The notes below the pieces were generated by a model. That model saw nothing but the letters and a program-made list of their open reading frames with translations. It was not told the origin of the DNA and searched no databases. Shown piece by piece: positions 1 through 42,874 of a DNA stretch of 42,874 nucleotides (position 1 is its first letter; the number at the start of each line of letters is the position of its first letter). The position numbers and the translations under genes were made by a program. This DNA comes from a virus: IMG/VR virus record IMGVR_UViG_3300021364_000051, positions 1 to 42,874 of that record; one strand, written 5' to 3'.

Positions 1-248
1 CTGTAGAGTTGGCACTCATCTATGCAAACCGTGATGCCAGTGACAATATCACCTTCACATTCCCTCTGACTATCACACCATTTACTTACGGTAGTGGAAC
101 TGTTGGTCGTGGTTATCTGCTGAGACCAACCATTACTGCATATATGGCAAATGATCAGGATGTTAATTCCAGATCACTTCTAGCAATCAAAGCAGATAAT
201 CCAATCCTTGTTAATCCAATCGCAGTCCTCTTTACTATACAACGATGA
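1..248 (+). CDS. Partial structural protein, C-terminal end
   Basis: The reading frame is open from the window edge to a stop at 246-248, so this is the 3' end of a gene that begins upstream. The visible part is rich in Thr, Ile and Phe with alternating polar and hydrophobic residues (for example the stretch NITFTFPLTITPF), as expected of beta-rich phage virion proteins. No family is recognised. Its stop overlaps the start of the next gene (ATGA), so the two are probably translated as a pair; since the next gene looks like a surface adhesin, this is likely another tail-fibre or capsid decoration component. TTG at 9 could start a 79-residue protein, but an open upstream frame makes a longer gene more likely. 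Confidence 0.6.
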   Translation, partial: VELALIYANRDASDNITFTFPLTITPFTYGSGTVGRGYLLRPTITAYMANDQDVNSRSLLAIKADNPILVNPIAVLFTIQR

Positions 249-1861
249 ATACAATTAGAGTAGTACATAATCATGCAGGCAACTGTATCAACTTTTATAA
301 CTCAACACAACCTGTGTTTTGGAATGGTTGTCTCAGTGCAAGTGTTGCTGCTGGAACAACAGATAGAATTAATATTGAAAATAGTATTAGGGACGTAGGT
401 ACTGGTAGTAGCATCTACGAATTCTTTAGAGTTCCATATACCTTATTTGTTGATGCTGATAATGTCGGGTTCACCAGTGCTCAGGGTGCCGTAAATTATA
501 TCAATGATGCTGCTAATACTATCAGTCAAACCAGTAGGTTTATTCTGAGTGATGCGGATACCATTGATTTCAAGGTTGATGACTCCTTCAGCACTATTCT
601 GTTGGACAATGGTGATGAGTATCCCACTGACTACCTTAAGGCATCTGCAAGTGGAGATAACATCAATATCACAACTCTGCAGTCATCATCAGAGATTATC
701 ATCTATGAGGGATTGAGAGTTGCAAACGTAACCGTTAATGGTGTTGGTCTTGGAACCACACAAGGAAATGTAGTTAATGATTTGAACTCTTTGTTCACAC
801 AAACTGGTGGATCACAACCTCCAGTCATCTCCTCAGCTAGTTCTATTAGTGTTGGTGTTGGTTCTATTATCAACTATGAAGCAACAACAACTGGTGGTGA
901 AGTAGCAGCATTTGAGTGGACTAATCTACCAGAAGGTATCACTCAGGTTACTAACCACCCACAGAAACTGATTGGTGGTTCTGATTTGAATGCTGGTACA
1001 TACACAATGACACTGAGAGCACACAACTATGTTGGGATGGCAAAGACTACCATTACACTTAATGTAACTCAAGATTATACAAACTCAAAATCCACACAGT
1101 TTGATGACACTGAATATACCATCAGAACAAGACAGAGTGGTGAATTTTCAAATCTGTATAAACCAAGTGGTTCAGCAATGCCTGCCCATAGTTATTCTAT
1201 GTGGTTCAAACCAGTCTCATCAAGTAATCCTCCCAATAACCAATCCGTTTTCTTTGCCTTTAGTCAGTTAGGAACATTTAGTGGAACAAGTTATATTGAT
1301 CTCAGGTGGCTAGGACCTAATGCTAGTAATCAAAGACTTAGATTACAGTATTCTGTTTCAGGTAGTAGTAATAGATTGACATTACTCACTGATGTGGGAA
1401 CAATTCCTGCTGATGGTACTTGGAAACATATTGTTGTAACATTTGATGGAGCCACTGATGGTTTACTAGAAGCTACTCCATATACTTTAAAAATTTATAT
1501 TAATGGTTCAGAAGTATCGACCACTTCAACTACATTCAGTCAAGGTGGTGGAGTTGCTGATAGTGATGGAGCAATCGAACCTGTATTTGTTGGGTTTGGT
1601 CGTAACCCATCTGGTTTCCACCTGAGAGGTTCTCTCATTGATGAGTTTGGATATTGGAACCAAGAACTTACGTCATCTCAAGTTTCTAGTCTCTACAACT
1701 CTGGAGCACCATCCGACCTCACTGCCTTCAGTCCATCAGCTGCTCACGTTTATAGAATGGGTGATGGTGATACCTTCCCAACTATTGAGGATAGAGTCGG
1801 AAATGCAGACCAGACAATGACTAATATGTCTTCTTCTGCTTTCGTAACTGAAGTTCCTTAA
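245..1861 (+). CDS. Virion adhesin-like protein, Ig-like plus LamG-like domains
   Basis: A 538-residue protein with three parts. Residues about 1-190 are beta-rich with no recognised family. Residues about 194-278 look like a bacterial Ig-like domain: they begin PPVISSASSISVGVGS and end AGTYTMTLRAHNYVG, like PIG/cadherin-like folds. Residues about 312-485 look like a LamG/concanavalin-type jelly roll: SYSMWFKP near the start, WKHIVVTFDG and LKIYINGSEV in the middle, and GSLIDEFGYWNQELTSSQV near the end. Such domains in phages usually bind surface sugars and sit on fibres or capsid decorations. The start ATG overlaps the previous stop. An inverted repeat and a terminator follow immediately, so it ends a late operon. 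Family call is by eye. Confidence 0.75.
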   Translation: MNTIRVVHNHAGNCINFYNSTQPVFWNGCLSASVAAGTTDRINIENSIRDVGTGSSIYEFFRVPYTLFVDADNVGFTSAQGAVNYINDAANTISQTSRFILSDADTIDFKVDDSFSTILLDNGDEYPTDYLKASASGDNINITTLQSSSEIIIYEGLRVANVTVNGVGLGTTQGNVVNDLNSLFTQTGGSQPPVISSASSISVGVGSIINYEATTTGGEVAAFEWTNLPEGITQVTNHPQKLIGGSDLNAGTYTMTLRAHNYVGMAKTTITLNVTQDYTNSKSTQFDDTEYTIRTRQSGEFSNLYKPSGSAMPAHSYSMWFKPVSSSNPPNNQSVFFAFSQLGTFSGTSYIDLRWLGPNASNQRLRLQYSVSGSSNRLTLLTDVGTIPADGTWKHIVVTFDGATDGLLEATPYTLKIYINGSEVSTTSTTFSQGGGVADSDGAIEPVFVGFGRNPSGFHLRGSLIDEFGYWNQELTSSQVSSLYNSGAPSDLTAFSPSAAHVYRMGDGDTFPTIEDRVGNADQTMTNMSSSAFVTEVP

Positions 1862-1913
1862 CCTTTAATAAGGATTTCTCTTATTAAAGGAAACCCACTA
1901 AACCTTTAATAAG
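1862..1913. repeat. Perfect 11-bp inverted repeat plus a third copy of the arm
   Basis: CCTTTAATAAG at 1862-1872 is followed after a 7-base loop by its exact complement CTTATTAAAGG at 1880-1890. The same arm, CCTTTAATAAG, recurs in direct orientation at 1903-1913. The hairpin directly follows the stop of the adhesin gene but has no T tract of its own, so it may act as an mRNA 3' end stabiliser. The third arm can compete for pairing with the 1880-1890 arm. Confidence 0.7.
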
Positions 1914-1934
1914 ACCACTTCCACAACCGTCACA

Positions 1935-1960
1935 GCACTCCTTGCACGGGGTGCTTTTTT
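1935..1960 (+). terminator. Intrinsic terminator
   Basis: GCACTCC (1935-1941) pairs with GGGGTGC (1948-1954, one T-G pair) around a 6-base loop TTGCAC, and a run of six T (1955-1960) follows. It ends transcription from the upstream structural genes. The loop is also the -35 element of the promoter listed next. Confidence 0.85.
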
Positions 1961-1970
1961 ATTGTATAAT
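1942..1970 (+). promoter_or_regulatory. Sigma-70 type promoter sharing the terminator loop
   Basis: TTGCAC at 1942-1947 and TATAAT at 1965-1970 are separated by exactly 17 bases. Expected transcription start is about 1977, just ahead of the gene at 1994. The -35 hexamer is the loop of the terminator hairpin and the T tract is part of the spacer. Confidence 0.75.
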
Positions 1971-1993
1971 ACTCTTATAGTCAATCAGGAACT

Positions 1994-2242
1994 ATGACTG
2001 AACAAGAAAGAAAGGCATTGAATAAACTAACACAAGAACAAATAAAAACCCTTGAAGATGCATTTAATTCAATTCCAGAAAAACTGAGAACTGGAAAGTA
2101 TAAAACTATGGAAGGAATTGAAGAACAACTTGCGAGTGGTACTAAAATTATCTTTTATATGAAATGTGAAGGTAAAGTTGATAAAGATGGTGAATATAAA
2201 GAGTTTGAAATGAAGGGTATGAAACTTGGTGAAGATGACTGA
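1994..2242 (+). CDS. Hypothetical protein, 82 aa
   Basis: Unrecognised. Highly charged and soluble: the first 40 residues are Glu/Lys/Gln rich (MTEQERKALNKLTQEQI) and probably helical, and the C-terminal half alternates in a beta pattern (TKIIFYMKCEGKV) with one cysteine. AGGA lies about 5 bases before the ATG, supporting this start. The gene is alone between two terminator/promoter units, so it is a single-gene cassette with its own strong early-type promoter. No function can be inferred. Confidence 0.7.
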   Translation: MTEQERKALNKLTQEQIKTLEDAFNSIPEKLRTGKYKTMEGIEEQLASGTKIIFYMKCEGKVDKDGEYKEFEMKGMKLGEDD

Positions 2243-2270
2243 AGAACAACAAGAACTGTATGACATCACA

Positions 2271-2296
2271 GCACTCTTTGACACGAGTGCTTTTTT
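2271..2296 (+). terminator. Intrinsic terminator
   Basis: GCACTC (2271-2276) pairs with GAGTGC (2285-2290) around an 8-base loop TTTGACAC, followed by six T. It is nearly the same as the terminator at 1935-1960 and ends the single-gene transcript from 1994. Confidence 0.85.
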
Positions 2297-2306
2297 ATTG
2301 TATAAT
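2278..2306 (+). promoter_or_regulatory. Perfect consensus sigma-70 promoter inside a terminator
   Basis: TTGACA at 2278-2283 and TATAAT at 2301-2306 with 17-base spacing. The -35 lies wholly inside the terminator loop. Predicted start of transcription is near 2313, upstream of the exported-protein genes from 2335. Confidence 0.85.
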
Positions 2307-2334
2307 ATTTTATACAGGATATCAATTAATTATT

Positions 2335-2493
2335 ATGTACTCATTTCTTCCTGGTTTACTTTCTCTCTGTTTTAATACAATTGTTCTTTGTGAGACGACT
2401 CCAATCTCCGGAACAGAGTATTATCACGATGAGAAGTCTTGTTATGTTGATGGAGTTTTCTATAAGAAATGTGAGGATTTTCAAGATGATTGA
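2335..2493 (+). CDS. Small exported protein, 52 aa
   Basis: ATG at 2335 is the first in-frame ATG after the promoter at 2278-2306, which excludes the longer frame. The N-terminus (MYSFLPGLLSLCFNTIVLC) is a hydrophobic segment like a signal peptide or lipoprotein signal. It is followed by a short polar tail with three more cysteines or cysteine-flanking charged residues (SCYVDGVFYKKCEDF). Suggests a periplasmic or membrane-attached small protein. It overlaps the next gene by 8 bases. Function unknown. Confidence 0.55.
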   Translation: MYSFLPGLLSLCFNTIVLCETTPISGTEYYHDEKSCYVDGVFYKKCEDFQDD

Positions 2494-2716
2494 ACTCACA
2501 CTTATGGTACTCTTAAACTCTGTTGCGATTGATTTTTGTAAGTATCGAGAGCAAGACAATGATGTCCTGAAGTCTGTACTTTTAGCATATACTGATGCAA
2601 ATCAAAAGTATGGAAGTGATAATGTCAAGGAAGTGATTGAACGGTCTGATAACATTAAGTTTCTTGCAATCGCAACTGTGATTACGAAGTGTCCAACACA
2701 ACTGGGAGGATTATGA
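2486..2716 (+). CDS. Small protein with hydrophobic N-terminus, 76 aa
   Basis: Starts at ATG 2486 inside the end of the previous gene. The first about 17 residues (MIELTLMVLLNSVAIDF) could be a signal or a membrane segment. The remainder is polar with an Asn/Asp-rich helix-like region and a hydrophobic end (FLAIATVITKC). No family recognised. The stop overlaps the next ATG (ATGA at 2713), so it is co-translated within a run of short, possibly envelope-directed genes. Confidence 0.5.
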   Translation: MIELTLMVLLNSVAIDFCKYREQDNDVLKSVLLAYTDANQKYGSDNVKEVIERSDNIKFLAIATVITKCPTQLGGL

Positions 2717-3066
2717 AATATCTACTTGCACCATTACTGTTTATTTTACCGGCACATTCACACACCAATGATTTCAATATTGTGGTGAATGGAAAGTGTG
2801 ATGTGTTCTCTTATAACACAAGGGAAAGAGTGAAATGTGTTGTGATTAATCTTGGTGACGGAGGTTATGTTACCAATGTCAATGATAATCAAGTTTATAT
2901 CAATGAAAGTATTGATAAGATGTATATTAATGGAAAGGAATGTAATGTTCCTAGTATTAAATCAAACAATGCGGCAATATCAAGTATCTGTATGTCAACT
3001 CCCGATCTTTATACTGTTGTGATGCCAATTCGTTCTGAACTTGAGGGTAATGCAAACTATTATTAA
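2713..3066 (+). CDS. Secreted protein with signal peptide, 117 aa
   Basis: GGGAGG lies 4 bases before ATG 2713. The N-terminus MKYLLAPLLFILPAHS is a classic Sec signal peptide (basic residue, hydrophobic core, small residues at a likely cleavage site). The mature part has paired cysteines (GKCDVF, RVKCVV, GKECNV, SSICMS), which fits disulfide bonds in the periplasm, and a beta-rich pattern. Third consecutive short gene with an export-like N-terminus; the group may act on the host envelope during infection. That role is inference only. Confidence 0.65.
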   Translation: MKYLLAPLLFILPAHSHTNDFNIVVNGKCDVFSYNTRERVKCVVINLGDGGYVTNVNDNQVYINESIDKMYINGKECNVPSIKSNNAAISSICMSTPDLYTVVMPIRSELEGNANYY

Positions 3067-3250
3067 TCATGCATCTGCATTTTGGACTGTCGTAGTAATG
3101 AACTGCATTCAACCTGTGAATTGGCAATATTGTCTTCCAATTAACGAATGGTTATTTCCAGAAGTTATGATTGGTATTCAATATTATATTGACAAAGATA
3201 TGAATTTTTTGTATAATAATGAACGAGATTACTTAAAAAACCTCAAATGA
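3050..3250 (+). CDS. Hypothetical protein, 66 aa
   Basis: Starts at ATG 3050 after GAGGG, overlapping the previous stop, and its stop overlaps talC (ATGA at 3247), the tight packing typical of real genes here. Aromatic and hydrophobic (SAFWTVVVMNCIQPVNW, WLFPEVMIGIQYY), possibly membrane-associated. A perfect promoter for talC lies within its 3' end. The protein is not recognised and could be poorly conserved. Confidence 0.45.
   Translation: MQTIINHASAFWTVVVMNCIQPVNWQYCLPINEWLFPEVMIGIQYYIDKDMNFLYNNERDYLKNLK
3189..3217 (+). promoter_or_regulatory. Consensus sigma-70 promoter for talC
   Basis: TTGACA 3189-3194 and TATAAT 3212-3217 with 17-base spacing, lying inside the 3' end of the preceding gene. 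Transcription would start near 3224, giving talC a leader of about 23 bases. Confidence 0.85.
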
Positions 3251-3894
3251 AAATTTTTCTTGACACTGCAGATACTGAAATCATCGGTAAGTATTTTGAA
3301 ACTGGTTTGATTGATGGTGTCACTACTAATCCATCATTGATTATGAAAGCAGGACGAGATCCTGAAGTTGTTTATCAAGAGATTAAAGATATTGGAGTCA
3401 AAGATATTAGTATGGAAGTTATGGGTGATGCCCAAACTATGCTATCTGAAGGACTTCGATTATCTGAAAAATTTGGAAGTGTTTCTACAATCAAACTTCC
3501 ATGCACACGGGAAGGTCTTTTGGTTTGTAAGGAACTCTCTAAGGAGAAGATCCGTACTAACGTCACATTGATCTTCTGTGCTTCTCAAGCAGTCCTAGCA
3601 GCAAAGGCTGGTGCAACTTATGTCTCACCCTTTGTGGGACGTTTGGACGATCAATCAGTTGCGGGTCTAGAGGTTGTACGATCTATCACAGAACTCTATT
3701 GTTCTCACCGAATGGAAACTAAAGTTCTTGCGGCATCAATTCGTACTGTTCAACGTGCGATTCGTTCTTGGTACAATGGTGCTGAGATTTGTACAATGCC
3801 ACCTAAAGTTTTTGACGCAATGTATGATCACATTTTGACTGACAAAGGTCTTGAAATCTTTGATCGTGATGCTGCTAAGATTGTAAAGGCATGA
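3247..3894 (+). CDS. talC: Transaldolase, TalC/FSA-like
   Basis: A 215-residue small-type transaldolase of the TalC/fructose-6-phosphate aldolase subfamily, a (beta/alpha)8 barrel. It opens MKIFLDTADTEIIGKY and has the VTTNPSLIMK motif at about residues 25-34. The Schiff-base lysine is Lys83 in STIKLPCT, with the TNVTLIF and YVSPFVGRLDD motifs following. It interconverts sugar phosphates in the pentose phosphate pathway. In marine cyanophages talC is a well-known host-derived gene that, with CP12, diverts carbon from the Calvin cycle to NADPH and ribose for nucleotides. Length is normal and it looks intact. It has its own consensus promoter and overlaps both neighbours. Confidence 0.95.
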   Translation: MKIFLDTADTEIIGKYFETGLIDGVTTNPSLIMKAGRDPEVVYQEIKDIGVKDISMEVMGDAQTMLSEGLRLSEKFGSVSTIKLPCTREGLLVCKELSKEKIRTNVTLIFCASQAVLAAKAGATYVSPFVGRLDDQSVAGLEVVRSITELYCSHRMETKVLAASIRTVQRAIRSWYNGAEICTMPPKVFDAMYDHILTDKGLEIFDRDAAKIVKA

Positions 3895-4094
3895 CTTTAA
3901 AAACTTTTTCACAAACTTCAGATGGTTTATATGATCGTCATGTTTATAAATTGAATGTTCCTGGACATCAGTCAGTTATAATTGAAGATTATGAAATACT
4001 TCGTGCGGTATGGTTTGAAAAATTCGATGCTTTTAAAGGTTGTACTGTAGAAATACTTGACGTAAAACCGAAAAAAAATAAAGGATTTGGTTGA
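3891..4094 (+). CDS. Conserved cyanophage hypothetical, 67 aa
   Basis: ATGA overlap with talC indicates translational coupling. The small protein has a beta-rich middle (HVYKLNVPGHQSVIIEDY) and ends in a basic tail (KPKKNKGFG). I recall similar short proteins in other cyanophages but no function. The last gene before a terminator at 4160. Confidence 0.6.
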   Translation: MTLKTFSQTSDGLYDRHVYKLNVPGHQSVIIEDYEILRAVWFEKFDAFKGCTVEILDVKPKKNKGFG

Positions 4095-4159
4095 CTAAAT
4101 AATTGCATGAGAGTTGAAACACTCTATATGCAAAGTCAAAAACACTTTTAATACTCTCA

Positions 4160-4191
4160 GGGTAGTCCCGTTACGGGTCTGCCCTTTTTTT
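4160..4191 (+). terminator. Intrinsic terminator after the talC operon
   Basis: GGGTAG (4160-4165) pairs with CTGCCC (4179-4184); inside, after a T-T mismatch, CCCG pairs with CGGG around a TTA loop. Seven T follow. Strong hairpin with T tract. Confidence 0.9.
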
Positions 4192-4209
4192 GTCCTTTAC
4201 TCGTATTGT

Positions 4210-4596
4210 ATGGATCTTTACGCAACTCCTCAAGGATATCTCTATAACTTGCACACCGTAAACAGAAAGGAAGCTAAGAAAATGTGGAGAAAAAAAATTA
4301 AAGAGCAGTGGGACAATCAGTGTGCTTACTGCGGTTCAACAGAGAATCTTACGATAGACCATGTGGTTCCAAAATCTAAAGGAGGAACAAATTTTACCCA
4401 AAATGTAATTTGCTCATGTTTATCATGCAATGGATCTAAAGCAAATACGGAGTGGGAAGAGTGGTATTTAAATCAAGATTTCTTCCAAGAAGCAAACAAG
4501 AGACGTATTCAAGAATGGATAGGACATCAAGAGGACGGTAAAGTTAAGTTGTATCGATACAAACCTAGACGTAATTACATTCTAGGAGTAGCATAA
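4210..4596 (+). CDS. HNH endonuclease, free-standing
   Basis: A 128-residue protein with an HNH (McrA-like) nuclease core. Zinc-binding CAYCG at about residue 38 is followed by LTIDHVVPKSKGG (the His-containing first strand), then FTQNVI and CLSCNGSK (second CxxC). The conserved Asp-His, Asn and cysteine pairs are all present. Likely a homing endonuclease or nicking nuclease. I chose ATG 4210 because upstream in-frame TTG codons lie in the terminator. The gene is enclosed by terminators at 4160 and 4625, as expected of a self-contained insertion between the talC operon and the glutaredoxin gene. Its target is unknown. Confidence 0.85.
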   Translation: MDLYATPQGYLYNLHTVNRKEAKKMWRKKIKEQWDNQCAYCGSTENLTIDHVVPKSKGGTNFTQNVICSCLSCNGSKANTEWEEWYLNQDFFQEANKRRIQEWIGHQEDGKVKLYRYKPRRNYILGVA

Positions 4597-4624
4597 TCTG
4601 TATATATAATGAACAATATAGAGA

Positions 4625-4649
4625 GAGTCTAAAATTTAGGCTCTTTTTT
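4625..4649 (+). terminator. Intrinsic terminator after HNH gene
   Basis: GAGTCTAA (4625-4632) pairs with TTAGGCTC (4636-4643, one T-G pair) around an AAT loop, followed by six T. Together with 4160-4191 it isolates the HNH gene transcriptionally. Confidence 0.85.
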
Positions 4650-4650
4650 A

Positions 4651-4677
4651 TTGCATAAAAAAATTTCATGCTATAAT
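4651..4677 (+). promoter_or_regulatory. Probable promoter for glutaredoxin operon
   Basis: TATAAT at 4672-4677 is a perfect -10. The best -35 is TTGCAT at 4651-4656, but its 15-base spacing is short. It again lies directly after a terminator T tract, 16 bases before the ATG at 4693. Confidence 0.55.
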
Positions 4678-4692
4678 AAAAAGGTTACTAAA

Positions 4693-4938
4693 ATGAAACA
4701 GAACATGTTTACAATTTACTCAAAAACTGGATGTCCATATTGTGATAAAATCAAGAGAATTATGGAACTTGCAAAATTCGATTATGTTGCTTATACACTT
4801 GGTGTAGACTTTACTAGAGATGAATTCTATGCAGAATTTGGACAAGGATCTACATTTCCGCAAGTTATTATGGATGATAAAAAATTAGGTGGATGTACTG
4901 ATGCGGTAAAATATCTAAAAGAAAATAACATGGTATGA
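4693..4938 (+). CDS. Glutaredoxin
   Basis: An 81-residue thioredoxin-fold protein with the dithiol active site CPYC (YSKTGCPYCDKI, about residues 9-20). It has the cis-proline segment STFPQVIMDD and the glutathione-binding GGCTDAVKYL near the end. Glutaredoxins pass electrons from glutathione to ribonucleotide reductase, and cyanophages often carry one to support dNTP synthesis. ATG 4693 is chosen because it follows the promoter at 4651-4677 and gives the normal family length; TTG 4651 would lie within the promoter. The stop overlaps the next start. Confidence 0.9.
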   Translation: MKQNMFTIYSKTGCPYCDKIKRIMELAKFDYVAYTLGVDFTRDEFYAEFGQGSTFPQVIMDDKKLGGCTDAVKYLKENNMV

Positions 4939-5153
4939 CACTTGAAAAAAATATTCCAGAAAATAAACTAAATAGTGTTGATCGTGGGTTTGAATTAATA
5001 CTATCTCATAGGAGGACAGAGAAAAAAGAAGAACCCCAAAAGTCTTTTGTCTTAAATTTTAAATTATTTAAATTTGAGTTGACTTTTGAGATAAAAAAAC
5101 AAAGTTCTCAAGAAGAGGAGAAAAAACCATGCAAGAAGCACTCATTGCAGTAA
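4935..5153 (+). CDS. Hypothetical charged protein, 72 aa
   Basis: Coupled to the glutaredoxin gene by an ATGA overlap and overlapping the next gene by 25 bases. Lys/Glu rich with an amphipathic Phe-rich centre (FVLNFKLFKFELTFEIKK) and a very polar end. Unrecognised. Its 3' end contains the strong ribosome site GAGGAG for the next gene. Confidence 0.5.
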   Translation: MTLEKNIPENKLNSVDRGFELILSHRRTEKKEEPQKSFVLNFKLFKFELTFEIKKQSSQEEEKKPCKKHSLQ

Positions 5154-5347
5154 GCATATTACTCTTGATTTCTTATGTGTTTATTGGTATAATTGTGGGA
5201 TGGTTAGTAAGGGAAAATCTTTACTCCTACAAAGGATATACACATCCAGAAATGTTTGATGAGAACGGTAATGTTTTACCTGATGAAATTTTAGCAGTAC
5301 GATTTGAAAACAGTTATGACAACTACGAAACAGAGGAAGACGATTGA
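5129..5347 (+). CDS. Single-span membrane protein, 72 aa
   Basis: GAGGAG precedes ATG 5129 by about 8 bases. Residues about 5-27 (ALIAVSILLLISYVFIGIIV) form one transmembrane helix followed by WLVREN, suggesting the polar, acidic C-terminus faces the cytoplasm. Similar small membrane proteins sit at this spot in other cyanophages as far as I recall. It overlaps the DUF6433-like gene by 32 bases, indicating co-translation. Confidence 0.7.
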   Translation: MQEALIAVSILLLISYVFIGIIVGWLVRENLYSYKGYTHPEMFDENGNVLPDEILAVRFENSYDNYETEEDD

Positions 5348-5867
5348 TCCTCTTCCTACAAATGCCTTTATGCATGAAATTCTTGAATTGGTATCCAAAC
5401 AAAGAAGTAATGCTAAAAAAGTAGAAGTTCTTCAGAAAAATGATTGTCTCCCTTTAAAATCAATTCTTATTTGGAATTTTGATGAATCAGTTATTTCACT
5501 TCTTCCTGAAGGAGATGTTCCATACGGAAACCTGAAGGAAGATGTAACTGCTTCTGGAAGTCTTTCGGATAAAATTAAAACATCCTCGCAACAAAATAAT
5601 ACTATTGCTGAAGAATCACTGAGAGCAAAGAAGACATCTATTCGTAAGGAAAGTTCAAAGTTTTATAATTTTGTAAAAGGTGGTAATGATTCACTCTCTT
5701 CTATTCGGAGAGAAGTTATGTTTATCAATATTCTTGAAGGTCTTCATCCAGAAGAAGCAGAAATTTTATGTCTTGTGAAGGATAAAAAACTTGAGACTAA
5801 GTATAAAATTAGTAAAGCAAATGTTGAACAAGCATACCCTGACATCAATTGGGGAGGTCGCAGTTGA
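5316..5867 (+). CDS. Conserved cyanophage protein, DUF6433-like
   Basis: A 183-residue protein I recognise as the conserved cyanophage family DUF6433. Marks are TIDPLPTNAFMHEILELVS near the start, ILIWNFDESVISLLPEGDVPY at about 50-70, FYNFVKGGNDSLSSIRRE at about 120, and LEGLHPEEAEILCLVKDKKL near the end. The middle (about 75-115) is a Ser-rich variable linker. ATG 5316 is chosen over 5304 because it gives the family's usual N-terminus. Function is unknown; universal presence suggests a core role. It is coupled with the next gene. Confidence 0.8.
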   Translation: MTTTKQRKTIDPLPTNAFMHEILELVSKQRSNAKKVEVLQKNDCLPLKSILIWNFDESVISLLPEGDVPYGNLKEDVTASGSLSDKIKTSSQQNNTIAEESLRAKKTSIRKESSKFYNFVKGGNDSLSSIRREVMFINILEGLHPEEAEILCLVKDKKLETKYKISKANVEQAYPDINWGGRS

Positions 5868-6142
5868 AATTTAAGTATATTCAACAAGATTGCGATCCAA
5901 CTTTAGCTGATGATACATCTCTACCAACAAATTCGTTTTTGGTAGAGTATGTTATTGATAAGACAATTCACTATGATATTGTCATGGCAAATAAGCAAGT
6001 GGATATATTTGATTATTATTGGGATCACTTTAGACATGATCTATTGACATTTAATCAGACTAAAGGAAAAATTAATCCTAAGTTGTGGGGATATAAATCT
6101 TCTTCAGAAAAAAAGAAATCAAAAAAGAGAGATGATGACTAA
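5864..6142 (+). CDS. Conserved cyanophage protein, TTG start
   Basis: A 92-residue protein starting at TTG 5864, preceded by GGGGAGG at a spacing of 6 bases. No ATG is suitably placed, and the family N-terminus (M)KFKYIQQDCDP fits. Contains LPTNSFLVEYVID, VDIFDYYWDHF and NPKLWGYK, then a Lys-rich tail. I recall this protein next to the DUF6433 gene in many cyanophages. No function known. The rare start codon with an ideal ribosome site may tune its level. Confidence 0.75.
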   Translation: MKFKYIQQDCDPTLADDTSLPTNSFLVEYVIDKTIHYDIVMANKQVDIFDYYWDHFRHDLLTFNQTKGKINPKLWGYKSSSEKKKSKKRDDD

Positions 6143-6356
6143 AGGTTTTGGTGGATTTGCTAATAACAATATAGATGATTCTAAAGATGGTAAGGCAAAA
6201 ATTACTATTGATCAACGTGAGGTTGATAAACTTCTGAAAGAATATAAAAAAATTAAAAAATATATGAAGTCTTCTATTTTTCAAGTTAAGACTATGGATG
6301 AGACTGAAGAAATAGTCAGTCAGTTAATTCAAGAAGCAAAAGATATCGATCTCTAA
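6135..6356 (+). CDS. Hypothetical coiled protein, 73 aa
   Basis: Two adjacent ATGs (6132, 6135) overlap the preceding stop; I use the second because MTKGFGGFAN is the more typical N-terminus. The centre (VDKLLKEYKKIKKYMKSS) and the end (TEEIVSQLIQEAKDIDL) are helical and charged, suggesting a small helical hairpin. Not recognised. A late-type promoter motif overlaps its stop. Confidence 0.6.
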   Translation: MTKGFGGFANNNIDDSKDGKAKITIDQREVDKLLKEYKKIKKYMKSSIFQVKTMDETEEIVSQLIQEAKDIDL

Positions 6357-6359
6357 ATA
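6352..6359 (+). promoter_or_regulatory. Possible late promoter motif
   Basis: TCTAAATA 20 bases before the ATG at 6379 resembles the T4-like late promoter box (NATAAATA) with one mismatch. It may give the next gene an extra late transcript. Confidence 0.35.
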
Positions 6360-6378
6360 CTTCGGAACAAAAAGAATT

Positions 6379-6693
6379 ATGCTTTCTACACAATATCGAT
6401 TAAAGTTAGAATTTATTTGTAAGTGTATTGCAAATGGTGAAGAAGTAAAATTAGATGATATGATCTGGGCGGAGAAACTTGGAAAAGCAAATACAACTGC
6501 CAGAGAAATGCTTAAAAAGGCAAGACGACAGGCAACACAAGACATTGAAGAAGGAACTTTAGATGATTTTATGAATCGGATGGGACTAGGTGATCCCGAC
6601 CCATCCAACCATAAAACACAATTTGAGGGCGCAGATGACATCAACGAATGGTTCAGACGAGACAGTCCAGAAGACTGGTTACAAAGAGATTAA
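6379..6693 (+). CDS. Conserved cyanophage protein, 104 aa
   Basis: Helical N-terminal part (YRLKLEFICKCIANGEEV), basic centre (REMLKKARRQATQDIEEG) and an acidic, aromatic end (INEWFRRDSPEDWLQRD). I recall proteins of this type in cyanophage genomes, without function. It overlaps the next gene by about 59 bases, a long overlap for this genome, so the start of the next one is less sure. Confidence 0.7.
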   Translation: MLSTQYRLKLEFICKCIANGEEVKLDDMIWAEKLGKANTTAREMLKKARRQATQDIEEGTLDDFMNRMGLGDPDPSNHKTQFEGADDINEWFRRDSPEDWLQRD

Positions 6694-6817
6694 GATCACT
6701 CCCGAAACTTTCGTGGAGATGAATAAGGAATTTGAAAGAGAAGGCACACGGGTCACAATCAGAGTTCCAACTCAGGAAGAGATTGACGAATGGAAGCAAT
6801 GGAGGCAGCATGACTAA
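6635..6817 (+). CDS. Small protein, 60 aa; start uncertain
   Basis: ATG 6635 gives an N-terminal DETVQKTGYKEIKITPETFVEM followed by FEREGTRVTIRVPTQEEIDEW. The second half is clearly protein-like and short phage homologues are familiar to me. A shorter version from ATG 6719 is possible. It overlaps the previous gene in a different frame and the next start by 8 bases. Confidence 0.55.
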   Translation: MTSTNGSDETVQKTGYKEIKITPETFVEMNKEFEREGTRVTIRVPTQEEIDEWKQWRQHD

Positions 6818-6983
6818 GGTTGATCCTGACAAACTCAGAGAAGAAACTAACAGGGTGATTGCTGATAACCTTGTAAAGAATATTGAAAAACTTTTAGATG
6901 GAACAGCAAGATATTACACTTGCTGTGATAAAAAAACTGAGCATAAAAAAATTGTAATTGAGTATAACCACAAGCAAAAATGA
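6810..6983 (+). CDS. Small protein, 57 aa
   Basis: ATG 6810 overlaps the previous stop. Helical N-terminus (DPDKLREETNRVIADNLVKN) followed by a vicinal cysteine pair (YYTCCDKKTEH), which could bind metal. Its stop overlaps the next ATG (ATGA at 6980). Function unknown. Confidence 0.55.
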   Translation: MTKVDPDKLREETNRVIADNLVKNIEKLLDGTARYYTCCDKKTEHKKIVIEYNHKQK

Positions 6984-7147
6984 CAGATAAAGAAAAATGG
7001 AATAGAGGATTAGATCTATTCATCGAAAGTGTTCATAAACCAGATTCTAGACTTAGGGGGTGTGCTCATAATCAAGAATGTTATCATGAACTAATGTGGG
7101 TTCGTGAAAATGTTCTTAAATATCTTGAAACTCTAAGGTATCGTTAA
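6980..7147 (+). CDS. Small protein, 55 aa
   Basis: Short gene reading ATG 6980 to TAA 7145-7147, coupled to its neighbour by ATGA. Begins MTDKEKWNRGLDLFIES and has RGCAHNQECYHELMWVRENV, with two Cys and two His (C..HNQEC.H) spaced as a possible small metal site, then a helix ending ETLRYR. Unrecognised. Last gene before a promoter at 7175. Confidence 0.55.
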   Translation: MTDKEKWNRGLDLFIESVHKPDSRLRGCAHNQECYHELMWVRENVLKYLETLRYR

Positions 7148-7174
7148 AAATTGTATCACGTTTTACAAAACACT

Positions 7175-7203
7175 TTGCATATATACTATACGAGTGCTAT
7201 AAT
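7175..7203 (+). promoter_or_regulatory. Sigma-70 type promoter
   Basis: TTGCAT 7175-7180 and TATAAT 7198-7203, spacing exactly 17. Predicted transcription start about 7210, giving a leader of about 12 bases for the gene at 7222. Confidence 0.8.
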
Positions 7204-7221
7204 GCACTTACGTTCATCCAA

Positions 7222-7422
7222 ATGCTTAGTTTACTTCTGGCTTTTACCTTAGTCCATCATCAAGACGGTTCCTCCTACGGGTGGCACATGTCGTGTGAAA
7301 GGTTCCAACAGAGAAGAGTTGAAATCCTTATGGATGACAACTTAGATCTTCGATCTAAGTATAACCTTATTGGTTATCTTAAGTCAAAGGTTAAAGGTAA
7401 ATGCGACAGTAAACTAATCTAG
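7222..7422 (+). CDS. Small exported protein, 66 aa
   Basis: Hydrophobic start MLSLLLAFTLVHHQDG resembles a short signal peptide, followed by a soluble part with two cysteines (HMSCERFQQRRVEIL and KGKCDSK) that could form a disulfide. I recall a related small protein in other cyanophages. No ribosome site is evident, in keeping with a very short leader. It is first in a run of three to four small genes under the promoter at 7175. Confidence 0.65.
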   Translation: MLSLLLAFTLVHHQDGSSYGWHMSCERFQQRRVEILMDDNLDLRSKYNLIGYLKSKVKGKCDSKLI

Positions 7423-7457
7423 GACGCAAGTAAGTCGCGGAACGGACCGTTCATCTC
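7423..7457 (+). other. Intergenic spacer with palindrome GAACGG-A-CCGTTC
   Basis: This G/C-rich 35-base spacer stands out against its AT-rich surroundings. It holds the near-palindrome GAACGGACCGTTC at about 7440-7452 and an AAGT...AAGTCGCG stretch. A second spacer at 7653-7719 also carries GGAACGG and hairpin-forming sequence. Both directly precede small genes and may be translational control elements. Confidence 0.4.
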
Positions 7458-7652
7458 ATGAAATACATTTTATTATTTTCACTTCTTTTATTTCCTACAT
7501 CTTCACTTGCAATGTCTTGTGATGATGTTAAGGAAGTATTTGCTGTTGTGAAAGAAGATCCAAACTTATCTAGCAAAGAAAAGACTCTCATTGCGATGGG
7601 TCTTTTTGCAAAGTATGGAAATTCTTGTATTTCAAGAGACGCAAACGACTGA
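7458..7652 (+). CDS. Small periplasmic protein with signal peptide, 64 aa
   Basis: MKYILLFSLLLFPTSSLA is a clear Sec signal peptide with a probable cut after SLA. The mature part of about 46 residues is helical and acidic/basic with two cysteines (MSCDDVKEVF and GNSCISRD) positioned to form one disulfide. Pattern resembles the previous gene, so the two may act together in the periplasm. Function unknown. Confidence 0.7.
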   Translation: MKYILLFSLLLFPTSSLAMSCDDVKEVFAVVKEDPNLSSKEKTLIAMGLFAKYGNSCISRDAND

Positions 7653-7719
7653 AGGAACGGGGAAACGGATCCTGCGTAAGCAGAGAAGGTTAACTTTCCA
7701 TTCTTTTAGGAGTAAACAA

Positions 7720-7884
7720 ATGAACACACTTAATCTCATTCGTAAGCAGATCAACAAAGCATCTGCACTTCATGATGCACAGATTTCTCACACTGCATAT
7801 CGTGGTGTTAATTATCAGTGCGAGCAGAAGTCTGGGGAAACTCATGGCACTTTCTGCTATAGAGGTCGTACCTACGTTAAGTGA
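7720..7884 (+). CDS. DUF4278-like protein, 54 aa
   Basis: ATG 7720 has AGGAG 7 bases upstream. The protein begins MNTLNLIRKQINKASALHD and carries SHTAYRGVNY and GTFCYRGRTYVK. The repeated YRG..Y motif is the mark of DUF4278, a small family shared by cyanobacteria and their phages. Function is not known. It is the last gene before the terminator at 7901. Confidence 0.8.
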   Translation: MNTLNLIRKQINKASALHDAQISHTAYRGVNYQCEQKSGETHGTFCYRGRTYVK

Positions 7885-7900
7885 AGAAACTAATGAGTGA

Positions 7901-7926
7901 GGACCTGCTTGACAGGTCCTTTTTTT
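7901..7926 (+). terminator. Intrinsic terminator
   Basis: GGACCTG (7901-7907) pairs perfectly with CAGGTCC (7913-7919) around CTTGA, followed by seven T. It ends the small-gene transcript that begins near 7210. Confidence 0.92.
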
Positions 7927-7937
7927 ACGCTTATAAT
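7909..7937 (+). promoter_or_regulatory. Perfect consensus promoter overlapping the terminator
   Basis: TTGACA 7909-7914 spans the terminator loop and the first bases of its 3' arm; TATAAT is at 7932-7937, 17 bases downstream. This is the third terminator/promoter fusion in the window. Transcription should start near 7944. Confidence 0.85.
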
Positions 7938-7958
7938 TAGTATAGCAGATTTTATGCG

Positions 7959-8126
7959 ATGGACAAAGAAAAACTAAAACTAATCATTAAAAACTTAGAA
8001 TCTTTGATAGACTGTTTAAAATCAGAAGTTTATTCTGAACCTGAAGCATATATGCAAAGAGATTATCCTGAAATTACAGACTATGATGAAGTTTTTATTG
8101 ATGACGATGATGGATATCCAGATTAA
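7959..8126 (+). CDS. Small acidic protein, 55 aa
   Basis: ATG 7959 to TAA 8124-8126, just downstream of the promoter at 7909-7937. Starts MDKEKLKLIIKNLESLIDCL, a likely helix, and ends with a strongly acidic tail (DEVFIDDDDGYPD). I recall a near-identical arrangement in other cyanophages. Acidic phage proteins of this size often bind host regulators or nucleic-acid enzymes, but nothing specific supports that here. Confidence 0.65.
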   Translation: MDKEKLKLIIKNLESLIDCLKSEVYSEPEAYMQRDYPEITDYDEVFIDDDDGYPD

Positions 8127-8135
8127 GAGGTAATT

Positions 8136-8324
8136 ATGTACGAAGAATTAAATTGCTTTGAAGAGGCATTAAAACATTTTGGTACTAGGGTAGAGATGAT
8201 CACTGCCATGGAGATGGGAAGAAAGATTAGTCCAGAAGATGCCTACCAAATGATTAAAAACGAACTGAAAGATCTTAAGAAAGTTCGTAAAGAATATAAA
8301 GAAAAGGGGTGTGAGGGATGTTAA
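8136..8324 (+). CDS. Small helical protein, 62 aa
   Basis: AGAGG lies about 6 bases before ATG 8136. Contains LNCFEEALKHFGTRVEMITA, then ISPEDAYQMIKNELKDLKK, two amphipathic helices, and a C-terminal KGCEGC cysteine pair. I recall this family in cyanophages without function. The next gene begins directly after its stop. Confidence 0.65.
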   Translation: MYEELNCFEEALKHFGTRVEMITAMEMGRKISPEDAYQMIKNELKDLKKVRKEYKEKGCEGC

Positions 8325-8750
8325 GTGGTGCATAAATTATGTGGAACTCATTCTGCTGGGTTTAGTGAGGATTATGGTGATTGGAGAATAAATCCATCAT
8401 TTAAAATGATTCTAGATTTGGATGACATTAAACATTTACTAAATGATGACAGAATTCAAATAATCGAGCACAAAGATATTGGGTGGAAAGGAAGACATTT
8501 GGATGGAATGAGCTCTGGTCCTGAATGTATATGTTGTGATGGTGAGAGATATCGAGATTGTGACCCAAGATTTCCTGGTATAATTGTTGATGGTGCTCCA
8601 AATCCCTATAATAAAAGATATCGAATGATTGATGGGAAGCATAGGATTTCAAAACTATGTAATACGGGTGTCAAGAAAAGTCCATTTTATGTTTTAGATT
8701 ACAAAGAAGTTAAACCATTTTTTGAAATAGATCGAAGAGAATATGAATAA
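8325..8750 (+). CDS. ParB/Srx-like fold protein with cysteine cluster
   Basis: A 141-residue protein starting at GTG 8325 (or GTG 8328), after GAGGG. Near the end it has RYRMIDGKHRISKLCNTG, which matches the DGxHR motif of ParB/sulfiredoxin-like domains. At about residues 65-77 a cysteine cluster (CICCDGERYRDC) could bind metal. The N-terminus (INPSFKMILDLDDIKHLL) fits the first strand of such a domain. ParB-like domains bind or cut DNA, or use nucleotides; which applies here is unknown. It overlaps thyX by 8 bases. Confidence 0.6.
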   Translation: MVHKLCGTHSAGFSEDYGDWRINPSFKMILDLDDIKHLLNDDRIQIIEHKDIGWKGRHLDGMSSGPECICCDGERYRDCDPRFPGIIVDGAPNPYNKRYRMIDGKHRISKLCNTGVKKSPFYVLDYKEVKPFFEIDRREYE

Positions 8751-9411
8751 ATCCAAACTAATCTCTGTTACTCCTGATGCTGAGAAGCATATGGCATACT
8801 GTGCTAGGGTAAGTAATCCTTTAAACCAAACCAATGAAAAAATTTCTGGTCTTTTAAAATATTGTATCAAGCATCAGCACTGGAGCATCTTTGAGCAAGC
8901 ATTTATGACTCTTGAGATCGAAACTACTAGAGGAATAGCAGCTCAAATACTTCGACATAGAAGTTTCACATATCAAGAATTTTCACAAAGGTATGCCGAT
9001 TCATCTTTACTTAGTGATGCAATTCCTCTACCAGAACTTCGTCGTCAAGATACAAAAAATCGTCAAAATAGTATCGATGATATTGATGAATTTACAAAGC
9101 AAAGGTTTGAAATATTAATGCGTCGTTATTTTGATGAAGGTATGGATCTTTATCGAGAAATGCTTGATGTTGGAATTGCAAAAGAATGTGCTCGATTTGT
9201 GCTTCCTCTTGCTGTACCTACCAGACTTTATATGACTGGTTCTGTAAGATCATGGATCCATTACATTGATCTGAGGACTGCTAACGGTACACAGAAGGAG
9301 CATATGGATATTGCAGAATCTGCAAAGTGTATTTTCTGCTGCCAGTTTCCGACCATTGCAGAGGCACTAGAGTGGAATAGATCTGAAGATTGCCCAGATT
9401 GTCCTGATTAA
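8743..9411 (+). CDS. thyX: FAD-dependent thymidylate synthase ThyX
   Basis: A 222-residue flavin-dependent thymidylate synthase that makes dTMP from dUMP using methylene-tetrahydrofolate, FAD and NADPH. The signature RHRX7S is present as RHRSFTYQEFS (about residues 72-82), followed by QRYAD. HWSIFEQAFMTLEIETTRG and LPLAVPTRLYMTGSVRSWIHY are also typical. Length is close to the family norm and it appears intact. In cyanophages ThyX supports genome replication; here it lies immediately upstream of the carbamoyltransferase cluster, 45 bases away. The C-terminus has an unusual Cys/Asp-rich tail (SEDCPDCPD). Confidence 0.93.
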   Translation: MNKSKLISVTPDAEKHMAYCARVSNPLNQTNEKISGLLKYCIKHQHWSIFEQAFMTLEIETTRGIAAQILRHRSFTYQEFSQRYADSSLLSDAIPLPELRRQDTKNRQNSIDDIDEFTKQRFEILMRRYFDEGMDLYREMLDVGIAKECARFVLPLAVPTRLYMTGSVRSWIHYIDLRTANGTQKEHMDIAESAKCIFCCQFPTIAEALEWNRSEDCPDCPD

Positions 9412-9427
9412 CCTTCTATCATGTTAG

Positions 9428-9435
9428 AATAAATA
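9428..9435 (+). promoter_or_regulatory. Possible late promoter before carbamoyltransferase cluster
   Basis: AATAAATA 22 bases ahead of ATG 9457 matches the T4-like late box NATAAATA. It is the only promoter-like element I see in the 45-base gap after thyX. If used, the carbamoyltransferase genes would be late genes. Confidence 0.45.
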
Positions 9436-9456
9436 TTACATACAAAAAGTTTTAGT

Positions 9457-10026
9457 ATGAAAGTCATAAGAAATATAACTTATGAAAAAGTTGCAAATCT
9501 TATATACTCCAATAAAATTGTTGCAATTTTTCAGGGAAATGATGAGGGTGGTCCTAGAGCTTTAGGTAATAGGTCCATTCTCTTTAATCCTATTCACTAT
9601 TCAATGCTTCATAAGGTAAACGAAGTAAAATTAAGAGAATGGTATAGACCTTTTGCAGGATCTATTTTACTTGATGATTTTGAAGATTGGTTTATAAATG
9701 GATCAATAAAAGAATCTCCCTTTATGACTTTTGCAATAGAACTTAAACCAGAAAAGATTGCCAAAATACCTGCAATAGTTCATATGAATAAAACTTGCAG
9801 AGTACAGACAGTAACTCAAGAACAAAATAAGCATTATTATAATCTTATTTCTGCTTTCAAAAAAGTTAGTGGAGTTCCTATCATTGGGAATACATCTTTC
9901 AATTTAGCAAGACAACCAATTGTTCATTCAATTAGAGATGCTTTAGAGACTTTTGATGTATCAAATATTGATTATTTGTATCTTCCAGAAAAAGCATGTT
10001 TAATTCAATCAGAAGTTGGAGAATAA
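9457..10026 (+). CDS. Stand-alone C-terminal (YrdC-like) domain of carbamoyltransferase, copy 1
   Basis: A 189-residue protein equal to the C-terminal domain of NodU/CmcH/TobZ O-carbamoyltransferases. Signature GPRALGNRSILFNP is at about residues 30-43, then LREWYRPFAGSIL, ESPFMTFAI, TCRVQTVTQ and GNTSFNLARQPIV. In TobZ this YrdC-like half makes carbamoyladenylate from ATP and carbamoyl phosphate and passes it to the N-terminal Kae1-like half. Here the halves are separate genes and the order is reversed, with the C half first. It ends 4 bases before the next start. All the family motifs appear, so it is probably active with a partner from 10031, 11293 or 13064. Confidence 0.88.
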   Translation: MKVIRNITYEKVANLIYSNKIVAIFQGNDEGGPRALGNRSILFNPIHYSMLHKVNEVKLREWYRPFAGSILLDDFEDWFINGSIKESPFMTFAIELKPEKIAKIPAIVHMNKTCRVQTVTQEQNKHYYNLISAFKKVSGVPIIGNTSFNLARQPIVHSIRDALETFDVSNIDYLYLPEKACLIQSEVGE

Positions 10027-10030
10027 TAAA

Positions 10031-11278
10031 ATGTATATTTTAGGTATTAATATATCTCATGATTCATCATGCTGTCTTTTAAAGGATGGTGAACTTATTT
10101 GGTTTAGTGAAGATGAGAGATTATTTCGAGAAAAAAATGACAATCGATATGAAGATGAAGTATCGCACTATTATGATTTTAAAGAAATTAAAACTGCAAA
10201 ATTTCTTCACTGCGATAATATAAAAAAATATACACACAATATTGATTATGTTGTTTTTGCATCTTTTGGTAGGCATTATCCTCTAGATGACAATATTATA
10301 ATGCAGTCCATTATTAAAAAATTGGGTGAGGAACGTATTGATTTTACTTCGGCATTATTTTTCCCAGAAAAACATCACATATATCACGCTGCTAATGCAT
10401 TTTATGCATCAGGATTTGATGATGCAGTTGCATTGATAATGGATGGTGGTGGAGCGTATGATCCACAATACAGAGAAAAAATTACCTCCAATAAATGTAA
10501 GTTTCCTTTCAGAGAAGTGGAAACTATATACGATTGTTCATATAATACTTCTGAATTTAAGAAAGTATTTCAATTAAATTCTATGTTAGATGAACTTCCA
10601 GATGAAGATTTTGATAATTATCAAGACTTTTTTTGGAAGAGAGATTGGAATGAATATTACTCTAGGTCTGACAGTGCTGGAAACTTGTTTGCTTCAGCAA
10701 CTAATATTCTTAATATGAATTATAATGACCAGGGAAAAGTTATGGGATTATCTGGTCATAGACTTTCAGATTCAGAATTTGGATTTAATCCTGAAGTTAA
10801 TGTTATTAATGACGGAGAGAAAAAAACATTTGATCCTTCAGAGTTTATTTTGACAGCAGATTGGTACTATGAAAAAGATGGTATATCTCTTTCAAAACCA
10901 TTGGTTATGAATTTTATTGATGACTTTCTTGATAGAAATGAAATAGATTTAGATCTTAAAGAAAATACATGGGATTTTTATGTGTGTGCTGAGATTGCAT
11001 ACAAATTACAAGTAGAAACATTTAAACACACATGCACTTTAATTGAAAAGGCAATAAAACTGACTGGTAAAAAGAAAATTGTTCTCTCCGGAGGATATTT
11101 TTTAAATTGTGTTAATAACTATAAGTATACTCGAAAGTTCCCAGAATTAGAATTTTTTGTCGATCCAATTCCACATGATGCTGGTACTGCAATCGGTGCT
11201 GCCAAATATGTCTGGTATGGTTTAACTAAAAGTAAAGATAAAAATCCACTTAAAAATTTATACATAGGACTATCATAA
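10031..11278 (+). CDS. Stand-alone N-terminal (Kae1-like) domain of carbamoyltransferase, copy 1
   Basis: A 415-residue ASKHA-fold half of a NodU/TobZ-type carbamoyltransferase. Motifs are ILGINISHDSSCCLLKDG at the start, SEDERLFREK, the metal-binding EKHHIYHAANAF (about residue 114), VALIMDGGGAYD, GKVMGLSGHRL, and the sugar/nucleotide-binding VLSGGYFLNC with DPIPHDAGTAIGAA near the end. The C-terminal catalytic half is missing and encoded by the preceding gene. I use ATG 10031, preceded by GGAG at 9 bases. It is the most divergent of the three N halves (GGYFLN rather than GGVALN), so it may accept a different substrate. Confidence 0.88.
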   Translation: MYILGINISHDSSCCLLKDGELIWFSEDERLFREKNDNRYEDEVSHYYDFKEIKTAKFLHCDNIKKYTHNIDYVVFASFGRHYPLDDNIIMQSIIKKLGEERIDFTSALFFPEKHHIYHAANAFYASGFDDAVALIMDGGGAYDPQYREKITSNKCKFPFREVETIYDCSYNTSEFKKVFQLNSMLDELPDEDFDNYQDFFWKRDWNEYYSRSDSAGNLFASATNILNMNYNDQGKVMGLSGHRLSDSEFGFNPEVNVINDGEKKTFDPSEFILTADWYYEKDGISLSKPLVMNFIDDFLDRNEIDLDLKENTWDFYVCAEIAYKLQVETFKHTCTLIEKAIKLTGKKKIVLSGGYFLNCVNNYKYTRKFPELEFFVDPIPHDAGTAIGAAKYVWYGLTKSKDKNPLKNLYIGLS

Positions 11279-11292
11279 AAAAGTAATTCATA

Positions 11293-12504
11293 ATGAATAT
11301 TGCTGCAATTTCTTTAACTAATCATGATTGCTCTCTTTGTATACTAAAAGATGATGAAGTTTATGAAAATATTTTAGAAGAAAGATTATCAACTCTCAAA
11401 AAAGATGGGAAATTTTTTTTCCTATCAGAAAGACTTAGTAAATTTGAACAAGAATATGGTTTAGATAAAATTTATATTGGAAATATTGGTGGTGAAGATG
11501 TAAAATTAATTGAGTTATATCTGGAGAAATATAATATAAATTGTCCGGTTGAATATAATTTTGATGAGCATCATCTTTACCACGCATCTAGTGCATATTA
11601 TTTTTCTGGATTTGATGAATGTATGTGTTTAGTTATGGATGGTTGGGGAGCTCAACATAAACTGGAAGATATTTTTTATATTATTGATGAGTTAAATGAT
11701 TCTAATGCAGATGAACTGCAATCATTTTCAGAAACTAATTTTTCAGAAACGACTAGTGTTTACTTAGTGAAAGATAGTAATTTTGAAATAGTTTATAGAA
11801 ACTATCTTATGAGTCCATCATATACTTTTATGAGTGATGATTTCAAAAACTATCATTCAATAATTGTTGATAGTGATATGATTGATGTTAATACTTTCTT
11901 AGATATTGGCATGATGTATGGTAGGACTACCGAGCATTTAGGATTTGATAATACTGATGGTGGGAAAACAATGGGCCTTGCTGCTTATGGTAAAGAAGAT
12001 CCAGAACTACCATCATTTTTGAATGATACTAAATTATTTGCAAATTCTAATATATTCTCTTATCTATTTTTTAATTGGACATATCATCCACATTTATCAC
12101 ATAATGATGATTTACAAAGAAAAGCAAATATTGCATATAAATTACAAAGGTCTGTTGAAGATGCTATTGTTCTTAGAGTTGGTAAAATTTTAGAAAAATA
12201 TCCAGATACAAAAAACCTTGCTTTTTCTGGTGGTGTTGCATTAAATATTTGTGCTAATTCTGCAATCAAAAAAGCATATCCAGATTTAAATCTTTTCATT
12301 GACCCAATAGCATCAGATGCATGTCAAGCATATGGGATAGCAAAATTTTATTCTAATGTGGATAGAAAGAATATAAAAAATAAACCATTAGAAACAATAT
12401 ACATGGGTCCAAAATATGATTTGAAAATGAAAAAAATAGAAATTGAAATTGCTGTTGCAAAAGAAAACAAAAAAAGGTATAATAGTATCAAAGGAAAAGT
12501 ATAA
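11293..12504 (+). CDS. Stand-alone N-terminal domain of carbamoyltransferase, copy 2
   Basis: A 403-residue N half. It shows NHDCSLCILKDDEV, LEERLSTLKKDGKFF, the metal site DEHHLYHASSAYYFSGF, CLVMDGWGAQ, TMGLAAYGKED and FSGGVALNICANSAI, ending in DPIASDACQAYG. It is plainly closer to the third N half than to the first: both share GWG after the DG motif and GGVALNICANS. It stops 2 bases before the second C half, a natural N-C pair. In the known enzymes this domain binds the acceptor hydroxyl and receives carbamoyl from carbamoyladenylate. The acceptor here is unknown. Confidence 0.88.
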   Translation: MNIAAISLTNHDCSLCILKDDEVYENILEERLSTLKKDGKFFFLSERLSKFEQEYGLDKIYIGNIGGEDVKLIELYLEKYNINCPVEYNFDEHHLYHASSAYYFSGFDECMCLVMDGWGAQHKLEDIFYIIDELNDSNADELQSFSETNFSETTSVYLVKDSNFEIVYRNYLMSPSYTFMSDDFKNYHSIIVDSDMIDVNTFLDIGMMYGRTTEHLGFDNTDGGKTMGLAAYGKEDPELPSFLNDTKLFANSNIFSYLFFNWTYHPHLSHNDDLQRKANIAYKLQRSVEDAIVLRVGKILEKYPDTKNLAFSGGVALNICANSAIKKAYPDLNLFIDPIASDACQAYGIAKFYSNVDRKNIKNKPLETIYMGPKYDLKMKKIEIEIAVAKENKKRYNSIKGKV

Positions 12505-12506
12505 CT

Positions 12507-13067
12507 ATGCTCAATATAAAATATGACATATCATATGAAAATGTTGTTGAACGTATACTTGATAGAAAAATAGGTGCTATTCATCAAGGAAGATCTGAGG
12601 TGGGACCAAGAGCTCTCGGAAATAGATCTATTATCTTTGATCCAAGACTTCCTAATGGGAAAGATATAGTTAACACTGTAAAGAAAAGAGAAAAGTTCAG
12701 ACCATTTGCTGGATCTGTTCTGGAAGAAAATGCTCATGAGTGGTTTGATATGATTGGTTTAGAAAGGTCACCTTTCATGACATTTAATTTGAAAGTAAAT
12801 CCAAACAAGAGGAAATATATTCCAGCAATTACACATGTCGATGGTACGTGCAGAATTCAAACAGTTAATCAAAAAGATAATCCAAATTATTACAATCTGA
12901 TTAAAGAGTTTTATAAACAAACCAAAGTTCCGATGATATTAAACACATCATTTAATCTTTCGGGACAAGCAATCGTTGAAGATGTAAAGCAAGCTATCAA
13001 CACATTGAGTAATTCAAATATGGACTATGTTTATTTTGCAGATGTAAATATGTTAGTTGAAAAATGA
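12507..13067 (+). CDS. Stand-alone C-terminal domain of carbamoyltransferase, copy 2
   Basis: A 186-residue YrdC-like half with SEVGPRALGNRSIIFDP (about residues 28-44), KKREKFRPFAGSVL, RSPFMTFNL, HVDGTCRIQTV and LNTSFNLSGQAIVED. It is closer to the family consensus than copy 1. Expected to form carbamoyladenylate. It begins 3 bases after the second N half and overlaps the third by 4 bases (ATGA), so it is translated between two possible partners and may serve both. Confidence 0.88.
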   Translation: MLNIKYDISYENVVERILDRKIGAIHQGRSEVGPRALGNRSIIFDPRLPNGKDIVNTVKKREKFRPFAGSVLEENAHEWFDMIGLERSPFMTFNLKVNPNKRKYIPAITHVDGTCRIQTVNQKDNPNYYNLIKEFYKQTKVPMILNTSFNLSGQAIVEDVKQAINTLSNSNMDYVYFADVNMLVEK

Positions 13068-14284
13068 ATATTATATCTGTATCTTTTAATGGACATGATT
13101 CCGGTATCACATTTCTCGTTGGCGGAAAACATTATAAGACTGTTTTAGAGGAACGTTTAACTACAGTCAAGCAAGATCAAACATTATTTTCAGTTTTTGA
13201 ACATGTTAAGAGTTTTAGTGAAGATTATGATGTAGATAAAATTATCATTGTAAACGGGGATGAATCTAATTTTGATTTTATTGATCAATTACTTTCAAAA
13301 TTTAAATTAAAGAATAAAAAGATTGATATACAATATGAATCTAATGAGCATCATCTTTATCATGCAGCATCTGGATTTTATTCTTCTGGGTTTGATGAAG
13401 CAGTGTGTTTAGTTATGGATGGTTGGGGATCTGATATAAGATTTATTCACCTTCTAGAAATGATTGGAATTGACCAAGAATTATCTCAAGATGATTTGGA
13501 TCATGTATCTGAATTTATGCAATGGAAGTTTATGGAAACAACATCAGTTTATGATGTTTCATATCCAAATAATTTTAAAATAATGTTTAAAAATTATTTG
13601 AGACCTCATCCACCACCAGAAGCATTTATTGAAGATCATGATGTATTTCCATATAAAATATTAAAAGAAATTCAGAATAGTTCATTAGTATCTTGTAATT
13701 CAAATTATGATATTGGAATGCTATATTGTTTAATTAGTGGGCACTTATTTGAACATAATGAGCAGTGTGGAAAAGTAATGGGACTTTCTGGATATGGAAA
13801 ACCTAATAATGAATTGCCAGAGTTCATCATAAAGAATGGACTTGTTGATATGAATTTTGCATTTAGTGATAGGTGTGTTAATACTATAAATTTCCCATCG
13901 ATGGAGCATAATGATGATTTTCAAAAACGATCTGATATTGCATATAAAGTTCAAAAACATACTGAAGATATCTTTAGGATGAAAATAAAAGGTATCATTG
14001 ATATGAAACCTGATGTTAAAAACATTGTTCTTTCTGGTGGTGTTGCATTAAATATTTGTGCAAACTCTATAATTCAGGAAGAATTTCCTAACATTAATTT
14101 TTACATTGATCCTATAGCATCTGATGGATGTCAATCATACGGAGCAGCAAAATATTATTATCATAAAGATACTGAATCAATGTCTAAAGATCCAATGCAT
14201 ACAACATACTATGGAATTCATCAACCAAATTCAATTATCTTAAAAAAGCAGATTGAATTGGAGGTTGCTAAACACAATAAATAA
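13064..14284 (+). CDS. Stand-alone N-terminal domain of carbamoyltransferase, copy 3
   Basis: A 406-residue N half, a close paralogue of the 11293 gene. Motifs: FNGHDSGITFLVGG, LEERLTTVKQDQ, metal site NEHHLYHAASGFYSSGF, CLVMDGWGSD, GKVMGLSGYGKP, VLSGGVALNICANS and DPIASDGCQSYGAA. The pair arose by tandem duplication; divergence is largest in the central insert (about residues 140-220), which in this family lies near the acceptor site. No C half follows, so it must share one. It ends the cluster; a late-type box overlaps its stop. Confidence 0.88.
   Translation: MNIISVSFNGHDSGITFLVGGKHYKTVLEERLTTVKQDQTLFSVFEHVKSFSEDYDVDKIIIVNGDESNFDFIDQLLSKFKLKNKKIDIQYESNEHHLYHAASGFYSSGFDEAVCLVMDGWGSDIRFIHLLEMIGIDQELSQDDLDHVSEFMQWKFMETTSVYDVSYPNNFKIMFKNYLRPHPPPEAFIEDHDVFPYKILKEIQNSSLVSCNSNYDIGMLYCLISGHLFEHNEQCGKVMGLSGYGKPNNELPEFIIKNGLVDMNFAFSDRCVNTINFPSMEHNDDFQKRSDIAYKVQKHTEDIFRMKIKGIIDMKPDVKNIVLSGGVALNICANSIIQEEFPNINFYIDPIASDGCQSYGAAKYYYHKDTESMSKDPMHTTYYGIHQPNSIILKKQIELEVAKHNK
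14276..14283 (+). promoter_or_regulatory. Possible late promoter motif
   Basis: AATAAATA overlapping the stop of the last carbamoyltransferase gene and 21 bases before ATG 14304. It matches the late box but AT-rich composition makes chance matches common. Confidence 0.3.
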
Positions 14285-14303
14285 ACCACATTCTGAGATA
14301 ATT

Positions 14304-14555
14304 ATGGCAACATATCCCGTAAAACATAAAGATACAGGTGAAACTAAAGAAGTGATCATGAGTGTTCATGACTGGGATCAGTGGAAACAAGATAACCCAG
14401 ATTGGGAACGATATTTTACTCCAGAAAACTCACCTGGATTAGGACTAGAACCAATTGGTGAATGGAAAGATAAACTTGTTAAATCAAAACCAGGATGGAA
14501 CGAAGTGCTTGAAAAAGCATCAGCAGCACCAGGAGCAAAAAATTTAAAGATTTAA
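14304..14555 (+). CDS. Conserved cyanophage protein, 83 aa
   Basis: ATG 14304 gives the familiar N-terminus MATYPVKHKDTGETKEV followed by MSVHDWDQWKQDNPDWERYF and a C-terminal GEWKDKLVKSKPGWNEVL. I recall this protein as a conserved gene adjacent to phoH in T4-like cyanophages; some relatives are described as FmdB-like, but the zinc-binding cysteines of FmdB are absent here. Two bases separate it from phoH. Confidence 0.75.
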   Translation: MATYPVKHKDTGETKEVIMSVHDWDQWKQDNPDWERYFTPENSPGLGLEPIGEWKDKLVKSKPGWNEVLEKASAAPGAKNLKI

Positions 14556-14556
14556 A

Positions 14557-15318
14557 ATGGCTAGAAAGAAAAGAAACAACGACAACGTTGGTATTAATTC
14601 CGAGTATCATCGTTTAGCACTGAAGGGTAAGAAACCAATCAATACTGATCACCTTTTAGATATTGAACCACTTACACCAAATCAAAAGAAACTATTTGAT
14701 TCTTATGAGCAAGGAAAACATGTTGTTGCATATGGTACAGCAGGAACAGGTAAGACATTTGTTACTTTGTATCATGCAATCAAAGATGTTTTAAATCAAT
14801 TTACACCATATGAAAAAGTTTATGTAATTAGATCTTTAGTTGCAACCAGAGAGATTGGATTTCTACCTGGAGACCATGATGATAAGTCTAATCTCTATCA
14901 GATTCCATATAAGAACATGGTAAAATACATGTTCCAGATGCCTTCTGATGCTGAGTTTGAAATGCTCTATGGTAACTTAAAAACTCAAGGAACTGTAAGC
15001 TTTTGGAGCACATCTTTTATACGTGGAACCACTTTTGATAATGCAATCTTATTGATTGACGAGTTTCAGAACTTGAATTTTCATGAACTTGATAGTATAA
15101 TTACAAGAGTTGGTGATAACTGCAAGATTATGTTTTGTGGTGATGCAACTCAAAGTGATCTCACAAAAATCAATGAAAAAAATGGTATCGTTGACTTTAT
15201 GAAAATAATGGATCAAATGCCATCCGTCGATGTTATTGAGTTTGATGCTGATGACATCGTAAGATCTGGTCTTTGTAGAGAATACATTATTGCTAAAAAT
15301 GAATTAAATATCCTGTAA
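14557..15318 (+). CDS. phoH: PhoH-like ATPase
   Basis: A 253-residue P-loop ATPase of the PhoH family. Walker A is AYGTAGTGKTF (about residues 58-68) and Walker B is AILLIDEFQN (about 165-174), with FCGDATQSDL as the sensor-like motif. PhoH is widespread in marine phages, where it is used as a marker gene; in bacteria it belongs to the phosphate-stress regulon or acts as an RNA helicase with a nuclease. Its role in phage is not settled. Length and motifs are intact. Its stop overlaps the start of the RecB-like nuclease gene, suggesting a working partnership on nucleic acid. Confidence 0.93.
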   Translation: MARKKRNNDNVGINSEYHRLALKGKKPINTDHLLDIEPLTPNQKKLFDSYEQGKHVVAYGTAGTGKTFVTLYHAIKDVLNQFTPYEKVYVIRSLVATREIGFLPGDHDDKSNLYQIPYKNMVKYMFQMPSDAEFEMLYGNLKTQGTVSFWSTSFIRGTTFDNAILLIDEFQNLNFHELDSIITRVGDNCKIMFCGDATQSDLTKINEKNGIVDFMKIMDQMPSVDVIEFDADDIVRSGLCREYIIAKNELNIL

Positions 15319-15989
15319 TGTTTAAACATATTGACATTGACCTTCCAGAACTAACTCGTGAAACTATTGATGGAGTTAGGTTTTATAATGTTCCAGATGC
15401 TGATGAACTTTTAAAACTCGTATCTATCACTTCAGTGACAAGTCACTTTAACCGAGAGACTTTTGCTAAGTGGAGGAAGAGAGTTGGTGAAGATGAAGCA
15501 AATAAAATTACGAAGAAAGCTACAAGTCGTGGAACTGATATGCACACACTAGTAGAAAACTTTCTTCGTAATGAAGAAATGCCAACTGGTTCTGTTCAAC
15601 CATTGTCAGAGTTTCTATACTTACTTGCGAAAGATGACTTAAAAAGAATAAATAACATCTATGCTCTTGAAAAGTCCCTATATAGTAAGTACCTAGGCAT
15701 TGCTGGCACCGTTGATTGTATTGCTGAGTTCGACGGTGAACTTTCGATCATAGACTTTAAAACATCTAAGAAACCCAAACCAAGAGATTGGATCGAAAAT
15801 TATTTTGTGCAGTGCTGTGCATATGCGTGTATGCTTCATGAATTAACTGGATTATCAGTTAAGAAGTTCGTGATTATTATGTCATGTGAAAATGGTGAAG
15901 TTGAAGTATACGAGGAATATGATAAAGAAAAATATATTAAACTACTAGTAAAATATATCAAAAAGTTTGTAGATGACAAACTATCTTGA
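15318..15989 (+). CDS. PD-(D/E)XK exonuclease, RecB/Cas4-like
   Basis: A 223-residue nuclease of the RecB-like superfamily. The order of motifs is RGTDMHTLVENFL (the helix with catalytic His), GIAGTVDCIAEFDG (metal-binding Asp), LSIIDFKTSKKP (the D-x-K core) and YFVQCCAYACMLHEL (the Q-x-x-x-Y helix). It probably degrades host DNA or processes recombination ends. It starts at ATG 15318, overlapping phoH by one base. Such nucleases are common in cyanophages between phoH and gp33/gp59. Confidence 0.85.
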   Translation: MFKHIDIDLPELTRETIDGVRFYNVPDADELLKLVSITSVTSHFNRETFAKWRKRVGEDEANKITKKATSRGTDMHTLVENFLRNEEMPTGSVQPLSEFLYLLAKDDLKRINNIYALEKSLYSKYLGIAGTVDCIAEFDGELSIIDFKTSKKPKPRDWIENYFVQCCAYACMLHELTGLSVKKFVIIMSCENGEVEVYEEYDKEKYIKLLVKYIKKFVDDKLS

Positions 15990-16014
15990 TTTTTTTCGTA
16001 TTTCCTGATATAAT
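15986..16014 (+). promoter_or_regulatory. Sigma-70 type promoter before gp33-like gene
   Basis: TTGATT 15986-15991, within the end of the nuclease gene, and TATAAT 16009-16014 with a 17-base spacer. Transcription would begin about 16021. Confidence 0.7.
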
Positions 16015-16038
16015 ATGTTTATGATTTAATCTCAGTAT

Positions 16039-16332
16039 ATGTTATCAATTTATTCAGAAGTTATGCCTAAGAAAGAGAACAAAGAACTAGAAAAAGAATT
16101 AGAAAATAAATTCTATTCTCAGGCAAAAGTTTCTCAAGATATTGAAGAGATTTATCGTACTAATGAAGACATGAATTACATTGATAGTGTTATGCATTTT
16201 TGTGAAGAGAATAAGATCGATGTTGAGTCCATTCCCAAGTTGATTTCAAAACCACTTAAGGAAAAGATTAAGTACGATGCAATGGAACTCAATTTCTTAA
16301 AGAGAAGTAGTAGAGCTAAACTTGTAATTTGA
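16039..16332 (+). CDS. gp33: Late transcription coactivator, gp33-like
   Basis: A 97-residue protein; ATG 16063 (MPKKENKELE) is an alternative start. The C-terminal half MNYIDSVMHFCEENKIDVESIPKLISKPLKEKIKYD is split here for length: YIDSVMHFCEENKIDVES, then IPKLISKPLKEKIKYD, then MELNFLKRSSRAKLVI. I recognise this pattern as cyanophage gp33, the protein that bridges host RNA polymerase, the sliding clamp gp45 and the late sigma factor gp55 to turn on late genes. The position before gp59 agrees with other T4-like cyanophages. It has its own promoter. Identification rests on pattern memory and synteny. Confidence 0.7.
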   Translation: MLSIYSEVMPKKENKELEKELENKFYSQAKVSQDIEEIYRTNEDMNYIDSVMHFCEENKIDVESIPKLISKPLKEKIKYDAMELNFLKRSSRAKLVI

Positions 16333-16350
16333 AAATTGACTTTTAATTCC

Positions 16351-16380
16351 ATTTTTGGGGGAAAAAAATTCCCGCAAAAT
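16351..16380 (+). promoter_or_regulatory. Two-part hairpin in the leader of gp59
   Basis: GGGAA (16359-16363) pairs with TTCCC (16369-16373) around a five-A loop, and ATTTT (16351-16355) pairs with AAAAT (16376-16380) outside it. A G/C island TTTGGGGG...CCCGC in this AT-rich gap, 24 bases before the start of gp59, suggests a conserved regulatory element. I recall similar sequence upstream of this gene in other cyanophages. It has no T tract directly behind it, though six T occur at 16395-16400. Confidence 0.55.
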
Positions 16381-16403
16381 TTTCACGCGTAGGGTTTTTT
16401 ATA

Positions 16404-16994
16404 ATGAGTCCTTTTGAATGCTACAAGACTTATGTCGCAGTAAAGAATCACTTTACTAAAGAGAGTTTTGATTATCACAAATATTGTGGCAAAACTCGTA
16501 TGACAGTTCAGTCTTTCTATAAAAGGAAAGATAGATATTGGTTTGAAAAATTATCGAGACAGAGAAATGATTCTGAAATTAAAGACTTTTTCGTTTCTAA
16601 CTTTGTTGCATGTGACGATCCACAAACTTTATGGATAGGAGAGTTAATTAGAAATGGAAACACCAATTATCAATCCTGGCAAAAAAGAGTCCAATCACTT
16701 ACATACATTTTCAGAGAAGAAATTGAAAGATCTTTCAATAAAGGAAATTTTGATAGTATGTTCGAGATTGAAAATAATAGACATCCGCCAATTGTCAAAT
16801 TATATTTAAGTAAAAAGATTAGTATTGAGACTTTTCTTATTTTAGATAAAATACTTGGGTTTTCTTCTCAATTTAATAGAAAACTATCTGATCCAATTTG
16901 GGATCTAATTAGTTTTAAAATAAAAAAATATAAACCTTTTCTAAATATTGACATGTTTAAATTTAAAAAAATATTAAAGGAGATTGTATTATGA
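16404..16994 (+). CDS. gp59: Helicase loader gp59
   Basis: A 196-residue protein matching T4 gp59, which loads the gp41 replicative helicase onto gp32-coated forks and links replication to recombination. It starts MSPFECYKTYVAVKNHFTK and has FDYHKYCGKTRMTVQSFYKR, RYWFEKLSRQRND and FFVSNFVACDDPQTLWIGE, all conserved in cyanophage versions. Both helical domains are present and the length fits (T4: 217 residues). It overlaps the DUF1825-like gene by 4 bases and is two genes upstream of its partner gp32. Confidence 0.93.
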   Translation: MSPFECYKTYVAVKNHFTKESFDYHKYCGKTRMTVQSFYKRKDRYWFEKLSRQRNDSEIKDFFVSNFVACDDPQTLWIGELIRNGNTNYQSWQKRVQSLTYIFREEIERSFNKGNFDSMFEIENNRHPPIVKLYLSKKISIETFLILDKILGFSSQFNRKLSDPIWDLISFKIKKYKPFLNIDMFKFKKILKEIVL

Positions 16995-17338
16995 GTGAAT
17001 TTTTTAAATCTAGTGTGGTTAAAGAAGAAATTTTAGAAATTTCTGAATTGCAAGAAAAAGTTTATTCAAAACTTTTCGAGTTTCCAAGACTTGATAGAGA
17101 AGAAAAAATTAATCATATTTTAGATCTTGAAAATTTGATGGAAAAGCAGAGAGTATTGTACACTAGACTTTCATTATCCGATGATCCCGATGCTAAGGAA
17201 ATGAAAAGACGTATCGAAGAATCAGCATCTCTTATGGGACTTTCAAGAGATATTGACATGAATTTGCTTTTTACTAATATGAGTAAGTTGATTCAAAATC
17301 TCAAAGCACAACTTCGAGAAGAAAAGCTTGACACCTAA
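16991..17338 (+). CDS. DUF1825-like protein, 115 aa
   Basis: ATGA overlap with gp59. Begins MSEFFKSSVVKEEILEISEL and contains the marker FPRLDREEKINHILDLENL, then MEKQRVLYTRLSLSDDPDA. This matches the layout of DUF1825, a family shared by cyanobacteria and cyanophages. It is almost all alpha-helical. Conserved position between gp59 and gp32 suggests a replication or recombination accessory role, but none is established. Confidence 0.75.
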   Translation: MSEFFKSSVVKEEILEISELQEKVYSKLFEFPRLDREEKINHILDLENLMEKQRVLYTRLSLSDDPDAKEMKRRIEESASLMGLSRDIDMNLLFTNMSKLIQNLKAQLREEKLDT

Positions 17339-17357
17339 ATAGGATGCCTGCTATAAT
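17328..17357 (+). promoter_or_regulatory. Strong promoter for gp32
   Basis: TTGACA 17328-17333 and TATAAT 17352-17357 with an 18-base spacer, overlapping the end of the previous gene. Transcription would start about 17364, leaving a leader of about 39 bases with GAGG before ATG 17403. An additional CTAAATA box sits in the spacer. Confidence 0.8.
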
Positions 17358-17402
17358 TGCAGAGCACACAAGCCACAATCCAAACAAATCCGAGGTAATC
17401 CA

Positions 17403-18332
17403 ATGTCTTTCTCAAATCTCAAAAAGCAATCCTCCTTAGGCAACCTTACTGCCAAACTGGTAAAAGAAGTAGAAAAACTGAATAGTAACAGCAGCACTGA
17501 TGATCGTCTTTGGAAACCAGAACTAGACAAATCTGGTAACGGTTATGCAGTTATTCGTTTCCTTCCCGCACCTGATGGTGAAGAACTTCCTTGGGCAAAG
17601 ATGTATTCTCATGCTTTCCAAGGTCCTGGTGGATGGTATATTGAGAACTCACTGACCACTACAGGTGGTAAGGATCCAGTTTCTGAGTACAACCGTGAAC
17701 TCTGGAATAGTGGTAGTGAATCTAATAAAGAAATTGTTCGCAAGCAGAAGCGCAAACTTTCTTATTATAGCAACATCTATGTTGTTAAAGATTCTGCAAA
17801 TCCTGCAAACGAAGGTGGTGTCTTCCTTTACAAGTTTGGCAAGAAGATCTTTGATAAGATCATGGAAGCAATGCAACCCGAGTTTGAGGATGAAGAACCA
17901 ATCAATCCTTTCGATTTCTGGCAAGGTGCCAACTTCAAACTGAAGATCAAGAAAGTTGCAGGTTACTGGAACTATGACTCTTCCGAGTTTGATCGTCCTG
18001 GTGCTCTTCTGAATGATGATGATGCTATGGAAGCAATCTGGAAGAAAGAGTATTCTCTTGCTGCCCTAACTGCTGCTGATCAATTCAAGTCTTATGATGA
18101 CTTGAAGAAGCGTCTTGACTATGTTCTTGGTAACAAAGGAACACCAAAGTTCCAGGATCAAGAGACTGTTGAGGAAGAAGACCAATTTCGACGTGAAAAT
18201 CGTGGTGAAGTAGAACAATCCTTCACTCCCAGTTTCAAGTCTGAACCTGAACCTTCTTTAGAGACTACTACTAGTTCTTCTGATGATGAAGATGATGCCC
18301 TTTCATACTTCCAAAAACTTGCCGAGGAATGA
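17403..18332 (+). CDS. gp32: Single-stranded DNA-binding protein gp32
   Basis: A 309-residue T4 gp32 homologue. The basic N-terminus (MSFSNLKKQSSLGNLTAKLV) is the cooperativity domain. The core (about residues 40-230) is the OB-fold with WKPELDKSGNGYAVIRFLP, PGGWYIENSLTT and NIYVVKDSANP; the T4 zinc-binding residues are not clear here. The last about 50 residues are highly acidic (SSSDDEDDALSYFQKLAEE), the protein-interaction tail. It coats replication forks and binds gp59 and gp43. Codons here look more GC-rich and host-like than in its neighbours, as expected for an abundant protein. Confidence 0.95.
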   Translation: MSFSNLKKQSSLGNLTAKLVKEVEKLNSNSSTDDRLWKPELDKSGNGYAVIRFLPAPDGEELPWAKMYSHAFQGPGGWYIENSLTTTGGKDPVSEYNRELWNSGSESNKEIVRKQKRKLSYYSNIYVVKDSANPANEGGVFLYKFGKKIFDKIMEAMQPEFEDEEPINPFDFWQGANFKLKIKKVAGYWNYDSSEFDRPGALLNDDDAMEAIWKKEYSLAALTAADQFKSYDDLKKRLDYVLGNKGTPKFQDQETVEEEDQFRRENRGEVEQSFTPSFKSEPEPSLETTTSSSDDEDDALSYFQKLAEE

Positions 18333-18358
18333 GATAGCATCTTATTACAATCTACTTA

Positions 18359-19018
18359 TCAACTAATCATAGTTTCTGTATCTTTTAAGGTTTTACTGAT
18401 AAATTCAGTAGAACCTTCTTTATATGGAAGAATATCACTTAGGTCTTCGATTGCTATACCTATGTAAATTGGTTTTAACATATAAATTGATCGTTTTCTT
18501 TCTTGAAGTCTTTCTTCATAAATTAAATTTGTTACTGGATATGATACGTCTGTAAGTCTTACAGATCTATCAAGATCAATGTCATAAAATTCTACTGCAA
18601 AATTTTCTTCAACTTTTAATCCTGGTGGAAAAACAGTTTCATTTTGAGAATTAAATACTCTTTTGCTTTCATAAAATCTAACTTTAGATGCATTTTCATA
18701 TGATCCATATTTTTCGAGAATATATTCATTAAAAATTCTTGCCGACATTGGCCATTCTGTTTGACAATTTAATACATTATTGGCAAGTAAAATAAGCCAA
18801 TCTAAATTTGGATCACTGTAGAATTTATTTGCAATTTGATCAGGTCTTTCATCACCTTTTATGAAATACTTTTCAAAAAAAGTTATATTTTGAAAAATAT
18901 CTTCTCTAAGTTTTGCTTTGCGAAAAAGATTTTTTACTAGTACTTTATCTCCAATACTACTATTTTTTAGTAGATTTGCGTATTGAAAATCGGGGACTCT
19001 ATTGAAGTAATCTGACAT
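18359..19018 (-). CDS. gp53: Baseplate wedge protein gp53
   Basis: A 219-residue protein. The N-terminus MSDYFNRVPDFQYANLLKN and the LysM-like part GDERPDQIANKFYSDPNLDW, followed by LILLANNVLN, identify T4 gp53, which joins baseplate wedges around the hub. It lies 3 bases after gp48 on the minus strand, and its 3' end faces gp32 across 26 bases with no obvious terminator. Late gene expected. Confidence 0.9.
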   Translation of the reverse strand: MSDYFNRVPDFQYANLLKNSSIGDKVLVKNLFRKAKLREDIFQNITFFEKYFIKGDERPDQIANKFYSDPNLDWLILLANNVLNCQTEWPMSARIFNEYILEKYGSYENASKVRFYESKRVFNSQNETVFPPGLKVEENFAVEFYDIDLDRSVRLTDVSYPVTNLIYEERLQERKRSIYMLKPIYIGIAIEDLSDILPYKEGSTEFISKTLKDTETMIS

Positions 19019-19020
19019 TT

Positions 19021-20568
19021 TTAGTAACCTATTTCGTCTTTAGCTAAACCAGCTTCTTCGTAATCACTATAGTATACTGGTTCAATTTCATTAAAACTGA
19101 GTGTCATCTGATATCCAGTCATAGTTCTTCTTTCATCATCAAAAGTCATGTAGCTTCCACTTGGGAGATAATTTACACTACATCCTATTAAAGCACATAC
19201 TTTTGATCTACCGAGTGCGCCATGCTCTTTTCCAGGTTCTCCACCCTTAAAAAATCCAATTCTATACAAATTGGGTGCCAATAAGAACAATTTTGAAGCT
19301 TCTTTTCTTACCGCCATTGTTTGCTTTAACACTCTTATTATTCTTCTTACATTTGTAGCTTCTCTTTCTGATCTTGGGTGCATGTCAATTGTAAAAGTAA
19401 ACTTTCTTAACTCTGGATTATTAAATAATAGAGTTAAATTTGGATTGATAATTGCCCCACCTGCTCTACTTAATAATCCAGAAACACCTGCTGCTTTGCC
19501 TGCTAGAGCAGTTGCGGCTGCCTCTGAAAGCTGATCTTTATTTTGTTCAATTTCTCCTATAATTGAATTTAAACTATCCTGAAATGCTTTCGGGAGATCC
19601 CCTTTAATGGAATTGTATGCAAGTACAGCCAATTGCTTTTGAAATGGATTTAATTCATTTTCTCCCCAACCGACTGTATTACTGTCTACAAGATTTTGGA
19701 TTGGTAAATAAATTGCTTGAGATCCAGATGGAGGTGTAAAATTTCTTTTAAAAGTAGGTGCTCCGGATATATTTGTTTTTAGTTCTTCTGGTCTATATCT
19801 AAAATTAATAATTTTCATATAATCCTGACCGAGTTGTGTTAAGTCGTCAGGATAAAATAATCCACTAACTCCGTCATCAATATCTAAATTAGAACTGAAA
19901 ATGGAGGGATCAGCGACATTAAGTGGATTATTTACTCCAAATGCAAATGGAATTCCTCCAAAATCACTTCCAGGTTGCCCAGCAGGAAGAATTCCACCAC
20001 CATCATTTGCATCACCAACATCAGGTGCTGGTCCTGCTTCAGCACCAGGTTCATTAGTAGCAGATGGTTCTATTTCTGTCTGTGGAGAATCTGTTGATTG
20101 AATTCCAGCAAAAGCTTCACCTTCTGCTGATGATGCTGCAATAATAGATCTTTCAGTACTTGTTGATCCTTCTTGAAATAATTGCTGACTTATATCTGAG
20201 AATTGCTGAGTTCCAGATCTACTATTAGGAATATACATTCCTGTCGCAATAAAATTCTTTGCTTCGGCATCATTTGCATAATTACGTCTTTTTAATTTAT
20301 TAGTATGATTTAAAATATCAAAAATAATATTTTCTGGTCTATTAATTGGTCTTACCTTTCCATCAAATTTTTCGGTTTGTTTTGAATATCCTCTTATTTC
20401 ATATATTTCTACTTCTTCACCTTTAAATATTACACTTAACTTTGAATTTCCGGTTGAACTATTGGTTTTTACGGTAGCATCAATTTCCAATTCACCTCTT
20501 TTATCTGCAATATTTGCAGGGTTTGTAGGAGCAAATGATAATTTTATATTTTGTACCTTTATGGCCAT
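19021..20568 (-). CDS. gp48: Baseplate tail-tube cap gp48
   Basis: A 515-residue protein beginning MAIKVQNIKLSFAPTNPANI. It contains a conserved central RPENIIFDILNHTNKLKRRN and a C-terminal phage-tube-like domain (LRKFTFTIDMHPRSEREATN, then IGFFKGGEPG and MTFDDERRTMTGYQMTLSF). T4 gp48 caps the baseplate hub and starts tail-tube assembly with gp54. A Pro/Gly/Ala-rich variable linker occupies about residues 160-215. It is longer than T4 gp48 (364), as in other cyanophages. Preceded by a minus-strand late box at 20591. Confidence 0.88.
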   Translation of the reverse strand: MAIKVQNIKLSFAPTNPANIADKRGELEIDATVKTNSSTGNSKLSVIFKGEEVEIYEIRGYSKQTEKFDGKVRPINRPENIIFDILNHTNKLKRRNYANDAEAKNFIATGMYIPNSRSGTQQFSDISQQLFQEGSTSTERSIIAASSAEGEAFAGIQSTDSPQTEIEPSATNEPGAEAGPAPDVGDANDGGGILPAGQPGSDFGGIPFAFGVNNPLNVADPSIFSSNLDIDDGVSGLFYPDDLTQLGQDYMKIINFRYRPEELKTNISGAPTFKRNFTPPSGSQAIYLPIQNLVDSNTVGWGENELNPFQKQLAVLAYNSIKGDLPKAFQDSLNSIIGEIEQNKDQLSEAAATALAGKAAGVSGLLSRAGGAIINPNLTLLFNNPELRKFTFTIDMHPRSEREATNVRRIIRVLKQTMAVRKEASKLFLLAPNLYRIGFFKGGEPGKEHGALGRSKVCALIGCSVNYLPSGSYMTFDDERRTMTGYQMTLSFNEIEPVYYSDYEEAGLAKDEIGY

Positions 20569-20585
20569 TAGTAATTACCTTCCGT

Positions 20586-20933
20586 TCAGTTATTTAGGAT
20601 GATTCTTTGATATGGTAATGATCTTAAATATGTTATTTCATCATTGTAAATACGATGAACTTTTCCAATAACTTCTTGCCAAGTATATCTTCTTGGCATA
20701 TTTAGATGAAAATTTATTCCAATAAACCCCCAAGATTGTAGAGATGTGCAGGCAATTAGTGGATGCTGGTCATATAAAATGTTCTCAGTTTTTGCCAAAT
20801 ATACAAAAGTATAATAATTTCCTGGTTCTGGAATAAATTCAGATTCTGTAAAAACTTCAAGAATTGCTTCCATGTAATCATCGGGGTCGGAAAGAGTGTC
20901 AACTTTCTCTTTCAATGCCTCAATACGATTCAT
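20586..20933 (-). CDS. Conserved hypothetical protein, 115 aa
   Basis: Overlaps gp4 by 4 bases and lies 17 bases before gp48. Contains EPGNYYTFVYLAKTENILYD, then DQHPLIACTSLQSWGFIGIN and FHLNMPRRYTWQEVIGKVH. I recall this as a conserved T4-like cyanophage protein located between gp4 and gp48. Its place among head-completion and baseplate genes points to a virion assembly role; no family name can be given. Confidence 0.65.
   Translation of the reverse strand: MNRIEALKEKVDTLSDPDDYMEAILEVFTESEFIPEPGNYYTFVYLAKTENILYDQHPLIACTSLQSWGFIGINFHLNMPRRYTWQEVIGKVHRIYNDEITYLRSLPYQRIILNN
20591..20598 (-). promoter_or_regulatory. Possible late promoter for gp48 on the minus strand
   Basis: Minus-strand CCTAAATA, 22 bases before the gp48 start, resembles the late box (NATAAATA) with one difference at the second base. 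Confidence 0.4.
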
Positions 20934-21379
20934 TTTTTGAGACCAAGTTCGTTTTCTGTTATAATTTTGAATTCAAGTAAACGATCAGCACAAAATTCTC
21001 TTGCTGCCTTCCATTTTGCTTGATTCACTGCATAGGTTTTTACTTCATACAACCAAGATTTACTTTTACGTTTTGGTGTAACATTTGGTTGTTGAGTTTG
21101 TTTATATGGCTTCACTTCAATTACATATTTTTTAATATTTCCATTACTTTCACGAACTTTAATGAAAAAGTCTGGGAAATATTTATGAACTCGATTATCT
21201 ACTGGAGAACGATATGGAATCCAAAATTCTTCACTGCCCCATTCTATAATATTATCATTTTTATCACACCAGATGCAAAATCTTCGTTCCCAACTACTGC
21301 GGCAAATAATGTTGTTAGTATCACCAATATATTTTTGAGGATTTGTTGGTTTGTATAGACTTTTATGAGTCTCAGGCAT
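20930..21379 (-). CDS. gp4: Head completion protein gp4
   Basis: A 149-residue protein with CRSSWERRFCIWCDKNDNI, WGSEEFWIPYRSP and HKYFPDFFIKV, then KYVIEVKPYKQTQQP. These match T4 gp4 (gp50/65), a head-completion protein with a PD-(D/E)XK nuclease-like fold: PDFF carries the Asp and EVK the Glu-x-Lys. It starts after a perfect minus-strand late promoter box (TATAAATA) at 21410-21417 and heads the gp4-unknown-gp48-gp53 operon. Confidence 0.9.
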   Translation of the reverse strand: MPETHKSLYKPTNPQKYIGDTNNIICRSSWERRFCIWCDKNDNIIEWGSEEFWIPYRSPVDNRVHKYFPDFFIKVRESNGNIKKYVIEVKPYKQTQQPNVTPKRKSKSWLYEVKTYAVNQAKWKAAREFCADRLLEFKIITENELGLKK

Positions 21380-21409
21380 CTCTTATACATAGTATAACAA
21401 AGTTATATC

Positions 21410-21417
21410 TATTTATA
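21410..21417 (-). promoter_or_regulatory. Late promoter for the gp4-gp53 operon
   Basis: The minus strand reads TATAAATA, the exact T4 late promoter box, 30 bases before the gp4 start and within the 39-base divergent gap between gp4 and gp54. Confidence 0.75.
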
Positions 21418-21418
21418 G

Positions 21419-22273
21419 ATGGCTGCACCAAAAGGAAGATCAATAACTATGTCCGAGTTAAAATCTCGGATAATGACACCTGCTACGACATCACATTATG
21501 AGGTATATTTTCTAGCTCCTACTGGATCTGGAGGAAGCACTTTAGGAGTTCCTGATGGTGTTTTACGTGATATTAGAACTTCGCAAAGATATAATTTACC
21601 AGTTACATCAGACGAACAAATATTAATTAATTTATCTTGTAGTGAAACCACTCTTCCTGGGTCATCATTTATGACACATGAAATAACGAATGATAGGAGT
21701 GGTGTTACTGAACAGCATGTTTATAGACGTTCATATGATAATAGAATTGATTTTACTTTTTTCGTAGATAGAAATTATGTAATACTTAGATTTTTTGAAG
21801 GATGGATGGCATCAATAACTAATGAAGATAAATTTGATTTTGATCCTCAAAATAAAGGATCTAGATATGTAGTAAAATTTCCTAAAGTTTATCAATCGGA
21901 TTCCCTATACATAACTAAATTTGAAAAGGATGTTGGTAGACCTGATGAACAAACACAATTACGATATGGATTTAATGGTGCTTATCCAGTTGCTATAAAT
22001 TCAATTCCCGTAAGTTATGGTCCGTCCGACTTATTGAAAGTTACCGTTACCATGTCTTTTATAAGATATTGGGTTCAAAGTATTGGATCTGGATCTGCTC
22101 AAAAAGTTGATCCGCTTACCAATGCACAAATAGTTGGACAATCTCAAATAGGTCCAAATCAAACTAGAACAGAATTTTTACTACCAAATGGAGATCTTTC
22201 TGTTCAAGTATCTTCATTTGGATCTTCTTTTACTAATCTTCCAGGTAGTTTTATACCTTCAATCTTTAGGTAG
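21419..22273 (+). CDS. gp54: Baseplate tail-tube initiator gp54-like
   Basis: A 284-residue protein with a tail-tube-like fold (T4 gp19/gp54 family): TSHYEVYFLAP, INLSCSETTLPGSSFMTHEI, YDNRIDFTFFVDRNYVILRF, FEGWMASI and a C-terminal LLKVTVTMSFIRYWV strand pattern. T4 gp54 (320 residues) binds gp48 and starts tube polymerisation. Divergent from gp4 and next to gp26, it fits that role. I see no strong ribosome site before ATG 21419, and the ATG lies just beside the opposite-strand late promoter. Confidence 0.78.
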   Translation: MAAPKGRSITMSELKSRIMTPATTSHYEVYFLAPTGSGGSTLGVPDGVLRDIRTSQRYNLPVTSDEQILINLSCSETTLPGSSFMTHEITNDRSGVTEQHVYRRSYDNRIDFTFFVDRNYVILRFFEGWMASITNEDKFDFDPQNKGSRYVVKFPKVYQSDSLYITKFEKDVGRPDEQTQLRYGFNGAYPVAINSIPVSYGPSDLLKVTVTMSFIRYWVQSIGSGSAQKVDPLTNAQIVGQSQIGPNQTRTEFLLPNGDLSVQVSSFGSSFTNLPGSFIPSIFR

Positions 22274-22293
22274 ATCAGAACCTGGAGATCCGG

Positions 22294-22301
22294 CATAAAT
22301 A
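22294..22301 (+). promoter_or_regulatory. Late promoter for gp26
   Basis: CATAAATA 22 bases before ATG 22323 in a 49-base gap fits the NATAAATA late box. Confidence 0.6.
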
Positions 22302-22322
22302 AAAAGTCTGAATTGAAAAATC

Positions 22323-23039
22323 ATGCCATTACCAAAGATCTCTACCCCAACATTTGAGTTGGAATTGCCCTCAACAGGTCAAAAGATTACTTATAGACCA
22401 TTTTTAGTAAAAGAAGAAAAAGTTCTTCTTTTTGCATTAGAATCTGAAGATACAAAACAAATCAGTAATGCAGTAAAGACTGTCATCAAAAATTGTATTT
22501 CCACAAAAGGAATCAAAGTCGAAGAACTTCCAACATTTGATATTGAATATTTGTTCTTAAATATTCGTGGAAAGTCTGTTGGTGAAGAATTAGAAGTTAA
22601 CCTTATTTGTCCTGATGATGGACAAACAACTGTTCTTACACAAATTAATGTTGAAGATATTGAAGTTCAAAGAGAAGATGGACATAATACTCAAATTAAG
22701 GTAAATGATGAGGTTATGATTGAAATGAAATATCCATCTCTAAGTGAATTTATTAAGCAAAACTTTCAAGTAGAGGGTAATGATGCTGAAAAGTCTTTTG
22801 ATTTAATTGCATCATGCGTTTCTCAGATTTTTACAGAAGAGGAAGTTTGGAATGCTGAAGAATGCACAAAGAAAGAGATTGTTGAATTCTTAGAGCAAAT
22901 GAATTCTAATCAATTTAGAGAGATTGAAAAATTCTTTGCAACAATGCCCAAATTATCACATACCGTTAAAATTAAAAATCCAAATACTGGTGTTGAAAGT
23001 GAAGTTGTTCTTGAGGGATTAGCATCTTTTTTCGCATAG
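22323..23039 (+). CDS. gp26: Baseplate hub assembly protein gp26
   Basis: A 238-residue T4 gp26-like protein. The start MPLPKISTPTFELELPSTGQ, then KITYRPFLVKEEKVLLFALE and the ESEDTKQISNAVKTVIKNC helix are typical; FDIEYLFLNIRGKSVGE follows at about residue 75. In T4, gp26 is a chaperone-like hub factor. It contains paired cysteine and acidic strands at ICPDDGQ. It is 11 bases before gp51. Family length in T4-like cyanophages is about the same. Confidence 0.85.
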   Translation: MPLPKISTPTFELELPSTGQKITYRPFLVKEEKVLLFALESEDTKQISNAVKTVIKNCISTKGIKVEELPTFDIEYLFLNIRGKSVGEELEVNLICPDDGQTTVLTQINVEDIEVQREDGHNTQIKVNDEVMIEMKYPSLSEFIKQNFQVEGNDAEKSFDLIASCVSQIFTEEEVWNAEECTKKEIVEFLEQMNSNQFREIEKFFATMPKLSHTVKIKNPNTGVESEVVLEGLASFFA

Positions 23040-23050
23040 GAATGATCCAC

Positions 23051-23221
23051 ATGGATCTTGAAAACTATTTCAAACTCAATTTTGCTTTGATGCAGTACCA
23101 TAAATACTCATTAACGGAGATTGAAAATATGATGCCTATTGAAAGAGATATCTACGTTATGTTGTTACAGCAACATTTGGAAGACGAGAGACTTAAACAA
23201 CAACAGGCAGCAAATGGCTAG
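23051..23221 (+). CDS. gp51: Baseplate hub assembly catalyst gp51
   Basis: A 56-residue protein reading MDLENYFKLNFALMQYHKYS, then LTEIENMMPIERDIYVMLLQ and a Gln-rich tail. The pattern EIxxMxPxERxxYxxxL is shared with small gp51-like proteins and with tail chaperones that help tape-measure folding. ATG 23042 in frame would add three residues; I prefer 23051, 9 bases after AGGA. A late-type box CATAAATA lies inside it at 23099-23106. It overlaps the next gene by 8 bases. Confidence 0.75.
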   Translation: MDLENYFKLNFALMQYHKYSLTEIENMMPIERDIYVMLLQQHLEDERLKQQQAANG

Positions 23222-26200
23222 AGATCCCAAACAATTGAGAAAAGCATACGAAATTAAAATTGGAAAGGATCGTGCTGACAAACTTTCTGACGATCAGATC
23301 GGACTGCTTTCTAAATTTTATAATCAATTGAGTGAAAGTGAGCAATCTGATATTGATAGTGGGATATTAATGGGGTATAATAATACTCCTCTACACCAAA
23401 TGGCAGAGGAGTTTATATCCGAAAAGGAGGATACACCAGAAGATAATTCAGTATCTGTAGCAACTGCAATTGATGAAGATGATGATGATAACTTTGAACC
23501 TTTAGGACTTGAAGAATTACTTGGAGATATAAGGGAAGAAGGAAAAAAAGAAAATGCTCTTGCCATATATGAAGGAACTCGTGAAGATGATCTAGTTGAT
23601 GAAGAAATAGATGAACGGATATTAAAACTTATTGGGCTGAATGAAGTTTTTGATATTGATTATTCAACATATCTAACTCTGTTAAAAGAGAAGATGGTTG
23701 CTGCCAGAATGACTGACAGCAAATTGTCAACGGAAGAGTCTGAGTTACTTACTAACGAATTCAAAAGAGTAAAAGGAAAAGTTGGTAGATTTGTTATTAA
23801 GAAGAAGAAAGTAAATATTGGAAATGCACCAGAAAATCAAGCAATAAAAGCAAATAAACTTCTTCCTCCATCATCTTTAACTCCACCAGAAGCATCAAAA
23901 GATAAAGATACTTTTAAAAAAGAAAAGAAAACAGAAAAAGTATCAAAAGATTCGCAATATCTTCTTGACATCACTAAAACATTAAAATCAATAAAAGATA
24001 TTTTAACAAAACAAAGTAAACTTAATGAAAATATAAAAAATTCTGAAAGAAAAAGATTAGAAAAAGAAAGAAGATCTGGAAGAGAAGAAGATCGAGAGAA
24101 AAAAAATAAAGGTGGAAATTTCCTAGGAAATATTAAAAAAGTAGCACCTTCTTTAGGAATTTTTGATACAATTGTAAGATTCATAACAAATGTTCTTTTA
24201 GGAAAAACAATACTTGGATTAATGGACTGGATGAGTGATCCAGCAAATAAGAAAAAACTTGAGGCAATTGGAAATTTCTTAAAAGACTGGTGGCCAGCAC
24301 TGACTGCAGCATTCTTATTTTTTGCAACTCCATTAGGTGGTTTTGTTCGCCTTATGGTAAAAACACTTGGTGGACTAACTAAATTTTTATTAAAAAATTC
24401 CTTAAAATTATTAAAATTTGCTGGAAAAAATCCGATTACTGCCGCGGCAACTGCGATTATTGGTGGTGCTGCTATTGGTGGTATGATGCAGTCGTTAACA
24501 CCATCAAATGACCCAGAGAGAGCAAAGGAAGGAAAGACGCAACTAGAAGATACTCAAGATTTTGGTGGAACAACAGGTGCTCCAATCAGTGGAGATATGC
24601 TTGGATTTGCTGCTGGTGGTTTAGTACAAGCATATTCTAAAGGTGGTTTAGTACAAGGACTTTCTGATAATATTGTTAATTTATCTCAAAAAACGAACAA
24701 AGTTACATACGCTTCTGGTGGTGGTCTTGTAGGTGGAGATACTAATAACATTACTTATGCTTCTGGTGGTGGATTAATTAATCCAAAAATTGTTAAAAAT
24801 ATCATACATGCTTCTGGTGGTGGACTTATAGGTGGAAATAATAATTACTTTAGTTCTAGTCCAAAAATCACATATGCTTCCGGTGGTGGATTAATAAACT
24901 CAAGAAATGCCAATAATATTACTTATGCTTCTGGTGGTGGATTTATAGGTGGAAATAGTAATTACTTTAGTTCTAGTCCAAAAATCACATATGCTTCTGG
25001 CGGAGGATTAATTAATTCAAGAAATACTAATAATATTACTTATGCTTCTGGTGGTGGTCTTGTAGGTGGAAATACTAATAATATTACTTATGCTTCTGGT
25101 GGTGGATTAATAAACTCAAGAAATGCTAATAATATTACTTATGCTTCTGGTGGTGGACTTATAGGCAATTACTTTAATTCTAGTCCAAAAATAACTTATG
25201 CTTCTGGTGGTGGACTTATAGGCAATTACTTTAATTCTAGTCCAAAAATAACTTATGCTTCCGGTGGTGGGTTAATTAATTCAAGAAATACTAATAACAT
25301 TAATTATGCTTCTGGTGGCGGATTAATTAACTCAAAAAATATTAATAACACTAATAGCACTAATAGTACTAGTAATACTACTTATGCTTCTGGTGGAGGA
25401 TTTATAGGTGGAGATACTAACAATACTACTACTTATGCTTCTAGTCCAAAAATCACCTATGCTTCTGGTGGTGGATCTATAAGTAGAAATATTAATGCTA
25501 TTAATTACTTTAGTGGTGGTGGACCTTCACTAGGAACTGATACTGTTCCCGCTATGCTGACTCCAGGTGAATTCGTAATGAGTAAAGGTGCTGTTAATAA
25601 GTTTGGTGCCAACACTATGATGGCAATGAACAAAGCAGGTGGTGGAACAAATAAACCTAAAGTTATATCTGGAACATCTTTTGCTTCCGGTGGTGGACTT
25701 ATAGGTGGAAATAATAATTACTTTAATTCTAGTCCAAAGATCACTTATGCTTCTGGTGGTGGTCTTGTAGGTGGAGATACTAATAATATCACCTATGCTT
25801 CTGGTGGTGGTCTTGTAGGTGGAAATATTAATAACATTACTTATGCTTCTGGTGGTGGTCTTGTAGATGCGCTTAGTTTTCTTCCAGGAACTGGTACAGT
25901 GATGGCACCGAGAGCATCTGGAACTGGACAGTATGCCGATCAAGGAACAACAGTTCAAAAATTCTTAGGAATGCCAATTCCAGGATCAATGAAAAGATCG
26001 AAATATACATCAGAAGATATTCAAAGATATAACAGACTTGACACTGGAGATCCATCAAGATATTTGGAATCATACGATGCTCAAGATTCTCGATCTGAAA
26101 GTATTAATAAAATCTATTCCAAATATGGAAGAACACCAACATCACCAGCAGTAAGATCTAAAAAAAGAGAAGTTTCTGATACTCCTACTCCAGGAACAAG

Positions 26201-27569
26201 TCAAAAAGAAAGAAATGGTAGATCTAATTCCATGAGTGACTTTGGAAAATCGATTACAAATATTGGACCTAATATAGAAACCATTATAAGAAGAAAAAAT
26301 GAGATTGATAAGCAAATTGAATTTTTAAGCACAGGAAAAACTAAAGCATATTCTGGTGGTGGTGTAGTTTCTTTATCCAATAATATTAATTACTTTAGTG
26401 GTGGTGGACTTTCAAGAGGAACTGATACTGTTCCCGCTATGTTAACTCCAGGTGAATTCGTAATGAGTAAAGGTGCCGTGAACAAATTTGGTACTAGTAC
26501 CATGATGTCAATGAATAAGGCAGGTGGTGGAACAAATAAACCTAAAGTTATATCTGGAACATCTTTTGCTTCTGGTGGTGGTTTTGTAAATTCTCAACCA
26601 AAAGGTCCAAAAATTAGTGATGCTGATTTTGCGACATTATTAGCTATTACAGCACTTGAGGATACTGATGCTCAAGGTAGAGCAGATGTTGCACAATCAT
26701 TATATAATAGATTATATTCTGTCAATACATATGGAAGCAATTATAATCAATCAAATAATACATTAAAGAGTATTATTACTGCAAAATCCGAAGGTGGTCG
26801 CAAAGGTGGCGGCCAATATGAACCAACATTTGGTAATCCACAAGATTGGAAAAACATAACTGATATGAAATCAGCAGCATCTGCAGTTGTGAATTCTGAA
26901 AAAGGGAGAAAATATGGTTACACGATGGAAACTGCAATGCAGCAAATACTTGATACTAAAAAAGCAATATCAAATCCAGATTTGCAGAAAAAAGCAAGAG
27001 AACATGTTCAAGGAAGAACATATTTCTTAGGAAAATCTGAGCAAAAATATATGGAACCTGGAGATGTATTAAGAGATCCAGATCGTAACTTCTTTAGTAT
27101 GTGGTATGATGAAGATAAAATATATGGAAAGGAAAGGGCAAATATTGCTTCACCAATGCCACAGAGACTCATTCCACCACCATCACCGATAATTCCAAAA
27201 TCAAGTGAAACAAAAGTAACTCCACAAAAAGCAGGTCCAAAAGGATTAATTGAATCATTGACTGATGAGCAAGGAATGTCTGGGTTTTATATGAAACCAA
27301 TAAATGCAATTTTTGGGAATCGATCTTCAAATGATTTATCCATAGATAAAAATGTAAGACCAATTATTCCAGAACCACCACCATCAAAATCTATGAAAAA
27401 TGGCACTATTAATCTTCCGCCAATTGATTTGGGAGGAGGTGGTCGTTCACCTTATCAAGAAGCAATACCATCGGTTCAAGGATCACAAGAACCAAAATTC
27501 CCCGCAATTTCACAAATGTCTCGTAACATTCGCAAGAAAAAACTTGATACTTACGGAGTGATATTGTAA
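23214..27569 (+). CDS. Giant tail protein: tape-measure-like, glycine repeats, SleB-like hydrolase
   Basis: A 1451-residue protein. Residues 1-290 are charged with long helices. Residues about 292-430 form a hydrophobic stretch (FDTIVRFITNVLLGKTILG, WPALTAAFLFFATPLGGFV) that could cross a membrane. Residues about 490-885 hold 18 copies of a YASGGG-centred repeat. The motif GTDTVPAMLTPGEFVMSKGA, common in phage tape measures, occurs twice (about 773 and 1068). Residues about 1135-1290 resemble a SleB-type cell-wall hydrolase: TLLAITALEDTDAQGRADVA then QSLYNRLYS, and GGGQYEPTFG. ATG 23214 is chosen because upstream codons fall within gp51. It is a paralogue of the following gene in its N-terminal half and may play the role of T4 gp29 in tail length. 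Confidence 0.8.
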   Translation: MARDPKQLRKAYEIKIGKDRADKLSDDQIGLLSKFYNQLSESEQSDIDSGILMGYNNTPLHQMAEEFISEKEDTPEDNSVSVATAIDEDDDDNFEPLGLEELLGDIREEGKKENALAIYEGTREDDLVDEEIDERILKLIGLNEVFDIDYSTYLTLLKEKMVAARMTDSKLSTEESELLTNEFKRVKGKVGRFVIKKKKVNIGNAPENQAIKANKLLPPSSLTPPEASKDKDTFKKEKKTEKVSKDSQYLLDITKTLKSIKDILTKQSKLNENIKNSERKRLEKERRSGREEDREKKNKGGNFLGNIKKVAPSLGIFDTIVRFITNVLLGKTILGLMDWMSDPANKKKLEAIGNFLKDWWPALTAAFLFFATPLGGFVRLMVKTLGGLTKFLLKNSLKLLKFAGKNPITAAATAIIGGAAIGGMMQSLTPSNDPERAKEGKTQLEDTQDFGGTTGAPISGDMLGFAAGGLVQAYSKGGLVQGLSDNIVNLSQKTNKVTYASGGGLVGGDTNNITYASGGGLINPKIVKNIIHASGGGLIGGNNNYFSSSPKITYASGGGLINSRNANNITYASGGGFIGGNSNYFSSSPKITYASGGGLINSRNTNNITYASGGGLVGGNTNNITYASGGGLINSRNANNITYASGGGLIGNYFNSSPKITYASGGGLIGNYFNSSPKITYASGGGLINSRNTNNINYASGGGLINSKNINNTNSTNSTSNTTYASGGGFIGGDTNNTTTYASSPKITYASGGGSISRNINAINYFSGGGPSLGTDTVPAMLTPGEFVMSKGAVNKFGANTMMAMNKAGGGTNKPKVISGTSFASGGGLIGGNNNYFNSSPKITYASGGGLVGGDTNNITYASGGGLVGGNINNITYASGGGLVDALSFLPGTGTVMAPRASGTGQYADQGTTVQKFLGMPIPGSMKRSKYTSEDIQRYNRLDTGDPSRYLESYDAQDSRSESINKIYSKYGRTPTSPAVRSKKREVSDTPTPGTSQKERNGRSNSMSDFGKSITNIGPNIETIIRRKNEIDKQIEFLSTGKTKAYSGGGVVSLSNNINYFSGGGLSRGTDTVPAMLTPGEFVMSKGAVNKFGTSTMMSMNKAGGGTNKPKVISGTSFASGGGFVNSQPKGPKISDADFATLLAITALEDTDAQGRADVAQSLYNRLYSVNTYGSNYNQSNNTLKSIITAKSEGGRKGGGQYEPTFGNPQDWKNITDMKSAASAVVNSEKGRKYGYTMETAMQQILDTKKAISNPDLQKKAREHVQGRTYFLGKSEQKYMEPGDVLRDPDRNFFSMWYDEDKIYGKERANIASPMPQRLIPPPSPIIPKSSETKVTPQKAGPKGLIESLTDEQGMSGFYMKPINAIFGNRSSNDLSIDKNVRPIIPEPPPSKSMKNGTINLPPIDLGGGGRSPYQEAIPSVQGSQEPKFPAISQMSRNIRKKKLDTYGVIL
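24700..25865 (+). repeat. Array of 18 YASGGG-coding repeats
   Basis: The sequence TATGCTTCTGGTGGTGG recurs nearly unchanged about every 45-80 bases, coding YASGGG followed by LINS, LIGG or LVGG and an Asn/Ser spacer such as SRNTNNIT or NNYFSSSPKI. I count 18 copies in this stretch, and one more near 26570. All stay in frame. Spacer types recur as blocks, so the array grew by unequal recombination. Confidence 0.9.
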
Positions 27570-27570
27570 A

Positions 27571-30500
27571 ATGGCAATAGTAGGATTACTAAAAGTAGCA
27601 GGCGGACAATTAGTTAAGTCTGGTGGCAAAAAAATTGTAGCGTCTAAAGTTTTTAATAAAAAAACCAAACAAGAAGAAAGTAGTAAAAATTCTGAAGAAA
27701 CAGTAAAAAAATCTTCTGCAATAACATATCAAAAAAATAGAATCAATTTCAAAAATTTTGTCGTTGATGCAGAAGAAACTGCTAGTACTGGTACTACTCC
27801 GAAAGTAGTAAAAAAAACTGATGACACTGGGTCTCAATTAAAAGTAATTAGAAGTGAACTTTATAGTATTGAAAAAATTCTTAAAAGTAATTTAAAGAAA
27901 GATGAAAAATATGAAAAAAGAAAAATAAGATTATTACAAAAAGAAAAAAGAAAAGGTAGAGAAACTGAGAGAGAAAAACCAAAATTGGGTCAAAAAGGTC
28001 TTGCATTGGCAAAGAAACTTGTTCCCGGTGGTGGTATTATAGATGCAATCACTAAATTTATCGGCAATATTTTACTTGGAAAGTTTTTACTATTTCTACT
28101 TGAAAATGCTGAAAAAGTTGCAGAATTTTTAAAATTTATTATACCTGTTACTGATTTTATCACTAATGCAGTAGGAAGTCTTTTTAATGGCATAGTTTCT
28201 TTCATTGAAGGTTCATATAATATAAATGAGGCAATCAGAAAAGAAATTGAAGGAGTTGGTGGTGAAGATGCGTTAAAAGAGTATGATAAATTTACTGATG
28301 CCTTTAAGAAGTTTGCGAATATTGCAATAATACTTGCAATGGCAGGTGTTCCCAATACTATTGGTCTAGATAAGCCCGGTAAAAAACCAAAACCTGGTAA
28401 AAAACCTAGTTCTAGAAGTAGAAATCCTTTAAGAAGATTTTTTCCAAAAAAACCAGATCCAGTAAAACCAGTATTACCTAAAAAGCCACTATCTCCATTT
28501 CAATTAGAACAGGCAAGAAAGTCGAGGACAGCAATACCTGCACCTACCACCGGTCCTGGATTAGGTAAAGGAACTGGTGCAAAGCAAGGTGGTGTTTTTA
28601 GAAGAGGACTTGGAAAATCGTTAAGTCGTGCTCAGACTAAAATTTTAGGTCGTGGAACCAGACTGGGTGCTAATAGATTTGCATCTAAAGCAGCTGCAAA
28701 GTTAGCAAAAAGTAGAATACCCATTATGGGTCCTCTTTTAGTTGGTATTGATACATATTTTGAAGATGTTGAACCAAAACCAGATGGTGATGGAAAACCC
28801 GATAGAAAATTAGATAAAACACTTTTTAAAGTGGGGGGAAGTGCTCTTGGAGGTTTCTTAGGATCCTTCATCCCAATTCCAATTCTTGGCACAATTCTTG
28901 GTACATTTATTGGTGAATATATTGGTGATCTTTTATATGAATTAATTAGGGGTGGTGGAGCAGCTGCTGTTGGCAATAAACTTAAAAATGATATCAAAAG
29001 AGTTATTGATGGTGCTAATCTAGTAAAAGATTGGATTTTTAAAGGAGTTAGTAATATTGGAAAGAATACAGAGCATTCAGTCAAAGTAAAAAAACCTGAT
29101 TGGCTTGATAAAATACCATCCTTTTTTAGAAATCTAATTCCAGGATTTGCTGGTGAATTTGATGTACAAAAATTAATAGAAAGTTTTACCGGATTTCAAC
29201 TGGGTGCATGGCCAACATTATTAAATCCATATGATTTTAATGTATCAAAAAAACTTCGTATTCTAAGAAAAGCATTCTTCTCCGAGACGAAAAGCACAAC
29301 TTCTAGTTTTGATTATAGTAAACCCATCAATATTTCTGATTATAGTGATTCTTCTGATGGTGATAATCGGAGAGAAGAACCACCCAATGCGGGAGCAACA
29401 CAACCAACAATTGCTGCAGAATCAACTCCTCTAAGTTTAACGGGTTCTGCAAAACAATTAGTTGGTAATGATACCGAATTCTTAAATGGTCTTGTTGCGA
29501 TGAGCAGAAGACTTGGTGTTAATCCTGGTGATATGCTCGCCAAGATGGCATCAGAATCTTCATTGTTACCAGATGAGCAGAATCAGGATACTCTTGCAAC
29601 TGGATTAATCCAGATGACGCCAGAAACTGCAGCAAGTTTAGGTACTTCTATTAGTGCATTGCGGAGGATGTCTCGTGCTGAGCAACTTCCTTATATTGAG
29701 AAATTTTTAAAACAAAGTTATGCTGGTGTAACAAGACCCATTAGTGCCGGTCATCTATACACAGGTACTTTCTTACCTGCATTCGTTAAGGCTCCTGCAG
29801 ATGCTGTAATTGCTACTAAATCTGGAACTGGTATTGTACAAGGTTATGGATCTTTTTCTGCAGAAACAGTTAGAGGTTGGTATGCTAGAAATGAAGGATT
29901 AGATAAAAATAAAGACGGTAAGATTCAAATATTTGAATTAGGAGAAAGAATTGCTAAAATCAAAAAAGATTTTGGTATTGCTGGTGGAATAGTAAAAGGT
30001 AACTTTACTACAGAAACGAGATCACAAGTTAATCCGCAAACACCATTGACACCGCAGTCTCCAATTACATCTTCGCAGTCTGAAATTACATCTTTTCCAG
30101 CTTTACAAATTCCTCAATCTGATATGTCTGAGGATTTGAAGAATGTGACTGCTCATCATGGTCCTTTAAGAGCAGCTTCTACTAAAGATAGAGCATTTAA
30201 AGCAGGAAAAGGAGATAAGTCTAAGAGAATTTTCTTACATTGGACTGGAGGATTCCATAATTCACCATCTAGTAGTTATCACACAACATTTACTGGAGAT
30301 GGTAAAGCACATAGGTATACTGAAAACTATGGTGTATACAAAGGTACTCATACTGGTGGTGCTAATACCAATTCTGTAGGATTGTCTATTGCTGCCATGG
30401 GTCACCAAGGTATGACTCCGAACTATTATGATGAGAAAAAAGGTTGGGCAGAAAATCCTCCGACTGGAGCACAAATCCAGTCTATGGCACTGGAAGCCGC

Positions 30501-32343
30501 AAGATTGGCTCATGCTTGGGGTTGGACAGAATCTACCATTCAATCTAATGTCCGGACACATGGAGAATGGGAAAGATATGCAACATCTAATGATATTCTT
30601 CCGGGTAGACCTCAAAGATGGGATTTAGATCAACTTAGACCAGGACAACCATTCGATCAAACTAAAACAATTAGTAATGGTGGTAATGAGATGCGTGCTC
30701 TCATTACTGCTTATTTTAAAAAGATCAAACAAGCAGAAGAAACAGGTTCTGAACGATTAGGAACTACTACGAGTTCATCAAAAATAAATGCTAAACCACT
30801 AACAAAAGAACAGAAATCTCAAATAAAAAATTCAATAGATAAAATTGGTAAAATTGGATCTAACCAAGGAACTGGAGAAAATATTAAAATTCCAGGAGTT
30901 GGAACTTTTGTGAGTGGGAAAAACTTTTTTGGACAGAGTACTGACAAATATTTTGATGAAAGTGGTAGAAGAATTACCTACAAACAATTTCTTGAAAAAG
31001 TAACTTTAATCCAAGATGGTAAATTAAATAACTTAGATCCAAAATCTTCACCAAGTACATCTGATTCCGAAACTAATTCTGCAGGAACTTATTCTGGTAA
31101 AATACAATACTTTAGTAGTAATGATGGTGTAGTTAATAAATCACTTTTACCCGGAAAAAGTTATTCATTTAATGAGTTAAAACTTCATCATGGTCAACAA
31201 CAACCAAGAAGACAAGATGGATGGCCACGAGATTATACATTATTGCACGGAACAAATTTAGCATCATCTCCAAATGCAGATATTCCAGTTCCATTAGATT
31301 CTACGGTAACTCATAAACAAAGTTTTGGTGGATATGGAAATACGGTAATTGTCAAAAATGCTACTGGAAATATGTTATTTGCTCATTTGAGTAAATATGG
31401 AAATATTAAAGTTGGAGACAAAATAAAAGCAGGAACAATCATAGGAACGCAAGGAAGTACTGGTGGTAATTATGCCGATCATTTACATTTAGATGCAGAA
31501 AAGGAAGGACATGAAGCTTTCGTTAATTTTATTACTGGTAAAAAGGCAACATATGGTTCATCATCTGAAGATTCAAATGTAAATTTGGATCCAATAACTT
31601 CACCCACCATACCTCTCACACCATCTACTACTCCATCTCCTACACCATCTACTACTCCATCTCCAGATCCAGCACTAAAATTTAGAAAAAAATATTTAAA
31701 AGAAAGTCTCCTTTCAGAGAGAAAATTATTAGAGAAAATTTTAAAAATTGAAGGTAATAAAGGAACATTGGAAGAAGTTAAACTTCCAGGAGTTGGAACT
31801 TTTAAGAGTGGTAAAAACTGGCTTAAGCAGGGAGAAGATAAATATTTTGATGAAAGTGGAAGACCACTTAGTAAGGAAGAGTTTCTTGATAAGTTTTTTA
31901 CAAGAAGTAAGAATAAACGGAATGAACTTACTAATATTCTTGAAAAACTTTCTTTAACACAACCACCAACACCCACTGCACCATCACCTACTCCTCCTGC
32001 ACCAATTTTACCAAAACCATCAATTTTATCAGAACCATTAATTGAAAAGACAGCATCAACCATGTCTGATCAGGAAATTAGAGAAGAATATGATCGTTTG
32101 AGAAAGAAAAATCCTGTAACGGGAATGGTTGAAGGATCTGCCTCTGATCTCAAAAAAGCAGAAGATTTTGGTAAGAAAGCAAATCAAATTAAATATGGTA
32201 ATAATTTTGTAAGTTTACCAAAATCGTTTGAAAACATTCAAACATCAGCATCTTATGAAGATCCAGATCAAAATGTTATGGTGGCAATTCAACCAATTAT
32301 TATCAGAGAAAATAGTGGTAATAATGATATGAATATTTTTTGA
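27571..32343 (+). CDS. Giant multi-hydrolase tail protein
   Basis: A 1590-residue protein. The N-terminal part (about 130-205) is a paralogue of the previous gene: KGRETEREKPKLG, then GIIDAITKFIGNILLGKFLL. A second hydrophobic, Gly-rich segment is at about 421-460. Enzyme domains follow in order: lytic transglycosylase-like (about 624-740: MLAKMASESSLLPDE with catalytic Glu, ATGLIQMTPETA); an EF-hand loop DKNKDGKIQIFE (about 778); amidase-2-like (about 854-1050: IFLHWTGGFHNS, SSYHTTF, THGEWER, RWDLD); and M23-like (about 1210-1323: GYGNTVIVKN, MLFAHLS, ADHLHLD). The M23 HxGxD motif is replaced by HGTNL, so that domain may be structural. A 45-residue unit PGVGTFxSGKN...KYFDESGR occurs twice, around the M23 domain. 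Likely punctures the host wall at injection. Confidence 0.85.
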   Translation: MAIVGLLKVAGGQLVKSGGKKIVASKVFNKKTKQEESSKNSEETVKKSSAITYQKNRINFKNFVVDAEETASTGTTPKVVKKTDDTGSQLKVIRSELYSIEKILKSNLKKDEKYEKRKIRLLQKEKRKGRETEREKPKLGQKGLALAKKLVPGGGIIDAITKFIGNILLGKFLLFLLENAEKVAEFLKFIIPVTDFITNAVGSLFNGIVSFIEGSYNINEAIRKEIEGVGGEDALKEYDKFTDAFKKFANIAIILAMAGVPNTIGLDKPGKKPKPGKKPSSRSRNPLRRFFPKKPDPVKPVLPKKPLSPFQLEQARKSRTAIPAPTTGPGLGKGTGAKQGGVFRRGLGKSLSRAQTKILGRGTRLGANRFASKAAAKLAKSRIPIMGPLLVGIDTYFEDVEPKPDGDGKPDRKLDKTLFKVGGSALGGFLGSFIPIPILGTILGTFIGEYIGDLLYELIRGGGAAAVGNKLKNDIKRVIDGANLVKDWIFKGVSNIGKNTEHSVKVKKPDWLDKIPSFFRNLIPGFAGEFDVQKLIESFTGFQLGAWPTLLNPYDFNVSKKLRILRKAFFSETKSTTSSFDYSKPINISDYSDSSDGDNRREEPPNAGATQPTIAAESTPLSLTGSAKQLVGNDTEFLNGLVAMSRRLGVNPGDMLAKMASESSLLPDEQNQDTLATGLIQMTPETAASLGTSISALRRMSRAEQLPYIEKFLKQSYAGVTRPISAGHLYTGTFLPAFVKAPADAVIATKSGTGIVQGYGSFSAETVRGWYARNEGLDKNKDGKIQIFELGERIAKIKKDFGIAGGIVKGNFTTETRSQVNPQTPLTPQSPITSSQSEITSFPALQIPQSDMSEDLKNVTAHHGPLRAASTKDRAFKAGKGDKSKRIFLHWTGGFHNSPSSSYHTTFTGDGKAHRYTENYGVYKGTHTGGANTNSVGLSIAAMGHQGMTPNYYDEKKGWAENPPTGAQIQSMALEAARLAHAWGWTESTIQSNVRTHGEWERYATSNDILPGRPQRWDLDQLRPGQPFDQTKTISNGGNEMRALITAYFKKIKQAEETGSERLGTTTSSSKINAKPLTKEQKSQIKNSIDKIGKIGSNQGTGENIKIPGVGTFVSGKNFFGQSTDKYFDESGRRITYKQFLEKVTLIQDGKLNNLDPKSSPSTSDSETNSAGTYSGKIQYFSSNDGVVNKSLLPGKSYSFNELKLHHGQQQPRRQDGWPRDYTLLHGTNLASSPNADIPVPLDSTVTHKQSFGGYGNTVIVKNATGNMLFAHLSKYGNIKVGDKIKAGTIIGTQGSTGGNYADHLHLDAEKEGHEAFVNFITGKKATYGSSSEDSNVNLDPITSPTIPLTPSTTPSPTPSTTPSPDPALKFRKKYLKESLLSERKLLEKILKIEGNKGTLEEVKLPGVGTFKSGKNWLKQGEDKYFDESGRPLSKEEFLDKFFTRSKNKRNELTNILEKLSLTQPPTPTAPSPTPPAPILPKPSILSEPLIEKTASTMSDQEIREEYDRLRKKNPVTGMVEGSASDLKKAEDFGKKANQIKYGNNFVSLPKSFENIQTSASYEDPDQNVMVAIQPIIIRENSGNNDMNIF
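30880..31905 (+). repeat. Two-copy PGVGTF/KYFDESGR module flanking the M23-like domain
   Basis: Copy 1 at about 30880-31000 and copy 2 at about 31780-31905 both encode PGVGTF, SGKN, then DKYFDESGR and a helix. Differences in between are conservative. The two copies flank the M23-like domain, suggesting domain insertion or a cell-wall binding pair. Confidence 0.8.
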
Positions 32344-32378
32344 TAACTTACTTTTAAAAATTTATATGGAAAGATAAA

Positions 32379-33674
32379 ATGCCAAGAATACAAAACACCA
32401 TAGAACAACTCACAATATTTTCAAATTACGGACTCCCACCCGTTAATGTTCTTGGATTGGGTAGCTTAAATGAATTGGTAATTTTTCAAAGTATGCTTGA
32501 TGATACAATTAGAGCAAATTTTCAAATAAATGATAGTGGAGCTAGAGAAGATTATAGTACTACAACTGTTAACATAGAAGAGGAAACAAAAGGTGGATTG
32601 AAGATAACTTCGGGAGAAAAAGTTGATCTTGCAGTCAAAGATGAGCAGGGATTTACAATATCATTATCACTTCTGATTGAACAGGTAACATCTAGTTCAT
32701 CCGATACCATGATTGAAACGTTTGATATTTCTCTATGCTCTGAAGATTATATAAAAAATCAATGGGAAACTCATAGAACTAAAAGAAATTACCAGGGAAA
32801 AATAAGTGATATTGTTGCAACTATTTTAACGGAAGATTTAAAAACATCGCAAGATTTTGAAATAGACGCCACATTAAATTTTCTTCCAATTAATGGGCAT
32901 TATGATACACCTTTAGATCTTATTACTATACTGGCACCAAAATCAATTCCAGAAGAACATCCTCAGTTTTCTGGATACCTTTTTTATAATACTTATGAAG
33001 GATATAAATTCAAATCCATAGATATTCTTCATAAGCAAGGTCCAAAGAGAAAAATGATAGCCAATAGAACGGCTGACAAACCACCAGGTTATGATAATAA
33101 AATAGTAAATTTTAATTTTCAGAATACTATAGATATTTTTAAAAGTATGAGAACATCTTCTTTATCTAAAGTAATATTAAAAACTTTCGATGAATATACT
33201 AACTTTTACGAAGAAAATGAATTTGATAGTGATGAATTATTTCAAATTAGTAATAATCTTGCTTCAGAAAAACCTTTAGTTGCTACAATTCTTGATTATG
33301 AGGAACAAGTTAGTACCATTATGAATCAAACATATAATACTGGTACTTTGCCTCCAGGCAGCACTCTTTTAGAACAATTACCTTTTTCAAAGGAACCTAC
33401 TTTTGATCTTGATACAATTGTTAGAAAATCAATTGCCAGATATAATCAAGTTTTTTTACTTCGAGCAACGATTATAATCGAACCTGGAGATTTTGAGATA
33501 TTTCCTGGTGATATTATAATTTGCGATTTTCCAGAAATCTCTCCAAAAGATTTGAGATTACAAGTATCAAAGAAAAAAAGTGGAAAATATATGGTAATGG
33601 ATATCTCACATTATATAAATGCAGAGCACTGTTATTCTCGTCTAAATATCGTAAGAGATACTATCATGGTATAA
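32379..33674 (+). CDS. Baseplate hub protein, gp27-like
   Basis: A 431-residue protein starting MPRIQNTIEQLTIFSNYGLP. The N-terminal half is beta-rich (FQSMLDDTIRANFQINDSGA, then GEKVDLAVKDEQGFTISLSL) and includes a helix-rich middle (ISDIVATILTEDLKTSQDFE). This resembles the tube-domain plus lysM-like layout of T4 gp27/gpD hub proteins, which sit above the gp5 spike. It is upstream of the gp5-like gene, as expected. T4 gp27 has 391 residues. The assignment is by layout and synteny, not by clear motif. Confidence 0.6.
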   Translation: MPRIQNTIEQLTIFSNYGLPPVNVLGLGSLNELVIFQSMLDDTIRANFQINDSGAREDYSTTTVNIEEETKGGLKITSGEKVDLAVKDEQGFTISLSLLIEQVTSSSSDTMIETFDISLCSEDYIKNQWETHRTKRNYQGKISDIVATILTEDLKTSQDFEIDATLNFLPINGHYDTPLDLITILAPKSIPEEHPQFSGYLFYNTYEGYKFKSIDILHKQGPKRKMIANRTADKPPGYDNKIVNFNFQNTIDIFKSMRTSSLSKVILKTFDEYTNFYEENEFDSDELFQISNNLASEKPLVATILDYEEQVSTIMNQTYNTGTLPPGSTLLEQLPFSKEPTFDLDTIVRKSIARYNQVFLLRATIIIEPGDFEIFPGDIIICDFPEISPKDLRLQVSKKKSGKYMVMDISHYINAEHCYSRLNIVRDTIMV

Positions 33675-33676
33675 TC

Positions 33677-33892
33677 ATGGAAAAATCTATAGAAGATCAT
33701 ATCGAAAAGGACAGAAAGATCCTTGAAGATCCAAACATTTCACCACAAAGACGCAGACATATTGAATCAGAACTTCATGATTTAGAAGAATATCATGAAA
33801 ATAATCCAGAAGATCATCATGATCCAACGTCTTTTGAAATGTATTGTGATTCAAATCCAGAAGCAGATGAATGTAGAATCTACGAGGATTAA
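33677..33892 (+). CDS. CP12-tail protein inside the baseplate operon
   Basis: A 71-residue protein. The last 20 residues include YCDSNPEADECRIYED, which is the C-terminal GAPDH-binding motif of CP12, with the two cysteines eight residues apart as in CP12. CP12 is a disordered redox protein that locks GAPDH and phosphoribulokinase in the dark and so stops the Calvin cycle. The N-terminal cysteine pair of full CP12 is absent; instead the protein has a charged helix (HIEKDRKILEDPNIS, HIESELHDLEEY) and a His/Asp-rich HENNPEDHHDP. It overlaps the next gene by one base and starts 3 bases after the hub gene, so its expression is tied to late structural genes. Confidence 0.7.
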   Translation: MEKSIEDHIEKDRKILEDPNISPQRRRHIESELHDLEEYHENNPEDHHDPTSFEMYCDSNPEADECRIYED

Positions 33893-34542
33893 TGGCAGCA
33901 CTAATATGCAATCTTCCATCAGTTGAAGTATGGGTAAGAAAAGAATATTTAACTGATCATCAAAGTGGACATGGTGAATTTGTAAAAGGTGTTTGGGTTT
34001 CTGCAAAATCAATGCCTGGTAGAGCATTTTACTTTGAAACTTATCTACCAGAGTATGCAGCAATGTATGATAAATTACCAATTAGTGCATTTTTGTCAGA
34101 ACCAAAAATACCAGATCCTGATATGAGTTTACATAATCTTCAATTCTGGAATTGTATGGATTATGGTGTAGTTGCCGTCCAAAAACAATTCATTGGATGT
34201 ATGGATTATGAGATATATACTAGAGATCATGGCACGATGCGTGGAAGTTATATCTGCACATTAGATAATTATCATCAAGATCCAGATGTAATTGATTATG
34301 CGACCAGTGAAAATCCAGCAGAACATAAATCTCATAACCTAATTGAACTTGTCAATGGACAATATGCATTATATCCAAACAATCGAACAAGAATTTATGA
34401 TAATAGTTTGACACCACCTGAACCAAAAATTCCAGATTTCAAAGTTTCAACTAAATATTATCAAGTTGAAAGTGGTTATGACCAAATGGGATTAGGCGAT
34501 CAAGAATCTTATTTTTGGAAAACTTCTAAAGAGAGAGAATAA
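33892..34542 (+). CDS. Conserved virion-associated protein, 216 aa
   Basis: One-base overlap with the CP12-like gene. It opens ALICNLPSVEVWVRKEYLTD, includes SMPGRAFYFETYLPEYAAMYD, LHNLQFWNCMDYGV and GTMRGSYICTLDNY. I recall this as a conserved cyanophage structural-region protein. Position between gp27-like and gp5-like genes suggests a hub or baseplate component. No named family. Confidence 0.65.
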   Translation: MAALICNLPSVEVWVRKEYLTDHQSGHGEFVKGVWVSAKSMPGRAFYFETYLPEYAAMYDKLPISAFLSEPKIPDPDMSLHNLQFWNCMDYGVVAVQKQFIGCMDYEIYTRDHGTMRGSYICTLDNYHQDPDVIDYATSENPAEHKSHNLIELVNGQYALYPNNRTRIYDNSLTPPEPKIPDFKVSTKYYQVESGYDQMGLGDQESYFWKTSKERE

Positions 34543-34544
34543 TT

Positions 34545-37500
34545 GTGGATGAAATGTACAGCTACCAAGGTCTTACACCTGCGTACCTAAAAGATAATGT
34601 AAGAAAAAATGCAATGTATTGGTGGGTAGGTCAGGTAGTTGATGAAGAAACATGGCGCGATAATGAACAAACTATTCTCCACAATAGAGATGCTTCTCTC
34701 GGTTGGGGTAAAAGATATCGAGTAAGAATAATTAGTAGAGATCCTGATATTAAAGAACCACCTTTATATACTCCAGATCAACTTCTGGAAATGGCAAGTG
34801 TTATCGCTCCAGTTACTGCTGGTTCTGGTCATGGTGGTTATGCCGAGACATCAGTTCTTGCACAAGGATCTTTTGTTGTGGGGTTTTATCTTGATGGTGA
34901 AGAAGGAAGACAACCATGTATTTTTGGATGCCTTCCAAATAATCCACAAACTCGTCTATTAGGTGCAGATCCAGAATTAGGGTATATACCAAGATCTGGT
35001 TATTATGGTTTAACTGGAACTAAAACATGTTCAACAAATGATTTATATGGAACCAATCCAGCAGAAGGTGAAATACCATGTAAAGAAGCAGGTACTGCAG
35101 ATGGTGCATTATTTGATGTTAGAAAAAATGATCAAAAAATAGATGGTGATCTTGTTGAAGTAAGAAAGAAAAATATTGAGTGTGAAGGTCCAGGTGGACC
35201 TATACAAAATATTCAAGGTTTTATTCAAAAAGCCTTAGCAGTTATTAATTTTATAAAATCTCAAGGAAATTCTTTTTTAACTGCTGCAAGTGATTTGAAA
35301 GATAACATTCAAAATGTTATCAATTCTGCAGCAACTTTTGTTTCTTCGATGTTTAAATTAATTGTCAATAAAATAAAAGGTTTTGTTATAGAAAAATTTA
35401 ATAACACAATAAAAGATATAGCTGCAAATCTCCCACCAAATCTTAGACAACCATTTTCAACTGCAAATAGTGAAGCAGTAGATGGATTAGCTTGCGTATT
35501 TAATAAGATTATACAAGGTTTGTTAGAATTAGCTAAAAATTTATTAGATGATCTTATTTTTGGAGCACAAGGTATTGTTTCAGCACCAATATGTGCAGCA
35601 GAAAAACTTGTTGGTGATTTATTAGGAAATATTCTGAGTGATATTACAGCAGGAGTAGATGCCGCATTATCTGCAGTTGAAGGTGTTCTTCAGACTGCCG
35701 GTGATATTCTTGGCGGAGTATTTAATATTCTCGATATTGTTACTGGTATTTTAAACTTCTTAAAATGTGATGAAACACCGAATTGCAATTACACTGCAAG
35801 ATGGAGTTTTTGGAATGGTGAAAATGAAGCAGCGGCAGTAGATGAGGCTATTGCTAACTTACTACAAGACGTTGCACAAAATTTACCAGGAGGAGATGGT
35901 AGTGGATCTTTTGCTTGCAATACTGGTCAAACTGAAAATACTTTCCCAACAATATCATTCCCATCATTATCATTTGATATTGGAGTACCAGCTCCTACAC
36001 CAGCTCCTGCACCTGCACCAACATCAATAGACACCGCACCAACTCCAGCTCCTGCACCCGATCCAGCACCTGCTCCTACACCAACTCCAGCTCCTACACC
36101 AGCACCATCTCCGGCACCTGCTCCTGCTCCTGCTCCTACACCAACTCCAGCACCTGCTCCTACACCAGCACCTGCTCCAGCTCCTGAACCTGAACCTGTA
36201 GCAGAACCAGTCATATTAAATCCACCACCACCAGTAGATCCTGATGTGGTTGATGAAGAAGATATAATCGATGATGATGCGATTGATGATGAAGAAGATG
36301 TAATTGATACTCCATCTTCTGGTATTTTCGATTCTACCGAACCAATATTGACCGCATCTGCAATTGTTTCTGCATCAGGTGAGATCATGGGTTTGGATTT
36401 TGCTGCAAATGGCACACCATTTTCCGCTAATCTTAAGACTACACCTGAGGTTGTTATTAATGCTAATAATACAAATGGTGGTGGAGCAAAAATTAGACTA
36501 ATTACTGCTACTGAAGATCAAGAACCTAGTATTGATTTTAAATCCGGTAACGAAGTTACAGTAATTGGAGCCGTAGTTCTTAGTCCCGGACAAGGATATT
36601 TGCAAAGACCGGATGGATCTAGTAATTTTCCAAGTGGCCCAAATGATATTATAATAAAGACACCAACAGGAGGTTCAGTAGTTGTTCCTCCTGGAACTTT
36701 AGTTGGAGGACCAGATAGTAATTTTGATATTAGTGTACCAATTTCTGAAGAAACTGAAGCACAAGATGAAGATGATGAAGAATCTGGTTCAGGACCATCT
36801 ATATTAAATCCACTATCAGTAGATCTTGATGTTGATGATGAAGAAGAAATTGATACTGATGTGGATGATGAAGAAGATGAAATTGATACTGATGTGGATG
36901 ATATAGATGTAAGAAATTCTTCAATAGATCCTGCAGTTGATCCTGCAGATGATCCAAATGCAGTATTAGTGTTTATACCTAGAGGATTGCAACCAATACC
37001 AGTATATAATGTAGATACTGGTATACAAACTGATCTTCTTATCGGTGAAGGTATAGAAGTTGGAATTCCAATTCCTCCAAATTCAACATTTACTTCACCA
37101 TCAATTACACCACCAACTCCTTCAAATTCTCCAGCAGTTCAAGAAGATGATAACATTGGAGTTCAAGAGTCTTCATTACCAATCGATTTTGATCCTGAAG
37201 AAAATACTATAGGAGTTCCCACGGTTACAATAACACCACCAGAAGGAGGACAAGCATCTAGTGTTATTTCGGAAGATAATACTAATGGTATAGTTGGTGG
37301 AGTTAGGCCAAATAATATAACTGCAGGTCCTGCTAGAGGTCCAGTTAGAAGATCTGGTGGTTCTGATAGAGCACCTGGCGGTATTGTAGGTTTTGAAGGT
37401 TTACCTGGAGAATTTGATGGTCTTGGTCCTGAAGATTTGGATGATGATACTAGAAGATTAGTTGATAGTACTGGAACACCCACTAATATTGATGATTTCA

Positions 37501-38159
37501 CTGGAGAACCTGGAGGAACTGGTGGTGTTAGAAGACCTCTTAGTACTGGTGCAGGAACTGGTGGTCTTGTTTCTGACGGTAATGGAAGATTTATTCCTGA
37601 GGATAATGAAAGTTTTGTTCCTAATGGTAATGGAGGTTTAGATAATGATACTAGACAATTTGTTAACAGTACTGGAAGACCTGTCAATCCTACAAGACCT
37701 AGTGTTAATAGAGAATTTGTTCCTGATGGTAATGGAGGATTTATTCCTCAGGGTACTGGAATTGGAGGAGGAACACCTTTTGTCTCTGATGGTAGACCAA
37801 GTGTTGAAGGGAAATCTGTAGATGTAGTTCTTGAAGGATTTTTTATTGATAACACTGGTATAAATTATCGTCCAGGAGATGAGGTTGTTATTGAACCATC
37901 AAATGGTGTTGAGGTGCTTCCAGTATTCAATAATATTGGTCAATTAGTGGACCTAAATATTCAAAATCCAGGTAATGTTTTCCTAGAAATCCCAAGAATT
38001 TTTGTAAGAACACAAACTGGCATTAATGCCAATATAATTCCTATTTTTGGTGTTAGAAAGGATGAAGGTCCAGATGAAAGACTTATCGAACTTACTGGGG
38101 ATCGAATTATTAGTGTCGTTGATTGTGTAGGAAATTTTGATGAAATAGAATTGAGGTAA
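34545..38159 (+). CDS. gp5: Baseplate hub/spike gp5-like, lysozyme domain absent
   Basis: A 1204-residue protein starting at GTG 34545. Residues about 20-150 form the gp5-type OB-fold: MYWWVGQVVDEETWRDN, WGKRYRVRIISRDPDIKEPP, VIAPVTAGSGHGGYAET, then FVVGFYLDGEEGRQPCIFGC. The T4 lysozyme domain is not present. Instead there are helical and hydrophobic sections (about 225-405), a Pro-Ala repeat linker (about 482-553), acidic repeats (about 760-790), low-complexity Gly/Asp/Arg-rich segments, and a C-terminal beta domain (about 1091-1172, INYRPGDEVVIEPSNG). The wall-cutting function appears to have moved to 27571. The spike beta-helix is a separate gene, directly next. Confidence 0.85.
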   Translation: MDEMYSYQGLTPAYLKDNVRKNAMYWWVGQVVDEETWRDNEQTILHNRDASLGWGKRYRVRIISRDPDIKEPPLYTPDQLLEMASVIAPVTAGSGHGGYAETSVLAQGSFVVGFYLDGEEGRQPCIFGCLPNNPQTRLLGADPELGYIPRSGYYGLTGTKTCSTNDLYGTNPAEGEIPCKEAGTADGALFDVRKNDQKIDGDLVEVRKKNIECEGPGGPIQNIQGFIQKALAVINFIKSQGNSFLTAASDLKDNIQNVINSAATFVSSMFKLIVNKIKGFVIEKFNNTIKDIAANLPPNLRQPFSTANSEAVDGLACVFNKIIQGLLELAKNLLDDLIFGAQGIVSAPICAAEKLVGDLLGNILSDITAGVDAALSAVEGVLQTAGDILGGVFNILDIVTGILNFLKCDETPNCNYTARWSFWNGENEAAAVDEAIANLLQDVAQNLPGGDGSGSFACNTGQTENTFPTISFPSLSFDIGVPAPTPAPAPAPTSIDTAPTPAPAPDPAPAPTPTPAPTPAPSPAPAPAPAPTPTPAPAPTPAPAPAPEPEPVAEPVILNPPPPVDPDVVDEEDIIDDDAIDDEEDVIDTPSSGIFDSTEPILTASAIVSASGEIMGLDFAANGTPFSANLKTTPEVVINANNTNGGGAKIRLITATEDQEPSIDFKSGNEVTVIGAVVLSPGQGYLQRPDGSSNFPSGPNDIIIKTPTGGSVVVPPGTLVGGPDSNFDISVPISEETEAQDEDDEESGSGPSILNPLSVDLDVDDEEEIDTDVDDEEDEIDTDVDDIDVRNSSIDPAVDPADDPNAVLVFIPRGLQPIPVYNVDTGIQTDLLIGEGIEVGIPIPPNSTFTSPSITPPTPSNSPAVQEDDNIGVQESSLPIDFDPEENTIGVPTVTITPPEGGQASSVISEDNTNGIVGGVRPNNITAGPARGPVRRSGGSDRAPGGIVGFEGLPGEFDGLGPEDLDDDTRRLVDSTGTPTNIDDFTGEPGGTGGVRRPLSTGAGTGGLVSDGNGRFIPEDNESFVPNGNGGLDNDTRQFVNSTGRPVNPTRPSVNREFVPDGNGGFIPQGTGIGGGTPFVSDGRPSVEGKSVDVVLEGFFIDNTGINYRPGDEVVIEPSNGVEVLPVFNNIGQLVDLNIQNPGNVFLEIPRIFVRTQTGINANIIPIFGVRKDEGPDERLIELTGDRIISVVDCVGNFDEIELR
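35988..36200 (+). repeat. Pro-Ala low-complexity repeat in gp5-like gene
   Basis: Repeated CCAGCTCCT/CCAGCACCT triplets code about 70 residues of (PA)n, (PT)n and related units. It is likely an extended stiff linker between the hub body and later domains. Replication slippage could change its length. Confidence 0.9.
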
Positions 38160-38162
38160 TTT

Positions 38163-38756
38163 ATGGCTAAAAAATTAGAACACGTACCTGCATATAAAAG
38201 ACATCCTTGGGGAAATCTTGAACTAGGTCAACAATGCCTTGATGGAGTTATAACAGGAATTGGACTACAAGCATTCAATTCAATTCATTATATACATTTA
38301 GATTCAACAGGTGCCCGTGAAGGATGGACTTTATGTAGAAATCCTGGAGTATTTGAAATCAAATGTGGTGATAAGGTAAGTCCAGATTCAACTGGAATTG
38401 ATATTGAAACTTTAAATGGAAATATAAATTTAACGGCAAATAATGGTAGAATTATTCTTCGAGCTAAAGATATTGATATTTTAGCTAATGGAGAAGATCT
38501 AAATAGAGGACATATAAAATTAGAAGCAAATCAAGATATAAAACTCAAAGCTGGTGGAGCTTTTGATTTAACGGCAGAAAACGGTTATCGATTATTTTCT
38601 CCAAAGGTTGGTAAAATTATTGCTAATACTGAATTGTTTACTGTAACTAATTTTATGAAAGGTTTGACTGTAGCATCTGCTTCAAAGTTAGGTAAAACTG
38701 ACTTTGCTAATACTTTTGAATTCTTAACATTTACAAATCAAACACCTATTGTTTAA
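38163..38756 (+). CDS. Beta-helix spike protein, gp5 C-terminal-like
   Basis: A 197-residue protein. The first about 70 residues (HPWGNLELGQQCLDGVITGI, YIHLDSTGAREGWTLCRNPG) precede a run of short strands: IDIETLNGNINLTANNGRI, ILRAKDIDILANG, HIKLEANQDIKLKAGGAFDL. This octad-like repetition is characteristic of the triangular beta-helix of T4 gp5 and VgrG spikes. It starts 3 bases after the gp5-like gene, so the spike is encoded as a separate chain. It likely tops the membrane-piercing tip. Confidence 0.8.
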   Translation: MAKKLEHVPAYKRHPWGNLELGQQCLDGVITGIGLQAFNSIHYIHLDSTGAREGWTLCRNPGVFEIKCGDKVSPDSTGIDIETLNGNINLTANNGRIILRAKDIDILANGEDLNRGHIKLEANQDIKLKAGGAFDLTAENGYRLFSPKVGKIIANTELFTVTNFMKGLTVASASKLGKTDFANTFEFLTFTNQTPIV

Positions 38757-38758
38757 TT

Positions 38759-39430
38759 ATGTCACATTCTTTAGATGATTTAACCATTCAGCATCAGTTG
38801 TGGATTGGTGCAGGAACTGCTCCAATTTTTAGTGCTGGGAAATTAAAAGTGCGTGGATCTGCATGGGTAGAAGGTCCCACAATAATTGGAGAAGGTGCTC
38901 AGTATGCAACACCATCTCCCACAGAACTTGGTAATTTGATGGTTGGGCAGTGTACCAACCCTGATATGAAACCAATTCCATTCTATGCAATGTTTGTAAA
39001 AATATATGCTAGAATACAAGGGTTCTTAAAAACAGACATACTATTGACAGTAAAGTTAATTAAGTCTAAAGTTATATTTACGGAAGTTTTAATGGCAAAG
39101 GTTAAAAACTTTGTTATTGATCATCCAACAAAACCAGATAAACAACTTGTTCATTCTTGTCTTGAAGGACCCGAGAATGCTGTTTATGTGCGAGGAAGAA
39201 CATCTGGAAAAGTGATTACATTACCAGAGTATTGGAGAAAATTAATTGATCCAGCAACAATCTCAGTACATCTTCAGCCAATTGGAGCACATCAGAACGT
39301 TATAATTAAGAGATATAATACAGATGAGATTCATCTTCAAGCAAGTAATGGTCAACCAATTAATTGCTTTTATCACGTTTATGCAGAACGAATTGACGTA
39401 CCACCACTACAAACGGAGATTGATAAATGA
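38759..39430 (+). CDS. Fibre-like virion protein with LEGPE domain, copy 1
   Basis: A 223-residue protein. The first half is beta-rich (IQHQLWIGAGTAPIFSAGK, VEGPTIIGEGAQYATPSP). The second, from KNFVIDHPTKPDKQLVHSCL onwards, has LEGPENAVYVRGRTSG, LPEYWRKLIDPATISVHLQP and INCFYHVYAERID. This domain is common at the C-terminus of fibre and baseplate proteins in marine T4-like phages, where it may act as an assembly or trimerisation unit. It overlaps the next gene, which ends in the same domain, by 4 bases. Confidence 0.72.
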   Translation: MSHSLDDLTIQHQLWIGAGTAPIFSAGKLKVRGSAWVEGPTIIGEGAQYATPSPTELGNLMVGQCTNPDMKPIPFYAMFVKIYARIQGFLKTDILLTVKLIKSKVIFTEVLMAKVKNFVIDHPTKPDKQLVHSCLEGPENAVYVRGRTSGKVITLPEYWRKLIDPATISVHLQPIGAHQNVIIKRYNTDEIHLQASNGQPINCFYHVYAERIDVPPLQTEIDK

Positions 39431-40230
39431 CGGCACCATTTGATTTTAAGTGGTTTGGCACTTTTACTGGACCACAATCTACATCAGGGACATATAATTA
39501 TGATTCATTATCATTAGAAGGAACTTGGCAAACAACTTTACCAACTGATTTAACATTTAAACTGACTGATCTTGCTGCAGTTCTTTTCAATTTTCCTGGA
39601 GACTATGTTGGATTTTATTGTAATGGTGTTTCAACTCAGTTGATGACTCTTGCACATTCAACTGGTCAGATTCCAACATTGAATGTTCAAGCATTGACTT
39701 CAATTTTTAATGGAGATACGATTGTTAACGGTGATGTTATTGCAAATGGATTTGTTTTTGCAAATGGATCAGTAAATTTAGCAGGAATTGGTGATGTTGC
39801 TTCATACTTGACTGCAACAAGAGCAATTGCAACTTCAAAAAAATCTTTTGATATTTCTCATCCTTCAAAAGAAGGGTACAGATTAAGATATGTATGTTTA
39901 GAAGGACCAGATGCTGAAGTTTATACTAGAGGTAAACTAGTAGGTTCTGATACTATTGATTTACCAGATTACTGGAAAGATTTGGTTGATACAGAATCTA
40001 TTGGTGTTACTCTGACTCCAATCGGACATTATCAAGAGTTATTTGTAGAAAAGATTGAATGGGGGAGTAGAATTAAAATTAAGAACAACAGTGCAAATAC
40101 AATTAATTGTAGTTATGTTGTTTATGGCACTAGAAAAGATGTTTCTAAAAACATCTCAGAGTATGAAGGTTATTCTATAGAAGATTATCCAGGCGATAAT
40201 TCAGAATATGTAATTAATGGAGGCAATTAA
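39427..40230 (+). CDS. Fibre-like virion protein with LEGPD domain, copy 2
   Basis: A 267-residue protein, coupled by ATGA. The middle has a short repeat (FNGDTIVNGDVIANGFVFAN) like a small beta-helix, followed by the shared C-terminal domain: KSFDISHPSKEGYRLRYVCL, EGPDAEVYTRGKL, LPDYWKDLVDTESIGVTLTP and INCSYVVYGTRKD. Alignment by eye with the previous gene is clear over about 100 residues, so the two arose by duplication of this domain on different N-termini. Tail-fibre tip or baseplate role inferred. Confidence 0.75.
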   Translation: MTAPFDFKWFGTFTGPQSTSGTYNYDSLSLEGTWQTTLPTDLTFKLTDLAAVLFNFPGDYVGFYCNGVSTQLMTLAHSTGQIPTLNVQALTSIFNGDTIVNGDVIANGFVFANGSVNLAGIGDVASYLTATRAIATSKKSFDISHPSKEGYRLRYVCLEGPDAEVYTRGKLVGSDTIDLPDYWKDLVDTESIGVTLTPIGHYQELFVEKIEWGSRIKIKNNSANTINCSYVVYGTRKDVSKNISEYEGYSIEDYPGDNSEYVINGGN

Positions 40231-40231
40231 A

Positions 40232-41008
40232 ATGGCAACTTTTATTTCTACCTCTCTTAGTGCTACAGATATTCTACAGTTACAAAATACGAGTATCTCC
40301 GCAGAAACTGGTCAAAGAACTGTTCTTGAACAGCAAGGTGTTGTAGTTGATAGTATTAATAAATTTCTTCCTAATATAAAGGAAAGAGATGATCAAATTC
40401 TTGTAATTGTTGATCAAATTAAGGAAAAGCAAAATCAACTTGTCACAATTTCTCAAAGTGCAGCAAATCTTGGATGCTCATTAGCACAGTCTGTTGCCTC
40501 TCTATATTCTAACCATGATGTAATAGCAGGCGTTAGCACTGTAATCGTAGGATATTCAAGTATTACTGTTGGAATTGGAACTATCAAACTTGATGAACTT
40601 CAAGCATTTACTTATCCTAATTTAGAAAATCTTGATGCAACTACAAATAATCCAATTGAAAATGCTGCTGAAGTAAATCTTTCTTCATCAACATCAGGAA
40701 CTGGTTCCGATTCTGAGTTTGAACAAAATGTTGGAAATTCTATTTCACCTGTATATGCAATTAACTCTACATTACATCCACTAGGACAAGAAACGGCTTG
40801 TAATAACTATAGAACGCAAATCGATACACTTTTAAGTGAGATTGAAACTCTGAGAGCAACTGCTGAAATTCCAACGTTGGAATCTGAGGCAACGACTCTC
40901 AAGAATAATCGTAAAAGTTTGCAACTGGAGGCATGGTCTCTCGGTAAAGCACAAAACACTATGTCTTCCAAGGAGGCATCCAACAACGAAATCATAGACC
41001 TGCTATAG
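40232..41008 (+). CDS. Helical virion-region protein, 258 aa
   Basis: ATG 40232 is preceded by GGAGG at a spacing of about 8 bases, so it is preferred to ATG 40217. The protein has long heptad-like helices (VDSINKFLPNIKERDDQILV, IVDQIKEKQNQLVTISQSAA; later LLSEIETLRATAEIPTLESE) with a Ser/Thr/Gly-rich centre. Probably a coiled-coil virion protein. It is the last gene of the tail module. Confidence 0.65.
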   Translation: MATFISTSLSATDILQLQNTSISAETGQRTVLEQQGVVVDSINKFLPNIKERDDQILVIVDQIKEKQNQLVTISQSAANLGCSLAQSVASLYSNHDVIAGVSTVIVGYSSITVGIGTIKLDELQAFTYPNLENLDATTNNPIENAAEVNLSSSTSGTGSDSEFEQNVGNSISPVYAINSTLHPLGQETACNNYRTQIDTLLSEIETLRATAEIPTLESEATTLKNNRKSLQLEAWSLGKAQNTMSSKEASNNEIIDLL

Positions 41009-41010
41009 GG

Positions 41011-41039
41011 TTGACACGGGTTACTGGTCCTGCTATAAT
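41011..41039 (+). promoter_or_regulatory. Perfect consensus promoter for the cpeT unit
   Basis: TTGACA 41011-41016 and TATAAT 41034-41039, 17-base spacing. Transcription should start about 41046. Gene at 41063 follows. Confidence 0.88.
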
Positions 41040-41052
41040 ACGTGGGTAACCC
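41018..41052. promoter_or_regulatory. 7-bp inverted repeat spanning the -10, possible operator
   Basis: GGGTTAC (41018-41024) in the spacer and its complement GTAACCC (41046-41052) at the transcription start surround the -10. Such arms could bind a repressor dimer, and the second arm would form the 5' end of the RNA. Confidence 0.5.
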
Positions 41053-41062
41053 AAGGAAAACC

Positions 41063-41251
41063 ATGGAAGACTATTTGGATAACGTCCTCGTCGATATGAA
41101 CAAAAAGCAGTTTAAACTGTTTTCGATGCTGGGAGATGAAAAACTAATTCCTTGCGATACAACCGATCAGTTTATGTCTGTTCTAAGTTTTATTCGTGAT
41201 AGAGTAGACGAGGATTCTATTTACTATGTGGATTCTTTTGCAAAAGCATGA
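41063..41251 (+). CDS. Small protein upstream of cpeT, 62 aa
   Basis: ATG 41063 with AAGGA 5 bases ahead; an upstream GTG at 41042 lies before the predicted transcript start and is rejected. Reads MEDYLDNVLVDMNKKQFKLF, then CDTTDQFMSVLSFIRDRVDE. A mainly helical, acidic protein. It overlaps cpeT by 4 bases. I recall a similar short protein ahead of cpeT in other cyanophages. Role unknown. Confidence 0.7.
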   Translation: MEDYLDNVLVDMNKKQFKLFSMLGDEKLIPCDTTDQFMSVLSFIRDRVDEDSIYYVDSFAKA

Positions 41252-41721
41252 TTGAAGATTTTATTGAGAAACTGAGAGGAAAATATAATAACTGGTTGCA
41301 AGCATCATCAAGTCCCAGAGATTATTCTCATGTTCACATTATCTGGAAACAAATTGGATCAAATGAACTCACAATTAAACAGTGGTATAATCACGAAGGA
41401 GAATCAAATCCATACCGAACAAGATGGCACAAGGTCTTGACAAACGAAACACAAGATGCTATTATTGTTGAGAACTGGGAAGAAAATTGGAAGCAACATC
41501 ATGAAGAATATGATATGATATTCACTAAAGTAGATAATTTCTATAAAGGAAAACTAATTCATGAAAATCCAATTGTAAGAGGAGACACTATATTGAAAAG
41601 TTTTGTTGAATTTAATGGAGATAAGTACCGAAGCATGGATCAAGGGTGGAGAGGCAACGAACTTATATGGGGTTCAAGACTAATATATGAACTTCAAAAG
41701 GAACATGGGATTGTCGCCTAA
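41248..41721 (+). CDS. cpeT: CpeT-like phycobiliprotein lyase homologue
   Basis: A 157-residue protein of the CpcT/CpeT family. Marks are KYNNWLQASSSPRDYSHVHI near the start, IKQWYNHEGESNPYRTRWHK at about 43-62, and PIVRGDTILKSFVEFNGDKY, then GWRGNELIWGSRLIYELQ at the end. CpeT/CpcT proteins attach or handle phycobilins for phycobiliproteins. Phage versions are shorter than host ones (about 190-200) and their substrate is uncertain; they are thought to keep light harvesting going during infection. Its last 15 bases form the 5' side of a tRNA. Suggests a host with phycoerythrin, i.e. Synechococcus or Prochlorococcus. Confidence 0.8.
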   Translation: MIEDFIEKLRGKYNNWLQASSSPRDYSHVHIIWKQIGSNELTIKQWYNHEGESNPYRTRWHKVLTNETQDAIIVENWEENWKQHHEEYDMIFTKVDNFYKGKLIHENPIVRGDTILKSFVEFNGDKYRSMDQGWRGNELIWGSRLIYELQKEHGIVA

Positions 41722-41778
41722 AGGTCAAGGCCCTCTGCTTATAACGGAGTGATTCAGGTTCAAGTCCTGACAATCCTA
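41707..41778 (+). tRNA. tRNA-Ile (anticodon TAT)
   Basis: All four arms fold. Acceptor GGGATTG/CAATCCT has a G-T first pair; D stem GCCT/AGGC; anticodon stem CTCTG/CGGAG with loop CTTATAA (anticodon TAT at 41740-41742); T stem TCAGG/CCTGA with loop TTCAAGT; discriminator A at 41778. It reads ATA, a codon frequent in this AT-rich genome. Bacteria usually read ATA with a CAT tRNA modified to lysidine, so a TAT anticodon is notable. The CCA end is not encoded. The 5' end overlaps the cpeT stop by 15 bases. Confidence 0.82.
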
Positions 41779-41782
41779 CTTA

Positions 41783-41954
41783 GGAACTTGAGACGTTCCA
41801 ACCAAGGTGCTCATCGGTTCGGATATACCGAAACCCTGTAGGTGAGGATAAACCCCCTTGGATATTCACAACGGAAATTGTGTCTTACTCCATTACAAAC
41901 TGTTAGAATGTTGGGTTTAAATGCCCCACAGCAAGCATTCGGATAAGTGTAATG
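41783..41954 (+). ncRNA. Candidate structured RNA between the two tRNAs
   Basis: No gene fits here, but the stretch is filled with paired segments. GGAAC/GTTCC (41783-41799). CCAAGG (41802-41807) with CCTTGG (41856-41861) enclosing CTCATC (41810-41815) with GGTGAG (41841-41846), itself enclosing GGTTCGG-ATATA-CCG-A-AACC (41816-41835). CACAA/TTGTG (41867-41882, loop CGGAAA). CATTACA (41891-41897) with TGTAATG (41948-41954), enclosing GAATG/CATTC (41906-41940) and TGGG/CCCA. ACAG (41928-41931) could pair with CTGT (41900-41903) as a pseudoknot. No tRNA, tmRNA or group I intron signature is seen. Known cyanophage RNA motifs such as manA or wcaG are possible and were not tested. Confidence 0.6.
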
Positions 41955-41957
41955 TAT

Positions 41958-42040
41958 GGGAGTGTGATGAAACTGGTAAACATACGACACTTAAAATGTC
42001 GCGGCATCGTGCCTTGCGGGTTCAAGTCCCGCCATTCCTA
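41958..42040 (+). tRNA. tRNA-Leu (anticodon TAA)
   Basis: Acceptor GGGAGTG/CATTCCT (two G-T pairs), short D stem ATG/CAT with GG in the loop, anticodon stem CGACA/TGTCG with loop CTTAAAA (anticodon TAA at 41992-41994), long variable arm (GGCATCGTGCC) of a class II tRNA, T stem GCGGG/CCCGC with loop TTCAAGT, discriminator A. It reads UUA, common in AT-rich phage genes. CCA is not encoded. Confidence 0.92.
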
Positions 42041-42047
42041 TTAGTTA

Positions 42048-42090
42048 AACGGTAAACTATGCTATATAGTATTAGTATTACTTTACCGTT
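42048..42090 (+). promoter_or_regulatory. 9-bp inverted repeat abutting the HNH start codon
   Basis: AACGGTAAA (42048-42056) and TTTACCGTT (42082-42090) are perfect complements with a 25-base AT-rich loop. The second arm ends immediately before ATG 42091. It may hide the start of the HNH gene in long transcripts, as known for some T4 homing endonucleases, or terminate the tRNA transcript, though no T tract follows. Confidence 0.65.
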
Positions 42091-42564
42091 ATGGGAAAAC
42101 ATAGAACTTATACTGACGAACAATTTATAGAAGCAGTAAAAACTTCTATGAGTTATAGACAAGTTTTATCTAAACTTGGTTTAAAGGAAGCAGGTGGAAA
42201 TTACTCTGTGATGAAACAGAGAATAAAAAATATGGGTTTAGATACTTCCCATATGACTGGTCAGGCACATTTAAGAGGTAAAAGGCATGAGTGGAATAAA
42301 AAACCAATAGAGACTCTTTTAGTTGACGATAGAGAGCATTCTTATCCATCTCACAAACTTAAATTGCGTCTAATTGTAGAAGGCATCAAACAACATAAGT
42401 GTGAATGTTGTGGTATCACAGAGTGGAACGGTCAACCTACACCCATAGAACTTGACCACATCGATGGAAACCGCTATAATAACACCATTGAGAACCTTCG
42501 GATCCTATGTCCTAACTGCCACGCACAAACCGATACCTATCGTGGGAAAAATAAAAATAAATAA
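42091..42564 (+). CDS. HNH homing endonuclease with N-terminal HTH-like segment
   Basis: A 157-residue protein. The first about 50 residues (TYTDEQFIEAVKTSMSYRQV, then LSKLGLKEAGGNYSVMKQRI) look like a DNA-binding helix-turn-helix. The C-terminal HNH core has CECCGITEWNGQPTPIELDH, IDGNRYNNTIENLRILCPNC, then HAQTDTYRGKN: both CxxC zinc pairs, the catalytic DH and the Asn are present. Typical free-standing phage homing endonuclease. Next to tRNA genes and without homology to neighbouring genes, it is probably an insertion. It differs from the first HNH gene at 4210. Confidence 0.9.
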   Translation: MGKHRTYTDEQFIEAVKTSMSYRQVLSKLGLKEAGGNYSVMKQRIKNMGLDTSHMTGQAHLRGKRHEWNKKPIETLLVDDREHSYPSHKLKLRLIVEGIKQHKCECCGITEWNGQPTPIELDHIDGNRYNNTIENLRILCPNCHAQTDTYRGKNKNK

Positions 42565-42583
42565 TTTGAAAGCATATAGACAA

Positions 42584-42769
42584 ATGAAATCTTTTTTACA
42601 ATTTTCTGAAGATTTTAGGACTTCTCAGAATAAAATTCGTGCTGAAAGAGAGAAAAATTATAATGCTAAAGCACAAGCACATAAAGACAAACTTGCCCAA
42701 CAACAGACAGATAAAGAAAATCGGGAAATCATCAAAAAAGATATTAAAAGAGAATTAGGTATCGAATAA
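42584..42769 (+). CDS. Small helical protein, 61 aa
   Basis: ATG 42584 gives MKSFLQFSEDFRTSQNKIRA followed by a long charged helix (KNYNAKAQAHKDKLAQQQTD, then IIKKDIKRELGIE). The MKSFxQF start occurs in many small T4-like cyanophage proteins. A weak ribosome site (AAAGCATA) precedes it. Function unknown. Confidence 0.65.
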   Translation: MKSFLQFSEDFRTSQNKIRAEREKNYNAKAQAHKDKLAQQQTDKENREIIKKDIKRELGIE

Positions 42770-42779
42770 GTACAAAAAA

Positions 42780-42837
42780 AGACGACTAAATAAACCTATA
42801 GGAATTTAACGCTTAATAAGATGGGTCTTAGTCGTCT
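42780..42837. repeat. 10-bp inverted repeat around a late promoter and start codon
   Basis: AGACGACTAA (42780-42789) and TTAGTCGTCT (42828-42837) are perfect complements, 38 bases apart. The first arm overlaps the late box at 42785; the second lies in codons 3-6 of the gene that starts at 42821. Read-through RNA from upstream could fold and affect that start, whereas RNA from the late promoter would lack the first arm. Confidence 0.6.
42785..42792 (+). promoter_or_regulatory. Late promoter motif
   Basis: ACTAAATA, 28 bases before ATG 42821, resembles the late box with one mismatch at the second position. The next gene is a virion gene, so a late promoter is expected here. Confidence 0.45.
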
Positions 42838-42874
42838 CGATAATTTTTTAAAGAGTACAAAAGGTGAGATTCTA
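42821..42874 (+). CDS. Partial virion structural gene, N-terminus
   Basis: Only 18 codons are in the window: MGLSRLDNFLKSTKGEIL. I recognise this start as that of a large T4-like cyanophage virion structural protein, often annotated simply as a structural or fibre protein, which continues with a beta-helix-like repeat region. It follows a late promoter motif and starts after AATAAG. The rest is beyond the window edge. Confidence 0.65.
   Translation, partial: MGLSRLDNFLKSTKGEIL

Follow-up and report, generated by a model that had tools for sequence, protein, structure and literature searches.

What is the role of a short intergenic sequence in which a putative transcription terminator and a putative promoter occupy the same bases, and why should it recur on both sides of a single small gene? 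Cyanophages carry photosynthesis genes together with small genes that differ rapidly between isolates. The window analyzed here, i.e., the whole stretch of 42,874 bp (42.9-kb) of an IMG/VR record, is a fragment of a T4-like cyanophage, and its closest annotated relative is Synechococcus phage S-SCSM1.

Anatomy of the cassettes in the window

Two units on the plus strand, at 1931-1971 and 2267-2307, are identical at 35 of 41 positions, as claimed in the preliminary description, and their flanking sequences are unrelated. The first unit belongs to a cassette of about 58 nt (1914-1972), delimited by alignment and by pairwise homology from -37 to +21 around the core, in which the 5' motif CCACTTCCNNAACNGTCACA (1915-1934), conserved in the unit, is followed by a predicted terminator hairpin (1934-1955), a T-run lying within the promoter spacer (1955-1960) and the -10 box TATAAT (1965-1970). 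The stem AGCACTCC/GGGGTGCT (1934-1941/1948-1955) encloses the loop TTGCAC, which coincides exactly with the -35 position (1942-1947); with a spacer of 17 nt, transcription would start near 1977. The second unit (2267-2307) is devoid of most of the 5' motif. Its predicted hairpin (2270-2291) has the stem AGCACTC/GAGTGCT (2270-2276/2285-2291) and the loop TTTGACAC (2277-2284) containing the -35 box TTGACA (2278-2283), followed by a T-run (2291-2296) and, after a spacer of 17 nt, by TATAAT (2301-2306), for an expected start near 2313. The geometry first proposed, with a loop acting as -35, TATAAT 17 bases further on and the T-tract in between, is found in both copies, but a strong -35 is correct for copy 2 only: the promoter of copy 2 matches the consensus at 12/12 positions, whereas the -35 of copy 1 matches TTGACA at 3/6 only.

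A third nested composite (7899-7937, plus strand), absent from the preliminary description and with a counterpart in S-SCSM1, has a stem (GAGGACCTG/CAGGTCCTT) different from those of the other two. Its TTGACA (7909-7914) spans the loop and the 3' arm, its TATAAT is at 7932-7937 and the promoter is again 12/12. The hairpin energies predicted for the three composites are -12.2, -9.7, and -13.7 kcal/mol, respectively, and the three occurrences in the window compare with 14 in total over 200 dinucleotide shuffles (about 0.07 per shuffle). Other arrangements can be found nearby. At 3189-3217, just 5' of a talC-like gene at 3247, a 12/12 consensus promoter has a T-tract in its spacer and is without a clear hairpin, while a terminator and a promoter follow each other in tandem, un-nested, at 4619-4677, a similar one being present in S-SCSM1 (L122, near 8230). 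A known RNA family as the identity of the element was rejected, as Rfam gave no convincing match over window positions 1-10000 (best E 0.11 and 0.56, both far under gathering).

Regarding the gene neighborhood, cassette 1 is preceded by a gene for a 538-aa protein with a Laminin_G_3 domain, and an 82-aa gene (1994-2242, plus strand) lies between the two cassettes; among the relatives of this gene is the 3' part of a 103-aa ORF found 3' of psbD (locus L372). Cassette 2 cuts off the 5' remnant of a small gene (MTEEQQELYD..., 2235-2266, plus strand) of which an intact relative exists at locus L398, and a 52-aa ORF (2335-2493, plus strand) is the expected first gene read from promoter 2. The reading frame of the truncated small gene is open through terminator 2 (2235-2375), so that a translating ribosome might weaken this terminator.

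Comparative evidence for a proposed terminator-promoter fusion

A scan of IMG/VR with GTGNTTTTTTATTGTATAAT yielded, among the matches listed, 106 distinct units, the window and three further loci included. A hairpin is present in 104 of these 106 listed units, the free stem base N being paired as C-G (59), G-C (41), T-A (3), or A-T (1). Since the hairpin finder itself requires pairing, the arms were also permuted; a strong stem was obtained for 100 of the 106 true units listed, compared with a mean of 50.9 after permutation. For the putative terminator, a function expected of promoter-early stem-loop (PeSL) elements, the family units show a strong hairpin, a T-run and covariation in the stem. 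Independently of the family, sites of the form TTGACA-N7-TTTTT-N5-TATAAT in viral contigs have a matching 5' arm in 69 of the 114 listed, vs. 13.9 when permuted, a figure that is likely low because some sites scored as hairpin-less seem, by eye, to form a bipartite hairpin whose internal loop holds the -35. When the TTTTT was exchanged for AAAAA (A5 control), the viral contigs gave 13/124 listed sites against 13.2 expected, and a generic property of AT-rich promoters was rejected on this basis. In bacterial contigs, the original site pattern gave 24/119 listed sites vs. 14.6 expected, i.e., a weak excess at k=5 inside the permutation range, by which a general bacterial feature was likewise rejected. 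Selection on the hairpin is supported by these sequence comparisons.

With regard to the promoter, hairpins were also retrieved by stem and T-run alone, the -10 not being required, which gave 107 hairpins among the matches listed. A -10 at a spacer of 16-18 nt follows 76 of these 107 listed hairpins, and the loop matches TTGACA at 4.6/6 positions with a -10 vs. 2.7/6 without (Mann-Whitney p = 5e-8; among the matches listed), statistics that overstate independence since related sequences share loops partly through descent. The loops without a -10 are mostly unlike TTGACA (AGCAAT, ATTGCT, GGAAAC), and some of the 31/107 listed hairpins lacking a -10 are unrelated terminators. A poor -35 (TTGCAC, TTCACA, TTTACG) is seen in copy 1 and in many family members, so the strength of these promoters may be variable or depend on the -10. 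Selection on the loop as a -35 in units with a -10 is nevertheless supported, and the proposed fusion of terminator and promoter is strengthened comparatively by the covarying stems, the TTGACA-like loop when a -10 is present and the fixed spacing of the -10.

The same hairpin can also be found 5' of the T4 late-promoter motif TATAAATA before another gene, at L525 (near 585), L429 (near 892), and L485 (near 1015), and a fourth fusion, with TATAAATA replacing TATAAT, is present on the minus strand of L460 (near 930 of the reversed locus). Since the hairpin is fused there to TATAAATA instead of TATAAT, this suggests that the unit allows an exchange between early and late control.

Distribution among cyanophages and relation to known elements

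A BLAST search with copy 2 retrieved related units in cyanophage records, and in many isolates the unit is adjacent or close to the 3' side of psbD. It lies directly 3' of psbD in S-RIM12, S-CAM9, Syn1, and Sf-FS3, while one to three small genes intervene in S-SKS1, S-CAM4, and ACG-2014b; in Sf-FR1 it is placed after a second gene annotated as D1, and in the podovirus S-RIP1 after psbA and a small ORF. Overall, the genes flanking the family units fall into 43 upstream and 37 downstream clusters (among the matches listed). Many isolate pairs otherwise unlike within 900 nt on either side have only about 58 nt in common, beginning 37 nt ahead of the core and ending 21 nt past it, and the 5' motif is thus counted as part of the unit. 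This motif also occurs on its own, mostly as TGTGCCACTTCCYCAACTGTCACA, at 48 of 110 sites in other phage contigs, and Rfam gave no match for it at nine related loci. In one contig carrying two cassettes (L461), a group I intron is located at 6347-6631, near a PhotoRC-II RNA.

PeSL elements of the T4-like phages RB49/Phi1, PST, and nt-1 are said to have been described by Arbiol and coworkers in 2010 and by Comeau and coworkers in 2014, and in RB49/Phi1 encapsidated mini-circles reportedly form via exchange between neighboring PeSLs. The cyanophage unit is similar to these elements in that a putative terminator hairpin and a putative sigma-70 early promoter are joined in one short intergenic repeat, situated in regions of variable genes and probably acting as a recombination joint. 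Such a short unit is repeated among variable small genes, with two copies in the window and at least two in some T4-like cyanophage contigs. The architecture is different, however. The PeSL of RB49 is a tandem arrangement, in which a hairpin with a mostly GAAA/TTCG-like loop is followed by a T-tract, some 12-15 nt and then TTGACA-16-TATAAT, whereas the cyanophage unit, unlike RB49/Phi1, carries its -35 within the loop and its T-tract within the spacer. The tandem order is what the RB49/Phi1 sequences show, and it is not known to belong to a formal definition of PeSLs. The distance from the loop start to the -35 start is accordingly 29 nt in RB49 vs. about -1 to 1 nt in the nested units. PeSL promoters are strong and sigma-70-like; copies 2 and 3 of the window are 12/12, whereas the -35 of copy 1 is 3/6.

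A pattern scan of whole records matched the nested form in S-PM2, P-SSM2, S-SRM01, S-SCSM1, S-SKS1, Syn1, and Sf-FR1, not all matches having a clear hairpin; in the same scan it was not found in T4, KVP40, Phi1, or RB49, and a reversed control pattern had zero matches. Distinct sites of the tandem pattern numbered 5 in Phi1 and 7 in RB49. A literature text search, with both primary PeSL papers outside its reach, found no paper on phage promoters embedded in terminator loops.

PeSLs are presented as composite promoter-terminator motifs mediating shuffling in T4-like phages in a 2015 study of S-PM2, which judges them an unlikely mechanism of gene acquisition in that cyanophage, where few were seen (PMC4503421). 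Other systems share part of the arrangement. The morons of lambdoid phages (named in PMC1524935) are similar in pairing a small gene with a promoter and a terminator of its own, but the moron idea does not involve a repeated homologous composite, whereas the present unit is common to two adjacent genes in a T4-like phage. Halovirus HF2, also a tailed virus, has repeats between its genes that carry promoters (PMC8707807), but differs in being archaeal. Considering that the claimed function is that of a PeSL and that the architecture is different, the element is filed as a PeSL variant; on sequence grounds, it is likely a nested one, separating transcription units and serving as a recombination joint.

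Probable recombination at the cassette and alternative readings

At locus L372, where the gene order is psbA, psbD, cassette, 75-aa ORF, and 103-aa ORF, the cassette region is 94% identical to the window from 1859, where the upstream gene has its stop codon, to 1985, and the 82-aa gene is matched at 97% over 1993 to 2249. From this pattern of matches, the window has a different upstream gene and is without the 75-aa ORF. Locus L398 matches the window up to 2264 and has an intact copy of the next small gene, with a cassette about 460 nt beyond; the window's version of that gene is broken off by cassette 2 after about ten codons. Among isolates, Sf-FR1 and Sf-FS3 match at 91% between -897 and +25 and share nothing past this point.

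Homology loss was surveyed over 87 loci, in pairs sharing sequence on one side and losing homology in range. It occurs at the cassette edge in 93 of 98 pairs that share upstream sequence and lose homology downstream, and in 36 of 41 pairs in the opposite direction, counts to be read with the caveat that a common cassette draws alignments to its edge and that gene ends are natural breakpoints. Wrong joins at repeats are possible in metagenome contigs, but this pattern is also seen in isolates. Pairs of cassettes enclose one gene, each time a different one, in L431, L461/L491, L477, and L530, and two or more genes in L452 and L528. The claim that the repeats recombine and swap single genes is supported by comparison: breakpoints lie at cassette edges and single genes are bracketed elsewhere, but among the relatives of the 82-aa gene (50 contigs, of which 42 were examined) none is bracketed by two cassettes. 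The 82-aa gene as a bracketed moving module was rejected accordingly, and for this gene joints alone are supported. Taken as a whole, the comparisons indicate that the element of about 58 bases is probably a joint for gene swapping among cyanophages.

The unit would most likely be the intrinsic terminator of the upstream gene overlaid with a sigma-70-type early promoter of the downstream gene, the hairpin loop doubling as the -35 region and the T-tract occupying the spacer. In infected cells, host RNA polymerase (RNAP) would terminate at the T-tract and a new transcript would begin about 15 nt further on. As each copy has its own terminator and promoter, a gene entering by homologous recombination between two cassettes would be insulated from its neighbors and immediately expressed, which may be why the cassette is kept as a joint. 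The nesting itself might most simply be compaction, since a fixed 17-nt spacer with a T-tract leaves the hairpin no place except around the -35.

Different explanations can nonetheless be considered. While it can be hypothesized that the terminator alone is functional, the loop and TATAAT being accidental or degenerate in a genome rich in AT, a reading in line with the many members with a weak -35 and the family hairpins without TATAAT, it is hard to reconcile with the -10 found at the exact spacing in most hairpins retrieved without requiring it, with the TTGACA-like loops when this -10 is present, with the 12/12 promoters of copies 2 and 3, and with the presence of hairpins at T5 but not at A5 control sites; it is regarded as highly improbable. 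Another possibility, raised in the preliminary description on geometric grounds, is that nesting couples termination to re-initiation, a polymerase that releases its RNA at the T-tract restarting on the next promoter without ever leaving the DNA. Geometrically, a complex terminating around 1960 or 2296 would extend over the promoter from -35 to -10. In vitro, E. coli RNAP remains bound to the DNA following intrinsic termination and starts again at nearby promoters, more so with added sigma (PMC6978380; PMC6978322), and coupling is plausible. However, post-termination RNAP is known to diffuse over long distances, so that precise nesting would be unnecessary for re-initiation; RB49 and Phi1 manage with tandem units, restarts are mostly antisense in PMC6978322, and a complex stalled there might just as well obstruct the promoter. 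As an explanation of the nesting, coupling is considered unlikely.

Regarding recombination, the element might be no joint at all and merely lie at gene boundaries that tolerate any mosaic breakpoint. Most breakpoints in the contigs are indeed near gene ends generally and most are away from family cassettes. On the other hand, over whole contigs 16-21% of breakpoints are near a family cassette vs. 4% of gene ends, a 4-5 fold difference, what otherwise unrelated contexts have in common is the cassette together with 17-20 nt, and cassettes are paired around single genes, which leaves the boundary explanation improbable compared with a recombination joint. A broader proposal, to which a low probability is given, would combine both themes: nesting would be kept by selection for direct hand-over of RNAP to the next promoter, and the unit would be a joint exchanging genes adjacent to psbA/psbD, including the exchange of early for T4-type late control (TATAAATA).

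In many isolates, the nested layout is close to psbD and homology ends at its edge, which offers a concrete and testable exchange joint; as a compact natural part, the unit may also combine termination and initiation within about 40 bp. Repeats of other kinds are present elsewhere in the window: long direct repeats (D11, D13) lie between adjacent ORFs at 10016-14284, where the counterpart region of S-SCSM1 is annotated as four carbamoyl transferases, and a glycine-rich repeat array (24672-25858) is found inside a 1476-aa ORF at 23139-27569.
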